DNA of 64,000 nucleotides from the NCBI RefSeq assembly GCF_030253575.1, contig NC_080557.1:3281001-3345000 (forward strand), given 5' to 3'. Numbering within the stretch: position 1 is the first letter of the stretch; every line of letters starts with the position of its first letter. Shown piece by piece: positions 1-64,000 of the stretch. This stretch comes from Rhododendron vialii. Lineage: Eukaryota > Streptophyta > Magnoliopsida > Ericales > Ericaceae. Made by a program: the position numbers and the translations under genes. The notes under the pieces are model-generated. The model searched no databases, was not told the DNA's origin, and was given only the letters and a program-made list of their open reading frames with translations.

Positions 1-466
1 GCTGTTGAATTGAGTTTGGAGATTTTAATAGCACTGCACGAAAAATCTGATGAACCAGGAAATCGGATCGAACCGAATTGAACTATATGTTTTGGTCCAA
101 ACTCGTGGATTAACAATCTGGACACAGATTCAAAATTATTAAGAAAGCTTGTGTCTGGTATATTAGATTGAGATATATATGTAATTGATGATTTTGCTCT
201 CCATTTTTCATTGGGTACAACTCTTAATTTTTTTGGTCTTCACTAGGTGAATTAGATAAGTTATTTGCATTTTATGATTTACTAGTACTTTTCTATAAAT
301 GCCAATGGGCGCGCCTGCTGTAAACTAATAGAGCTATTAGAACTTGAACTTGCCTCGTTAAAAACTCGTTCGAACGATCAGCTCGTATATCACAATGAGC
401 GAGCTCGAACGGAACTTTTGGCCTAATTTATTACTTGAGCCAAGCTTGAGTATATTGTAGCCCAGC
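1..466. other. Intergenic DNA, no gene seen
   Basis: AT-rich sequence with several GAGCTCG-type stretches (about 380-415) that resume after the MITE at 467-864 (870-1000). This suggests one older repeat was split by that insertion. No coding signal is visible. Confidence 0.5.
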
Positions 467-864
467 CAGAGACGGATGCAGCAATGGTCATATGGGGGTC
501 ACGGCCCCCGCGTTGTTTCGGGTGTTTTTTTTTTAAAATTAATTTTAATATTAGTTATTTTTTATTTGTTAAGAACACCTAGATATTGTATTTTGTATGA
601 CGTGTTGTTTAGACATTTAAATAATTTAAGAATGTGTTCGTTTTGGATCCCAAAACTCAATTTCGCTTTGTGCATATGGTCTCTCATAAGTTTTTCTTCA
701 ATTATTAATCTCATTTTTCTTTCTCTTCATCTCCACTCATTACCCAAAAAACCTCCCTCCAAACTTAAACCAAACAAACTATTAGAATTCTGAAACTTGA
801 AATTTCAAAATCTTGTTGCTCATAGTTCGGCCCCCGCGTATATGACATCCTAATTCCGTCCCTG
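467..864. mobile_element. hAT-type MITE with 8-bp target duplication
   Basis: The element begins CAGAGACGGA and ends TCCGTCCCTG, which are near-perfect terminal inverted repeats. It is flanked by the exact 8-bp direct repeat agcccagc (459-466 and 865-872). An 8-bp target duplication with CAG-type ends is the hAT hallmark. The 398-bp interior has no transposase reading frame, so it is non-autonomous. Confidence 0.8.
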
Positions 865-1212
865 AGCCCAGCTCGAGAAGGTTTGTGAGCACAATGTTGT
901 AATAATTGACGTATAATGTAGGCTTAATTTTTCCCTTCACGAGCTTGTCTTGAATATATATCTCAGAAACCACTACACTCGAGCTCGATTACAACCTTTC
1001 AAAAACTAAATAGTTGAGGATCGAACACGTACTTCAAAGTTCGGCTGCTCAATTTGGTTCGTTTGAAGTCCATTGTGAAAGAATAGAAATTTTGTAATTT
1101 TTTTTCATAGTCCGTCGCAATGAGAGAAAAAAGATCGATGCACTTGGAGCAAATTAATAAAACACAAAAATTAATCATTACCTTTTGATGGTGAGAGAAT
1201 ACAATTTGGAAT

Positions 1213-1335
1213 ATCTGGCCTAGTGGTTGTGGCACTTCCTTACCAGGTAAAATGTCTGGGTTCGAGTCTTATCGCTGCGAATTGCAGCACCCCTTCCCCT
1301 ATCCTCTCCTATCGATTGACCAAAAAAATTAAAAT
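1213..1335 (+). mobile_element. tRNA-derived SINE-like copy
   Basis: A pol III A box (TGGCCTAGTGG, 1216-1226) is followed about 30 bases later by a B box (GGGTTCGAGTC, 1258-1268). The copy ends in an A-rich run near 1320-1335. This is the layout of plant tRNA-related SINEs. No clear target duplication was found. Confidence 0.6.
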
Positions 1336-1439
1336 GTATAGGGTGGATAGAGATAAAATGTCATGTCTTGGTATGTGTAAAACTCCTATTTGAAATAAGT
1401 GACATATCACCTTCATTTTGTTCGCAAATAGATACAGAC

Positions 1440-1630
1440 ATGAATTGCATTATTTCCTTTTAAGATCTCAAGTTCAAACCTTTGAAACTAGGTCTAAGTG
1501 CTATTAACTCCTTTAGGATAAGTCCATACATACGGGACTGTGCTCTAGCTTTAATTGAAATCTCCGACGGTGGGATTGATCCTCCAAGAATAGTTGAGAT
1601 GCGTGAAAGTTGACCTAAACACTTGAGTTA
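1440..1630 (+). mobile_element. Degenerate SINE-like repeat
   Basis: It contains a B-box-like AAGTTCAAACC (about 1470-1480) and a tail with gagatgcgtgaaagttgacc. A related tail, gaggtacacgaaagctgac, occurs at about 26252. The ends are not defined by a target duplication, so this is a tentative repeat call. Confidence 0.4.
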
Positions 1631-2103
1631 TCAAAAGAAAAGAATTTTTTTTTTGCTTTTCAAAAAAAAAAAAATTGTTTATATTCAGTGATTGGTCCAA
1701 AACCGGTGAGACTAACATGATATATATCTTACATCACCATGTTCCTTGTTCTAAGTTGTTACAAAATCATACAAACAATAAAAGGTATAAGAAAACAACC
1801 AACACAATGAGCACAAAAGTGAATATCTTAGATAGAAATAAACCATCTTTTATTGCAAAAAATGTTCTTCAAGATACCAACCCCAACTTACTAAATGATA
1901 ACTTATAAAATAACGATTAATTTGTTTAGTTTATCTCTTTCTAAATGATTTGAGTGACATGAGGTGATAAATTTCCAAAACAATGCCAAGACAAAACTTG
2001 CTTGTTTTGATCCACTCAAATGCTAAACCTCTGTAGTCTGTACAATACAATTTCTGGAGATGGAGCCCACAATATATGCCCTCTAGAATTAATCATTAAC
2101 TTT

Positions 2104-2330
2104 ATACGAACCCAATGGTTGGCCCGGCGGTGTTGGCCTATGATTTCGGGGCTTGCTCATTCTTAAGATTTCAAGGCAGCAACTCTTGAAGCCACCCAAT
2201 CTCACGTGTAAGCGACTTTTGGGGTTATCCCACCTCATGCGTAAGTGTGAAAAGGGCTGTAGGAGGATCAGTAGAAATTAGTACGAGGTGTGTGTAAGCT
2301 GGTCAAGTATAGAATAGCCTTTCAATTAAT
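2104..2330 (+). mobile_element. SINE-like repeat, second family
   Basis: The segment carries an A-box-like start (about 2120) and the block catgcgtaagtgtgaaaag followed by an attagtacgaggtgtg-type tail. The same block, catgcgtaagtgtgtgaaaaag, occurs again at about 22841, so it is an interspersed repeat. The B box appears decayed. Confidence 0.45.
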
Positions 2331-2564
2331 GCAGTGGGCCAATGCATGTTCATTATTATGCATTTACCTGTACGGATGACATAAAAAAATACATGATTTT
2401 GTAGATGTGAAGACAAATTTCTATTTGGAAGTGTTATAACTCATAAGGTCCAGAATCAATAATTCAGAACATGCATCCTTCTATTATTGTAGTATGCCAA
2501 ATCACCAATACAAGTGAGTGACACAAGCCATATGCAGGGCTAGCTAGTGGTGTGACTGGTGTCT

Positions 2565-2995
2565 CATGAGACCAAATTACGTACAAAACCAGCAGCTTTG
2601 GCATGGCGGGCAACGTTTGATTTCGGTTTTTTGCTGGGCTCGGGCTCGATTGTCATGGAGGGAGATTCGCAACAGGTGGTAAGGATTATCCGAGGTGAGA
2701 TATATAGCATGTCCCACTGATGTGGAAGTGGTTGTGGAAGATATGATCAGAATGTCTACGATTATGGTTAGAGGTTGTGAGGTTATTTTTGCTCGAAGGT
2801 CGGCTAACAGTATAGCGGATGCTTTTGGCAAAAGTTAATTTATGAGGTCCCGGTGTTAAAATTTGGGAAGCTAGGCCTTCCGATTGGTTGTTGAATCCTC
2901 TTGCAAGAGATAACTGCCTTAATTGGTGTATTGAGATTTCTGTGAATTAATAATAAGAAGTTCCTACTCCTTTGATAAAAAAAAAAAAAAAAACT
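2565..2995 (+). mobile_element. LINE 3' remnant with RNase H-like coding and poly(A)
   Basis: Forward-strand translation, with breaks, gives pieces typical of the RNase H-like end of plant L1 polyproteins: a MEGDSQQVV stretch near 2655, then VVVEDM-like and ARRSANSIADAFGK-like stretches near 2735-2835. The segment ends in about 17 A residues (about 2979-2994), as expected for target-primed insertion. The frame is interrupted, so this is a dead 5'-truncated copy. Confidence 0.65.
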
Positions 2996-3362
2996 CTCTC
3001 CCCCATTTTTAAATAAGAGAATCCAGCTCTCTCCCTCCCTCACCCCCTTTGGAATTCGCCATAACAATAATAAATTTTTGTGTTTGAAAATTTGTTTGAA
3101 AGCAAACTAATTCAAAGATTGCCGGAGCTTTTAAAGCTAGAATACGTTTACAAGCCCTTAAATTCCTAGTTCTGGGATACTCGTTCATTTATTAAGAGTT
3201 CCGCAAAGTTTATATGGATATCACAATTCATTAAAGTTTAAAGATCTTGATTTGATTTAAAATGCGAGTGTTTTATAGAAATGATCTATAGTTTTGATTC
3301 ATTGGGGGGTAAAATGGTCATATATTTTGATGCACGATTAGGATCTGATCCAAGACACTTGT
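2996..3362. other. Intergenic DNA, no gene seen
   Basis: AT-rich sequence with a CT-rich patch near 2995-3045. Nothing coding or structured was recognised. Confidence 0.4.
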
Positions 3363-3650
3363 AGATCAGAAACGTGATTATGAGAGTCCTATAGACAAAA
3401 GTTAATTATATTTCTTTAAAATAATATGATTAGAATAATAAGATATTCGTACTTGTTCAAACGAATTAAAAGGTGGCACACTTAATTTTTTAGACCGTTT
3501 ATATATTTAAAAATATGATTAAAAAATTAAGTGCTCCAATTTTCAATTCGTTTGAATTGACGTGAAGATCTTATTATTCTGATCATATTATTCTAAAGAG
3601 ATATAATTAAATTTTAACTCTAAAGCTCTCATAATCACGTTTCTGCTCTT
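3363..3650. mobile_element. Fold-back MITE, about 288 bp
   Basis: The left arm from 3363 (agatcagaaacgtgattatg) is the near reverse complement of the right arm ending at 3650. The arms are about 135 bases each and meet near 3500-3510. Almost the whole element would fold into one hairpin. No target duplication was resolved. Confidence 0.7.
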
Positions 3651-3699
3651 TAGGATTGCAAGCGGAAGAGTTTTTTTTTTTTCTTTAACGAAACGGTGC

Positions 3700-3760
3700 C
3701 GTGTGTGAGTGTGGGCAGGGGCTGCTGCCCACCCCCGGGCAGCAGAGCCCCCGCGTCCAA
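3700..3760. repeat. GC-rich hairpin
   Basis: The segment gggctgctgccc is followed after a short C/G loop by gggcagcagagccc. This makes a strong GC stem in otherwise AT-rich DNA. Its role is unknown. Confidence 0.5.
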
Positions 3761-4477
3761 TTTATATACACTCCTAGTCGCCAGCATTTTTGTGAACCCC
3801 ACTACTCCAATGGTGATCAATAATTATCGACACTAATCATGTATGGTAGACTAGATTAGTACTAGTATAATTTTGGTGGCTGTGTTGATTGGTGGCGGTT
3901 TTGTCTGGTTGTGGCCGACCCCGGAACTCCTGTGGGCCCATCTAGTTTACTGAGGTCATCTTCTTCCTCCGAGTCTGCTTGCTGCACTTCCTCGCAACTT
4001 CTCGGCTGCATGCACTCGTGTTTTGTTTAGACCTTGTTCGGTTCAGGGTCTGGAATTTTGAATTTTAATTATTATTTTATTTTTTTAATTATTATTATTA
4101 TTTTTAATTATTATTTTATTTTTTTCTACACTCGTTATCTACAAATTTAAAATCCTAGAAAAAAAGGCCTAGTACTCCCAATAGGATTGCGAAAGCGACT
4201 TAACGAAGCACTTGCTAGATTAAAACCATCGTAGCTCCTAGAAAAAATCATCAAGAGAATAGCGAGCAGACAAATGATAGTAGTAGTGTAGCACACGTTA
4301 TTGATTCTGATATCTATAAGAACATATGTTTTTTTACATAAAAAAAATCCCAGTACAAAGGAAAAATTACACGGATTGATCGACGTAGAATCTTTTGTGC
4401 CGAGAGATTTTTGGCCGTTAGATTTAAACGTAAAAAAATCACATAAATATTCAACTGTCGAAAAACTCCTCGACACG

Positions 4478-4660
4478 AGAAATTTTTTAATACCGGGTGG
4501 ATACCACGTGGTGCCCGCATAGCACATCCGAGCCATCCGATGCGATTTTGGATGGCTCGGATTTAAAGAGAGAAAAAGAAAGGACGAGAAGATAGAAAAA
4601 GTTTCAATCCAAACTGTCCAAAAATGAATCAGACGGCTCGGCAGTGAGAATTTTCTCCCT
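4478..4660. mobile_element. Partial MULE-type MITE, same family as 9375, 11854, 58174 and 61484
   Basis: It starts gagaaattttttaataccgg and includes the family core ccacgtggtgcccgc and two ATCCGAGCC/GGCTCGGAT blocks in inverted orientation. It then stops near gagaattttctccc. The second copy of the outer terminal repeat is mostly missing, so it is deleted or degenerate. Confidence 0.55.
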
Positions 4661-5112
4661 TGACACATAGGCAGAGAAACTTTTGGAACAGGGAAGATTG
4701 GACCCCGATTGACGACCCACCATGTGTGTGAATCGACAGATACCTTATCCAAAGGACTCCATGTCTTTTTACTCGATATGGAGAGATACTCTTTGGATTT
4801 ACCACGCCTACTCTCCTCCAACACCACCCCCATATGTCACCTTTTATTACAGTACTACCCTTTTCTACATCATGCAACCATTGACTCTTCCCAGTTGCTG
4901 AGTAACATAATTGCCCGGAAACCGCCATTACAATCAATACCAGCACCTCCCAAGAAATTCAGGAAACGTTAGTCTCGTGACCAAGATTTTTACTTCCTCC
5001 GTCCTCATTTGATAATTTTTTTCCTTGAAGATTCTAACTCAACACAAATGACCATAATAAGGGGAGTGATTTTGACGGGAAGGCTATCATGTGTCTCCGG
5101 CCAACCAACTTG

Positions 5113-6194
5113 CCAAGCAGGCAAATGGAACCCTTTGGACCCAAGAAAGGGCTATTTTAAACTGCAAATTATTCTTATAATATTTTTTTTGAGTTTCTGA
5201 AAAAAATTAGCTTAATCCATTATCGATAAAGTTGTTCCAGAATTCATAGGGCTCCCTATGAATTATGAAACACCCTACAAATTACTATGAAACAACCCTT
5301 ACCGATATCGGATTGTTTTAATTTTTTTTAGAAACCCAAAAAAAATTATTTTAAGAATAGCTTGCGGAAGAATCATCTTTGTATGACCCGTAATGGGCCC
5401 CACAAAAATTAAAACAATCATTAATTTCTTGCCCATTAAAACTTGTTTAGTTGGTATCCATTAAATGGGCAATAAATTAATAATTTTTTAATTTTTATGG
5501 GGCCTATTATGTGTCCTACAAAGATGATTCGTAATTTATTCTTAAAATAATTTTGTATAGGTTTCTGAAAAACAATTAGTACAATTTGATATTGGTAAGG
5601 TTGTTTCAAAATTCGTAGGTGCCCCAAAAATTATGAGTATCTAAGAATTCTGAAACACCCTATGAATTCTAAATCAAATCTTACTGATATCGAATTGTGC
5701 TAAATTTTTTCTGGAACCCAAAAGAAATATTTTAAAAATAATTTGATATTTGAATCATCGTTGTAATACATGTAACGGGTCTCACAAAAATCAAAAGATC
5801 ATTAATTTCTAGCCCATTAAAACTTGTTTGGTTGGTACCCATTAAATAGGCAAGAAATTAATGAGTTTATTTTTATTTTTGTGATTCATCCACAAGTTAT
5901 TCTTAAAATAATGTTTTATGAATTTTTAAAAAAATTAGCTCAATCCGATATCGATAAGATATGTTTCAGAATTCGTAGAACACCCTACAAATTCTGAAAT
6001 AATCTTACCGATATGGGATTGAATTAATTTTTTTTCAGGAAACCATAAAAATATTATAAGAATAAATTAAGGTTTGAATCATTTTTGTAAAATCAGTAAT
6101 AAACCCACAAAAATGAAGAATAAACCAAGGACTTACGGCCAATAATAAAACAACCCTTTTTTGGGTCCAAATGGTGCCGTTTGCCTGCTAGGCA
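5113..6194. mobile_element. Long fold-back element, about 1.1 kb
   Basis: The outer ends are inverted: ttgccaagcaggcaaatgg and tttggacccaagaaaggg on the left match the reverse complement of ttttttgggtccaaatgg and tttgcctgctaggcaa on the right. Inside lie several further inverted copies of one motif (the tgaaaaaaattagc / ccgatatcggattg / aaaattattttaag blocks at 5180-6060). The element is a nest of palindromes and has no open frame. Confidence 0.65.
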
Positions 6195-6434
6195 AGGAGC
6201 ATCCCCAAATCCAATTTTGTCACTACATTTTTCTCTCTAATGCCACTCTCTTTTGAGTCTGCATTAGGTGATTTGGTTAGAGAAAAAGAGGGTGGCAAAA
6301 TCAAATCATTCCAAAAATGTGACAAATTGGTGATGAGGGCAAAACGGTAATATCACAACCACAAAAGCGTAGTCCCATAAAGCCACACGGCTGCTACTCC
6401 TATCAAACCACCTGTGGTCACACCCCACAGGCCC
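6195..6434. other. Short intergenic stretch
   Basis: It contains an inverted pair (cattaggtgatttggttagag and ctctctaatgccactct) near 6230-6285. This is probably another small MITE remnant. No gene is seen. Confidence 0.35.
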
Positions 6435-6442
6435 ACACGTGT
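6435..6442. promoter_or_regulatory. G-box / ABRE-like element upstream of the CIPK gene
   Basis: The palindrome ACACGTGT contains the CACGTG core that bZIP and bHLH factors bind. It lies about 130 bases upstream of the likely TATA box. Such elements often mediate ABA or stress responses, which would suit a CBL-CIPK gene. Function is inferred from the motif only. Confidence 0.45.
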
Positions 6443-6568
6443 TTTAAGTCACCAATTTTACAATAAAACTCCAAATCATTCAGTTACGTCCGACGTCCCG
6501 GATCACGACACGCGTCATTTAGTTGATTCACCACAGCCGTCCGATCCTCACCAGTTCCGCAAATCTCC

Positions 6569-6574
6569 TATATA
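6569..6574 (+). promoter_or_regulatory. Likely TATA box of the CIPK gene
   Basis: TATATA occurs in ctcctatatagccagc, followed about 30 bases later by a purine-rich leader (agagaagaaagaaagaaag). This is a typical plant core-promoter arrangement and predicts a transcription start near 6600. Confidence 0.55.
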
Positions 6575-6701
6575 GCCAGCCCCAAGCTCCATTTCTCTGA
6601 AAGAGAAGAAAGAAAGAAAGAACCCGTCCCCGCATTAAAAAACCCTAGAGAGAGAAAATCACATTAACCATTTCCATCTCCATCGCCATCGCCATTAGGG
6701 A

Positions 6702-6810
6702 ATGCAAAGAAATGGGGAGAGCTTCGTTCTCTAAGCCTGATTCCTTAGGTAGAGCCACGAAATCCCCCGGCGGCAGAAATTGCCACCGAAAACACGTTGA
6801 GGACGGCTAA
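6702..6810 (+). promoter_or_regulatory. Two overlapping upstream ORFs in the CIPK leader
   Basis: An ATG at 6702 opens a 10-residue frame ending at 6734. A second ATG at 6712 opens a 32-residue frame ending at 6810. Both terminate well before the kinase start at 6985, so scanning ribosomes would have to reinitiate or leak past two AUGs. Whether the peptides matter is unknown. Confidence 0.5.
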
Positions 6811-6984
6811 ACCCGCCGCCCCATCCCCACCTCCAACTACCTCTCACCCCCTTCACCGATTATTAGATTCTATTTTCCAATTCAACGCAATTCAATTACC
6901 TGAGTTTCAACATCAGAAAACGTTAACAGCACCGGCCGATACAAAAGTAAATAACCTTTTTATCTCGTCAAGTTGTCAACTAAC

Positions 6985-8292
6985 ATGATGGATAAAGGCG
7001 AGAAATGCCCGGGCAACAGCGTTTTGCATGGGAAGTACGAGCTAGGGAGGATCCTCGGGCACGGGACCTTCGCGAAGGTGTACCACGCGCGGAACCTGAA
7101 GACGGGAAAGAGCGTGGCGATGAAGGTGGTCGGAAAGGAAAAGGTGACCAAAGTCGGGATGACGGAGCAGGTGAAGAGAGAGATTGCCGTCATGAAGATG
7201 GTCGAGCACCCGAACATCGTCGAGCTCATCGAGGTCATGGCCAGCAAAACGAAGGTGTATTTTGCCATGGAATATCTGCGCGGCGGCGAGTTGTTCTCCA
7301 AGATAGCCAAGGGGAGGCTCAAGGAGGACGCGGCCAGGAGCTACTTCCAGCAGCTGATCTCGGCCGTGGATTTCTGCCACAGCCGCGGCGTCTACCATCG
7401 CGATCTGAAGCCCGAGAATCTGCTGCTCGATGAGGAAGGTAACCTGAAGGTGACCGACTTCGGTCTCTCGGCCTTTTCGGATCACCTGAGGCAGGACGGG
7501 CTGCTGCACACGACGTGCGGGACCCCGGCGTACGTGGCTCCCGAGGTGATCGGGAAGAGAGGCTACGACGGCGCCAAGGCGGACATATGGTCGTGCGGGG
7601 TTATTCTTTTCGTGCTGCTGGCGGGGTTTCTACCGTTCCAGGACGATAACCTCGTGGCGATGTACAAGAAGATTTACCGGGGCGATTTCAAGTGCCCGCC
7701 GTGGTTCTCTCCGGAATCGCGGCGGTTGATCACGAGGCTGCTGGATCCGAATCCCAGCACCCGGATCACTGCCTCGAAAATCATGGAATCGTCGTGGTTC
7801 AAGAGATCGATTCCGAAGTCTATTACAATCAGGGAGGACGAGATCCTGAAGAGCGATGATGTTTGTATCATGGGGAAGGAGACGGAGACGTTGAATGCGT
7901 TTCACATAATCTCGTTATCGGAGGGGTTTGATTTGTCTCCGTTGTTCGAGGAGAAGAAGAGGGAGGAGAAGGAGGAGCTGAGGTTCGCGACGACGAGGCC
8001 GGCGAGCAGCGTGGTGTCGAGGCTGGAGGAGGTGGCGGCGAAGGCGGCGGGGAAGTTCAGCGTCAAGAAGAGCGGGGACGACTCCAGCGTGAGGCTGCAG
8101 GGGGAGGAGAACGGACGGAAAGGGAAGCTGGCGATCACGGCGGAGATTTTCGCCGTGGCGCCGTCGTTCCTGGTGGTGGAGGTGAGGAAGTCGAGCGGGG
8201 ATACGTTGGAGTACAACCAGTTCTGCAGCAAGGAGCTCCGGCCTGCGCTGAAAGACATCGTGTACTGGACTTCAGCTGCTGTTGAGAATTGA
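6985..8292 (+). CDS. CIPK: CBL-interacting serine/threonine protein kinase, CIPK5/CIPK25-like
   Basis: An intronless 435-residue kinase that in this family is activated by calcium-loaded CBL sensors and phosphorylates ion transporters and other targets at membranes. The glycine loop GHGTFAKV lies at about residues 25-32 and the ATP lysine in VAMKVV at 47. The catalytic loop HRDLKPEN begins at 138, DFG is at 158-160 and APE at 185-187. After residue 272 comes the regulatory half. The NAF/FISL motif ([15 protein letters not shown], from 304) is the CBL-binding autoinhibitory segment. The C-terminal [13 protein letters not shown] and SGDTLEY stretches match the CIPK5/CIPK25 branch. I chose the ATG at 6985 (a second follows at 6988) because no upstream ATG is in frame without a stop. 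Length and motifs are complete and nothing looks broken. The exact orthologue is uncertain. Confidence 0.95.
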
Positions 8293-8925
8293 TTCAGCAA
8301 TTGCTTGATTCATTTGAAATCTTGGATCCCCAGGTGTGAATTATAAATAATTATTGCTAGTTGATGTGTTAAAATGGGTTGTTGGTGGTGTTGGTCTTGT
8401 TATTAGAGTTGTCGATGAAATCGTATAACTATACGATTCGTGAAAGAAGGGTCAGAATCAGGTTCAAGGCAAGGGTTTGAGTCTTGAGAGTTTGTTTCAC
8501 TAGTACTAGTTTTTTTAATTGAAGCTCCCATGTGGATTGTGATTCCTATGTTTTTCTCTTTCCAAGAATTTCTTGTGTGATGTTTGTATGAATTTGTTGA
8601 TTTTATTGGGAAGTGGGAATGGTGGTTGAATCAGAATTGAATCTCTCCCTGTAAATTGTGATACCGTATTTCTCTGTTCAAAAAGTCTAGGAACACAACG
8701 TTACACACACAATTCTAATGGGTGATACCTCATTTCACCTGTTAAAAAATTATCGGAATCACAGCCACATATCCAAACATAACTGTGATATATCTAGAGT
8801 CTGTGTATATTGAACGACTTTAAATGCAATTACGTGCGGAGTGATGTTTTAAAGTTGTGTCGGGTTGTGTTTTAATTTTTTTTTTTTTCTGTTTGATACT
8901 TATTGTTTTTCTCTAATGTTTGTAA
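8293..8925. other. CIPK 3' flank and intergenic DNA
   Basis: AT-rich sequence following the kinase stop, presumably including its 3' UTR. No further coding frame is visible. Confidence 0.5.
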
Positions 8926-8930
8926 AATAG

Positions 8931-9090
8931 AACATGTTCGTTTCGGGATTTTGAAATTGGGATTCTCTCCTTGCGCACAATTTTCAATAAATTTTCTTTG
9001 AATTAGTATTCACATTTCTCTATCTATCTCTGTTTATTACCCAAAATTCCAAAATCAAAATCTCAAATGGAAATGTTGTGTGAATCAGAA
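8931..9090. mobile_element. Small MITE-like inverted repeat
   Basis: aacatgttcgtttcgggattttga on the left is a partial reverse complement of caaaatctcaaatggaaatgtt near 9055-9078. This gives a roughly 150-bp fold-back unit. The ends are approximate. Confidence 0.4.
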
Positions 9091-9374
9091 CTTCATTGGT
9101 GGTGCTTATAAATAATTTAGCAGGTGTAGTGGTGGGGTTCTACCATACAGGACAGGGCCAAGGGGCCATTGCAACTTTTCTGTTCGGTTTTTCTTTCAGT
9201 TTGTGAAAGGCCATTGCATGATTGGAAAAAGATTGTCTTTTTCCTCAAAAAAATACACACTGTAGGGTCTATGGACAACAATTTTGCCAGTTGAGAGACT
9301 ACTTCATTTTGGAAACATTTTTATCTCCAACATGTGACTTTGATTGGGAACTGGAAATATAGTATCTGAATCAG

Positions 9375-9625
9375 GAGAAATTTTTCGGTGCCTAGTAGGT
9401 ATATCTCGCCTAGTGGATATATCTCGCGTGGTATCAACTCGGCACATCCGGGCCGTTCAATATATTTTTGAACGGTTCAGATTGAAACTCTCTCTCTACT
9501 CTCACCCTAACACTTTCTCTCTCATTTTTTTTTCTCCAAATCCGAGCCGTCCAAAAACGCAATGGATGACTCGGATATTCCAAATGGACACTACGTGGTA
9601 CCCATCCGATAATGAAATTTTTTCC
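9375..9625. mobile_element. MULE-type MITE with 9-bp target duplication
   Basis: It begins gagaaatttttcgg and ends gaaattttttcc. The 9-bp sequence ctgaatcag flanks it exactly (9366-9374 and 9626-9634), as expected for Mutator-like elements. Internal inverted ATCCGAGCCGTCC-type blocks mark it as the same family as the copies at 11854, 58174 and 61484. Confidence 0.75.
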
Positions 9626-9939
9626 CTGAATCAGAGCTTGATTGGTGATATTTTGTGAAGAATTCTGCAAGTGGGACTAGTGGGGTTTTATAGTCTTGCT
9701 GTCATCTACCTTCATCTTCTTGTTACATGACATGACAAACTCTCTTTTTCTTTTCGCGGTATTTGGAATTTGCAAGGCAAGAGTAGTAGAAGGTTGGAAT
9801 GGTGTTTGAATCAGAACCGAACTGGTACCGCTGGTTTTGGTTAAGATTTATATAAAAAGAAAACTGTTGATTTTGGTTATGGTTTCGATTTTAGGTATAA
9901 GTTTCGATTTTGATAATACGCGAACTGAACCGCGATGTT

Positions 9940-10797
9940 TTTTTTTTATCAACAAAAGAAGAAATTTTATTAAAAACGGGAAAAGGGAAAGGGGATCCAA
10001 CAAAAAGTTGGATGATACACCTCAAAGGCAAAGTTCAAAATACCCAAAGATCTACAAGGGTCCAACAACAAATAAACAAGACAGCACAACCCAACACCCA
10101 AATAAAACAGATCAAAGCCCAAAACACCCAAACCCGGTCCAACCAAGGACCGGCCCACCCAATCCAACACCCAAAACCCTAAATGCTATAGACTCCACTG
10201 CCGCACAAACCACTGAAAAACCAACCTCGTCGTTAAGCCAAGTTGGCCCCTCACAGAAGTAGAGACCGGCGGCGAAACCGGCCTTCGACAATGAAGAACA
10301 CAATAGTCAAGGCAAGGGAGCACACTACCACCAAACGGCCTGCCCCAACCAAACCCAACCACCTCCGGCGAAACCAAATAGCAGCAACAAACCGGAATGA
10401 TGAAACGCCAACCCCACGCCCAGAGGAGAACTTGGAATGGCTGCCAACCAGACTTTGGCACACAAAATGACCTGAGCAAATCACCATGGGGGCCACATCC
10501 ACCTCACCACCACCGATCAACACCGCCATCTTCACCGATCGTTTTGAATAAAACCTGCAAAACAAAGATTAGAAAAACAAACCTCAAGGGACACCACCGC
10601 ACCACCGCCTACAAACACCATATCCGAACCAACCACCACCAAATTAACTACAATTGAGGTACCCACGCCGCTAGGCATTCTGGCAGAACCAAGGGACCAC
10701 CAGTAGAGGCCAAACGCCACACCCTCCCACGTCGGGGAGGGCGGAACCCCATTGAGAACGGAGGAGAGGAAAAAAGGCTCGATCCGGAAGAGGAGAG

Positions 10798-10846
<49 letters not shown>

Positions 10847-10926
10847 AGAGAGGAGATCAGACCGGGGGAGGAGGGAAGGATGGTGCCTCCCCCAGGTAGG
10901 CGGCGGGCGAGAAGAAACTAGGTTAA

Positions 10927-10963
<37 letters not shown>

Positions 10964-10968
10964 TTTTT
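9940..10968 (-). mobile_element. LINE-like retroposon, minus strand, 17-bp target duplication
   Basis: The exact 17-bp direct repeat aactgaaccgcgatgtt flanks it (9923-9939 and 10969-10985). A poly(T) run at the left edge is the poly(A) tail of a minus-strand copy, preceded on that strand by an AATAAA-like signal. The other end is GA-rich (10800-10845, 10931-10960) and GC-rich, like a 5' leader. No long reverse transcriptase frame is present, so it is non-autonomous or truncated. Confidence 0.75.
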
Positions 10969-10985
10969 AACTGAACCGCGATGTT

Positions 10986-11844
10986 GTCATCCCTCAATTA
11001 GAGGTTGGTGGAGGGGCCGATCTAAATTTCAGTGGGCGGAAGGCCATTCAGGAATTGCATTGAATTATTGTTAATTGCATGGTTTTTTGTGGCACTTTTG
11101 TCTCAAATCAAATCAAAACTACCACTACTTACAACTCATAATACCAAGGACGGAAACTTGGAAATTAAAATAATTTCATGCAGTGACATGATTGTGGGAT
11201 ATTAAATTTTCATTGCATAAATTTTGAAATTCAACATGAATTTACATTCAAATACTAGAAGAATCTCTAACAAAAAATGCAAAGTCACTTTCTGTGTATT
11301 TAATTCCTACAAACGCGAGGATTGTGTTGTAAATTTATACAGTAAAAAACAAGATGAGCGCGTATTTTTGTATTCGTTTGCTCAATAGATGTGAGTCGTT
11401 CTTATTGGCGGTGCTTGCCCTAGCCTCCCCCATGTTATAAATTTGGAAGAATTGCACAAGATACCCCATATAAATATAGTATAATTTCTTTATAAAATTA
11501 ATCTCACAAAATTCATGCAATTGGCCTCCCCATAACTAAGAACGGAATTATATAGAACTTATCTCAAAGTCTTAGTCTAATAGATTTTCATTTTACTTTA
11601 TAGTGGTTCATACATCATATTCCTTCTATCAATAGTCATACACAATGAAATTAAGAGTTATATAGGAAGTGGAGATTTCAATGTCTAACAAGTCACAATG
11701 AGTACCAAATAAAAAGATACAAATAAAAATTTAAAAACAAGCCAGTATTTGTTTTTCGGATGAACGTATGTATATAGAAATGTTAAGCTGAAATGTAATA
11801 GGACTACATAAAAAATTAGCACGGAAACTTTAAAATAAACATAT
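10986..11844. other. Intergenic DNA, no gene seen
   Basis: AT-rich sequence without recognisable coding or repeat structure beyond short A/T runs. Confidence 0.4.
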
Positions 11845-11853
11845 TTATATCAC

Positions 11854-12085
11854 GAATTTTTTTCCAGTGCCGAACGGGTACCATGTGGTGCCTGCTCGCG
11901 AATCCAAGCCGTCAATTCTGTGTTTGAGCGGCTTAGATTTGGAGAGAGAAAAAAGAGAGAGAAAGTGTTAGGGTGAGAGGAGAGAGAGGGTTTCAATCCG
12001 AGCCGTCCAAAAGTGTATTGGACGGCTTGGATACGCCGAGCGGGTACCACGTAGGATATACCCACTCGGCACTGAAAAATCTCTC
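11854..12085. mobile_element. MULE-type MITE with 9-bp target duplication
   Basis: It starts gaatttttttccagtgccg and ends cggcactgaaaaatctctc. The 9-bp repeat ttatatcac flanks it (11845-11853 and 12086-12094). Inner inverted blocks (ccaagccgtc / gacggcttgg) would give a long hairpin. Confidence 0.8.
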
Positions 12086-12094
12086 TTATATCAC

Positions 12095-13377
12095 TATGTA
12101 AAGTATTCTTAATGGTGTTAGATAATTGACAACCTGATCTAGAATTATCATGATCATCACAATATAATCATAAAACGAAAATTAATTAAATAATCAAGAG
12201 ACGTACCCAGATCCATTCATGTGGAACTTGAGTGATCCAATAATCCATTTGAATCATTCATTATTTTGCAAAAGCATTGAGCCCTAGGTGAATCCTAGAC
12301 AATCTTTTATAAGCAGAGAGATTACCAATTTCCTTAGTAAACATTGATATCCTATCCAAGTAAAGTCTATTTAAGAAATAATTTCTCTATTTAGTCTTAC
12401 AAGATAAGGCTTTCTTTTTCTATAACAGCATGTGCCAGCTTAAGAGCATTCAATTAATTCTGGGACCTTAAAGTTAAAAACCGAGCAAAACCTCCTGTTC
12501 GGGCTTCGTGAGATTTGAAGTTTGCGATCTCTTGGGGGCACAACTCCGTGTTTTGTGCAACTCCTTAAGATGGATTTCTCTTTGCCTCTTGAATTGTTTC
12601 TCGTTCATGGATTCCTTTTTTCTTCCTGGTTTCTGTATCACTCTATTTAATCAATAGAGTGATTAGACCCAAACAACTTTAATTAGCAATAATAGAAACA
12701 CTCGACAGTGATCGACAATCTTTTTCTGCCAATTTCGTACTGGGGATGTTGATTTCAGAAATTTAATTAGTGGAATTATAGGTTGGTAAGAATTTAATTT
12801 TCAATAATTGAAACGTTTGACAATGACGGTCCGTCTGTTCTTCTACCCGGGGGGGGGGGGGGGGGGGTGTTTATGATCTTGTAATCATGCTTAATAATAA
12901 TTATGCATTAAGTAGTGGTTGAGGAATCATACGTACATATTATGATTTATCCTACTTGTAATACAAATATAATTACGAGTCGGGTTTCTCTCCGGTCCAG
13001 TATATATACGAAGTATAATTAAAACTCGGGTTCTTTCCAGTTCATACATATTTGACCGTATTGTTTCAGCTTGTAAGTCCTACTCCTTGCCATATTTAAT
13101 TTTGATAGAAGTATTTGATCCGTAAATGTCGAAGTTGCTAAAACGTGAACTCTCCCTTTAAAAATTCATGATCGATGTGAAAACTATTGCACATGATTTC
13201 ATCACATTTGTCTTGAGAAATATATAACGATTTGTTTCTTTTGTAATTTACACATCTATGTGGTTAGATAAATTTGATGCATTTAGATCAATCTAATACT
13301 TCGAAATGATCAGTACACTTGAACTTACAAATTGAACTAAAACATTCATAACACCAAAATAAAACTATAAAACTTGC
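12095..13377. other. Intergenic DNA with a poly(G) tract
   Basis: No gene was recognised. A run of about 20 G residues lies near 12848-12867. The rest is AT-rich. Confidence 0.4.
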
Positions 13378-13382
13378 GTTGG

Positions 13383-13954
13383 TGTAAGGACTCTCACCTA
13401 GATAACACGATTATGATTAGGTATTATGGTATAATGAATAAGTTAGTCATTTTATTAGTCTTTTTAAGAAGATTTCGGTCACTCGTTGACTTAAGGGTCA
13501 TAGAAATGACTTGTCTTGACGATTCGACGGTACCTTCCAGGCAACCTTGCGGATAGCCTAGAGGTGATTTTCAAACGATTTAAATTGAACTAGTTCAGGG
13601 ATTCAGTATCGGAGGTAGAACTTCGCCCGATTCTGGCTGATATTGCGTATCGACTACGAATTAGGCCGCAGGCACGTTTCAAAGTCGAGAGGCCTGCTGG
13701 ATTAAAATTTCGAAGTTTTGGATTTTTCCTTAGAATTTCGAGAGTAGGACGATTCTTAAAATTTTCTAATTAGTCTATGGTACGAATTTGGTATTTTTCT
13801 GAGATCGAATTCCGGACAGTTTTCGTAGGCGCGCGCGCCTACACACCGAGTTTTTTTCTTCATCTTTTGCATGGACCGGTGGCATGGATGAGTCAACAAA
13901 TGTCCAAATCAAGGACACTTGTCTCAGTCCACCAACTTCGGCTGGGTCGTGACA
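13383..13954 (+). repeat. 5' LTR with 2.3-kb internal deletion
   Basis: Bases 13383-13939 match 19927-20483 without gaps. The sequence then jumps to the terminal ggctgggtcgtgaca that ends the 3' LTR. Relative to the 3' LTR, about 20484-22798 is missing, which removes the TATA box. Confidence 0.9.
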
Positions 13955-13958
13955 ATTG

Positions 13959-13970
13959 TGGTATCAGAGC
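13959..13970 (+). other. Primer-binding site for initiator Met tRNA
   Basis: TGGTATCAGAGC, four bases after the LTR end, is the standard complement to the 3' end of plant initiator Met tRNA and primes minus-strand synthesis. Confidence 0.9.
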
Positions 13971-14167
13971 TACAGTTTTGGAACTTTATTTAAAATCCAG
14001 AGTTATAGGGATTAACACATATGTATTTGCACTTTTGTGATATTTGTACAGTTAATAGGATTAAATGTAATTATGTCAACACGTATGTTGAACTTTTGGG
14101 CATTAGGCCTATGACACCTTAAAAGTTATTTTGTGATCCTGATTAGGATTGATTTTGTAATTGTAGG

Positions 14168-14740
14168 ATGGACTCCATTGACACATATGATTCATGTGGA
14201 GGTCATCACATGAGTTATCGGCGTCCACATCCGCGAGCCACTCCACTGAACCCTACCTTGTACCGTTTGAGAAATGAGATAGCTGCCGAGGAAATAGTCT
14301 ATGATGAAATCTCCCGTGTCTTCCAAGCTAGACCCATGCACCTTGAAGTGATGAATCGGGCAGAGGTTTTATACCGAGTAGAAACCCGAATGCGTATTCT
14401 TGAACTGTGTGAGCAGTATGTGCTTGACCCACAAATTTATAATAGGATCGTAAATCGAGCTGAAGGAAATGGAGACTTAGGACAATGGCCACCCCAGCAC
14501 CCAATAGCCCCTCCTGTTATTCTCCCGCCGGCACCTATGGTTGCTCCGGAGGTGCCAAACCCCGCAGCCGCACCGGAGTTTGCACCAATGGCTGCCCTTG
14601 GCGTTCCACCAATTCCTGGTCCCCTACCCGGCCATGAAGTTAATATGGAGGAAGAAGAAGACCCGGAGGAGTGGGACACCCAATCATTTGGGTCACAGGA
14701 TTCGGTCAATGGACCAGATAACAGGAAGCCACTATTTTAG
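14168..14740 (+). CDS. Extra ORF in the leader of the Tekay-like element
   Basis: A 190-codon frame that begins with ATG and lies between the primer site and gag in the same element. The N-terminal two thirds is a mixed helical region. The C-terminal part is proline- and alanine-rich (about 105-155) and then acidic, with a run of Glu and Asp near 158-168. I recognise no known domain. A pyrimidine-poor ttgtag directly precedes the start and could be a 3' splice site. Candidate functions (accessory factor, Gag N-terminal leader) are speculation. It is not part of the canonical gag, which starts at 15081 after several stops. Confidence 0.55.
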   Translation: MDSIDTYDSCGGHHMSYRRPHPRATPLNPTLYRLRNEIAAEEIVYDEISRVFQARPMHLEVMNRAEVLYRVETRMRILELCEQYVLDPQIYNRIVNRAEGNGDLGQWPPQHPIAPPVILPPAPMVAPEVPNPAAAPEFAPMAALGVPPIPGPLPGHEVNMEEEEDPEEWDTQSFGSQDSVNGPDNRKPLF

Positions 14741-15080
14741 TCAAGGAGAGTAATCGTCATACCCCTTATAGTTTGGGGATGGTTGTGTTGGTATCCTGAC
14801 CCCTTTTTGTGGTAGTCAACTCATGCAGTCAGTATTCTAGTACTTGTTGTAATGTGGTGTAAGTATGTTGATTTCATATTGTTGTAGTATGTTGAGTACT
14901 TTGATTCCATGTTGTTGTAGTAGTCTTGTATCGTTGGAAGGATGTAACTGCGAACTTGCTGATGTTATAATTAAGTATGTGGTTTTATGTGTATGATCCC
15001 TATTGTTAAATTAATCTTGTATAGATAATTGTCAACTAGTTAGTGATTGTATCCTTCTACCCTGTGTGAAGGAGAACATA

Positions 15081-18000
15081 ATGGATGCTCGTCATACTGC
15101 GTCATCAAGTCAACCGCAAGGGGACGAACGTTTAGATCGTATGGAGCGGATGATACAGGATTTAGTTGGTACGGTAGCAACTCTACAAAGAAATGCCCAA
15201 AACCAAGGCCCACCTATTCCACCACCACAAGGACCACCTATTCCACCACCACAAGGCCCACCTATTCCACCACCACAAGGACCACCTATTCCACCTCCAC
15301 AAGGACCACCTATTCCACCAGCACAAGGACCACCTACTCCGCCCCCACAAGGACCCCTGCCCCCACCTCTAAACATGCCTCCTCAACGACCAGCCGGACC
15401 CGCACGAGAAGTTAGCATTAAAGAATTTCTGAAACTGAACCCCCCAACCTTTGACGGAGAAATTAATACAATTAAGGCTGAGGCGTGGCTAGCATCACTA
15501 AGGAAAATCTTTAGAATCCTACCATGTACCGAGCAACAACAAGCGAGTTTTGCTGCTTATCAACTCCAATGAGATGCAGATGCTTGGTGGCAGATTGTAG
15601 AACCAATAGAACCAAACCTAAGTTGGACTCGCTTTGAAGCATTGTTTAGAGAGAGGTTCATTCCAAGGGCGATGCGAGATGCACTGAGTGCTGAATTTCA
15701 ACTGCTAAAGCAAGGTGAAAAGATGAATGTAGCTGAGTATGCTACTGAATTTACAAGGTTATCCCCATATGCTTCGCATTTGGTGGATAGTGAAGAGAAG
15801 AAGACAAGGAGGTTTGAAGATGGATTGAGGCCAGATATTGCAGCGGCAATTAAACCTATGAGGCTGGAAACGTATGCACAAGTGTTTGATCGAGCGGTGA
15901 TAGTGGAGCAAGGGAAAATATCTCTCCGCCAGTTTCATGATAATAAGAGGAAGGTAGGGACAAGTGGAGGAAACAACTACAATAACAGTAACAAGAAACC
16001 GAACGCTGGGAATGGAAGTCAGGGGAATCAGCAAAATAGGAATTCAGGGGGAGGAGTACCCAAATGTACGATTTGCGGGAAGAATCACTACGGGGCTTGC
16101 CGAGGCAACAATCCAGGGTGTTTCAACTGTGGACAACAAGGTCACATTCGGAAGGATTGCCCGAGGCTAACAGGGACAAATGCAATACCCGTGGGTAGAA
16201 ATCAGCAAGGTGGAGGCCAGAGGAATAACAACAACAATCAGAGGAACAACAACAATCAGAGAAACAACCACAACAACCTGGGGAACAATATTAACCGCAA
16301 CAATAATCAGGGCAACCGCAATAACCATCAGGCCAATCCGAACCACGCGCAGGGGCAGAATCGAAACAACAATCAGGGACAAGTGGCTAACAACCAACAG
16401 CAAGGAAGGGCGTTTGCATTAGTACCAGGAGATGCCAGGAATGTGGAAGCTGTGGTGGCAGGTAATATGCTAATCTGCTCAATACCAGCATATGTACTTG
16501 TAGATTCGGGATCGACACATTCGTTCGTATCGTTAAATCTAGCTGCAAAATTCCCTAAACGACCTGAACCACTAGGGTATCAATTACTAATACAACAACC
16601 CCAGCATAAAAGCACCATTTGTTCTTCGATTCTTAGAAACTGCGATGTTAAAATAGGGGACCATCGATTACCCGTCGATCTAGTACTTATGGACATAGGG
16701 CATTTTGACGTTATTCTCGGTATGGATTGGCTATCCAAGAACTTCGCAACAATCGATTGTAATCGGAAGATTGTAGACTTTCAAGATCCGAGTCGAGAGA
16801 AGTTTCAATTCAAAGGGAGCGAAATAATCATACCACCCTATTTAATCTCCACCATTAGTGCCCGACGTCTTTTGAGACGTAAGTGCGTGGGATACCTGTG
16901 TAATGTGATTGATACAACCGCGTCTAGTCCCACAATGTCCGACATTCCCATAGTTTGCGATTTTCCGGAGGTATTTCCGGAAGACCTTCCAGGAACCCCT
17001 ATTGAGCGAGAGATAGAATTCACTATTGAAGTAGCACCTGGAACCCAACCTATCTTTAAGGCACCGTACCGAATGGCACCCTCAGAATTGAAGGAATTGA
17101 AGGTACAGCTGCAAGAGCTATTGGAGAAGGGATTTATCCGACCTAGTACTTCACCATGGGGTGCGCCTGTTCTATTTGTAAAAAAGAAAGACGGAACTAT
17201 GAGGTTGTGCATCGATTATCGAGAACTTAACAAAGTCACGATTAAGAACAAGTATCCGTTACCACGGATTGACGATCTATTCGATCAACTACAAGGAGCT
17301 CAAGTTTTCTCAAAAATTGATCTGCGCTCGGGATATCATCAATTGAAAGTGAAGAAGGAAGATGTGGGGAAAACTGCTTTTCGTACTCGATATGGCCACT
17401 ACGAATTTCTGGTTATGCCATTCGGAGTGACGAACGCACCTGCAGCGTTCATGGATTTAATGAATCGAGTGTTTTCAAAGTATCTTGATGATTTTGTTAT
17501 CATTTTCATCGACGATATTCTGATTTATTCGAAAGATGAGGAACAACATGCAAAACACTTGCAAATTGTCTTAGAGACACTACGGGAGAAAAGGTTGTAT
17601 GCCAAATTCAAGAAATGTGAATTTTGGCTGAAGAGCGTAGTGTTTTTAGGGCATATAATTGGAGAAGATGGGATATCCGTAGACCCGGCTAAGATCGAAG
17701 CCATACAAAACTGGCCGAGACCAACCACCGCAACAGAAGTTCGAAGCTTTTTAGGGCTAGCAGGGTATTATCGTAGGTTCGTGCTAGACTTTTCGAAAAT
17801 AGCCGTGCCTATGACCGAATTAACACGGAAAGGCGAACCCTTTGTGTGGACTGACAAGCGAGAAAAGTGTTTTCAAGAATTAAAGAAGAGATTAACGACT
17901 ACACCAGTACTCGCATTGCCGAATGGAGTAGAAGGATTTGCAATATACAGCGATGCCTCACGTTTGGGCTTGGGGTGTGTGTTGATGCAGCACGGGAAGG

Positions 18001-19850
18001 TAATCGCGTATGCTTCCCGGCAGCTGAAACCACATGAGAAGAATTACCCTACTCATGACCTAGAGTTAGCAGCAGTCGTTTTTGCATTGAAAATTTGGAG
18101 GCACTATTTGTATGGAGTCGAATGTGAAATTTACACAGATCACCAAAGTTTGAAGTACATTTTCACTCAAAAGGAGTTGAATCTAAGACAACGAAGATGG
18201 TTGGAACTGATTAAGGATTATCATGTCAACATTAACTATCATCCTGGAAAAGCAAACGTGGTTGCAGATGCCTTGAGTCGTAAGGCGACGGGTCAACTAA
18301 ACGGATTACTAACCGCTCAACCCGTGTTACTAGAAGAGATGAATCGGTTGGAGGTAGAAGTAGTTACCCCGGGAATGAGTACGTTCTGCGCAACAATTAC
18401 TGCACAACCTAGGATTCATGACGAGATTCAAGAGAAGCAAGGTGAAGACGAGAAGTTGGTGAAGATACGTGATGGGTTGCGTACTAAATCCGCCTCGGAT
18501 TTTTCGCTTGTAAATGAAATGTTGAAATTTCAGAATCGCATTTGTGTACCAAACCTACCTGAACTGAAACAACGAATTATGAAAGAGAGTCATGATTCTA
18601 AATTTTCCATTCATCCAGGTAGAACCAAAATGTATCAGGATCTTAAGAAAATCTATTGGTGGATGGGAATGAAGAAGGATGTGGAAAAGTTTGTGAGTAG
18701 ATGTCTTTTGTGTCAGCAAATTAAGGCGGAGCGACAGAGACCGGCAGGGTTACTACAGCCATTACCTATACCGGAAGGAAAATGGGAACATTTGACGACC
18801 GATTGGGTAATAGGGTTGCCAAGAACACCAAAGGGAAACGATTCTATTTGGGTTATTGTAGATCGTTTAACTAAGACAGCCCATTTCTTACCAGTTAAAA
18901 CTACCCATACCATGGACCAGCTGGCTGATCTTTATGTGAAAGAAATAGTACGACTACATGGAGCGCCAGTATCGATTACCTCGGATCGAGATCCCAAGTT
19001 TGCGTCGAGATTTTGGAAGAGTTTTCAAAAAGCTCTAGGGACTGAACTTCGACTTAGTACTGCATATCACCCTCAAACCGATGGACAATCTGAGAGAACT
19101 ATTCAAACGTTGGAAGATCTCTTGCGAGCATGCTCTATGGATTATCGAGGAAGTTGGGAGCAACACTTGCCACTAATTGAGTTCGCATACAATAATGGCT
19201 TTCAAGCAAGTTTGGGCATTTCGCCATTCGAGGCATTATATGGGAGACAGTGCAGAACGCCGGCATGTTGGTCTGACGTGGGAGGGGAACAACTATCAGG
19301 GCCAGATATGGTACTTGAATCTATCAATCATGTTAAGGCGATTCGAGAACGATTGAAGATTGCTCAGGCTCGACAGAAAAGCTACGCGGACTCAAAACGA
19401 AGGGAACTAGAATTTGAAGTTGGGAATCGTGTTTTCATAAAAGTATCACCTATGAAGGGGATTGTGAGATTCGGCAAAAAGGGAAAATTGAATCCGCGGT
19501 ACGTAGGACCCTTCGAGATCTTAGAAAGAGTCGGACCGGTTGCTTATCGCTTGGCATTATCGCCAGAATTGGCAAATGTTCATGACGTGTTCCACGTATC
19601 TATGTTGAGACGCTATGTTGCTGATCCTTCGCATGTTCTGGAACAGACTCCAATTGAACTTCATGATAATCTTAGTTATGAGGAGAGGCCTGTTCGTATT
19701 CTAGATCGAGGAGTGAAACAACTAAGAAGCAAAGAGATTCCACTCGTAAAGGTTTGGTGGGAAAATCAGTCCACAAGGGAGGCTACTTGGGAAGTGGAGG
19801 CCGATATGCGCAAGCGATATCCAGAACTGTTCAGTGAAGGTACTTCGTGA
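15081..19850 (+). CDS. gag-pol: gag-pol polyprotein of the Tekay-like element, one in-frame stop
   Basis: One long frame from ATG 15081 to the stop at 19850, interrupted only by TGA at 15570-15572. Gag starts with a proline-rich PPIPPPQG repeat (about 15208-15350) and continues through YQLQ/DADAWWQ and the retrotransposon gag core. An Asn/Gln-rich stretch precedes and follows the zinc knuckle [14 protein letters not shown] (about 16117-16158). Protease has DSGSTHSF (about 16504). Reverse transcriptase has FIDDILIYS (about 17506). RNase H has YSDAS (about 17946). Integrase has an HHCC finger (about 18610-18715) and a DDE core. The end (about 19680-19840) is a plant chromodomain with the VKVWW and ATWEVE motifs, which targets insertion to chromatin. 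The TGA probably replaced CGA or GGA; otherwise the element looks coding-competent. Confidence 0.93.
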
Positions 19851-19913
19851 CCTATTTCCTTTTAACTACTCTATATGCTTATATATTAGTTAATTTGGAG
19901 GACCAAATTTCCT

Positions 19914-19926
19914 AAGGAGGGAAGGA
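19914..19926 (+). other. Polypurine tract
   Basis: aaggagggaagga lies directly against the 3' LTR start and is the usual primer for plus-strand synthesis. Confidence 0.8.
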
Positions 19927-22813
19927 TGTAAGGACTCTCACCTAGATAACACGATTATGATTAGGTATTATGGTATAATGAATAAGTTAGTCATTTTATT
20001 AGTCTTTTTAAGAAGATTTCGGTCACTCGTTGACTTAAGGGTCATAGAAATGACTTGTCTTGACGATTCGACGGTACCTTCCAGGCAACCTTGCGGATAG
20101 CCTAGAGGTGATTTTCAAATGATTTAAATTGAACTAGTTCAGGGATTCAGTATCGGAGGTAGAACGTCGCCCGATTCTGGCTGATATTGCGTATCGACTA
20201 CGAATTAGGCCGCAGGCACGTTTCAAAGTCGAGAGGCCTGCTGGATTAAAATTTTGAAGTTTTGGATTTTTCCTTAGAATTTCGAGAGTAGGACGATTCT
20301 TAAAATTTTCTAATTAGTCTATGGTACGAATTTGGTATTTTTCTGAGATCGAATTCCGGACAGTTTTCGTAGGCGCGCGCGCCTACACACCGAGTTTTTT
20401 TCTTCATCTTTTGCATGGACCGGTGGCATGGATGAGTCAACAAATGTCCAAATCAAGGACACTTGTCTCAGTCCACCAACTTCTCCCTTGCCTATAAATA
20501 GGCTTGACTTGCTTGACTTGTGTTGTTCTTTTTCAAACCAAAACAAAACACATATATAGAGAGAGAGAGAGAGATCCGAGAGTGAGAGAGAGAGAGCTTA
20601 GGTACAGTTTCTCTTCTGTTTTTATCTTATTTTGTTGAATCTTAGCTGATTTGGTTTGCATGCAAGCCAAAAGGGATGCTAAGACATGTCCTGATTCTAG
20701 GACAGATTTTCTGAGCTTCAGTTTCTGCCATTTTTGACTCTTTTAAGCTACGAATTGTTACTGGGTTCCTTCAAGTAAGTTGTAGATCTTTTTGTTGGGA
20801 AGATTTAGCCACTGGAATCAACTGAAACGGATTTAAAATGAATTAGTTATGAATTTTTTCTGCAAGCTGTCCAGTGTAGGACGAATCTGGAAATTTCCCT
20901 TTTGTTTTGAGATTTATGCTTTTGTTTTGTAAAGAGAGTCACTATATTATTTTTTCTAGACTTGCATCTATGGATTAGTTAACTTTGGGATCTAGTATTA
21001 CTTTGATTGAATTAAAAATGAGTGAGTTATGCTCTTTTTGTTAAAAGGTGGCAATTTCTCCTATTTTGAGTAGTTTGTAGTCATTTTTGTGAAATTTTGC
21101 ATTATGAACTAATTTTTCTCCGAATTTTTATGAATTAATTGAACATTTACTTTTAAGATCAGAACCTAAATTTTAGTTTTTAGTCTCAAATAAATTATGA
21201 TATTACTTTTGGTTAAGCCGTTATGCTGTCGGTTTAAAACTAGTCTAGCATTTTATTATATGTATATAAATTTCTTGTGACTTTGCATGTCTTATTCTTT
21301 TCTTTATATTGAGTTGTATTTTGAATTTTTAAGTTGATTACTTAAGTCGGGTGCATCGTTTGGTGATAAATGGACGTTTGATACCAAGAACGAACCCCGA
21401 CACCTCCTATCGACTGAATAAGTTTTCTATTATCCAAAAATCATGCATGCACAAGATTTGACATAGTGTGACATGTACCAAAGTATTTACAAAAAAAAAA
21501 AAAAAAAAAGAGTTTAAATTACTATTCTGCCGTTAAGGCCATTTTGTGCCTAAACTACCACTTTCTTGTACTAACCGGTGAAGTTAATCTTTTATGTTAA
21601 TTTTCTTTGAATTTTTACTTTTGGATCAGATTTTCATTAATTTAAATTTTAAGTTGATTAAAATAGTTTGAGTCTCCTATATTAAAGGTTAATAGACTAT
21701 TTTACTCTTTGAGAGGTAATTATGTTTCTATACTTATTCTATTGACTAATTTCTCTCTCTTTTGGCTTTTAACATCTTAGTTGGTCGATGTTTGACTTTG
21801 GTCTTACTTTATGTTTAGGTTCGGGTGTGCGAGGGTGAACCAGTAGGATACGTCTAGCCTTAGCTGCATCGGCAGGACGAGAGGTGAAACATGCACTATC
21901 TTTGTCATACTTTGTTTTAATGCCTAAATCGCCTTTGCATGTTATAATGAAAAAGGAATTTCTTATGACATAATGATGAAAAGGAATATATAATTTTCTT
22001 GTCAATGCATCTGAACATGTGTCCCTACTTGAGGACGGTAAAAAGACAAAGTGGAATTGGAGTAATAAGGTTGGAGGATATTGATCAGATATCCTGATGG
22101 TTTGACGTCATTCCCTTTCATGTAGAGGTAGCTCCTCTAGATTTCTGATTGAAACTTGTTCATGGAAGATGCATGAAATCGACGAACAGAGAGGATAATC
22201 TGATGTCTTGAATATCTTGAAGGTTTTCTACTTAAAGCTAGAAATGATAAAATTTCATTTTACCGATTTAATTTGGTTTGATCAATCCATGACACAACAA
22301 GGATGGAAGAAAGAACTTGTTGTTTCTCAAGAAGTTTTTCAAGTTAAACTTTGAATTCGATGTGTCATGTTTCACACGAGCTTTAGCTTATGAATTTTCA
22401 AAATAACTCTTTTCAGGTCAACAGCAGTAGATGGACTAATCTTCGCCTAAAGTTGAAGTTCTTTTGTTGTATATATGCTCATATGTGCCGTTGTCATTAA
22501 GATCTGTTATATAGGATAGTTTTTGTTAGCCGGTTTGTCCCGGTCTATGACGACTTAAGCTGTGTAATCTATGTACTCGTATGACTTTTTGCATCCGCAC
22601 GCTAGAACTCTGGATAGTTTGCGATATGAAAGTTAGTAACTTAAAAAAAAAAAAAAATGCCACATTTTAAATCGCAAATCTTAAGTCCTTTGGCAACTAG
22701 TATGAAGGGGTTTTAAATAAATCTTCTCTTAACTGTTCACAACTTTAGACCTAGGGTGACTTAATCTCATTGGTCGGTCATTGACCCATGTCTCGTCGGG
22801 CTGGGTCGTGACA
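19927..22813 (+). repeat. 3' LTR of the Tekay-like element, full length
   Basis: A 2887-bp LTR starting TGTAAGGACT and ending GTCGTGACA. A TATA box (cctataaatagg, 20491-20502) is followed by a GA-rich leader (20560-20600), which places the transcription start near 20525. A poly(A) run lies near 21489. The short open frames inside are not gene-like. Confidence 0.88.
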
Positions 22814-22818
22814 GTTGG

Positions 22819-22935
22819 GGTCACCTCAGCCTCATCTCCATGCGTAAGTGTGTGAAAAAGTTCTAGGAGAGACTGTAAGGATTAGTCCAAGGTTCAAGCA
22901 ATGAGCCCGGGACACTCTGCTATCACCAAAAGAAA
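22819..22935 (+). mobile_element. SINE-like fragment at the 3' edge of the Ty3 element
   Basis: catgcgtaagtgtgtgaaaaag and the following gattagtccaagg tail match the repeat at 2104-2330. The 5' part is absent, so the Tekay-like element may have inserted in or beside it. Confidence 0.4.
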
Positions 22936-23055
22936 CACGTGGAGAAGAGGAGTTCATTGCTATGATTTAGAGTGAAATCAGCAATAATTTTACAACCACA
23001 CACACAAACACTAATACATGTACACTCACACAGGGGGTGGGCCCCACAGACACTG

Positions 23056-25604
23056 TGTCACGCCCTTAATTTTCAACATAAATAAATAAGCCATTTCAAT
23101 AAATGATCCTCGCACAATATATATATTATACCCAAAAGAGAATTTTCAAAAGATTATTTACAAACCAAGTTCTCCAAGTTTAAACATTTACAACATTGGC
23201 ACCACGGCCCGAATTCCATAGCTAGTTAAAAGAGTAAAATTTAGAGGTTACATAATGTTTGAAATTAAAAGACTTCAAATAAATTTACAATTTCATCTTT
23301 CCAAGAGATCATACAAAAGACGATGAAATCACTTCTCGGTGGCTTTCAAAAGAGATGAGATCAAGCATGCACACCATGCACTTCGCGTCAAGGTCTTTGA
23401 GATATACCTGAAAATGATAGGTTGAGCTACACTAGCCCAGTAGGAATTTCTGTACTCAAGCTATATGTAAATGCGATGAAACATGCAATAAGAGTGAATG
23501 ATTTTCAATGAATGATCGAAAATACAAACGGGCACAATAAACCGACGAACAACGACTACGGAACTCAATACGTCTTATAGATACGCCTAGCCATTTATAC
23601 ATCAATCTAGAGGTAGCGTTAAACACACATCAATCAAAATGACAACGACAATTTCTCAATCCAATTCAGGTCTCCACAAATGAATGCCACACTTGACTTT
23701 CCCATCCTTTACCATTTACCATCAAATCTCTTTTCATAAAAGAAAACATTCCTTTTTGAATTTCAAAATAATTTTGAGAAATACTCTCGACCTCTACGAG
23801 TCAAACTCCGTTGATTCGAGTTTGAATAGCCGGAGTCCGTTGATTCTGCGCACGAATACCGAAAACCGTTGATTCGCTCAAGAATAGCCGGAGGATTTTA
23901 ATAAAAATCCTTTTTAAAAAAAACAAACAAGTTCCTTTCTTTTCAAATCCTTAGTAGAGTCAGTTGTTTATCTCTTTCTTTGACGGTCATCATCTCAAGT
24001 AGCAAACAATTCAAGTAACAACGTATACTTCTAACATCAACTTCAACATTTTTCATTTTATGAGAAATTCAACTGTGTTACCACCCCATGCGTGACAGTG
24101 AACTCTCTTTCTACCCGGGTTTCTGTCTTACCACACCTTGCGTAACGGGCCCTCTAGAGTCTCCGCATTACCACACCTTGCATTGCAGGACCCTCAATTC
24201 AAAATTCACAACTCACATAAACACATAAGCATTAACAATCCGGATACAAGGAGACAACACTTCCCAAGGTCACATGCTTTCATTCATCGTCATTCAATTA
24301 TAAACTCAAAAACATGTCCTTTTGTACATCATTAAATACCTTAGGTTCACGTTATCTCTCAAAATCTATCACGACGCCCTACGTCACGTACCAATCCCAC
24401 AACGACTCCCCGACGCGCCACTCGCTAGGTTCTAAATGAGAATCTATAGAACAAATACAAAATGAACCGAGGATGATCAAGCAAAATGAAGCACGAAGAT
24501 ACGAGTTACCCTCTTTCCTTTCGGACCACTAGGCAAACCCCTATCGACCAACCAAATGCCCACGTCATACCTATAGCTTACGATATTTAATAACGACTCC
24601 ATGGTACGTCCACCAATCCATCAATCACTACGTCACGCCATTTAACAATGCTTAACAAGTCTATATCGATCATTAAGACGTACCACAACATCTACTTCAA
24701 TCAACCAATAGCGTAAACTAATGTACGAGTATCCTAACCATTTAATTCTACACCTTTCTAAGCTACGACGACGGCCTAAAGTGATCGATTGGTCATTGAA
24801 TCTTTCGAGGTACGAATAATCAAGTTTGGAAGTCATTTGAAGCTATTCAAAAGATGTTTGAGGTGTCCGGGGTTCAAACGGGCACGAGAGGAAACAAATG
24901 AACCAAATCTGTCCGAAACAGAATGGGGGTATTGATACCCCTGACCGAGGTATCAATACCCGGCCAGCGTCTGGTCCAGAGAATAGTGGGGTATCGATAC
25001 CCCTTTTTAGGGTATCAATACCACGGAGTTTTTCTGCAGATTTTCAGCTTTTCAACAACGAAATTTCAACAACAAACAACGAACCCAGCACGATCAAGGC
25101 ATATAATCAGCCCATAAACACATAGAGAGAGTAAGAAATCCCTACCTCGAAGTCGGAAAGCAAACACGAAGAGAGATCGGGCCACGCAAGCTCTAGAACT
25201 TAAATCTCGAAATACGCCAAGCACACTCCTTGTCGAGCCGAACCCAATGAACAACGAGCTCGAGGACACGCGAGGAAGGTAGAATGATGGCTGTTTTTCA
25301 TGGGTTTTGAGTTTGGGAGTGAGTTTGAGAGTGGAGGAGTGGAGAGAGAGAGGGAGGGCCGAAGGAGAGGAGAGGGATCGGGAGAGTGGAGAGAGAGTGA
25401 ATTGGGGATTTCAATCCCCTACACCCCCACACACACATATATATACTCAAACACATAGTAATCACACTTGCACTCCCTCAACTTTCAATTCCCTCGTTTC
25501 AACCCTAATTCAAATAGCCACAAAATAAACTATATTCTCCTAATTAGTCAATTAATAAACATTTCAAATGATAATAAAAAATAAAAAAAATACGGGTCTC
25601 TACA
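23056..25604 (-). mobile_element. Solo LTR, 2549 bp, with 5-bp target duplication
   Basis: The plus strand begins TGTCACGCCC and ends GGGTCTCTACA, flanked by cactg on both sides (23051-23055 and 25605-25609). On the minus strand it reads TGTAGAGACC...GGGCGTGACA, resembling the ends of the Tekay-like LTR upstream (TGTAAGGACT...GGTCGTGACA). A minus-strand TATA-like run (tatatatatgtg, about 25431-25445) is followed by a CT-rich leader. No internal retrotransposon sequence is left, so it arose by LTR-LTR recombination. Confidence 0.85.
24923..25025. repeat. Cluster of GGTATYGATACC palindromes in the solo LTR
   Basis: Four palindromic units (gggtattgataccc, gaggtatcaataccc, ggggtatcgatacccc, agggtatcaatacc) lie within about 100 bases in two facing pairs, so both small and larger hairpins can form. 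It lies where the LTR leader would be transcribed. Confidence 0.7.
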
Positions 25605-25680
25605 CACTGCACATCTCCAGTGTGTGTGAGACCCACCCCTTTTGTGAGTATATGTATAAGTGTTTGTGTATTTATGTATA

Positions 25681-26095
25681 GTTGTAGCATTGTTGGTGAA
25701 ATCAGTTCTATAATATCATTACTAGACTTGAAAACCACAGAAAAAAGTGAGATTAATTATGATTATAGTTTCGACAAATTGGTTTGATTATTCTGGGATA
25801 GGGGATTATTCTGCTTGCCATCATTAAAAATTAGAACATGGCAACTTACCAAAATGCACAAATTATTGAATACAATTATTATTGAGGGGCTTGAACCGAT
25901 TAAAATCAAGTAACATAAAATACAACGAGTTTAAGATTAGCTAAGGCCCAAACAAAGCTTTCAGAGCAGCTTCTAAGGCACATAAAAGTAGGAGTACTAT
26001 AGAGACGCAATATGAGTTCTATCTGTCTCTATGACTACACCGTCAACCATCACTAGGTTGTGTTTGGTAGTTTAAGGAAAGAAATGAAAGCGAAT
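25681..26095. other. Intergenic DNA, no gene seen
   Basis: AT-rich sequence without recognisable features. Confidence 0.4.
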
Positions 26096-26099
26096 GACC

Positions 26100-26280
26100 T
26101 AAGGGGTTTCGACAAGTGGGCGTGAAAAAATAAATAAGTGTTTTGTCCTTCATAAGTTTGTATGTTCGAATCTTACAAATGCCAAACATTCTAAATTTGG
26201 AGGCCACTAGAAGTTTTGTTAGGTAGTGAATTTCAGGGCCGTAGAATTATTCGAGGTACACGAAAGCTGACTTAGGGGGT
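26100..26280 (+). mobile_element. Degenerate SINE-like repeat
   Basis: A B-box-like tgttcgaatctt (about 26162) and a gaggtacacgaaagctgac tail (about 26252) resemble the repeat at 1440-1630. The ends are uncertain. Confidence 0.35.
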
Positions 26281-26515
26281 GTTTCTGGTAGTGAAAAAAT
26301 TGTAGATTTTTATTTGTGGTTGAGAAGTTGTTAGGTATTTCCGGTAGTGAATAAATTTATGATAGGTCTATGAGTAGAGTTACTGTAGCAAAAAAAAAAA
26401 AAAGTTCTTGTTGATAACTTTTTTTGTTTTGTAGAAACTAAATGGTAAAATTCTGAAATTCTTTTGTTAGTGGAAGTTTTTAATGTTTTTTGTTTGTGGA
26501 AGCACCCCTCAAACA
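26275..26515. mobile_element. Small MITE-like element
   Basis: The left end gggggtgtttctggtagtg and the reverse complement of the right end gtttgtggaagcacccctc are similar. This gives a roughly 240-bp element rich in T/A runs. The target duplication is unclear. Confidence 0.4.
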
Positions 26516-26614
26516 TCTAATCAAAAAGAAAATGAAAGTGTAAATGGAACTATTGTGTATTTGTGTTAAACAAATGTAGACCTCTCTTCTCTTCTTTAGA
26601 CTGGATTGGCCTGA

Positions 26615-26880
26615 CAACCAGGGTAGCCTAGTGGCTCATTGCTCGCTCCCAAAGGACTAAGGTCACCAACAGGTTATGAGTTTGAGTCGTGTTAACAATA
26701 CCCTCTCAAAGTACTTGGCCCTCCTACGAAGTCCGGCTATACTCCACTAGTCTTCGATGTGGCGGTAGTTGTTATGGCTCTTTGATTCGTTCCGGGACTT
26801 GTTGCGGGTCTAGAGTCCCTACGGTCATGCCTAAGAAAGGATTGCTATACTCGGTCGCCCCCACCACTTAGCAAAAAAAG
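26615..26880 (+). mobile_element. tRNA-derived SINE
   Basis: A box TAGCCTAGTGG (26624-26634), B box GTTTGAGTC (26680-26688), then a GC-rich body ending cacttagcaaaaaaag near 26880. The organisation and length fit a plant SINE. It sits about 250 bases upstream of the COA6-like start. Confidence 0.6.
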
Positions 26881-27123
26881 AGACTAGATTGGCTTGGGCT
26901 CAGATATGGGCTTTTGTAGAGTGGTTCTTGACATTGGAGTAAGATAGGCCCACCATCAACTCTTAAAACCGACTTTCACATCACAAGATCTGGTCCAACG
27001 GGCTTAAAATGGGCCACTCCAGCCCAATTCTGAGACCCAGTTCATCAAGGATCAAGCCTCACTTTTCACAGTTGTGAAGGTTTCAACGTTGTTCTCTCTC
27101 TCTCTCTCTCTCTCTCTCTGGTG

Positions 27124-27826
27124 ATGGCACAGAAAAACCCAGATACAGTCCACACCGACGTCCTCTCAGCAGCAAGACTAGCATGCTACAAGGTACTTCT
27201 TCTCTCCACTTTCTTCCTCATTCAGATCATGTAATTATATGTTTATCTGTGTATGCATATGTCTATCTTTGTACATATCTCAGTTATTATAACTTCAGAA
27301 ATTAATATGTAATCTCTGAATATTGCAAACTGAAAAAAGGCTCGTGACGCGTTCTACGTGTGTTTGGAGAAGGAATCGAACAAGAAACCCACCGAGATCG
27401 CTTCAGTTGGCCTGCTGTACCCGGTTGATTGCAAGAAATCTAGGGCTCAGTTTGAGAAACAATGTCGACCCACTTGGGTAAAATCTTTAATTGTGAATTA
27501 ATATTTGTGGGTTTTTAGTATTTTCTCATTTTCTGCACTTTTTATGATCGGTTTTGAGAGTGGCGTGTGTTTGTGTGTGTTTGTTGTGTCAAGCATTTTG
27601 AATTAGTATTTGTGGGTCCTTATTATTTCCTCATTTTTCTGCACTTTTTGTGTTTGGTTTTGAGAGTGGGTGTGTGTTTGTGTGTTGGTGTGAATTTGTG
27701 CAGGTGAAGCATTTTGACAGACAGTATGCTTCAAAGAAGAGGCTTCAGAGGCTGTTGGATGACAATGAGTCCAGAAGAGGTCCGTTGTCGCTCCCACAGC
27801 CCTACACTTTCAAGCTCACTAATTGA
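27124..27826 (+). CDS. COA6: COA6-like cytochrome c oxidase assembly factor
   Basis: Three exons (27124-27192, 27340-27477, 27704-27826) with GT-AG introns join in frame to 109 residues. Members of this family act in the mitochondrial intermembrane space and help copper delivery to the CuA site of cytochrome c oxidase. Exons 1-2 contain the twin-cysteine helices: Cys at about 21 and 31 form CX9C across the first splice junction, and Cys at about 54 and 65 form CX10C. That CX9C-CX10C pattern separates COA6 from ordinary CX9C proteins. The C-terminus (RRGPLSLPQPYTFK) matches plant homologues I remember. A CT-microsatellite leader precedes the ATG. The gene appears intact. Confidence 0.88.
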
Positions 27827-27957
27827 ATTATCATAATTACATATGCATATATGGATATGGGCCATCTTGAAATTCTGTTTGAGCTTGCAATTGTAAAGTG
27901 AAATTGGTTAGTGGCTAGAAGTTTTTTACTGTGATCATCGTAAAGTGAAATTGGTAA

Positions 27958-28530
27958 GTGATATGCACTCTGAGCTCTTCGTCATGCAAATATAAGTTTT
28001 GGACTTTGTATATTTGTGGTCGTTACTGATTTTGTGCATTGGGTACGCCCGTTTTATTATCTTACTATTTCAATTCAAAATGAATGTTAGGAGATGCATT
28101 TCTTGTCGAATTTTACTCAGTGAGTTGTGAGGTAGATTTCGGGGAGTACTTTAGTGGACTGTGGCCTCATTGGGCTGGATTGATACATTTTGGCAGGGGG
28201 TTGAAGCTTGGCTTCTGTGAAAGAGGGAAGTGAAACCTTTCTTGTGGTAATCCTTGTAAACTACAGGGTGAGTGTTGCTTTGCATCCTATGCAATCTGTT
28301 GGTGAGAGCTAAGAGTTCTTTATGTGATTCTACTTCGACATGGGGCGATTTACTGATTTGATGGAGTCTATTCCTCTTGACATTTCTTTGATTTATTTGG
28401 GTATCTCATCTTGATAGAATGTACATAACTTTGAACTTTATGTTGTGCTTATTTGAACGAGCAAGCGGTTGTTTTGCTAATGCATATTTACACTTTCTTC
28501 TAAGGCGTTCTGTTTCTTTATATTACATCT
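27958..28530. repeat. Diverged segmental duplication, copy 1
   Basis: This 3' flank of the COA6-like gene recurs at 29490-30065 with many point differences. Shared blocks include gcaaatataagttttg, ggagatgcatttct, gaaagagggaagtgaaacc and cgacatggggcgatttactg. No conserved open frame was found across both copies. Confidence 0.75.
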
Positions 28531-29152
28531 GCATGAGGCCATGGGCTCTATTGTGTCCAAAATAGGCATGCAATCCTAAGGGATTTGAGTTTCCTCAAGA
28601 TTGGTTTTATGTCCAGTTTTCTATGTACAAATAACAAACTGATATGAGCGAGCACCACTCTGTTGCCACCCTTATTTTCCCCAACACAAAAACTTATTGG
28701 AGATTGAAGGAGTAAGACAGGCGAGTGTTGATATCTTTTCTCGAAAGGGCTAGGAGAATGACAACCATTTCGAAGAGGTTTGAGGAAAAGTTGCCCTCCA
28801 ATGCAACTCTCCTGTAGGAACCATGGCATTCGTAGGGAAAAAAGGTACTGCACAAGTTGCTATTTTAGGATGACTTCCTGAATCTAACAATTTATGATTC
28901 AATTTGCTTCATGAGAGAATAAGAGAGAATTCAGTTAATAGGTTCAACTGTTCAACTGTTCAAGAACCCCTTACATCTAGGGCTCATCGAAGCCCCAGGC
29001 CCTTTTGTAGGGCGAGCAGCCCTTACAAGAAAAGATACTAATTTGTGTGGATGTTTATTTGCTAGGCTGTCCGCCTTAACTGGAACCCGGCTGTACCTGT
29101 TGTTTATGATTCATACAGTGAAGGTGAAAAACTTCTGGGTTTTTTGATATGT
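28531..29152. other. Spacer between duplicated segments
   Basis: Unique-looking sequence with no recognised gene or repeat. Confidence 0.4.
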
Positions 29153-29160
29153 ACTTTGAG

Positions 29161-29497
29161 CTATGTAGCACGGATACGGACACGGGACACAGCAATTCTA
29201 AAAAAATGGGGATACGGATACGGCGGGGGATACGCTACGTGTATAAATCAATAAAAATAACTGTATGTACATATATAAAAAAAATTATGAACCATTGTAC
29301 ATGAATAATTTCACAAATTGTATAAAAAAATTTCAAAGGCATAATTACAGTTTAACCCAAATATTTTGAATAATTTCATATTAACCCCCAAAAATTTTAA
29401 AAATATTACGTTTTGATCCCTAGCTGTGTCCCCGGCGTGTCCCCTATCAAAAAATAATAAAAACACGGTGCGCTTTTGGAGTATTGGTGCTACATAG
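29161..29497. mobile_element. hAT-type MITE, 8-bp target duplication
   Basis: Perfect 11-bp terminal inverted repeats (CTATGTAGCAC at 29161-29171, GTGCTACATAG at 29487-29497) are flanked by actttgag (29153-29160 and 29498-29505). The paralogous site near 27965 lacks the element, confirming insertion. The interior has cggatacggacacggg-type repeats. Confidence 0.88.
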
Positions 29498-30065
29498 ACT
29501 TTGAGCTCTTCTGTCATGCAAATATAAGTTTTGAACTTTGGATTTTTGTGGTCATTACTTATTTTGTGCACTAGGTATACCCTTTTTATTATCGTACAAT
29601 TTCAATTCAAATTGAATGTTTGGAGATGCATTTCTAGTCAAATGATACGCAGTGAGTTGTGGGGTAAATTTTGGGGAGTACTTTAGCGGACTGTGGTCTT
29701 AATGTTCTGGATTGATACATCTTGGCAGGGTTTTGAAGCTTTGGCTTCTATGAAAGAGGGAAGTGAAACCTTTCTTGTGGTTATCCTTGTAAATTATTGG
29801 GCGAGGGTTGCTTTGCATGCTATGCAATCTGTCGGTGAGGGCAAAGAGTTCTTTTATGTGATTCTACATCGACATGGGGCGATTTACTGATTTGATGAAG
29901 TCTCGTGACATTTCTGGTTTGATTTATTTGGGTATCTCATCTTGATAGAATGCACATAACTTTAACCTTTATGCTGTTGTGCTTATTTGATCGAGCAAGC
30001 GGTTGTTTTTCCATGCGTATTTTCACTTCTTCTAAGGCCTTCCGTCTCTTTTTGTTACAGCTATA
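29490..30065. repeat. Diverged segmental duplication, copy 2
   Basis: The partner of 27958-28530, about 1.5 kb downstream. The hAT MITE lies at its left edge. Confidence 0.75.
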
Positions 30066-30339
30066 GAATGAACGACTCAGTTTGTCGAAATAATGTTGTG
30101 AAACCTCACATTATTGGGTGGTGTTTGAATGGTGTACCTAGCAAAGCTCAAACTATATTACGGCTTGTTTCATTCCCAATTGGATTTTGAGATCCCGTAG
30201 CTAGGCCACAATTTTTTTTAAATACCGTTAAGGTTGAAATTGACCATATACCAGGAGGTTATTATTACTATGTCAAGGGGTAGGTATAACTGGATCAAGT
30301 TGTCAAGTTTCTTTTAAATCAGAAAAAAGTCTCATATAT

Positions 30340-31678
30340 TATGAAAGTTAAACTATAGATGAGCACATATGATTTGTAGCTCCTGTGTCAATGATCCAAA
30401 CAGAGGTGGGTGGAATAGGAAGAGCAATACCTGCTAAGTTGGAATTGTGGTAGATATTACCTGAGGAGAGCATCGCTAATAACTTGTCATATAGCTCGAG
30501 TTACAACAGCAGGACTCGTTTTGTTCACAGATTTGGTGGAAAGATTAGAGAGCTCTGAACGCTTTGGAGGATACCCAATGATTTTATAGCAACGCTCTGT
30601 GGAGTGACCATCCTTGTCACAATGGTCGCAATGATATTTAACCTTGCGGTTAGAATTATTTCCACCACTGGAATATGAGTTATATCCGCCGCCGGATGAA
30701 TTGCATCCACCACCAGTTTATGTGCGATTTCCATCACTGGGATTTGAGCGATTTCCACCACCAGAATAGAAGCTATTTCCGTCACCAGAATATGGTTGAC
30801 TTCCACTACTTGGATGTGGACAATTTCCTCCACCTGTATTATGGCTATTTCGACCATCCATTAGTCGATTAGAATTGTAGTTTTTCGACCTTGCTTTGAT
30901 GTTAAGTGCTGCAGCATTTGGAATGGGAGTCGATAAAGATTGAATCTCTTGTTTCTCTTCTTGTCGAACAAGAGAATATATCTTTGCTGCATTTGGTAAA
31001 GGCTCCATCAATAAGATTTGACTTCGAAGTGGACCAAAATGTTCGTGAAGACCCTGTAAAAATTCCATTGTCCTATCTTGTTGGAGCCGTTTAGAGAAAA
31101 ACTTTCCACTTCCACACGTACATGGTTGGAAAGCTTGGAGTGAATTCAACTCATCCCAAAGGGATTTGAGTTTCGTAAGATAAGCCGAAATTGATAGTTC
31201 TTGTTTGAGTGCCGATATGGATTGCTTTAGTTGATAAATTTGAGGAGCATTGGACTGCAAAAATCGGTCTGACAAGTCGATCCATGTGGCTCTTGCATTG
31301 TGGGCATAGAGAAAGCTACTCCGAATTTCATCTGAGACAGAATTAAGAATCCATGATGCAACTAGATCATTGCATCTTTCCCAGGTTTTTCTATGGATCC
31401 ATCCACAAATCCAACTTTGTTTTTTGGCTCTTAAAGCCATGGTAATTGCGCGGATCCATGACCCATAATTGTCTCCATTCAGAGGAGGCGATACCAATAC
31501 AGCCGTTGGACTATCAGAAAGAGAGATCTAAATCTAGAAGGGATCATCTACTCTTAATTCCTCTGACGTAATGGACTTGTTGCTTTTTTCAGCTTCTGTC
31601 ATGATGAATGATGGGAATCGCTAGTAATAAAGTGGTCGAAAAAAAATCAAGCAGGGATCAAAACTCGCTCTGATACCA
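30340..31678 (-). pseudogene. Truncated Ty1/copia gag-protease fragment
   Basis: Minus-strand gag runs from about 31497 down to a stop near 30718. It resumes in frame with a zinc knuckle (CDHCDKDGHSTERC, about 30600-30640) and a protease motif (DTGATNHM, about 30360-30385). The primer-binding site (reverse complement of TGGTATCAGAGC) is at 31667-31678. Reverse transcriptase, integrase and RNase H are missing. The Gag tail is Gly/Ser/Asn-rich. Confidence 0.8.
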
Positions 31679-32070
31679 TGTCAAAATTAAGAGGCAGGTT
31701 TTTGTGTTCTCCTCATTGGAGAAAACGGAAGAACGTTTTTTATATATCTACCTAATAAAACACAAGGGTGTGGATCTCCATACAAACACAAACACAAGTT
31801 GAAGGGCTGTGATTCATTTGATCTAAGGGATGAAGTGTGCTTTCTAACTCTCTTAAGAAAATGCCCACTTTGTCAAATATTTTACAAAAATGCCATTAGT
31901 TCTTTTTACCCATTGATAAACACAGGTTGAAGCGGATCCAAAAAAAAAAAAAAAGTTGAAGGGCTGAGATTCATTTGATTTAAGGGATGAGATGTGCTTT
32001 CTAACTCTCTTAAGAAAGTATCCACATTCTGTCAAATATTTTACAAAAATGCCATTAGTTCTTTTTAAAC

Positions 32071-32110
32071 AGCATTTTCTTTTGGGTCTCTCTCTCTCTC
32101 TCTCCCTCCC

Positions 32111-32199
<89 letters not shown>

Positions 32200-32407
32200 C
32201 TGCGCATCCCCCTACTTATTTTATATATTCTGCACATCCCCTACTTCTCCAGAGCATTTCCACCACCGTCTGCTGTCATAAACTCAACTCATTCCCCATT
32301 ATGACAGCGTTTTCTGCCCGCCGCGTATCTCCTCCCTGTAAGTTTGCACCCATAATCTCTCTTTCGGTCGTAGCTTCATTTTAAAAAAAATAGCATTGTC
32401 TTTTGGG

Positions 32408-32438
<31 letters not shown>

Positions 32439-32592
32439 TCTGCGCATCCCCCTACTTCTCCAGAGCATTCCCACCACCGTCTGCTGTTGTAAACTCAACT
32501 CATTCCCCATTATGGCAGCGTTTTCTGTCCGCCGCGTATCTCCTCCCAATAAGTTTGCACCTCAATCTCGCTCTCGATTGTAGCTTCATTTT
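32071..32592. repeat. Tandem duplication with CT and TA microsatellites
   Basis: Two copies of a roughly 320-base unit begin agcatt(t/g)tcttttgggtctctctc at 32071 and 32392. They share catccccctacttctccagag, accaccgtctgctg and ccgccgcgtatctcctccc. The first carries a long CT run (32088-32165) and a TA run (32165-32192). Confidence 0.75.
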
Positions 32593-32708
32593 TCAAATCT
32601 CCACCCATTGTCTAATACCATGTTGGTGAGTAATCAGTTCATTTAAAAAAAGGAAAAAACAAAACAAAAGGGGGAGACTACATGGGGGGAAAAGAAAACC
32701 TAAGATTA

Positions 32709-33491
32709 TCTCTATTATAAAACAAAAGGGTGTGAGGATAGGTTGTTACAACGGTTCAGATTTGTTTAATCCAAGGGTTGAGATGCATTTTTTCACATTT
32801 TATGAAAGTATCTACATTTGCCCATCTTATTACATAAATGCCATCTGTTCTCTAAGAAAAAAAAAGAATCGGAATTTAAATTTCACACCTCTCTCTCTCT
32901 CTGTGAAAACAAAGAAGGGGAAAAGCAATTCTCCTTGCTTCCTTTCTATGAGACCTTTCCTCCCTTACGGGTTGACTATCTTCGGGGAAGGGGTTCCCCC
33001 CTTGGACTGTCGAGCACTGGAACCGTCCGCCGTCCACTCCTCCTCGACAATCAAACCCCTTGGGAGAAATCAAATCCAAAGAGGTATTTTTTGTTGCCCA
33101 TCATGTGTTTGTTAAAATGCTCTCTTCTATTTTGTATACACTTCCTCCAAAACCTGGAGAGGTATTTTCTGCTCTCTTCTATTTTGTAGAGCTGTAGAGA
33201 CTTTATGGGTTTTTTTTTTCCCGTTTTGAACGGCGTTCTGCATAATTTCGTGAGTTGCTAATTTTTTCACTATACTGTTTGCGTATTCACTTACTTCATA
33301 TCAATAATAAAAAAAAACTTCGCCGTTCAAATGAAAGAGGTTAATTTCCAGCAATTTGTAGCTACCTAAAAATTGAAATAATGTTTTGAGCCACTATCAA
33401 AATTCAAAGGGTATTTCAATTCCAATTTGGGTGAGTAGTGCCGTAGGCACGAGCCAAGATAGGTAGTGCCGCAGGCACGGGCAAGCACTAG
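32709..33491 (+). mobile_element. Inner Helitron, non-autonomous, 783 bp
   Basis: The 5' end TCTCTATTATAAAACAAAAG follows A (32708). The 3' hairpin gtgccgcaggcac is followed by gggcaagcaCTAG (33488-33491) and T. It lies wholly inside the outer Helitron and its termini are similar, so the two belong to one family. A second degenerate 3' hairpin (gtgccgtaggcac, 33438-33450) precedes the true end. Confidence 0.72.
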
Positions 33492-34350
33492 TGTGTTGAT
33501 AATTTGGGAAGGTTTTTGTTAATTTACTTGATAAGATTGGGTGAGAAGTCACGTAGTCGTCGATATTCTTATTTTGTGGTGTTTGAGAATCCGGGTCATT
33601 ACACTTTTTGGGAGAAGAAATTGCGGAAGTAAATGTGTAGAGAAAAATTCTGGATTCTAGGGCAATACAACTTCATACCAACTCTGTTAGTTATAATATG
33701 CTCAAAGTGTGGTCAAGTTCTAACTATGTTCATGTGAGGAATGGGTGTGTATAAAAAAGAGCAATCGGTTGAAATTCTTGAGGTTGTATTAATAACACTT
33801 CAGTTTCTGCATTGTTTTTGAAAAGTGATTTTGGAAGCTGAAGAAAAAATAGAACTGTTGCAATTTAATTAGTACTACTATGATATCTTCAAGCCCTCTA
33901 ATTATATACATCCCCATTTCCATCAATATGAGCATGCAGGTTAGACTTGCATCGACAGAAAAAACTCTTGGAAGTATCAGTGGTTTGCTTTGATAATTGG
34001 AAGACTTCTAGATTAATTGATGTGCGTGTATAAGTTGAGAACTTCTCGATTAATTCCAATCGAGGAGAGTAGTACCGTAAGCACGAGCAAACACTAGTGT
34101 AGAGATGTTACATAATTGATTGCCTAAACTAAAGGACAAGAATCATGAAAAAAATATAGGGAAAGCTAAAGACTAGGTAGCTAATCAACTATACAAGGTT
34201 GTAAAGTGGGAAACAAAGCAAAATGGGAAACAAAGCAAAATGATTCTCCATTACACGAAGGAATCCCGGGATGGTAAAGCAAAATTATTCTCCATTAACA
34301 CTCTCACTCCCTATCAAACAAAGGGTACTAATAGTTCCATTTAAAAAACA

Positions 34351-36557
34351 ATGGCTACTGGTAGTTCCATTTCAGAAACAACAATGGCTACTAGTAACAA
34401 GGCAATCGGGATCGACCTCGGCACGAAGTCCAGCTGCGTGGGGGTGTGGCATAACGACCGAGTCGAAATCATCCCGAACGACCAAAGCAACCGGACCACC
34501 CCTTCCTACGTTGCCTTCACTGACACCGAGCGCCTGGTTGGCGACACGGCCAGATATCAAGTCGCCATGAACCCACGAAACACCGTTTTCAACGTCAAAC
34601 GCCTCATCGGCCGGCGGTTCTCCGACCCCTCCGTCCAATCCTACATCAAACTCTGGCCCTTCAAAGTTACTCCGGGTCCTAGCGACAAACCCATGATCGT
34701 CGTCAACTTCGAAGGCGAGGAGAAGAAATTCTCAGCCGAACAAATATCGAGCATGGTCTTGGTGAAGATGAGGGAAACGGCGGAGAATTATCTGGGGCAA
34801 TCGGTGAAAGACGCCGTGATTACAGTACCGGCGTATTTCAACGGTGCACAGCGGCAAGCGACAAAGGACGCCGGAGCAATTGCGGGTATGAATGTCGTGA
34901 GGATTATTAACGAGCCGACCGCGGCTGCGATTGCGTACGGCTTGAACAAGGGTTCAAGAAAAGGGGAGCAGAATGTGCTGATTTTTGACTTGGGGGGAGG
35001 GAGTACTGATGTTACGATTTTGACAATCGAAGAGGGGATTTTTGAAGTGAAAGCTACGGCGGGGGATACCCACTTGGGTGGGGTGGATTTCGATAGCAGA
35101 GTGGTGAATCATTTCGTGGCGGAGTTTAAACGGAAGCACAGGAAGGATATGAGCGGAAATGCGAGGGCGTTGATGCGGTTGAGAAACGCTTGTGAGAGAG
35201 CGAAACAGACTCTATCGTCGGCTACTCATACAATGATGGAGCTCGAATCGTTATACGAAGGGATCGATTTTTACCCCACAATTACTCGGGCGAGGTTCGA
35301 GGAATTGAACATGGATTTGTTTAGAAAGTGCATGGAGCCGGTGGAGAAATGCCTTCGCGATGGGAGAATCGATAAGAGTTCGGTTCGTGAGGTTGTCCTT
35401 GTGGGTGGGTCCACCCGGATTCCGAAGATACAACAATTACTGCAGGATTTCTTCAATGGGAAAGAGCTATGTAAGAGTATTAACCCAGATGAGGCCGTGG
35501 CATACGGGGCGGCGATACAGGCGGCGATTTTAAACGGCCAAGGGAATGAGAAGGTGCAGGACTTATTATTGCTTGATGTAACGCCGTTTAGTTTGGGGTT
35601 CGAAACGGCAGGTGGGGTAATGAGAGTTGTGATCCCAAGAAACTCGTCGATTCCAACTAAGAAGGAGGGCATTCTCTCGACGTTTATGGATAATCAGCCG
35701 GGGGTTTTGATTCAGGTTTATGAAGGGGAAAGAACGAGGACTAGGGATAATAATCTGTTGGGGGAATTTGAGTTGACTGGAATCCCCCCTGCGCCTAGGG
35801 GGGTTCCGCAGATCAAAGTGCTTTTCGACATAGATACGAATGGAATTTTGACCGTGATGGTGGAGGAGGGGACGACGGGGGTGAAGAATAAGATTACGAT
35901 TAACGATAAAGGGAGGTTAAGTGAGGAGGAGATTAAGAAGATGGTGAGGGAGGAGGAGAGGTACAAGTTGGAGGACGAAAAGGTGAAGAGGATGGCGGAG
36001 GTGAGGAATGCGTTCGAGAATTACGGTATATCTCCTTTATTTTTTGTTGTTCATTTATACTTCCTCTGTTCCAAAAAGTTGTACACTTTCACTACTGTTC
36101 CAATCCTATGACATTCTTAAATTTCTTGATTGAAAATTTAACTTTTAGATCAAATGCTGACCAATATCCGTTTAAGCTAAAATTTAACTGACACGAGGGC
36201 CACTAATCGAGCTGAAAATAACATTATTTTGGATGCTTAATTTATTACCCAACTGAGTACGACATGTTTTATATTTTTTTGTTGTAACCAGTTTTCCCAT
36301 TACATGAAGAGGTGTGTGTCTTGAAGAATCAAGTTGAGATACTGAAGGATGTGTGCCAAAGACAGGAGAATCAGATTGAGACCTTTAAGGACTTGTGCCA
36401 GAGGCAAGAGGAGAAGATATGTGCATATGACAGAAAGTTTGAAAAATACTCCAAATTGATAGATGACCAAGCCACGACGATTAAGCAGCTAGAGGCGGCC
36501 ATTACGTGTGCATATATGTTGGTGGAAGGTCGCGTTGGGGCAAGCTCTTCTCAGTGA
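34351..36557 (+). CDS. Hsp70 with lid replaced by a short coiled-coil tail
   Basis: Exon 1 (34351-36025, 558 codons plus one base) encodes a cytosolic-type Hsp70: ATPase domain with [12 protein letters not shown], the IKLWPF lysine, [12 protein letters not shown] and [12 protein letters not shown], then the peptide-binding beta domain. It ends in the lid at Glu-Asn-Tyr with a phase-1 donor (g/gtatat). A 266-base intron leads to acceptor ccag at 36288-36291. Exon 2 (36292-36557) then reads on in frame for 87 residues to a stop, making 646 in all. The tail holds a 14-residue repeat ([13 protein letters not shown] / [13 protein letters not shown]) and looks like a coiled coil. There is no C-terminal lid and no EEVD, so TPR co-chaperone docking should be lost. 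T-to-K in the DLGTT loop and T-to-S in GGGT are unusual. If unspliced, the frame would run to 36111. Expression is unproven. Confidence 0.75.
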
Positions 36558-36839
36558 CTTACTTTTGCTTGTGTATGAGGTACTTGACTTGCCGTAATCT
36601 CATTTTTAGTTCATTAGTGGTGATCTAGAACTTCTAGTACTTTAATAGTCGTAACGGTTGTTTTTAAGAATTCTTTTTGCATGATAGTCTAATACTAGCA
36701 TGGCATCTTATTACCACAATCACCCCGTGATAACCGGATGAGAGACTATCCACCAAAACAACTGGGATTGCAAAAATGCGGAAAGAGAGAAATATTTCGG
36801 GCATCAAAGAACCAGTGAATACATTACAAGAAATAGGTT

Positions 36840-37765
36840 AATGAAGGAAAAAGAAAGAATGATGACTAAGGATAATGATCTGTTGACTGGAATTCCCCCT
36901 GTGCCTAGGCTGGTTCTGCAGATCAAAGCGATTTTCTAGATAGATGCGAATGGGATTTTTATCGTTACGGGCAGAGGATGAGACGACGGCTGAAGAATTA
37001 AGATGACAATTACAAACGATAAGGGGGCGGGTTTTTTTTTTTTTGCCAACCGATAACAGATGATATTATAACTCCAATCAAAGAGTACATCTCAAGATGA
37101 TAACTCGTCCTTAGACAAAGAACCAAGTAACCACGACGGTGGAGATTCATCCCACAAACTATACCTCAAACGAACTAAACCTTTTTTCTTGCAGAAACAA
37201 CCCAAAACAACCTAATTGGAAGAAACCTAGTTGGGAGAAAAACTCACGGCAATAAACCAGAGAGAAAACTTCCACAATATAGAGGAGAATAAGCAAATGA
37301 TTGCAAACCAACAAGAAAAATGAAAAAAAAAACCTCGCCATCATCATCCACCAACATAGGTCTCCAACTCCGGCGACCCAATCATCCACAAAAGCTTTGC
37401 ACCCACAGTTGCACATCTGAATCACACCACCAGAGACGAGTCACCGGCGAACGGCAAATATGATGGAGGAGGTCCGGTGGTAGAGAAACCAAAGAGGCTA
37501 AGGCGTCGGGAGGCGTGAGGGAAGGATGAAGGTGGAGAATGATGAAAGGACCTCATAGGGGAGATCCCACCCCCCTTTTAGGGTTAAGCGGGCGGTTGAG
37601 TGAGGACGATTTTAAATCACGAAGGGAATGAGAAGTGCAAGACTTGTTAGTGCTCGAAGGGAATGTGAAGTGAAGTGCAAGACTTGTTAGTGCTCGATGT
37701 AACGCCATTTAGTTTAGGGATAGAAGCAGAGGGTGGGGTTATAACTGTTGATTCTAAGAAGAGTT
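36840..37765 (+). pseudogene. Scrambled Hsp70 fragments with a retroposon insertion
   Basis: 36845-37030 resembles the Hsp70 beta domain (aaggataatgatctgttgactgg ... cagatcaaagcgattttc) with stops. After a retroposon, 37596-37765 continues with ttgagtgagga. It then switches to an earlier Hsp70 segment (gcaagacttgttagtgctcgatgtaacgcc), part of it duplicated. The order is not colinear with a gene, so this is debris of duplication. Confidence 0.75.
37031..37585 (-). mobile_element. Retroposon in the Hsp70 fragment, minus strand
   Basis: It starts with a poly(T) run (37032-37044), i.e. a minus-strand poly(A) tail. It is flanked by aagggggcgg (37021-37030) and aagcgggcgg (37586-37595), a 10-bp duplication with one mismatch. 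The interior is GC-rich toward the far end, like the element at 9940-10968. No reverse transcriptase was seen. Confidence 0.65.
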
Positions 37766-38645
37766 TAAATAATAACGCGAATATCAAAAAAGACCAAAGA
37801 TATTGGGACGAATGAAGTACTTTTTAAGAAGAGAAAGTGGAACACGATACATGATGGAATCGAATCAGAATGATCTTAATTTAATTCATTGAACTCGTCA
37901 AAGAAAGTTCGGAATGGTCTGTTGACATGTCCTAAGCTTAGACATTTTTTGGTCTTCAAATTCATTTCAGCACAACGGAGTGGAGTGGAGTTGGTGTCTC
38001 CCTTATACACTAATGTACATGGGTAGAGTTTGTTTCCCGTAAACACTCATCTCCCTCCCCAAATCCCCTAGGACAGAGTAGATTAAATTTAATGAATGCA
38101 AAAAAAAAAAAAAATCATTTCAGCTTGAGACGTGTTCTTCTCTGCCAAAGCTATCGATCAGCCGCCAGTAAGCACGAAAACAAACCCGAAGCTGTACGAA
38201 ACTACTGGGAAAAACGATCGAAAACTGTACAATACACCGGAACGAATCCAGCAGTTTGGATTTGTAAGAACAAGATTATCGGTTGTCATGTAAAAATGCT
38301 AGTGAATAGTATAATTTTTTATATATTTTTATTTTATCTATTTACATTTTTTTCAACACCACACCAATACTATCTATTTTATCTATTTTCTATTAAAATA
38401 TTATTACTATTATTTCCCTTTTTTCTTTTCTTCTTCTTTATTACTGTTTAAGGACAAATGGGAAGAGAGGAGGAGTTGTTAGGAAAATAATAAAAAAACA
38501 GATATCTAGTGAATAATGGGTAGCTATTTTTAGCTATCCATCCATGAAAATGTATTTTACATTTGTGTTTTACTAATCTGCTGCAGTAGTGTTTTTGAGT
38601 TTTACTTATCTACTTTAACTAATTTAATACATATACCTAATTTGG
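37766..38645. other. Intergenic DNA, no gene seen
   Basis: AT-rich. A block near 37917-37985 (gtcctaagcttagacatttt, ttcatttcagc) recurs near 51862-51905, so the regions upstream of two Hsp70 copies share old repeats. No gene is visible. Confidence 0.45.
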
Positions 38646-39082
38646 TGTTGATGCTTTAATATGGTGTCTGGTACTCGATCCAACAAATAGCTAGTAGCCT
38701 AATAAAAAGTGTGAGTTTCAAATACGTACTAGAAACACAATCACACACTTCTAATTCATATTAAAATCAATTTCTTATTCAGTTTCTGAGATACCTTAGA
38801 TCTCTCTCACAGACTCCAATTACAACGAAATCCTAAGTTGTCTATTTATAGGATTACAAAACGGGTACCAACCGTGTGTGGTGGTCAACGGCGGTGATGG
38901 CTACGTGGTGGTCTTCACGCGGCTTCGTGTTGGTTCGGGGAAGGTGGTGGTCGGCGGCACGAGTTCCTTGTGCTAGACAAAGCTTCTGGGAAGTGTCTGG
39001 CAAAACACCCAGAACCCTTCTAGGTTCCTCTTTTGAGTTCCAACACCTACTGGAAGGCTGGGATTTCAACAATCTCCACCTT
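38646..39082 (-). mobile_element. LTR and polypurine tract of a retrotransposon, minus strand
   Basis: On the minus strand a polypurine tract (aaggtggagat, 39082-39072) abuts TGTTGAAATCC, and the LTR runs to GCATCAACA at 38646 (426 bp). A minus-strand TATA box (tataaatag, 38850-38842) sits centrally. Internal sequence right of 39082 shows no coding domain that I recognise, so this is the 3' end of a damaged element. Confidence 0.5.
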
Positions 39083-39873
39083 GGCAAGAATCCAATAACA
39101 TGATTCGAGCCAACTATCTTCAACGATGTCTTCATAACAAAGTAGATTCTTTAAAACAAATCTAGTCTTCGGTAACATATTTAGATTCAGATGCATATTC
39201 AGATGCTTGATTCAGATCAAGCCAAATTCATATTCGTATTCGTATTCAAATTAAAATTCAGATGCTCAATCTCATTTGAGCCAGGCGCCCCAGAGGCGCA
39301 TGCAAGTATCAGTCCAAACAACTGACGAATTCAAATTCATATTCATATTCATATACGGATTCCCCAATAACGGTGCAGCTCCACCTGATCAAATATCGGA
39401 TATTTCTCAAAACTTGGGGACTGAGAAGAGAAATAATACAACTGCAGGGACCTAAAGTGAAATTAGGCCTGTTGGAGCAGTGTTCTAACCATACTGGATA
39501 ATTTTCCTCCTTGGTTGGCTTATTAATGCAGCACTACCGAAAGTTGTTCCTTTTAAAAAAGGAAAAACCTTCACCTGCTTTGAATTCTTTTTCCAGAAAG
39601 CATTAAAGAAGAGCGCACTTATTCATTTTCCTTTTCTTCCTTCGTCTTCTTTGCTTCTGCAACTTTTTCTTCTCCTTTCTTTCGTCTTCTTTCTTTCAAA
39701 CTTCCGTCCTTCACGGGTCACGGCCGAACGGCCCGTGAGAACTCTGTACACCTCCAATTAATAAGATGAGTCTTGTGCCAATCTCTTCGTGTTGGTTCGT
39801 GAAAGAGGAGGTAGAATGATTGCTCTCTCACTTCCTATCAAACATGGGTCCTAATAGTTCCATTTAAAAAACA
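39083..39873. other. Retroelement remnant and Hsp70 upstream region
   Basis: The first 300 bases have degenerate tandem attcatattcgtatt repeats (39225-39360), probably non-coding retroelement interior. The last 70 bases (ctatcaaac ... ctaatagttccatttaaaaaacaatgg) match the leader of the Hsp70 copy at 34351, showing that the duplication includes the 5' UTR. Confidence 0.5.
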
Positions 39874-41295
39874 ATGGCTACTAGTTGTTCCATTTCAGAA
39901 ACAACAATGCCTACTAGTAACAAGGCAATTGGGATCGACCTCGGCACGAAGTACAGCTGCGTGGGGGTGTGGCATAACGACCGAGTCGAAATCATCCCGA
40001 ACGACCAAGGCAACCGGACCACCCCTTCCTACGTCGCCTATTCGCCTTCACCGACACCGAGCGCCTGGTTGGCGACACGGCCAGATACCAAGTCGCCATG
40101 AACCCCCGAAACACTGTTTTCAACGTCAAACGCCTCATCGGCCTGCGGTTCTCCGACCCCTCCGTCCAATCCGACATCAAACTCTGGCCCTTCAAAGTTA
40201 CTCCGGGTCATAACGACAAACCCATGATCGTCGTCAACTTCGAAGGCAAGGAGAAAAAATTCTCAGCCGAACAGATATCGAGCATGGTCTTGGTGAAGAT
40301 GAGGGAAACGGCGGATAATTATCTGGTGCAATCGGTGAAAGACGCCGTGATTACAGTACCGGCGTATTTCAACGGTGCACAGAGGCAGGCGACGAAGAAT
40401 GCCGGAGCGATGTCGGGTATGAATGTCATGAGGATTATTAACGAGCTGACCGCGGCTGCCATTGCGTACGGCTTGAACAAGGGTTCAAGAGAAGGGGAGC
40501 AGAATGTGCTGATTTTTGACTTGGGTGGAGGGAGTACTGATGTTACGATTTTGACTATCGAACAGGGGATATTTGAAGTGAAAGCTATGGCGGGGGATAC
40601 CCACTTGGGTGGGGTGGATTTCAATAGCCGAATGGTGAATCATTTTGTGGCAGAGTTTCAGAGGAATCACAAGAAAGACATGAGCGGAAACGCGAGGGCG
40701 TTGATGCGGTTGAGAAACGCTTGTGAGAGAGCGAAGCAGAATCTTTCGTCAGCTACTTGGACGACGATAGAGCTCGATTCGTTACACGAGGGGATTGGTT
40801 TTTACCCCACGATTACTCGCGAGGGGTTCGAGTAATTGAACACGGATTTGTTTAGAAAGTGCATGGAGCTTGTCGAGAAATGCCTTGTCGATGCAAATAT
40901 CGTTGTATCGATAAAAATACGGTTCATGAGGTTGTTCTTGTCGGTGGGTCCACCCGGATTCCGAAGATACAACAATTACTGCAGGATTTTTTCGACGGAA
41001 AAAAGCTATGTAAGAGTATTAACCCAGATGAGGCTGTGGCATATGGGGCGGCGGTACAAGCAGCGATTTTAATCGGCGAAGGGAATGAGAAGTTGCAAGA
41101 CTTTTTATTGCTCGATGTAACGCTGTTTAGTTTGGGTATAGAAACGAAGGGTGGGGTTATGACTGTTTTGGTTCCAAGAAACACGACAATACCAACTCTG
41201 AAGGAGCACATTTTGTTGATGTTTTCGGATAATCAGCAGGGGATTTTGATTCAGGTTTATGAAGGGGAAAGTGCGAGGGCTAAGGATAATAATCT

Positions 41296-44200
41296 TAAAG
41301 AGATTCTGAATTCTGGACTGAATTGGTAAAGAAATGATCAAGAACTAGAGAGAGAAAACACGAGAAAAGAGAAAAGGAAAAACTGATTTTTATTTCATTC
41401 TATTCGATGATTACAAAGCTAGGCCTCAAAGTCTTATATATCAGTTGATTACAGAGCTAATCAAGATTACCCTCTAACTAATCTCAATTCCCTAACTAAC
41501 TCAGAAACTATCTAACCAACTACACACTTGAGTTAGCTGACGTGGAAGCTTGAGCTGAGCCTCCTGTGCTTGAGCTGGCAGCTTCACTTGAGCTAACATT
41601 AGAATCCCTTAAGCTAACATTAGAATCCTTTATAGCCCCCTGCAAACGCATGGGAGGATCACCTACCATGAGTTTGGCCTTAAGAGTTTGAAACCTGAGA
41701 ACAGAGAGAGCTTTGGTAAAGATATCAGCGATTTGATAGTCAGTACCCACATGAGACACAACAATACGTTTACTGAGCACTTGTTCTCTAATGAAATGGT
41801 AATCAATCTCAATATGCTTTGTCCTAGCATGAAAATTAGGGTTTGAAGCAAGAGCAATAGCGGATTTGTTATCACATAACAAAACAGGTGGAGAGGACAA
41901 AGAAACATGTAAGTCATAGAGCAGTTGTTGCAACCAAACCAAATCACTTGCAGTTTGAGCCATGGCCCTATTTTCTGCTTCAGTAGAAGAACGAGCCACA
42001 GTATGCTGTTTCTTGGCGCACCAAGATACAAGATTAGATCCCAGAAAAATGCTAAACCCTGTTGTGGACCTCCTATCAATAGGATCTCCTGCCCAATCAG
42101 CATCAGCATATGCAGTGAGAGATAAAGGACTGGGACGAAAATGGAGACCTTGATGAACTGTGCCTTTGATATACCGCAAGATTCTCTTGATAGCTATAAA
42201 ATCACTAAGCCTTGGACAATGCATATGTTGGCAGGCCACATTGACAGAAAAAGAAAGTTCTGGCCTCGTGAGAGTGAGATACTGCAAAGAGCCCACTATA
42301 GTTCTATATAAATGAACATTATCAAACAAAGAATCAGAGGAAGGTATCCCAGGTTTAACAGAAATAGGTGTGGCACTGGGTTTACACTCCACCATTCCAG
42401 CCTTTAGTAACAACTCAGAAGCATATTTAGCTTGAGATAAAAATATACCAGAAGAAGAAGATTGTACTTCAATGCCCAAAAAGTAATTAAGAGTACCCAA
42501 ATCTTTCATGACAAACCTTTTGCTGAGCTGAGTAATAAGAGCAGAGATGTATGCACAATCATTACCGGTGATGACTATATCATCAACATAGATCAAGACA
42601 AGAGTGATGGTACTATCCTGAGAGAGAATAAACAGAGATGTATCTGCCTTGCTGGAGATGAAACCCAACTCAATCAGATAATTGGAAAACATGGCATACC
42701 ATGCTCGTGGTGCTTGTTTAAGACCGTACAAAGCTTTGGAAAGTTTACAAACATACTCAGGATGTGCAGGGTCCTTGTAGCCCAAAGGTTGCGTCATATA
42801 AACATCTTCAGAAATTACTCCATGTAAAAATGCATTGGAGACATCCAACTGCCTTAAAGGCCAGTGATGATGAATTGCAAGGCTCAGAATAACCCTAAGA
42901 GTAGGTTGTTTGAGGACAGGACTAAATGTTTCTGTATAGTCCATGCCTTCCTCTTGTTGATTACCATTTGCAACAAGATGAGCTTTGTACCTTGCCACTG
43001 AACCATCCGAATGCCTTTTGATCTTATAAATCCACTGACAACCTATAATATGACTATGGGAAGGTGGAGGAACAAGTTGCCAAGTTCCTTGTTTAACCAA
43101 TGCTTCATACTCTTCTGCCATGGCTTTTTGCCACACATGATAAGAAATAGCTTCAGAAAAATGAGAGGGTTCTTTCAGAGGAAAAGAAGAAACGGAAGTG
43201 AATAAAGTGAAAGGATGTTTGGGTTTAAAAATCCCATGTTGAGACCTAGTCCTCATAGAATGAGAAGGCTCTACAGTGGAAAGAGGAACAGAAGTTGTAG
43301 TAGATACAGAAGAGGGAAGAGAAGAAGTAGTATTTGGAATGGACACATTAAGAAACTCAGAACTGGAATGAATAGGAAAGGAGAGAGTGTCAAAAATAGG
43401 AGTAGGAGCTGGAGAAGACACAGATTGAGAAGAAACAGAAGGAACATTTGGAGTAACAGTGATTACAATATCCTGAAAGTCAGTAAGAGGAACACTAAAG
43501 GAAGACAGATCTGTAGTGGAAGGGGCTAAGGAAAGAGATTTGGACAAAAGAGTAGAGTAAGGAAAGTCACTCTCAATAAACCTGACATGTCTTGATATAT
43601 ACACTTTATTAGAGATAGGGTCAAAACATCTGTATCCTTTGGAAGCTTGGCAATACCCCAAAAATACACAAGGAGTAGACTTAGGAATGAGTTTATGTGA
43701 ATGATAAGGTTTCAACCATGGAAAACAAGCACAACCAAAAGGTTTGAGAGCAAGATAATCAGGTTGGGAATTAAAAAGAAGAACAAAAGGGACTTGAAAC
43801 TTTAGAGAAGAATGGGGAAGTCTATTAGCTAGAAAAACTGTTGTAATCAAGGCTTCTAGCCAAAACTGAGCAGGAATTCCTGCTTGATGAAGAAGAGTAA
43901 GTGTAGTATCCATAAGATGTCTGTGCTTTCTTTCCACCACACCATTTTGCTCTGGTGTGTGTGGACAAGAAGTCTGATGAATTGTGCCATTAGTGAGGAA
44001 CAGACTAGTAAGATAGTGATTAACGAATTCTTTTCCATTGTCTGATCTAACAAGTTTAGCAGTGGCGTGAAACTGTGTTTGCACATAGGCTTTAAAATGA
44101 GTAAGTGTGGTCTTTACGTCAGATTTGTAGTGCAAAGGAAATAACCAAGAATATCTAGTACAATCATCAATGATAAGAAGATAGTATCTAAAACCTTTGA

Positions 44201-46745
44201 CAGAAGGTATAGGAGCAGGACCCCAAACATCCATATGCAGCAAATCAAAGGGCTGAACAGACTTGGAAACAGAAAGAGGAAAACTTAAATTGTGACTTTT
44301 CACACTATGACAACTAGAACAGGAAACATCAAAAGATTTGGTCACAGGTAAACCAAACTGTCTTATTAATGCTTGAAAAAGAGGAAAACTAGGGTGTTCA
44401 AGCCTCTGATGCCACAAAGTGGCAGAGGATGTAGACACAGTGTTATTAGAAGAAAGAGCAACAGAAACCTGAGGTGAAGCAAGCTCAGAGCAAGTCTGAA
44501 TAGGGTAGAGACCCTTGTGACATGGACCGTGGAATAGAATTTGATGTGACTGGTTGTCCTGAATGACATAGCCAGAGGAAGTAAATGTTAGAGAGCAATT
44601 ATTATCCTTGGCAAATTGGAAAACTGATAGAAGGTTATGTGTAATGGCAGGTGTATGCAAAACATTAGTTAAATGGAATTTAGCATTTGGTGTGGGCAAA
44701 ATTCCTTTTCCAATACCAGTAATAGGCAAAAACTTACCATTTCCAACCATCACCCCCGCCCTTGCTGTATAAGGTTGTGTCTGTGTAAGATGAGTGGCAG
44801 TGGGAGTGACATGATTTGTAGCCCCACTGTCAAAGTACCAGTTTTGAGAAGGAAAACCAAGGCCAGTATTCCCTGTATGTGAAGAATATGTTGTAGAAAA
44901 AGCAGATGCAGCAGGAAAACCTGAGGGATACATGTCTGAAGAGGTCTCAAACCCTGAGCTATTACCCCCAAAACCATTAGATTGACCCCCAAAGCCACTA
45001 GATTGACCAACAGTAGGAGTGTAACCATATCCACCAAAACTAGTAGGCTGACCAACATTAGGTGAGTAACCAGAGTGCACAAAATGAGCTTGTGGTCCAG
45101 GATGGGAAAATCCAAAATGAGATGGTGGTCCATGATTTGCAGGTCCAGAGAAGTTAGCAAATGCCTGACCAGAAGAAAAAGAAGGTGCAGAATCAGGCCT
45201 CCACATGTTGAATTGTTGAAAACCTGATGGAGGGAACATTCCTTGAGATGATTGTACATTTCTGTAGTAACAAGTACGTACTGTGTGATTATCCTTGCCA
45301 CAAATTTGACAGCACCCCAGCTTGGAAAAAGGAACAAAGCCCTGTCCTCTAGGCTTGTTTTTGTTGCTATTAAATCTAGAACCAGAAGATTGAGGAAAGA
45401 AAGAACCTTGTGGAAACGGTGACTGAAACATTGGAACATGAGGCTGAGCTATTTGTGATTGAGAGGACGGTATGACGTGAGGTTGAGGAGACTGAGCCAT
45501 AGAAGCAGAAAAGGAACCAGTATTGGGCATCATTTGAGGTTGAACAGAACTAGTTGCACCAGAAAAACTAAGATCATGCAGTTTTTGAGTAGCAACAAAG
45601 ACACTAGTAGAATCAGATACTCCCTTAGACTTATGTAAACGAGATTCTTCTGCCTTTAAGATAGAGACAAGCTCATGGAATTTTAGATCTCTTTGAGCAC
45701 CAATAGCAGATTTCAATGGATCAAATTCTCCTGGTAAACCATTCATTGTATGAAACGCCAAATCATCATCATCTACCAGATAACCGACGGCACTTAACTT
45801 TTGTGCACAGAGCTTGATCTCATCAATATACTGTTCCATTGTACCAGTTTTGGTAAAGTTAAACAGTGATCTTTTGAGATCATGAATGTTAGGCCTAGAC
45901 AAGGAATTAAACCTCTGTTCCAAACAACTCCAAACTTCATAGGCATGATCTAACCCTAAAACCAGGGGTAAAGTAGAAGCAGATAAGGAAGCAGTCAAGC
46001 ATGACAACAACTGATTGTCAATAAGCTTCCAACGCAAATAAGCAGTATTCACTACAAGATTGTTACTTGTATCACGTATTTGCATAGGAGGTGCATTAAT
46101 AGTACCATCAACATAATCAATAAAGCCATTCGCGCGTAATGCATTTAAAACCTGTGTTTTCCAGAGAAGGTAGTTATCGGAACTTAGCTGAATCTTGACT
46201 AGTGTGTGGAAATTAGAGACCAGAAACGCGAGAGAAGGAGGCATTGTAACTCCAGTTTCACTAGAACCTGAATTTGCTGACATTCTGACAAACAGAGGAG
46301 TTGAAACCCTAACAAAGAAGTTGAAACCCTAAGTTGCAGAAGTTGATCGTTCTTGACGTACACACCGAGGATCTACAGACTTTCGTCTTCGTGAGCTTTG
46401 ATACCATAAAGAGATTCTGAATTCTGGACTGAATTGGTAAAGAAATGATCAAGAACTAGAGAGAGAAAACACGAGAAAAGAGAAAAGGAAAAACTGATTT
46501 TTATTTCATTCTATTCGATGATTACAAAGCTAGGCCTCAAAGTCTTATATATCAGTTGATTACAGAGTTAATCAAGATTACCCTCTAACTAATCTTAATT
46601 CCCTAACTAAGTCAGAAACTATCTAACCAACTACACACTTGAGTTAGCTGACGTGGAAGCTTGAGCTGAGCCTCCTGTGCTTGAGCTGGCAGCTTCACTT
46701 GAGCTAACATTAGAATGCTTTAAGCTAACATTAGAATCCTTTACA
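41296..46745 (-). mobile_element. Full-length Ty1/copia retrotransposon, minus strand
   Basis: Two 339-bp LTRs (41296-41634 and 46407-46745) differ at about six positions. The primer site (reverse complement TGGTATCAAAGC) abuts the right LTR at about 46395-46406. A G-rich polypurine tract abuts the left LTR. The polyprotein is open throughout. Flanks are the two halves of an Hsp70 copy, but no clean 5-bp target duplication is visible (left ends aatct, right begins ctgtt). Confidence 0.92.
41520..46283 (-). CDS. gag-pol: Ty1/copia gag-pol polyprotein, uninterrupted
   Basis: A single 1587-residue frame starting at ATG 46283. From N to C it has Gag of the UBN2 type, a zinc knuckle (CQICGKDNHTVRTC, about 45270-45315), a Ser/Gly/Phe-rich spacer, and protease (DSGATNHVT, about 44810-44840). 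Integrase follows with LWHQRLEHPS and the DVW/SDNGKEF/ERKHR core (about 43850-44400). Reverse transcriptase has YVDDIVITG (about 42575-42600) and RNase H has ADADWAGDP and SSTEAENRAM (about 41930-42110). The C-terminal 38 codons run into the 3' LTR. The usual EYRAM of RNase H reads ENRAM here. Integrase before RT identifies the copia type. It seems capable of being autonomous. Confidence 0.95.
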   Translation of the reverse strand: MSANSGSSETGVTMPPSLAFLVSNFHTLVKIQLSSDNYLLWKTQVLNALRANGFIDYVDGTINAPPMQIRDTSNNLVVNTAYLRWKLIDNQLLSCLTASLSASTLPLVLGLDHAYEVWSCLEQRFNSLSRPNIHDLKRSLFNFTKTGTMEQYIDEIKLCAQKLSAVGYLVDDDDLAFHTMNGLPGEFDPLKSAIGAQRDLKFHELVSILKAEESRLHKSKGVSDSTSVFVATQKLHDLSFSGATSSVQPQMMPNTGSFSASMAQSPQPHVIPSSQSQIAQPHVPMFQSPFPQGSFFPQSSGSRFNSNKNKPRGQGFVPFSKLGCCQICGKDNHTVRTCYYRNVQSSQGMFPPSGFQQFNMWRPDSAPSFSSGQAFANFSGPANHGPPSHFGFSHPGPQAHFVHSGYSPNVGQPTSFGGYGYTPTVGQSSGFGGQSNGFGGNSSGFETSSDMYPSGFPAASAFSTTYSSHTGNTGLGFPSQNWYFDSGATNHVTPTATHLTQTQPYTARAGVMVGNGKFLPITGIGKGILPTPNAKFHLTNVLHTPAITHNLLSVFQFAKDNNCSLTFTSSGYVIQDNQSHQILFHGPCHKGLYPIQTCSELASPQVSVALSSNNTVSTSSATLWHQRLEHPSFPLFQALIRQFGLPVTKSFDVSCSSCHSVKSHNLSFPLSVSKSVQPFDLLHMDVWGPAPIPSVKGFRYYLLIIDDCTRYSWLFPLHYKSDVKTTLTHFKAYVQTQFHATAKLVRSDNGKEFVNHYLTSLFLTNGTIHQTSCPHTPEQNGVVERKHRHLMDTTLTLLHQAGIPAQFWLEALITTVFLANRLPHSSLKFQVPFVLLFNSQPDYLALKPFGCACFPWLKPYHSHKLIPKSTPCVFLGYCQASKGYRCFDPISNKVYISRHVRFIESDFPYSTLLSKSLSLAPSTTDLSSFSVPLTDFQDIVITVTPNVPSVSSQSVSSPAPTPIFDTLSFPIHSSSEFLNVSIPNTTSSLPSSVSTTTSVPLSTVEPSHSMRTRSQHGIFKPKHPFTLFTSVSSFPLKEPSHFSEAISYHVWQKAMAEEYEALVKQGTWQLVPPPSHSHIIGCQWIYKIKRHSDGSVARYKAHLVANGNQQEEGMDYTETFSPVLKQPTLRVILSLAIHHHWPLRQLDVSNAFLHGVISEDVYMTQPLGYKDPAHPEYVCKLSKALYGLKQAPRAWYAMFSNYLIELGFISSKADTSLFILSQDSTITLVLIYVDDIVITGNDCAYISALITQLSKRFVMKDLGTLNYFLGIEVQSSSSGIFLSQAKYASELLLKAGMVECKPSATPISVKPGIPSSDSLFDNVHLYRTIVGSLQYLTLTRPELSFSVNVACQHMHCPRLSDFIAIKRILRYIKGTVHQGLHFRPSPLSLTAYADADWAGDPIDRRSTTGFSIFLGSNLVSWCAKKQHTVARSSTEAENRAMAQTASDLVWLQQLLYDLHVSLSSPPVLLCDNKSAIALASNPNFHARTKHIEIDYHFIREQVLSKRIVVSHVGTDYQIADIFTKALSVLRFQTLKAKLMVGDPPMRLQGAIKDSNVSLRDSNVSSSEAASSSTGGSAQASTSANSSV

Positions 46746-47050
46746 CTGTTGGGGAAATTAGAGTTGACTGGAATTCCCCGTGTGCCTAGGCGGGTTATCA
46801 AGGTGGTTTTCGATATAGATGCAAATGAGATATTGAAAGTGAGGGCAGAGGATGAGTCGACCGGGGTGAAGAGTAAGATGACGATTACGAACGATAAGGG
46901 GCGGTTGAGTGAGGAAGAGAAGGTGAAGACGAGAAATGCGTTGGAAAGGATCGAGAGGGCAGTGAAAGAGGCGATTGAGTGGTTGGGGAACGATGAGTCG
47001 GTGAAGTACGCGGATGAGTTGGCGGATAAGTTGAAGGGGTTGGAAGGGTT

Positions 47051-47210
47051 GTGTAATCCGATAATCGCGAACATGTATAAGGGAGACGGAGGCAGTGGTG
47101 GCGATGTGCCAATGGGTGGCGGTGGCGGTGTGTAATCCGATAATCGCGATCATGTATAAGGGCGACGGAGGCAGTGGTGGCGATGTGCCAATGGGTGGCG
47201 GTGGCGGTGG
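47051..47210 (+). repeat. 79-bp tandem duplication at the Hsp70 pseudogene end
   Basis: gtgtaatccgataatcgcg through the GGTGGCGGTGGCG run is repeated with an offset of 79 bases. Because 79 is not a multiple of three, the duplication truncated the frame at 47133-47135. Confidence 0.85.
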
Positions 47211-49546
47211 GTAAGTTGACTGAATGTGAAGAAGTATGGTGTGGTCTCTGTTTCGGTGTTCTGTTTTATGGGGGTTTTGCTCAAAGTTTGCAAATAAGTT
47301 GGGCTGCCTTTTGTAACTGATGTAACAGTAAATGTGAACTATCCACTTTATACAAGTTGGTGGTGGATTTGATGATTGGTCAAGTTGATTTTTATTTTTT
47401 TTAGTTGCGACATGAGTAGCTTGGATCATAATTTTGAAAATTGAAAAGGCGAAAGTTCTGGAACTCGCCAAGCAAATCATGCTCATTGTGACCATGATAT
47501 CTCGACCTTCTGATCAGAAGAAAAATCTCGATGTAGAAAACACCAACTGTCGATTGGATGACAAATCCTTGTTGCTCCTTTCCGTTGTCATCCTCTTGTT
47601 TGTGGTTGTTACTCGAGCCCACCGAGTTTAGTTTAGCTAGCGTTCCTTTCCGTTGTCATCCTCTTGTTTGTGGTTGTTACGCGAGCCCACCGAGTTTAGT
47701 TTAGCTAGTGTTCTTTGTCGACTCACACACAGACATGCTCAATTTTTCCTTGAATGTTTAAAAAAAATAGAGTTGGCAATTCAACCCATATTTTTTTAAC
47801 CCGTCCATAATCGCCCACATATAACCAATCTAATCCTCCCATATTATATAATGAGTTGATATGGATTCACCCATATAAACTCATATTTACATGGGTTTAG
47901 GTGGATTAGTAAAAGATCCAAGTGCTTCACGTATACTCCCATTTACCAAATGACGCATCCTCAGCTTCTCCTCTCGCTTCTTTCTCTATCTCTATGTAAC
48001 AGTGTGAGTTTACTTTTACAAGCTAGGTTGTTGCTATGATCAGTTTAGTTTGTTCTACTTCCAGGTTCCTATGTGTGCCGACGTAACAAGTACAAAATTA
48101 TCCTATATTCCTGGTAGTGGTGGGAGCAACAACTGACATGGAAATAGTCCTAATGCTTTGGCGTTATTGAACAAGAAACTCATAAAACTCCATTTGGACG
48201 GCAATTGAATTGAATTAGAGATATATTTTTTCGCGGAGGCTCGTTCACGGAGCGGCGCAAATGCACATACAATTCTAAATACAAATTACAATTTCTTCCA
48301 AATTTCAATCTCCAAAAAACGACCCATGAATTGTGCATGCTTTCTCATATGTCCAAATATTTGGGTGAAAATAAAAAAAAAAATTTACTTTTTTGATTCC
48401 TCTCATCAAGACGATCAATAAGGATAAAAAGTTTGTCGCAAAACGAAACAATGCGATTTTTTTTTTTGAATTAGGACAAAACGGAAAATGGGAGAAAATG
48501 AAAACAGGTCGGGGAAAAGGGAAAGGAAAAAAGGAAGGCGGGGAAAAAAGGGGGGGGGGGGGGGGGGGGGGGGGGGTTAGAGGGGGAAGGAAAACGGGTC
48601 GGGTCGGGCGGATTTGGGTTTGACTTGACCCATATTTGACCTAACCCATTTCAACTAGTTTACTATTCAACCCGCTCATATTTGACCCGCGACCCATTTC
48701 AACCCGCCTATTAGCCACCTCTAAAAAAAAAAACTCATAAATTTTTATTTTTGAAATTTTTCATCAAGACTTATAAATCCACAAAGTATAAAAATAAAGA
48801 AAGAAGATGCCAAAATGGGCCAAACGCCCGAGATCAAATTTAGTACTTTATCATATGTTGTTTCCTGGGATCTACTTTGGTCTTTATTGAAGCAAATTAC
48901 GATCAAAATTTGGAGGGAAAATAGTGCATTTAGATTTTATTAACAATTCTAAAGTGATAGCCTGTAGATCAGTTTGAGAAAGAATGAAACAAAAGACAAT
49001 CTTATCAAATTGCTAAGATAACAGCTTCTCTCACCGCGACGCCGTAATCATTTCCAACTCGTCCACAATGGCATTGGTGAAAACTCCAAGGTTTCCATTG
49101 CCGACGGACAGAAATGAAACTTTTTCTATCTCCATGATGCGCATTAATTGTACGGCAAAAGCTTTTGAAAATCAATATATTTAAATAGTTCTCAATATAT
49201 ATGTATATTGATGTATATGAAAATGCATAGATTTCTATGAAATGAGTGTCCATCATCATTGGAGTCACTTCAATTCACTCTTCCTCTAAAATTATACAAA
49301 AAAATCTGTCTATTTTTTGTTTTTTGCAATTTTTTTTTTAAGGTTTTGATCATAATTCAAATGAATTATTAGTCAGGACACAACGTGAAAGAAATCACAT
49401 CAGAAGACTTAATTAATTCATTGAACTAGTCCAAGAAATTTTGGAACGGTTGAGATGTCCTAATCTGTGCCATTTTGGACGTCGGAAGATCTTAATTAAT
49501 TAATTTAATTCATTCCACAAGTCGGAGAAATTTTCCTCCCTACGCT
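47211..49546. other. Intergenic DNA with short repeats
   Basis: It holds a 68-bp tandem duplication (47581-47648 and 47649-47716), a patch of gggtcgggcggg / cccatttcaacccgcc repeats (48590-48715), and a poly(G) run of about 25-28 bases near 48550-48577. A 60-codon frame at 47446-47631 with a hydrophobic end has no homologue that I recognise. No convincing gene is present. Confidence 0.45.
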
Positions 49547-50335
49547 ATGAACATCCACAGCGGAATAAGCAAAACAAAAAATTGTTAAAAGCTAGCAATA
49601 TTTGATCAGAAAAGTGCTCACCTTGGAATAACCAAACTCAGCAATCTCTTAACAACTCATCAAATTTTGGCTCTTCAATAATCAAAGCTAGCAATATTTT
49701 GTCAATAACCAAATTTTATCTCTCAATCAAATACATCAACATTACACGAAAATCTACTCTCTCTCTCTCTCTCAACAATGTTTTCAAAAAATAATTTTAA
49801 AAAACTTTAATTTTCAAAAAAAAATTGGTTTTTTTCAGAAACTTTTTTTTTTTACAAAAAACAATTTTTTCAAAAACTTTAAATAATTATAAATAAATAA
49901 AGTGTGTTTTCCAAAAATCTATTTTTGAAATTTCAAAACTCTTTTATAGAAAATTGTTTTTTACACAAAATCTGTTTTTAAAAAACTGTATTTATAGTTT
50001 TTAAAATTTCAAAACTATTTGTGTAAATATAATTCTTTCAAAATTTCTCAAAATTGTATTTACAGTTTTTAAGTGAACAAAGTGTGTTTTTTGAAAAATT
50101 ATTTTTCGTTTCGAAAAACTTTTTTTTTTATCTGTTTCTAATATAAACTGTTTTTTTTTCCTTCAAAAACCACTTTTTCAAAAAATATGCGTGAAATGAA
50201 GGGAAAAAGTTTGGAGGGCCCATTGGTTTAGGATTTGACATTGCTAATTCTAGCAATCTTTAAATGGATAATCAAAATTTGATGTGGCATGTTTTAATTA
50301 TTCATATTTGTTTATTACACTGCTGATGCTCTAAG
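49547..50335. mobile_element. MITE-like element with imperfect terminal inverted repeats
   Basis: The left end gaacatccacagcggaataagc resembles the reverse complement of the right end gtttattacactgctgatgctc. The interior is rich in short ttttcaaaaa / tttttgaaaa inverted motifs. The superfamily is not determined. Confidence 0.45.
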
Positions 50336-50510
50336 GTTTTAGCGGATGCTAATGACTTCAAGATTCAATCCAACGCTCGCAGCTATTGGCTTCACGTCCT
50401 CCAGGAGACGAAGAATCGTCCTGGTCGAAGCTGCCCATAGACACCATATAGAACGTGTATATAAATAAATAAACAAATAAAGCCTTGTACATACACGTGG
50501 ACTTCGGGTT

Positions 50511-50692
50511 GGTGCTGTGCAGTAAGGTAGCACCGTGTTGTGTACCTCCGAGCTGTCGGATCGTGCATCCGACTGTTTGGATCTCATCTCGACAACCAAT
50601 GATTGAGAGCTGTTTATTACTGAGATGAGATCCGATCCGTCGGATGTACGATCCGACGGCTCAGAGGTGCGCAACACGGTGCTGCGCACACC
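50511..50692. mobile_element. Fold-back MITE, about 180 bp
   Basis: ggtgctgtgc ... cgagctgtcggatcgtgcatccgac on the left pairs with gtcggatgtacgatccgacggctc ... ggtgctgcgcacacc on the right, leaving a loop of about 50 bases. The long GC-rich stem is obvious. Confidence 0.65.
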
Positions 50693-50895
50693 ATTGCAAA
50701 ACACTATCCCCAATTCATGTATTTGTCTCATTCCATCTCTATCAGCTCATCTCAACAAAGTCATATAATGTCCTATTAAATTCTCCACCATATGTTTTTG
50801 CAGGTCATTATCTAACAGTTAGGCACATATTGTAACCGACCAACAAATATAATTGCCAACTAAACTTATAATCATGTTTACATGAGGACATATAA

Positions 50896-51080
50896 ATATG
50901 AGAAAATCTTTTTAACGGCGGAGTCGTAAATAATTATTTACGGAGTCAATCGCTCCTTTCTCGAAACGTTTCATCAACATCCAGACCGTTCAAAACACTT
51001 TGTGACGGTCGCAAAGAATTGTTATTGTAAAAAACTTGTTCACGGTTGAACCGTGAATAAGTTTCTCTCCGTAAATATAT
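50896..51080. mobile_element. MITE-like CCGTAAATAA repeat
   Basis: It contains gtaaataattatttacgg and ttcacggttgaaccgtgaataag, inverted relative to each other. A related element lies at 55725-55890. The boundaries are approximate. Confidence 0.4.
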
Positions 51081-51351
51081 GCGACCTCCAAAAATAATAA
51101 ACTCAATTAATAAAGGAAACATAAATACTCATCGTAATCTGATAAAGATTGAAACTTGTGATCAGAAATATTCCAACAGACATATCCTACTCTGAGCCAT
51201 TTTGTGGACGTCAGAAGATCTTAATTAATTCATTGAATTAGTCCAAGAAATTTGGAAACGGTTGAAATGTCCTACTCCGTTGCATTTCTTGGAAGAGTGG
51301 TGCTACAGGGAGTACAAATGATTTTTTGGGAAACGGTTGAAATGTCCTCCA

Positions 51352-51611
51352 AAAATACTTTGTTTATCGTCCTCACAAAAAATAAGCTCAATCCAGTACC
51401 GGTAAGGACATTTATAAAATGTCCAACTTTGTCACAGAATTCAGGCCATTCTGGCAGAATCGCCTGAATTCTGTGACAAAGTTGGACGTTTTGTAAATGT
51501 CCGGCAGAATGGCCTGAATTCTGTGACAAAGTTGGACGTTTTGTAAATGTCCTTACCGATATTGGATTGAACTTATTTTTTACAAGGATCATAAACAAAA
51601 GTGTTCTAAAC
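51352..51611. mobile_element. Fold-back MITE with a 50-bp tandem duplication in one arm
   Basis: The left arm (51352-51445) pairs with the right arm (51512-51611) over about 95 bases, including accggtaaggacatttataaa and gtccaactttgtcacagaattc. Between them an extra copy of the inner right arm (gcctgaattctgtgacaaag, from 51462; repeated from 51512) is inserted. Confidence 0.75.
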
Positions 51612-52696
51612 AAAATGAGCGGTTCCGATTATTTTTTTGTGGCCCAAAACATGCCCAAAATGGCGTTTGTACGCACTAGTACAGATTTATGTTTGTGCCA
51701 GTATCATTTTTGTTCTTGGAACAATCCTTCTACCACCACACTCATTCACACACTCAGACTCACAACAAGGGTGGGGCCCACACACATTGAGTGTGTAGTG
51801 TGTGCGGGCTTCACCCTTATTGTAAGTATGAGCATATACATGAATGTGTGAATAAGTGACATGTCCGAAGCTTAGGCATTTTTGGGTCTTCACACTCATT
51901 TCAGCCTGAAACGAGTATTCTTCACTGCCGAAGAGCACGATCAGCAATCGGTACCCACGAGAAACGACCGGAAACTGTACGAATCCGCCGGTATCTCTGA
52001 CATCGGCAGTGATTCAATCCGCCGGTATCTTTGAGATCGGCGGAGAATCACCGGAAAATACAACGGAACAAATCGAGGAGTGAAAGATACTGGATTTTTG
52101 ATAAAACGGTACGTGCCAGCCGGCTTACAATAATATACAACCTTGCTCCAAAACTCTGGTATCTCTCCCACTTCCCGTTGCGTTTCCTCTATTTCTTGGT
52201 GTTTCTCAAATTTTCCTTACAATTCCCTGTACGTAGTTACATACTCACCTTCCAAACATGACTGTGTTTGCGTTGCGTCTCTAAAACCAGTTATTCTTTC
52301 TACCCATGGTCGTTAATAAATTTTATATGTAGTTATTACTCTCATTTCTCTATTTTTCTCTAATCACTATCCAAAAACCCCTCTCAACACCCAAATCAAA
52401 CAAAGCCGTTCAAATTGCTTTCCCCAAAAACATTTCATTCTCTCACTCCCTGCTTATAAAAAAAAAAAAAAATTAAAAAACAACATACTATTGCCTATTT
52501 TAGCTTATTTTTTGTCTTTATTTAAATTTTTTCACATTTATTAGTTCAATGTCAAATTTTTCGTGGATCATTGATTCATCTCCTTAAGAGAAATTGGTAA
52601 AGTAAAAAATTATGATCAAAATTTAATTTTTTTTATCTTTATTTAAAAAATTATAAATTTGAATAATAATTTTTTACTTTCCATTCTCTCTCTCCC
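51612..52696. other. Upstream region of the second open Hsp70 copy
   Basis: It includes a GTGTG-rich fold-back (51725-51860, related to 22993-25680) and a duplicated gaatccgccggtatctctgacatcggc motif (51981-52045). The last 200 bases are AT-rich with a weak TATA-like ttataaat near 52649. No heat-shock element with properly spaced nGAAn units was seen. Confidence 0.45.
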
Positions 52697-54691
52697 ATGA
52701 AAAAATCAGAAAGAATTGCAACAATGGGTACTAGTAACAAGGCCATCGGAATCGACCTCGGCACGAAGTACAGCTGCGTAGGGGTGTGGCATAACGACCG
52801 AGTCGAAATCATCCCAAACGACCAAGGCAACCGAACCACCCCTTCCTACGTCGCCTTCACTGACACCGAGCGCCTAATCGGCGACGCCGCCAAAAACCAA
52901 GTCGCCATGAACCCACAAAACATTGTTTCCAACACCAAACGCCTCATCGGCCGCCGAATCTCCGATCCCTCCGTCCAATCCGACATCAAACTTTGGCCCT
53001 TCAAAGTAGCTCCGGGTCCTGGCAACCATCCCATGATCGTCGTCAATTTCAAAGGGGAAGAGAAGCAATTCGCTGCCGAACAAATATCGAGCATGGTCTT
53101 GGTGAAGATGAGGGAAACGGCGGAGAATTTTCTTGGGCAATCGGTGAAAAATGCCGTTATTGCGGTCCCGGCGTATTTCAACAATTCGCAGCGGCAGGCG
53201 ACGATTGACGCTGGAGCGATTTCGGGAATGAACGTTGTGAGGATTATTAACGAGTCGAACGCGGCTGCAATTACGTACGGGTTCGACAAGAAGGGTTCAA
53301 TGAAAGGGGAGCAGAACGTGCTGATTTTTGACTTGGGTGGAGGAAGTTCCGATGTTTCGATTTTGACTATCGCAGAGGAGGTTTTCGAAGTGAAAGCTAT
53401 GGCGGGGGATACCCACTTGGGTGGGGAGGACTTCGATAACAGAATGGTGAATCATTTCGTGGCGGAGTTTCGGAGGAAGCACAAGAAGGATGTAAGTGGA
53501 AACTCAAGGGCGTTGAGGCGGTTGAGAACCGCTTGTGAGAGAGCAAAATGGACTCTATCGTCGGCTCCTCAGGCAACGATAGAGATCGATTCATTATACG
53601 AAGGGGTTGATTTTTACCCCACGATTACCCGGGCGAGGTTCGAGGAATTGAACATGGATTTGTTTACAAAGTGTATGGAGCTCGTCGAGAAATGCCTTCG
53701 CGATGCGAAAATCGATAAAAATTTGGTTGATGAAGTCGTCCTTGTCGGTGGGTCCACCCACATTCCAAAGATACAAGAATTACTGCAGGATTTCTTCAAC
53801 GGAAAAGAGCTATGTAAGAGTATTAACCCAGATGAGGCCGTGGCATACGGGGCTGCAGTTCAGGCGGCGATTTTAACCGGCGAGGTGCAGGATTTGTTGT
53901 TATTGCTCGATGTAACGCCGTATAGTTTGGGGTTAGAAATGGAGGGTGGGGTTATGACTGTTTTGATTCCAAGAAACGAGACGATTCCAGCTAAGAAGGA
54001 GCAGATTTTCTCGACGTTGTTGGATAATCAGCCTGGTTTTTTGATTCAGGTTTATGAAGTGGAAAGAGCGAGAGTTAAGGATAATAATCTGCTGGGGAAA
54101 TTCGAATTGACTGGATTTCCCCTTGCGCTGAGCGGGGTCCCGCAGATCAATGTGATTTTCGATATAGATGCGAATGGGATTTTGAACGTGACGGCGGAGG
54201 ACAAGACGGCGGGGGTACTAAAGAGTAGGATTACGATAACGTACGATAAAGGGGGGTTGAGTAAGGAGGAGATTGGGAGGATGGCGGGGGACACGGAGAA
54301 GTATAAGTTGGAGGACGAAGAGGCGAGGAGGAAGGTGGAGGCAGGGAACGCGTTGGAGAATTATGGTATCTCTTCTTCCATTTTTTCATTTCATTAGTTA
54401 GTGAGATATACTTATACTTAGAGCATGTACATTAAGGAAAATGTATTTTAGCTACCCAATAATTCACTGTTTTTATTTTATCTATTCAAATTTCTCTCTC
54501 ACCAATCTTCTCTATTATCATCTCTATCCTTATAAAATACTATAAAATTGCAGTACTATTTTTGTTTCCCCTCTCTCTCCGCAGTTCTCTATCTAAAATC
54601 AAAAGACCCAAACCCACAAATTAACTACCATATATCAATTAACCCAAAATTTGAACCGTACAAAATTATTGCATGCAAGGTGGGGTTAGGA

Positions 54692-54748
<57 letters not shown>

Positions 54749-57709
54749 TACTAAAGAAGAACGAAGAACGGAAGAAAAACAATAATTGTTTAAGGAATTA
54801 CTCATGAACAGTGACTCGGTAATAATACCGAACCTTTCCATCTAAGCTATTAGAGCATGTACACCAATCTCTCTATATCGTACTTTTAGGTTAAATAGAG
54901 AGGAATTTCTCAAAAAGGGGTTGCACCAGCCTAGCTATCAACATAGATATTTTAAAAAAAACCATTGTAGCTCTCCAAAAGAAGCTAGGCACTGTAGCAA
55001 TGGAAAAAATAAACAAATATTATTATCTCTGATGCAAGCCTCTTCTTCTCTCTCCTCCAAGAACCAAAACCAGTAAAATTGTATACCTTCCAAAATCTGA
55101 TTTGTGCATCAATACTTGAACCCAAAACATTGAGCAATTACTCAATCTATGCATGTGTTTTCAACTACAATGATGAAAATGGATCTAAATTTCAGCTCTT
55201 TTGTTCATGATAAAAAATTTAGGGCAACATAAGTTTTGTTGTTGTCGTTCAAAAAAATAAATAAAGTTCTGTTGTTTCTTTCTATTTTATAAATGAGAGT
55301 CTCAAAGAGTTATTTGCCCACTTCAAAGTACAAATGAAAATAAGGAGAAGAAATAAGTGCGTGGAAGAAGAACCAATCAATTGACCCAATTTAGGACAAA
55401 ACTCTCATTCACTCTACTGATATAAAAGAAAGAAACCGTATATTTGAACCTATAGATATATATGCAGCATTTTATTTTATATAATTCTTAAATAGTGATA
55501 GAGAGGGTAATAGAGATGATTGATATAGTGTGCAAGTAAAAAGTGGATAGGTAAAATAGAAATTACACTTTTTAACTAGGTATTTTAACTACCATTGGTG
55601 TACATGCTCTTATACCTTTGTCTTTTGCTACTTTGGTATAGCTTACTTTTGTGACTTTCGTTCTCTATTTTAGTTAATATTGCTCATATACCTACACTGA
55701 TGTACATGCTTTTATGGGGCCGTGAATAAGCTGTTTACAGAGGGGTGAATACGGACCGTCCAAGAGTGTTTTGGACGGTCCGCATTTTAAACAAACCTTT
55801 TCGGGAAAGAGTTAAGTGTTTTGGACTGTCCGGAGTCACCTCCGTAAAACTTATTTACGGAATACTCCATAAATAAGTTTTTCTCTTATTAGTATATCTT
55901 AAGGGGTCTAGTAAATACGGTATATTAACGACGAAAGGAGGTCTAAATTACGGTACATATTTTTCAACTTTTGTAAGGCCCGTTCTCTTGAACTTAACTT
56001 AAATCTGAAAAATTGTCCTTATTTGAGTTATCTGAAAGATTTTAAGTTTAAGTTTAAATTAATGATGCAGCGGAATTTATGAGAGACTAGTTAGCGTACT
56101 AGTCCAAACGAGATAAACAACTCGTCGCAATGAGCAAATCTTGCACACAAGAAAGAAAGAGAAAATCTCTGCAATATTATTGATTAAAAGCTTTTTTAAA
56201 AGTTTAATAATTGAATAGGTTACAGTTCTTTTTATAAGACCCTAACCTTAGAAATATATCCTACTGTAAAAAAAAATCTTAAATCATGCCAAAATAAACG
56301 GCATTAAAGAAAAATATTTCCTATTTAATTAAATAAAATTCTAATTCTTGTAGACTAAGAATTAATCCTAATAAAGTAGAAATTAAAATCAAACCAAATA
56401 CGGAAATTAAAGTTAATAATTCTAACCTAAACAAAAATATTCCTAGTAAAAATATTATTCTAAAGCAATAAAAATAAAATACAAACACTCCGTTTGGTTT
56501 AACATTTTGAGAGTTACTTTTAATTCTCGGCATAGTTTTCAATAAATTTTTCTTTTTATCTCTCTTTACTCATTACCACTCCAACTTTCAAAAATTACTT
56601 TCTCCATTTTTGTCTTACATCAATTAAGTTCAAGAGAACGGGACCTAAAAAGAGCAGTTTTGAAAAAAAGATGTTCCATCCTGCATAAATCAAAAAAGGA
56701 AATTAAAATTGGTGATGAGTCTCTCTCTCTCTTCAAATAGTGGGTCTCTCCGTTAACCATGATTATTATTTTCTGATCATAGTAATAAACTAATATAATG
56801 ATTGATTAAAATCAGATTTCACCCTTACCCTCAAAAGTGTCACCTCCACTTTAATACTTACAAATACACTCGCATTGTGATTGGTCTCACACACTGCATT
56901 GCGCAGGATTATTTAAGGACGACCAGAGGCCCTCTTTCTATTCTGAAATATCTAATATTGATGAGTTAGAACATGGGGATGAGTTGAAAAGAGTTCAATA
57001 TGAGCTAAAGGTACTTTGCGAGGAGCAACAGAGAGAGGGGCCGGAGCGACAGAGAGAGCAGGTGGAGCTGGAGCTACTTCGAGAGGAGGTGGGGCGACTT
57101 CTTGAGGAGCGAAAAAGAGAGCATAAGGAGCGACAAAGGGGTCAGGAGGAGCTGGAGCTACTTCTCGAGAAACAAAAGAGAGAGCAAGAGGAGCAACAAA
57201 GAGAACGTGAGGAGATGGGGCTACTATGGGAGGAGCGAAAGAGAGAACATGAGAAGCGACAGAGAGAGCGGGAGGAGTTGGGGTTACTTCGAGAGGAGCA
57301 ACAGAGAGAGCGAGAGGAGCTAGGGCTACTTTTGGAGGAGCGAAAGAGAGAGGCGGAGGAGCGACGAAGAGAGCATGAGGAGCTGAAGATACTACAGGAG
57401 GAGCGAAAGAGAGAGAAGAAAGAGCAACAGAGAGAGCGGGAGGAGCTGGAGCTACTTCGAGAAGAGCGACAGAGAGAGCAGGAGGAGCTACAGCTACTTC
57501 GAGAGGAGCGAAAGAGGGAGCACAATAAATGTCAGAGAGAACAAGAGATGTTGGGGCTACTTCGGGAGGAGCAACAAAAGGAGCGACAGAGAGAGCTGGA
57601 GGAGGAGGTGAGACGACGCAAGGAGGAGCAGATACTACGAGACGCACAACAAAGACAGATTGACGAACTCAAAAGCTTCATGATGCTGAATTTTGGTATA
57701 GGATGGTAA
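52697..57709 (+). CDS. Hsp70 with lid replaced by a long charged coiled coil
   Basis: Exon 1 (52697-54365, 556 codons plus one base) encodes Hsp70 ATPase and beta domains. The start at 52697 gives [13 protein letters not shown]; paralogues suggest 52724 may be the ancestral start. DLGTKYS (K at 24) and GGGSSDV differ from the usual DLGTTYS and GGGTFDV, and NEP is NES. It ends at Glu-Asn-Tyr with a phase-1 donor (g/gtatct), the same place as the copy at 34351. A 2.5-kb transposon-filled intron leads to acceptor gcgcag (56901-56906). Exon 2 (56907-57709) continues in frame: [14 protein letters not shown], then about 200 residues of Glu/Arg/Gln heptads, then a stop after FGIGW, giving 823 residues. 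A donor at 57696 (ttttg/gtatag) could instead join later exons. No lid and no EEVD remain. The joining is my prediction; the ATPase half is certain. Confidence 0.65.
54697..54746. repeat. GA microsatellite
   Basis: About 25 uninterrupted GA units inside the first intron of the Hsp70 copy that starts at 52697. Confidence 0.9.
54853..55609. mobile_element. PIF/Harbinger-like MITE with TTA duplication
   Basis: The termini gagcatgtacaccaa and ttggtgtacatgctc are perfect inverted repeats. tta flanks both sides (54850-54852 and 55610-55612), the 3-bp TWA signature of this superfamily. There is no transposase frame. Confidence 0.75.
55725..55890. mobile_element. MITE-like CCGTAAATAA repeat
   Basis: Inverted ends ccgtgaataagctgtttac and gtaaaacttatttacgg enclose facing ggaccgtcc / ggacggtcc blocks. 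It is related to 50896-51080. Confidence 0.45.
55977..56645. mobile_element. PIF/Harbinger-like MITE with TAA duplication
   Basis: The ends GGCCCGTTCTCTTGAACTTAA and TTAAGTTCAAGAGAACGGGACC are inverted repeats of about 20 bases, flanked by taa (55974-55976 and 56646-56648). The interior appears to carry a further insertion. It lies in the predicted Hsp70 intron. Confidence 0.75.
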
Positions 57710-57936
57710 AAAGTTGAACTTGAGAAACCGAATTGCTCTTCATACTCGATTACCAATTTCATACTACTATGAGAACTATGGTTAAAGTGTATTTTACCAT
57801 GGCGCTCATCTGGGTTATGGCTAAAAAAATAAAGTCATAAATCAAATTCAATCACTAGTATACATTTCCATGCATCGAATTTAAGATGCTCCCGCATTTC
57901 AAATATTCATTTGTACCATTTTGTGACTGATGTTAG

Positions 57937-58068
57937 GTCGGAGCTAAAAAAACTTCAATCTAAGTTGGAGGAGCTTGAGGAGGAGCGACAGGAAGAGCAG
58001 GAGGAGGAGAAGATACGACGTGATGAACAACAAAGAGTGATTGATGAACTCAAAAGCTATATGTTGCT
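57937..58068 (+). CDS. Candidate cassette exon A1, charged coiled coil
   Basis: A 132-base exon between acceptor ttag and donor gtaaga. It starts with one base and ends with two of a codon (phase 2-2), so it can be added or skipped without a frame change. It encodes SELKKLQSKLEEL, a run of Glu/Gln and RDEQQRVIDELKSYML. It resembles the end of exon 2 of the Hsp70 gene upstream. Whether it is transcribed is unknown. Confidence 0.5.
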
Positions 58069-58173
58069 GTAAGACCCGAATTATGCATTTCGTACATTAG
58101 CATGCATTTTGTGGTTGAAAAAAATTGCACATTAATGCCATGTGAATTGTTAATTGTTTCTTATATTCTTTAG

Positions 58174-58361
58174 GAGAAATTCTTCGGGCACGGTGCCACG
58201 TGGTGCCGAGCACATCTCAGCCATCTAAACGTGTTTTGGAGGGGGGGTTTTAATAATTTTATACTTAAAAAATACCTAAACAGATCTGGGCCGTCCAAAA
58301 CACATTTGGACGGCCGAGATGGTGCTCGGCACTGTGCCCACCCGGCACCGAAGAATTTCTC
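58174..58361. mobile_element. MULE-type MITE with 9-bp target duplication
   Basis: It starts gagaaattcttcgggcac and ends ggcaccgaagaatttctc. attctttag flanks it exactly (58165-58173 and 58362-58370). The target is the intron between cassette exons A1 and B1. Confidence 0.88.
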
Positions 58362-58631
58362 ATTCTTTAGATAGATATATAGATGTGATACTTTTCTTTT
58401 CTTCTCATTTATTTATTTATTTATGGTTTTGTCCTTTTCTACATCTAGTCAAGTACGTATTCTGTACTCATACAAATTCTAACGTACTCTTAAGTTGGCA
58501 TAAGAAAAGGAAAACAAAACAAATGACTAGTTTCACCAAGAGGTTCTATGAGAGTGGCTTAGCATTTGGCTCTTGTGTATATATCATGTGTTCTTTGTGG
58601 ACGATCAGAGTCCCTCTTCCTATTATGGCAG

Positions 58632-58853
58632 ATCTATTGTTGAGTTAGCACGTGAGGAAGAGCTGAAAAAAGTTCAACATGAGCTGGAGCTACTTCGGAA
58701 GGAGCGACAGATAGAGCATGAGGATCTAAAGCTACTTTTGGAGGAGAGACGGAGAGAGTGGGAGGAGGAGGAGGAGAGACGACGCAAAGAGGAGCAAATA
58801 CTCCGAGACGCACACCAAAAAGAGATTGATGAACTCAAAAGCTTTATGATGCA
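58632..58853 (+). CDS. Candidate cassette exon B1, charged coiled coil
   Basis: A 222-base phase 2-2 exon after the pyrimidine-rich acceptor ccctcttcctattatggcag, ending at donor gtaaga. It encodes SIVELAREEELKKVQHELEL, Glu/Arg heptads and [18 protein letters not shown]. Its sequence matches B2 and the start of exon 2 (56907). Unspliced, it would stop two codons later. Confidence 0.5.
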
Positions 58854-59127
58854 GTAAGACCCGAATTATCCATTTCCTGCATTATCATGCATTATTGTCC
58901 ATTTTGTGACTCATAATGGTTTCTTTCATTCTTTAGAGGTGAGATTTCTTTTCTTTTCTTTTCTTTTTTATGTTTTTTCCTTTTTTACTCTAGTCATGTT
59001 CGTAGAGTATTATATGTACATATTCTATCTTACCCTACTACCCTTATAAAAAACAAATCCAAACCAAAAAGTCACCTAGAGATTCTATTAGTGGCTTAGC
59101 CTTTGGCTCTTGTGTAATTTGTTCTTT

Positions 59128-59334
59128 GTGTCGGACCGCTTTTCTACCATCTCTCATAAAACCAATTATTGTTGGGCCCGGAATGCTCCCATGGATTTGG
59201 TTACACAATGCCACTCCCTGCGACCTCTAAAAACAGACTTGCGGGTGCGATGTCGAATGCCATAAAAGATTTAAGTGAAGCCCTTCCTAACATCAATTGG
59301 TTTTAGGAGAGATGGTGGAAAAGCGGTCCGACAC
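59128..59334. mobile_element. MITE with 40-bp-plus terminal inverted repeats
   Basis: gtgtcggaccgcttttctacc at the left is the reverse complement of ggtggaaaagcggtccgacac at the right, and similarity continues through ccaattattg / catcaattgg. It interrupts a third copy of the B-type exon leader (ggcttagcctttggctcttgtg, 59093-59115). The duplication is unclear. Confidence 0.75.
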
Positions 59335-59399
59335 TTTGACTTGGAAAAAAAACCAATACAAAAGGTTAGAATAATTAGTAAGTTAAATTCGATATATTA

Positions 59400-60075
59400 T
59401 AGTATATGCAATGTGGGTTATTTTCTTGATAATGATGTGCCCTTCGTGGTTGTGAAGCATATTGTCACTAAAATTTAGAAGAGGTTTGGTCTCTGTGAGG
59501 TCCTTTCAAATGAGAATGGTTTGATCTTCTTCAAGTTTTATGACTTATGAGGAAGGGACTAATAGGAAGATTATTGGAGCTGGGCCTGGCGTATTGCTGG
59601 GGAAGTCATGGTGCTTCAACAATGGAAACCTCGAGTGCAACATTTAAAGAACAAAACTTAGTAAGATACCTATTGGGGCTCATTTTTACAAAAAAAAATA
59701 AAAAAATTGAACAACAAAAGAAGAGGCTCATTTTTACAATTTATCATCGGAGTTCTAGAATGAATGTGGTCTTAGTTATATCATGAGTGCTTGTAAAAGG
59801 CATTTATATGCTGATGTGTTGACAGAAAAGAGTCAAAGGTTGAGCTATGCTAATATTTGTGTGGAGGTGGAGATGGACTCAATTTTTCCTGATTCTGTGG
59901 AAATGGCTTCTGCTAATGAGAATTGTGTTACTGTCTTGGTGAAGTACCCTTGGAACTTGGAAGCCCTGTTGATGTTTTGTTTGGGAGGTGTTTGGTCACA
60001 CTGATGCTAGGTGTACTCATAAGGAGCCGAGTCTTACAGCTAGTGCTGTTAATGTAAATATTTAGGCTCAGAGCC
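59400..60075 (+). pseudogene. LINE ORF1-like (DUF4283-type) remnant
   Basis: Pieces of the forward frames resemble plant DUF4283/zinc-knuckle proteins encoded by LINEs: a KRFGLCEVLSNENGLIFFKF stretch (about 59475-59545), YADVLTEKSQRLSYANICVE (59805-59865), and a VLVKYPWNLEAL end with degraded CCHC (about 59930-60025). Frameshifts and an internal poly(A) run (59690-59707) show it is dead. It lies between cassette exons B1 and A2. Confidence 0.6.
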
Positions 60076-60286
60076 AAGAGATGCAGGTACATGTCCCTGC
60101 TGAGGTTGGAATTGTGCATTTAGTTCATGATGTTGTCGATATGAAATTATTTTATCATGCGCTCATTTGGGTAATGGTTAAAAAATAAAGTCATAATTTA
60201 AATTTAATCCCCAGTATGCATTTCTATGCATAGAATTTATGATGGATTTCAAATATTCATTTGCATCATGTTGCGACTCATGCTAG

Positions 60287-60460
60287 GTCGGAGCTAATGA
60301 AACTTCAACCTGAGGTGGAGCTACTTGGAGAGGAGCAACAGAGGGAGCAGGAGGAGCGACAGAGAGAGCGGGAGGAGGAGGAGAGACGACACAGGGAGGA
60401 TCAGAAAGTACAAGATACACAAAAAAGAGAGATTGAGAAAATTGAAAGCTATATGATGTC
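60287..60460 (+). CDS. Candidate cassette exon A2, charged coiled coil
   Basis: A 174-base phase 2-2 exon from acceptor gctag to donor gtgaga. It encodes SELMKLQPEVELLGEEQQRE, further Glu/Arg repeats and a tail ending EIEKIESYMM. Flanking intron sequence (tatgcatttctatgcatagaattt; gacccgaattatgcat) is shared with A1, showing duplication of exon plus intron. Confidence 0.5.
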
Positions 60461-60659
60461 GTGAGACCCGAATTATGCATCTCGTACATTTTCATGCATA
60501 GAATTTGTGCTTGTTATTTTGGTTGAAGTCGACATATGAGAATCCGAAAATTGCATCACCACATATGTAAACACTCACACACCCACACTCACATTATGCA
60601 TGGGTGACGAGGATTAATTATTTGTGGACAATTAGAGGCCCTCTTCCTATTTTTGGCAG

Positions 60660-60857
60660 ATCTATTGCTGAGTTAGCACGTGAGGAAGAGCTGGAAAAAG
60701 TTCAACATGAGCTGGAGCTACTTCGAGAGGAGCGAAAGCGGGAGCAGGAGGAGCGACGGAGAGAACGGGAGGAGCAGGAGAGACGAGGCAGGGAGGATCA
60801 GAAAGTACTAGACACGCAACAAAGAGAGATCGAGAAACTCAAAAGCTATATGATGCT
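60660..60857 (+). CDS. Candidate cassette exon B2, charged coiled coil
   Basis: A 198-base phase 2-2 exon after acceptor ccctcttcctatttttggcag, ending at donor gtaaga. It encodes SIAELAREEELEKVQHELEL, Glu/Arg heptads and a tail ending EIEKLKSYMM. It is nearly the same as B1 at its start and differs in heptad number. Confidence 0.5.
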
Positions 60858-61234
60858 GTAAGACCCGAATTATGCATCTCGCAAATACAAAATGCACATG
60901 AATGCCATGTGACTTGTTAATTGTTTCTTCTATTCCTTAGAAGTAGGAGTAATACAAGCTATATGATGATGCTGATAAGAGAACGCACAGAAAGAAACAC
61001 AGGAAGCAGAGAAACCAAAATATAATATTTATACAAAAAATTAATCATACTATGAAAATAATCAGTTGGTTTCTTTTCAATTAAGTTTCGGCTGCTTTTA
61101 TATATATACAATTTTTGGTTACTGCTGAAAGTATATATTTATGAACGAAATTTAATCTCTAGTATGCATTTTCATGCATAGAATTTGTGATGGATTTCAA
61201 ATATTCATTTGCATCATTTTGTGACTTGTGCTAG

Positions 61235-61292
61235 GTCCACAGAGGTTTCCACCCACTTCAAATCTGCTAGATGAGGTCCGTAGTTGTTCAAG
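61235..61292 (+). CDS. Candidate downstream exon with two possible frames
   Basis: The acceptor gtgctag resembles those of A1 and A2, and the donor gtgagt at 61293 is strong. Joined to a phase-2 cassette it gives STEVSTHFKSAR then TGA. Joined to the phase-1 donor at 57696 it gives PQRFPPTSNLLDEVRSCS and stays open to the donor. A pyrimidine-rich acceptor (ctctttcag, to about 62506) follows 1.2 kb later, where the open frame would stop within five codons. Both readings are hypotheses. Confidence 0.4.
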
Positions 61293-61483
61293 GTGAGTAT
61301 TTAAACTATATAAATTAATTGGAACTAAAATGTTTTGTTTACGTCTAGCAAATATGTACATTTTATGAACTGTGATTCAATTGGGGTTGAAATATTATGG
61401 ATCAAGAATATTTGTGAAATGTTTGTTGAGATTCATGCTACGGTAGCCTTGCCTTTGCTCTTGAGCTAATATGATCAGGAGAA

Positions 61484-61702
61484 ATTTTTCAGTGCCGAGT
61501 GGGTATCTTCCACGTGGTGCCCGCTCAGTACTCCTGAGCCGTCCAATGCACTTTTGGACGGCTCAAATTCAATCCTTCCCTCTCCTCTCTCCCCTCCTCT
61601 CTCTCTCTCTCCAAATCCGAGCCGTCCAAAATTGCATCGGACGGCTCGGATGTGCCGAGCGGACACCACATGGTACCCACTTGGCACTGAAAAATTTCTC
61701 TA
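61484..61702. mobile_element. MULE-type MITE, same family as 9375, 11854 and 58174
   Basis: gagaaatttttcagtgccgag at the left and cttggcactgaaaaatttctc at the right are inverted. Inner gagccgtccaatgcacttttg blocks also pair. The 9-bp target duplication is not recognisable here. Confidence 0.75.
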
Positions 61703-63560
61703 ATGGGAGAGTGTTTGTCCGGGTTCTTGAGCTTATAAATATTGTTAACTCGCATACGGGATATGTAGGTTTCCCTACAATTTGGAATTATAAGAAGGGA
61801 AATGATAATACCAAAATTGTTTTTGTTAGAAAGATCCTCTTTGAAGTTTATTAACAAGAAATAGAATATTAATGGAGGAGTTGGGATCGTTGGAGGGGGT
61901 GGTCAATATTATGGCACCATTGTTTATTTCGGTTGGGTTTAGATTGATTATGTTACGTCTTGCCTTTAGACATAGGTCCTACATTCATTCTGAAACATGT
62001 CTTACATTCATTCTGAAACATGATGTTGCATTTGTTATGTTATCTCATTCCATTTGAAATAAAGATTTGATGTGGCTGATCAAAAATAAATAAAATAAAA
62101 TTTGATGTGGCGTCGTGCCTTTAGGCACGGGCAATTTCTATGAAATATGAATATGCTTGGGTTATTATTTTTTGCGTAGTTGGTTTTGTTGGGTAGGAGT
62201 TGATATATTGCACACATTGTAAAAGATTTGGTGTTGATGTGGCGCCATGCTTTAGGCAGCGTTTATTTGTATGTGCTAATCGTTCGAGCCGTGCCTGAAA
62301 ATTTCTAGTGTACTTACATAAGCTGATCTTTAGGGTAACAGTATCACGATACTTTGATCAAAGGTAAACGAACCTAGCTATATGGGATGAGTTACAGAAA
62401 TGCTTTTGCTAAAAAGTTGTTTGATGATCCATAACTATTTTAAGAATTCTTATGTACTCACTCAGTCTGTAGTTAGCTCACGCATTAAATGTTATACTCT
62501 TTCAGGTTATTAAGATTATAGATGATTTCTGTACAGCGGTTGACTGCATGTTGCAGTTGGTGTGTCTTTTGCGATTTTGTATGAGGGGAGCTCATTGTTA
62601 AAACATTCAAGTACAAACCAATCGACAATGGGGGAGAGACAGCTCAGGTTCATATACTAATGAATTTCTGAGGTGATAACAGATTGACGTGGGACGAATT
62701 CCGACACTCATTGTACGGCAGTGTTTCGAGGGGGGTTTATACTTAATGTACATAAGCCATGGGTTGTGGAAGGTGAAATACCCTAAGCTGAGTTCAGTAC
62801 ATGTATCAGTATGTTGAATAAAACTAGAGAACAACGGTACAAAGCTGGAAATTCCCATGGCTATGAACTGTCACCAAAGTTATTTAAGCACATCATACTT
62901 CGTTTCTCACCAAATAAACTAAGAAATGTTGAACTAAACTAAACTCGGAACTTATCCAGATACCTGGTGCTATCCTCGCACTGTGATGCGCCCTTTTTCT
63001 CGTCGCTTTAATCTCTTGTATCTTCACACTTGATTAATATGATCTTTTTAGCAATTAAAAAAGAGTCAAGGAACATGCACACAACAAGAGTTGCGGCTTC
63101 CCCATAATGTGGGCATAATATATGTAATATCTAGGTAAGCATTACTGAAAACTAGAATAACACTTATCAATATCCGGTTTAGCTGATTTTTTAAGGAGAC
63201 CTTTCGAAAATGTTTTTAAACAAACAGACGGTTTTGGATCATTTATGTAGGTCCCCGAGGCAGGTCCCACCCACCCTCCAAATTTCGCAGAGTTATGATG
63301 ATGCCAAAAAAAATGGCTCTTTTGCATGTTTAAAAAAAAGTGTTTTCTAGATACGAAAGTTTGTTAAAATTAGTTGAAAACCGAATTTTGAATTAAAAAA
63401 AAGAAAAGAAAAGAAAAGGAAGCATTACATAGGTGCGGCAACAGTAATCATTTATCGACAAAATGACACTATTCGTGGCGAACAAATGAAAATGGCAAAA
63501 TGGCACCCGTGCCATATTACTAGGGGGTTAAAAAACTTTTACAGGCCTGAGGTCAGGCCC
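61703..63560. other. Intergenic DNA and possible 3' UTR
   Basis: It contains two degenerate Helitron-like hairpins (cgtgcctttaggcacgggcaa near 62114; a related one near 62245) and an AATAAA near 62817 that could serve a transcript from the Hsp70/coiled-coil locus. No other coding frame is convincing. Confidence 0.4.
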
Positions 63561-63579
63561 AAACTTTTAGGGCTGCTTT

Positions 63580-63796
63580 TTTTTTTTCTGGGCTCGGAGA
63601 TAGCCCAGCCCACTATGAAGCCCGACCATGAAGTGAACCAATCAACGTGGCCCTGATATTTATACACTCTGGTGAACAGAGATTTCGTCAAACCGCAATA
63701 ATCCCCAAGTTCGCAGAACTACGCCTCATTCGTTTTCCCATCTTCAACCTCTCAAAATCATCAAATCAAAAATTCCCAAACCCTAATTCTCAAGCA
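63580..63796 (+). promoter_or_regulatory. Promoter with site II and telo-box motifs
   Basis: TGGGCT-type site II elements occur in both orientations (ctgggctcgg about 63587; tagcccagcccac about 63602-63614). A telo-box AAACCCTAA lies at 63778-63786, just before the start codon. In plants this pair marks promoters of genes for replication, translation and mitochondrial functions. Confidence 0.55.
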
Positions 63797-64000
63797 ATGG
63801 ATCACAAATTACAGGTCTTTATCGAATCAGCAGACCTCCAAATCCCAACTCGTGTCCTGACCCTATCCCCCAACCACACACTTCACCACCTCAAGCTCTC
63901 TCTTTTCCCCCAAAAAACCCTAACCCAATTTTTACCCTCTCTCTTCTTCACCTTCAATGGCAAACCCCTCTCAGACTCCACCACCCTCCGTAATTCTCAA
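63797..64000 (+). CDS. Start of a gene, tentatively plant RTF2, cut by the window edge
   Basis: The first 68 codons are open to the last base. They read like the ubiquitin-like N-terminal extension that I remember on plant RTF2 proteins: alternating hydrophobic strands (LQVFIES, TRVLTLSP, TLHHLKLSL) and then FFTFNGKPLSDSTTL, similar to a ubiquitin-like strand and turn. RTF2 acts in replication termination and pre-mRNA splicing in the nucleus. The diagnostic RTF2 zinc-finger part would be beyond the window. Presence of a COA6-like gene upstream supports the call, since the two are near neighbours in Arabidopsis as I recall. It could be another ubiquitin-like protein. Confidence 0.5.
   Translation, partial: MDHKLQVFIESADLQIPTRVLTLSPNHTLHHLKLSLFPQKTLTQFLPSLFFTFNGKPLSDSTTLRNSQ

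Follow-up and report, generated by a model that had tools for sequence, protein, structure and literature searches.

Lid-truncated Hsp70 genes in a tandem cluster of Rhododendron vialii and the helical exons that may replace the end of their lids

The 64,000-nucleotide stretch of the Rhododendron vialii genome analyzed here (the window; all coordinates are window positions, and all features lie on the + strand) carries three related Hsp70 copies, which we call genes A, B, and C. On balance, we lean toward reading them as an Ericaceae tandem cluster of fast-evolving, lid-truncated cytosolic Hsp70s, in which helical exons replace the remainder of the lid and the C-terminal EEVD in A and C. Few protein architectures are as conserved as that of Hsp70, and a lineage that exchanged its lid for coil exons but retained its ATPase would, if real, be a natural test of an Hsp70 without client clamping and of chaperone remodeling by exon gain.

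Gene A and its annotated coiled coil

A helical tail in place of the lid had originally been predicted for gene C. This arrangement is supported for the tandem sister, gene A (34351 to 36557), which that prediction overlooked and which shares its cut site and donor phase with gene C; for gene C it is plausible only, judging from the shared cut and phase, the intact frame, and a coil relative in Vaccinium. Gene A exon 1 (34351 to 36025) encodes an Hsp70 cut at the same lid codon as gene C, with a phase-1 donor at 36026. Its N terminus matches that of NCBI protein P0011, a 640-aa "isoform X2" in which exon 1 is spliced into the coil. In this form the coil exon spans 36310 to 36557 and encodes a heptad coil ending in SSSQ and a stop, the tail being identical to that of P0011; a second in-phase acceptor at 36292 can serve as well. 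In the form that starts at 36292, 76% of the a/d positions among the first 72 residues are hydrophobic, with a period of 3.5, a value matched by 0 of 2,000 shuffles. The gene A tail is thus a well-formed heptad coiled coil, differing from that of gene C. AlphaFold, run on P0011 with 32 sequences, gave a poor model (mean pLDDT 42; below 50 at the junction, almost throughout residues 548 to 564), which was used for the C-terminal helix only.

Automatic models can merge neighbors, and the gene A fusion might accordingly be an artefact in which an Hsp70 pseudogene was joined to a neighboring coil gene. We consider this very unlikely, as the coil begins only 266 or 284 nt past the Hsp70 exon behind two in-phase acceptors, and the isoform label would suggest transcript evidence. 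In addition, the A-type coil of Rhododendron griersonianum and Rhododendron williamsianum directly follows RNAFENY, the stretch of lid where the cut in gene A lies, and coil A is conserved across the three Rhododendron species.

Gene C and the extent of its coil exons

Gene C exon 1 (52724 to 54365) encodes the nucleotide-binding domain, the beta substrate-binding domain, and the start of the helical lid. It is open from the ATG at 52724 to a GT at 54366, with a phase-1 donor (GAG AAT TAT G/GTATCT), and its 546 codons are free of stops, with indels that keep the frame. Exon 1 is 76.6% identical to gene A, and over the ATPase and beta domains identity to the canonical R. vialii Hsp70 P0042 is 79.6% for gene C and 80.4% for gene A. 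The Hsp70 frame was predicted to end at this donor within the lid; it is indeed open up to the phase-1 GT, but the open reading frame continues for 10 more codons (the split one included) to a stop ending at 54397. A database protein of 557 aa at the junction, P0001 (Pfam PF00012, E = 9.5e-219), reads through the donor in this way, and it was the single match among 47 candidates at E ≤ 10 when the fused gene C protein was sought in the protein database; the fused form itself was not found.

It is possible, though we doubt it, that gene C encodes simply a lidless truncated Hsp70 ending at 54397 and that the coil exons belong to a separate gene or are its remains. P0001 has exactly that end, the database entries for the R. 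griersonianum and R. williamsianum coil proteins include no Hsp70 part, and a published survey describes lidless plant Hsp70s (T1 type III; PMC10687569). However, the cut in gene A falls at the same codon, and the annotation of that gene splices it to a coil, and P0001 may be a bare open reading frame call rather than a transcript-based model.

The putative gene C intron (54366 to 56906) holds a GA microsatellite as well as two segments bounded by inverted repeats (I9 and I3), at 54844 to 55618 and 55970 to 56651, which are probably transposon insertions. Beyond it, the phase-matched opening of 266 codons noted after the AG at 56906 was confirmed. When 454 AG dinucleotides between 54431 and 60000 were scanned, the AG before 56907 gave the longest phase-1 opening, with 266 further codons open (267 with the split codon), and joining 54365 to 56907 yields 814 residues without a stop. 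This Glu/Arg/Gln-rich coil exon 2 (56907 to 57705) has a relative in residues 4 to 152 of Vaccinium P0124. Taken alone, its openness is modest evidence for the join, because a 21-base repeat stays open through repetition and because a phase match has a 1-in-3 chance.

Gene C had also been taken to end at 57709, which is probably not so, since the in-frame TAA at 57707 to 57709 overlaps a GTAA donor located after 57705 and further exons can follow in phase. These are four candidate coil exons, all phase 2-2, namely exon 3 (57937 to 58068, 132 nt, with AG upstream and GTAAGA downstream), exon 4 (58632 to 58853, 222 nt), exon 5 (60287 to 60460, 174 nt), and exon 6 (60660 to 60857, 198 nt), and a short candidate last exon 7 (61235 to 61274) that in phase reads STEVSTHFKSAR and then a stop. 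Candidate exon 4 has a close relative in R. williamsianum P0123, which, judged from the protein, leaves it at the same donor. Copies of the sequence preceding candidate exon 7 also precede exons 3 and 5 (repeat families D7 and D8). In the seven-exon reading all introns are GT-AG and 1,068 aa are open. The two-exon model is therefore probably incomplete, and the two-exon form most likely represents a shorter variant or else only part of the gene model. The predicted product would be 94.0 or 125.9 kDa, with a C terminus of IGW or KSAR and no EEVD.

The heptads claimed for gene C are weak. Exon 2 is rich in Glu and Arg, but in its best a/d register only 37.5% of these positions are hydrophobic, versus 14% elsewhere (equaled by 1 of 2,000 shuffles), so that the heptad core is weak and the tail may be a weak coiled coil. 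Charged single alpha-helices are recognized by an excess of opposite charges at i+4. Such pairs are in excess in exon 2 for Arg/Lys followed by Glu (29 versus 19.6 expected; reached by 10 of 2,000 shuffles) but not for Glu followed by Arg/Lys (23 versus 19.6; 381 of 2,000 shuffles), while Glu followed by Arg/Lys is in excess at i+3 (31 versus 19.7; 0 of 2,000). No Pfam family was found in the gene C coil exon or in P0123.

Selection, altered sites, and possible function

The coil exons appear to be under little or no constraint. Over the first 90 nt, differences at the three codon positions number 4/2/3 between exons 4 and 6 and 8/8/9 between exons 3 and 5, and Ka/Ks for these pairs is 0.55 to 0.56. 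For exon 1, Ka/Ks between A and C is 0.365 (bootstrap, 0.29 to 0.485), and 0.28 in the ATPase domain. In simulations, 13%, 2.8%, and 0.4% of gene C frames were still open after 60, 115, and 180 random changes, respectively.

Of 378 positions that do not vary among 98 other Hsp70s, 47 are changed in A and 43 in C. Both genes keep Hsc70 residues D10, K71, E175, D199, and D206, positions with known roles, and both have Lys at Hsc70 T14. Gene C also carries T405M-A406E and V438F in its beta domain. The same V438F substitution is reported to lower substrate binding substantially in a laboratory mutant of Hsc70 (PMC7392334). That mutation was engineered into an otherwise complete Hsc70, whereas gene C is natural, lid-less, and further changed; if its product is real, gene C would be a natural carrier of a laboratory client-blocking substitution.

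Such changes at otherwise invariant positions could also mean that gene C is in decay together with its array of coil exons, as a lid-less, drifting tandem duplicate without a stable product. The coil exons have no third-position bias, the neighboring copy B is broken, and T1 transcripts were reported to be barely detectable in the plants surveyed (PMC10687569). We nevertheless regard decay as unlikely, given 546 stop-free codons, length changes that stay in frame, an ATPase domain whose Ka/Ks against A is low, and a coil exon that is still recognizable in Vaccinium.

Under the cluster reading that we favor, helical exons would be joined in both genes at one lid codon, ENY/G, in phase 1. Gene A, following the NCBI model, would yield an Hsp70 ending in an ~80-residue coiled coil, and gene C is most likely built alike, its charged tail being longer and drawn from several tandemly duplicated coil exons. 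The ATPase module would be retained, whereas the client clamp would be weakened or lost with the lid bundle (in C, the pocket may be blocked as well), as would partners that depend on EEVD. The tail could act as a dimerizer or spacer, and oligomerization or tethering may occur through it. The protein would then not fold clients but act as a holdase, scaffold, or decoy. A bolder version, which we think rather unlikely, is that this Ericaceae lineage uses the place of the lid to accommodate interchangeable, tandemly duplicated helical exons and that C is a closed-pocket, ATP-gated scaffold or J-protein decoy, not a chaperone. If so, the client pocket of gene C would be closed by Phe at V438 and Glu at A406, and its tail could reach ~520 residues, its length being set by the number of phase-2 exons spliced.

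Relatives, known systems, and the cluster

The search suggested for proteins with an Hsp70 followed by a coil in related species gave a mixed answer. At least four coil relatives, P0011 itself included, were found at E ≤ 10 among 8,000 scored candidates, and the matches listed include three other Ericaceae: R. griersonianum, R. williamsianum, and Vaccinium darrowii. However, Pfam and sequence comparison gave no Hsp70 match in the two rhododendron coil proteins, and in Vaccinium P0124 the C-type coil precedes Hsp70 starts instead of following an Hsp70. P0122 exceeded the Pfam whole-protein cutoff as a retrotransposon gag and as an AAA lid, but no single stretch passed, and these hits were taken as coil artefacts.

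Genes A and C are not canonical cytosolic Hsp70s, as they have no complete helical lid and no EEVD. Their ATPase and beta domains are ~80% identical to those of P0042, but they differ from canonical Hsp70/Hsc70 in lacking the lid bundle and EEVD, in Lys at T14, and, for C, in Phe at V438. This identity also rules out the T2 lineage, whose mean similarity to full-length Hsp70 is <55%. The closest known kind is the plant truncated cytosolic Hsp70s (PMC10687569), with T1 types III and IV sharing the cytosolic type, the missing EEVD, the altered or missing lid, and the tandem clusters. As in T1, the A and C sequences are close to full-length Hsp70, their cut at ENY leaves SBD-alpha/CTD deleted or atypical, and A ends without EEVD.

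There are also differences from T1 as described there (PMC10687569). An intron at the DAKR codons is typical, though not strict, for T1, and it is missing in A and C, which are open through the site as NVKR and NTKR. Type IV has an atypical SBD-alpha and, after it, a C-terminal extension that is conserved between species, with a leucine-rich helix in one group, but is reported from Laurales only, whereas A and C are from Ericaceae and take their tails from separate exons. The survey was also restricted to proteins of 50 to 90 kDa, a range that both predicted gene C masses exceed. The original prediction held that no family with this arrangement had been described. No coil in place of an Hsp70 lid was found among open-license papers searched by title and start of abstract, but truncated Hsp70s with a helical extension are known (PMC10687569).

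Gene B is a third, broken copy. Its 5' part (39907 to 41296, recovered as tblastn pieces) has frameshifts and a stop, and its 3' part (46746 to 47135), past a Copia-type insertion, encodes a normal lid end and a Gly-rich tail with no coil. In a tree with 20 other Hsp70s, the three copies fall into a single clade with support of 100, within which B groups with A. Because the lid of B nonetheless still has its normal end, it is not simple to derive the lid swap from one event. A search for a normal-lid remnant 3' of A or C gave only a 15-residue scrap with a stop (56152 to 56196), at the chance level (E = 1.9), and the introns of A and C have no match better than E = 0.17 (14 to 21 bases). Upstream regions gave no match at 1e-3 for A versus C or B versus C, while A versus B gave 84 bases of 92.9% identity immediately upstream of the start. 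The ~0.8 to 1 kb upstream of A, B, and C held no three-part heat-shock element; two two-part matches were found, before B only.

Lid junctions of genes A and C

What had been described in the DNA for gene C, the Hsp70 copy of the original prediction, is confirmed. Its Hsp70 frame is open from the ATG at 52724 to a phase-1 GT at 54366, cutting the codon that follows GAG AAT TAT, and 266 in-phase, Glu/Arg/Gln-rich codons follow the AG preceding 56907. P0001, a database protein that reads the first exon through the donor, matched Pfam HSP70 (E 9.5e-219); no Pfam family matched the coil exon. Among 454 AG dinucleotides compared, the acceptor before 56907 gives the longest phase-1 opening in 54431-60000. 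The coil exon is, however, an array of a 21-base repeat; that it stays open, and that its phase fits (a one-in-three chance), counts for little by itself.

The proposal that the lid is swapped for a helical tail is supported mainly by a gene absent from the original prediction, gene A (34351-36557, plus strand), an Hsp70 sister 16 kb upstream of gene C. For gene C itself, a search of 47 candidates gave a single database protein covering the junction region; this was P0001, which reads through the donor, is 557 residues long, and could stem from annotation or simply be an ORF call. The two genes are 76.6% identical in the Hsp70 part, and both break off at a phase-1 donor in the same codon (ENY|G). 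In gene A an in-phase coil exon with an SSSQ end follows after a 266- or 284-nt intron. With 36025 joined to 36310, the resulting tail matches that of P0011, the NCBI protein of gene A; a second in-phase acceptor lies at 36292. A protein search with the gene A exon returned P0011 at 99% identity over 96% of the query, among 120 matches listed from 8000 candidates scored, under the name "heat shock 70 kDa protein-like isoform X2 [Rhododendron vialii]". Isoform labels of this kind generally suggest that an NCBI model has transcript evidence. The first 72 residues of the coil are 76% hydrophobic at a/d with a period of 3.5, and none of 2000 shuffles did as well. AlphaFold modelled P0011 poorly as a whole, with a mean pLDDT of 42 and values under 50 near the junction; in the model residues 525-633 form one helix, with blocks of 581-630 at pLDDT 76-89. 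The Hsp70-coil fusion is likely real for gene A and may hold for gene C.

Coding status and extent of gene C

Several observations count in favor of gene C being a working gene: 546 codons free of stops, and a Ka/Ks against gene A that is 0.365 in all (bootstrap 0.29-0.485) and falls to 0.28 within the ATPase domain. In addition, simulated frames (n = 3000) stayed open in 13%, 2.8%, and 0.4% of cases after 60, 115, and 180 random changes, 115 being half of the A-C differences, the share assumed for the C branch. Counting against it are the read-through P0001, the looser beta domain (Ka/Ks 0.51) and lid start (0.79) compared with the ATPase domain, and changes at conserved sites. Across 98 EEVD-ending Hsp70s (those of the 102 comparison proteins P0020-P0121 passing a length and EEVD filter, the named ones mostly plants), 378 positions do not vary; 43 of these were changed or missing in gene C and 47 in gene A, while each of the 98, left out in turn, showed at most three departures. 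The original interpretation is partly supported.

The 3' end of gene C probably lies beyond 57709. The in-frame TAA at 57707 overlaps GTAA, and in the coil units after the first the terminal TAA or TGA likewise shares its bases with a GTAAGA or GTGAGA splice donor. A seven-exon reading on the plus strand joins the Hsp70 frame (exon 1, 52724-54365) and the coil exon (exon 2, 56907-57705) to candidate coil exons 3 (57937-58068, 132 nt), 4 (58632-58853, 222 nt), 5 (60287-60460, 174 nt), and 6 (60660-60857, 198 nt), all phase 2 on both sides, and to a candidate last exon 7 (61235-61274). Every intron is GT-AG and 1068 residues (125.9 kDa) are open, but the exons were picked to fit and are mutual duplicates, so their agreement is less striking than it appears. 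Judged from the protein P0123 of Rhododendron williamsianum, its relative of exon 4 was left at the same donor as in gene C. The small coil exons show little sign of constraint in their sequences: over the first 90 nt of each, exons 4/6 differ at 4/2/3 sites by codon position and exons 3/5 at 8/8/9, with no third-position excess in either pair, and Ka/Ks is 0.55-0.56. A stretch after exon 4, 59838-60003 (LSYANICVEVEMDSIF), recurs in P0123 joined to the exon-4 relative and may be an alternative exon or a transposon piece.

Predicted protein function

Residue numbers are those of Hsc70, read off the alignment to 1yuw. Both A and C retain D10, T13, K71, E175, D199, and D206; in each, T14 is replaced by K and T204 by S. 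A406 and V438 are also retained in gene A. In gene C, T405-A406 read M-E and V438 is F; its linker is one Leu longer, and four residues are absent ahead of it. V438F is described in PMC7392334 as substantially reducing substrate binding. Given these differences, client binding may persist in the gene A protein despite its lack of a lid bundle, while that of gene C has probably lost client binding of the usual kind. Without EEVD, contacts with HOP and CHIP should be lost (PMC10687569), and A and C, having no EEVD, should lack both.

The gene A tail would be a good candidate dimeriser. The gene C tail, only 37.5% hydrophobic at a/d, would by its heptad pattern be a weak coiled coil. Opposite-charge spacings are in excess there for Arg/Lys to Glu at i+4 and Glu to Arg/Lys at i+3, but not for Glu to Arg/Lys at i+4, and so a charged single helix serving as a spacer is only possible.

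Coil relatives, the tandem array, and described Hsp70 lineages

A probe of both coils found at least four proteins at E<=10 among 8000 candidates scored. P0122 (R. griersonianum) and P0123 carry units of the gene C type of coil followed by units of the gene A type. In front of the latter stand sequences like EEARNAFENYASPLYEEV or EEVRNAFKNYASPLYEEV, which are the lid sequence at the gene A cut. Neither protein had an Hsp70 match, which counts against an obligatory Hsp70-coil fusion. RNAFKNY/RNAFENY, an Hsp70 lid sequence, recurs in their repeat units, a pattern that duplication of the lid end along with the coil exon would give. P0124 (Vaccinium darrowii) starts with a C-type coil exon, recognisable from CAGL..DDQR on, and continues with the starts of two Hsp70 copies, so that the coil/Hsp70 neighbourhood is common to two genera. 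This order is unlike that of the proposed fusion; it could be explained if, in a tandem array, the tail of a gene had been joined to the gene that follows.

The nearest described kind is the truncated cytosolic Hsp70 of plants (PMC10687569). T1 genes are described there as having no EEVD, altered lids, and tandem clusters in T1-rich species, and as scarcely expressed in the species examined; its type IV has an added C-terminal extension, with a leucine-rich helix in one group, and is reported from Laurales only. A and C lack the intron at DAKR that is typical of T1 genes. None of the terms coiled, Rhododendron, Ericales, Vaccinium, and Actinidia appears in the main text of that paper, whose survey retained proteins of 50-90 kDa, a filter that would leave out C (94.0 or 125.9 kDa) but not A (71.3 kDa). 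The words coiled and truncated are absent from the main text of an HSP survey in six rhododendrons centred on R. delavayi (PMC11244423), and no report of a coil on an Hsp70 stood out among the open-licence papers listed by literature searches for one. A haplotype-resolved genome of R. vialii has been published, together with full-length cDNA sequenced by Nanopore (PMC10338486).

Gene B (39907-41296 and 46746-47135, plus strand) is a broken Hsp70 copy, disrupted by frameshifts and an in-frame stop and by the insertion of a Copia-type element; it keeps a normal lid end and Gly-rich tail, without a coil. Placed in a tree together with 20 further Hsp70s, A, B, and C formed one clade and A and B, the latter represented by a single open piece, were paired (support 100 for both). 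Because A and B group while B keeps the normal lid end, either the lid swap is older than gene B's present lid end, which was then regained or converted, or it occurred twice. The Copia-type LTR element (41296-46743) has one long open minus-strand frame and a Pfam RVT_2 match, and its repeats are 98.5% identical over 337 bases. Two degenerate Hsp70 fragments (36847-37026 and 37669-37749) lie between A and B. Elsewhere in the window, a long open plus-strand frame at 15573-19850 encodes a Ty3/gypsy-type polyprotein with RT, RNase H, and integrase. An open frame at 6955-8292 has protein kinase and NAF domains and, going by these, is presumably a CBL-interacting kinase.
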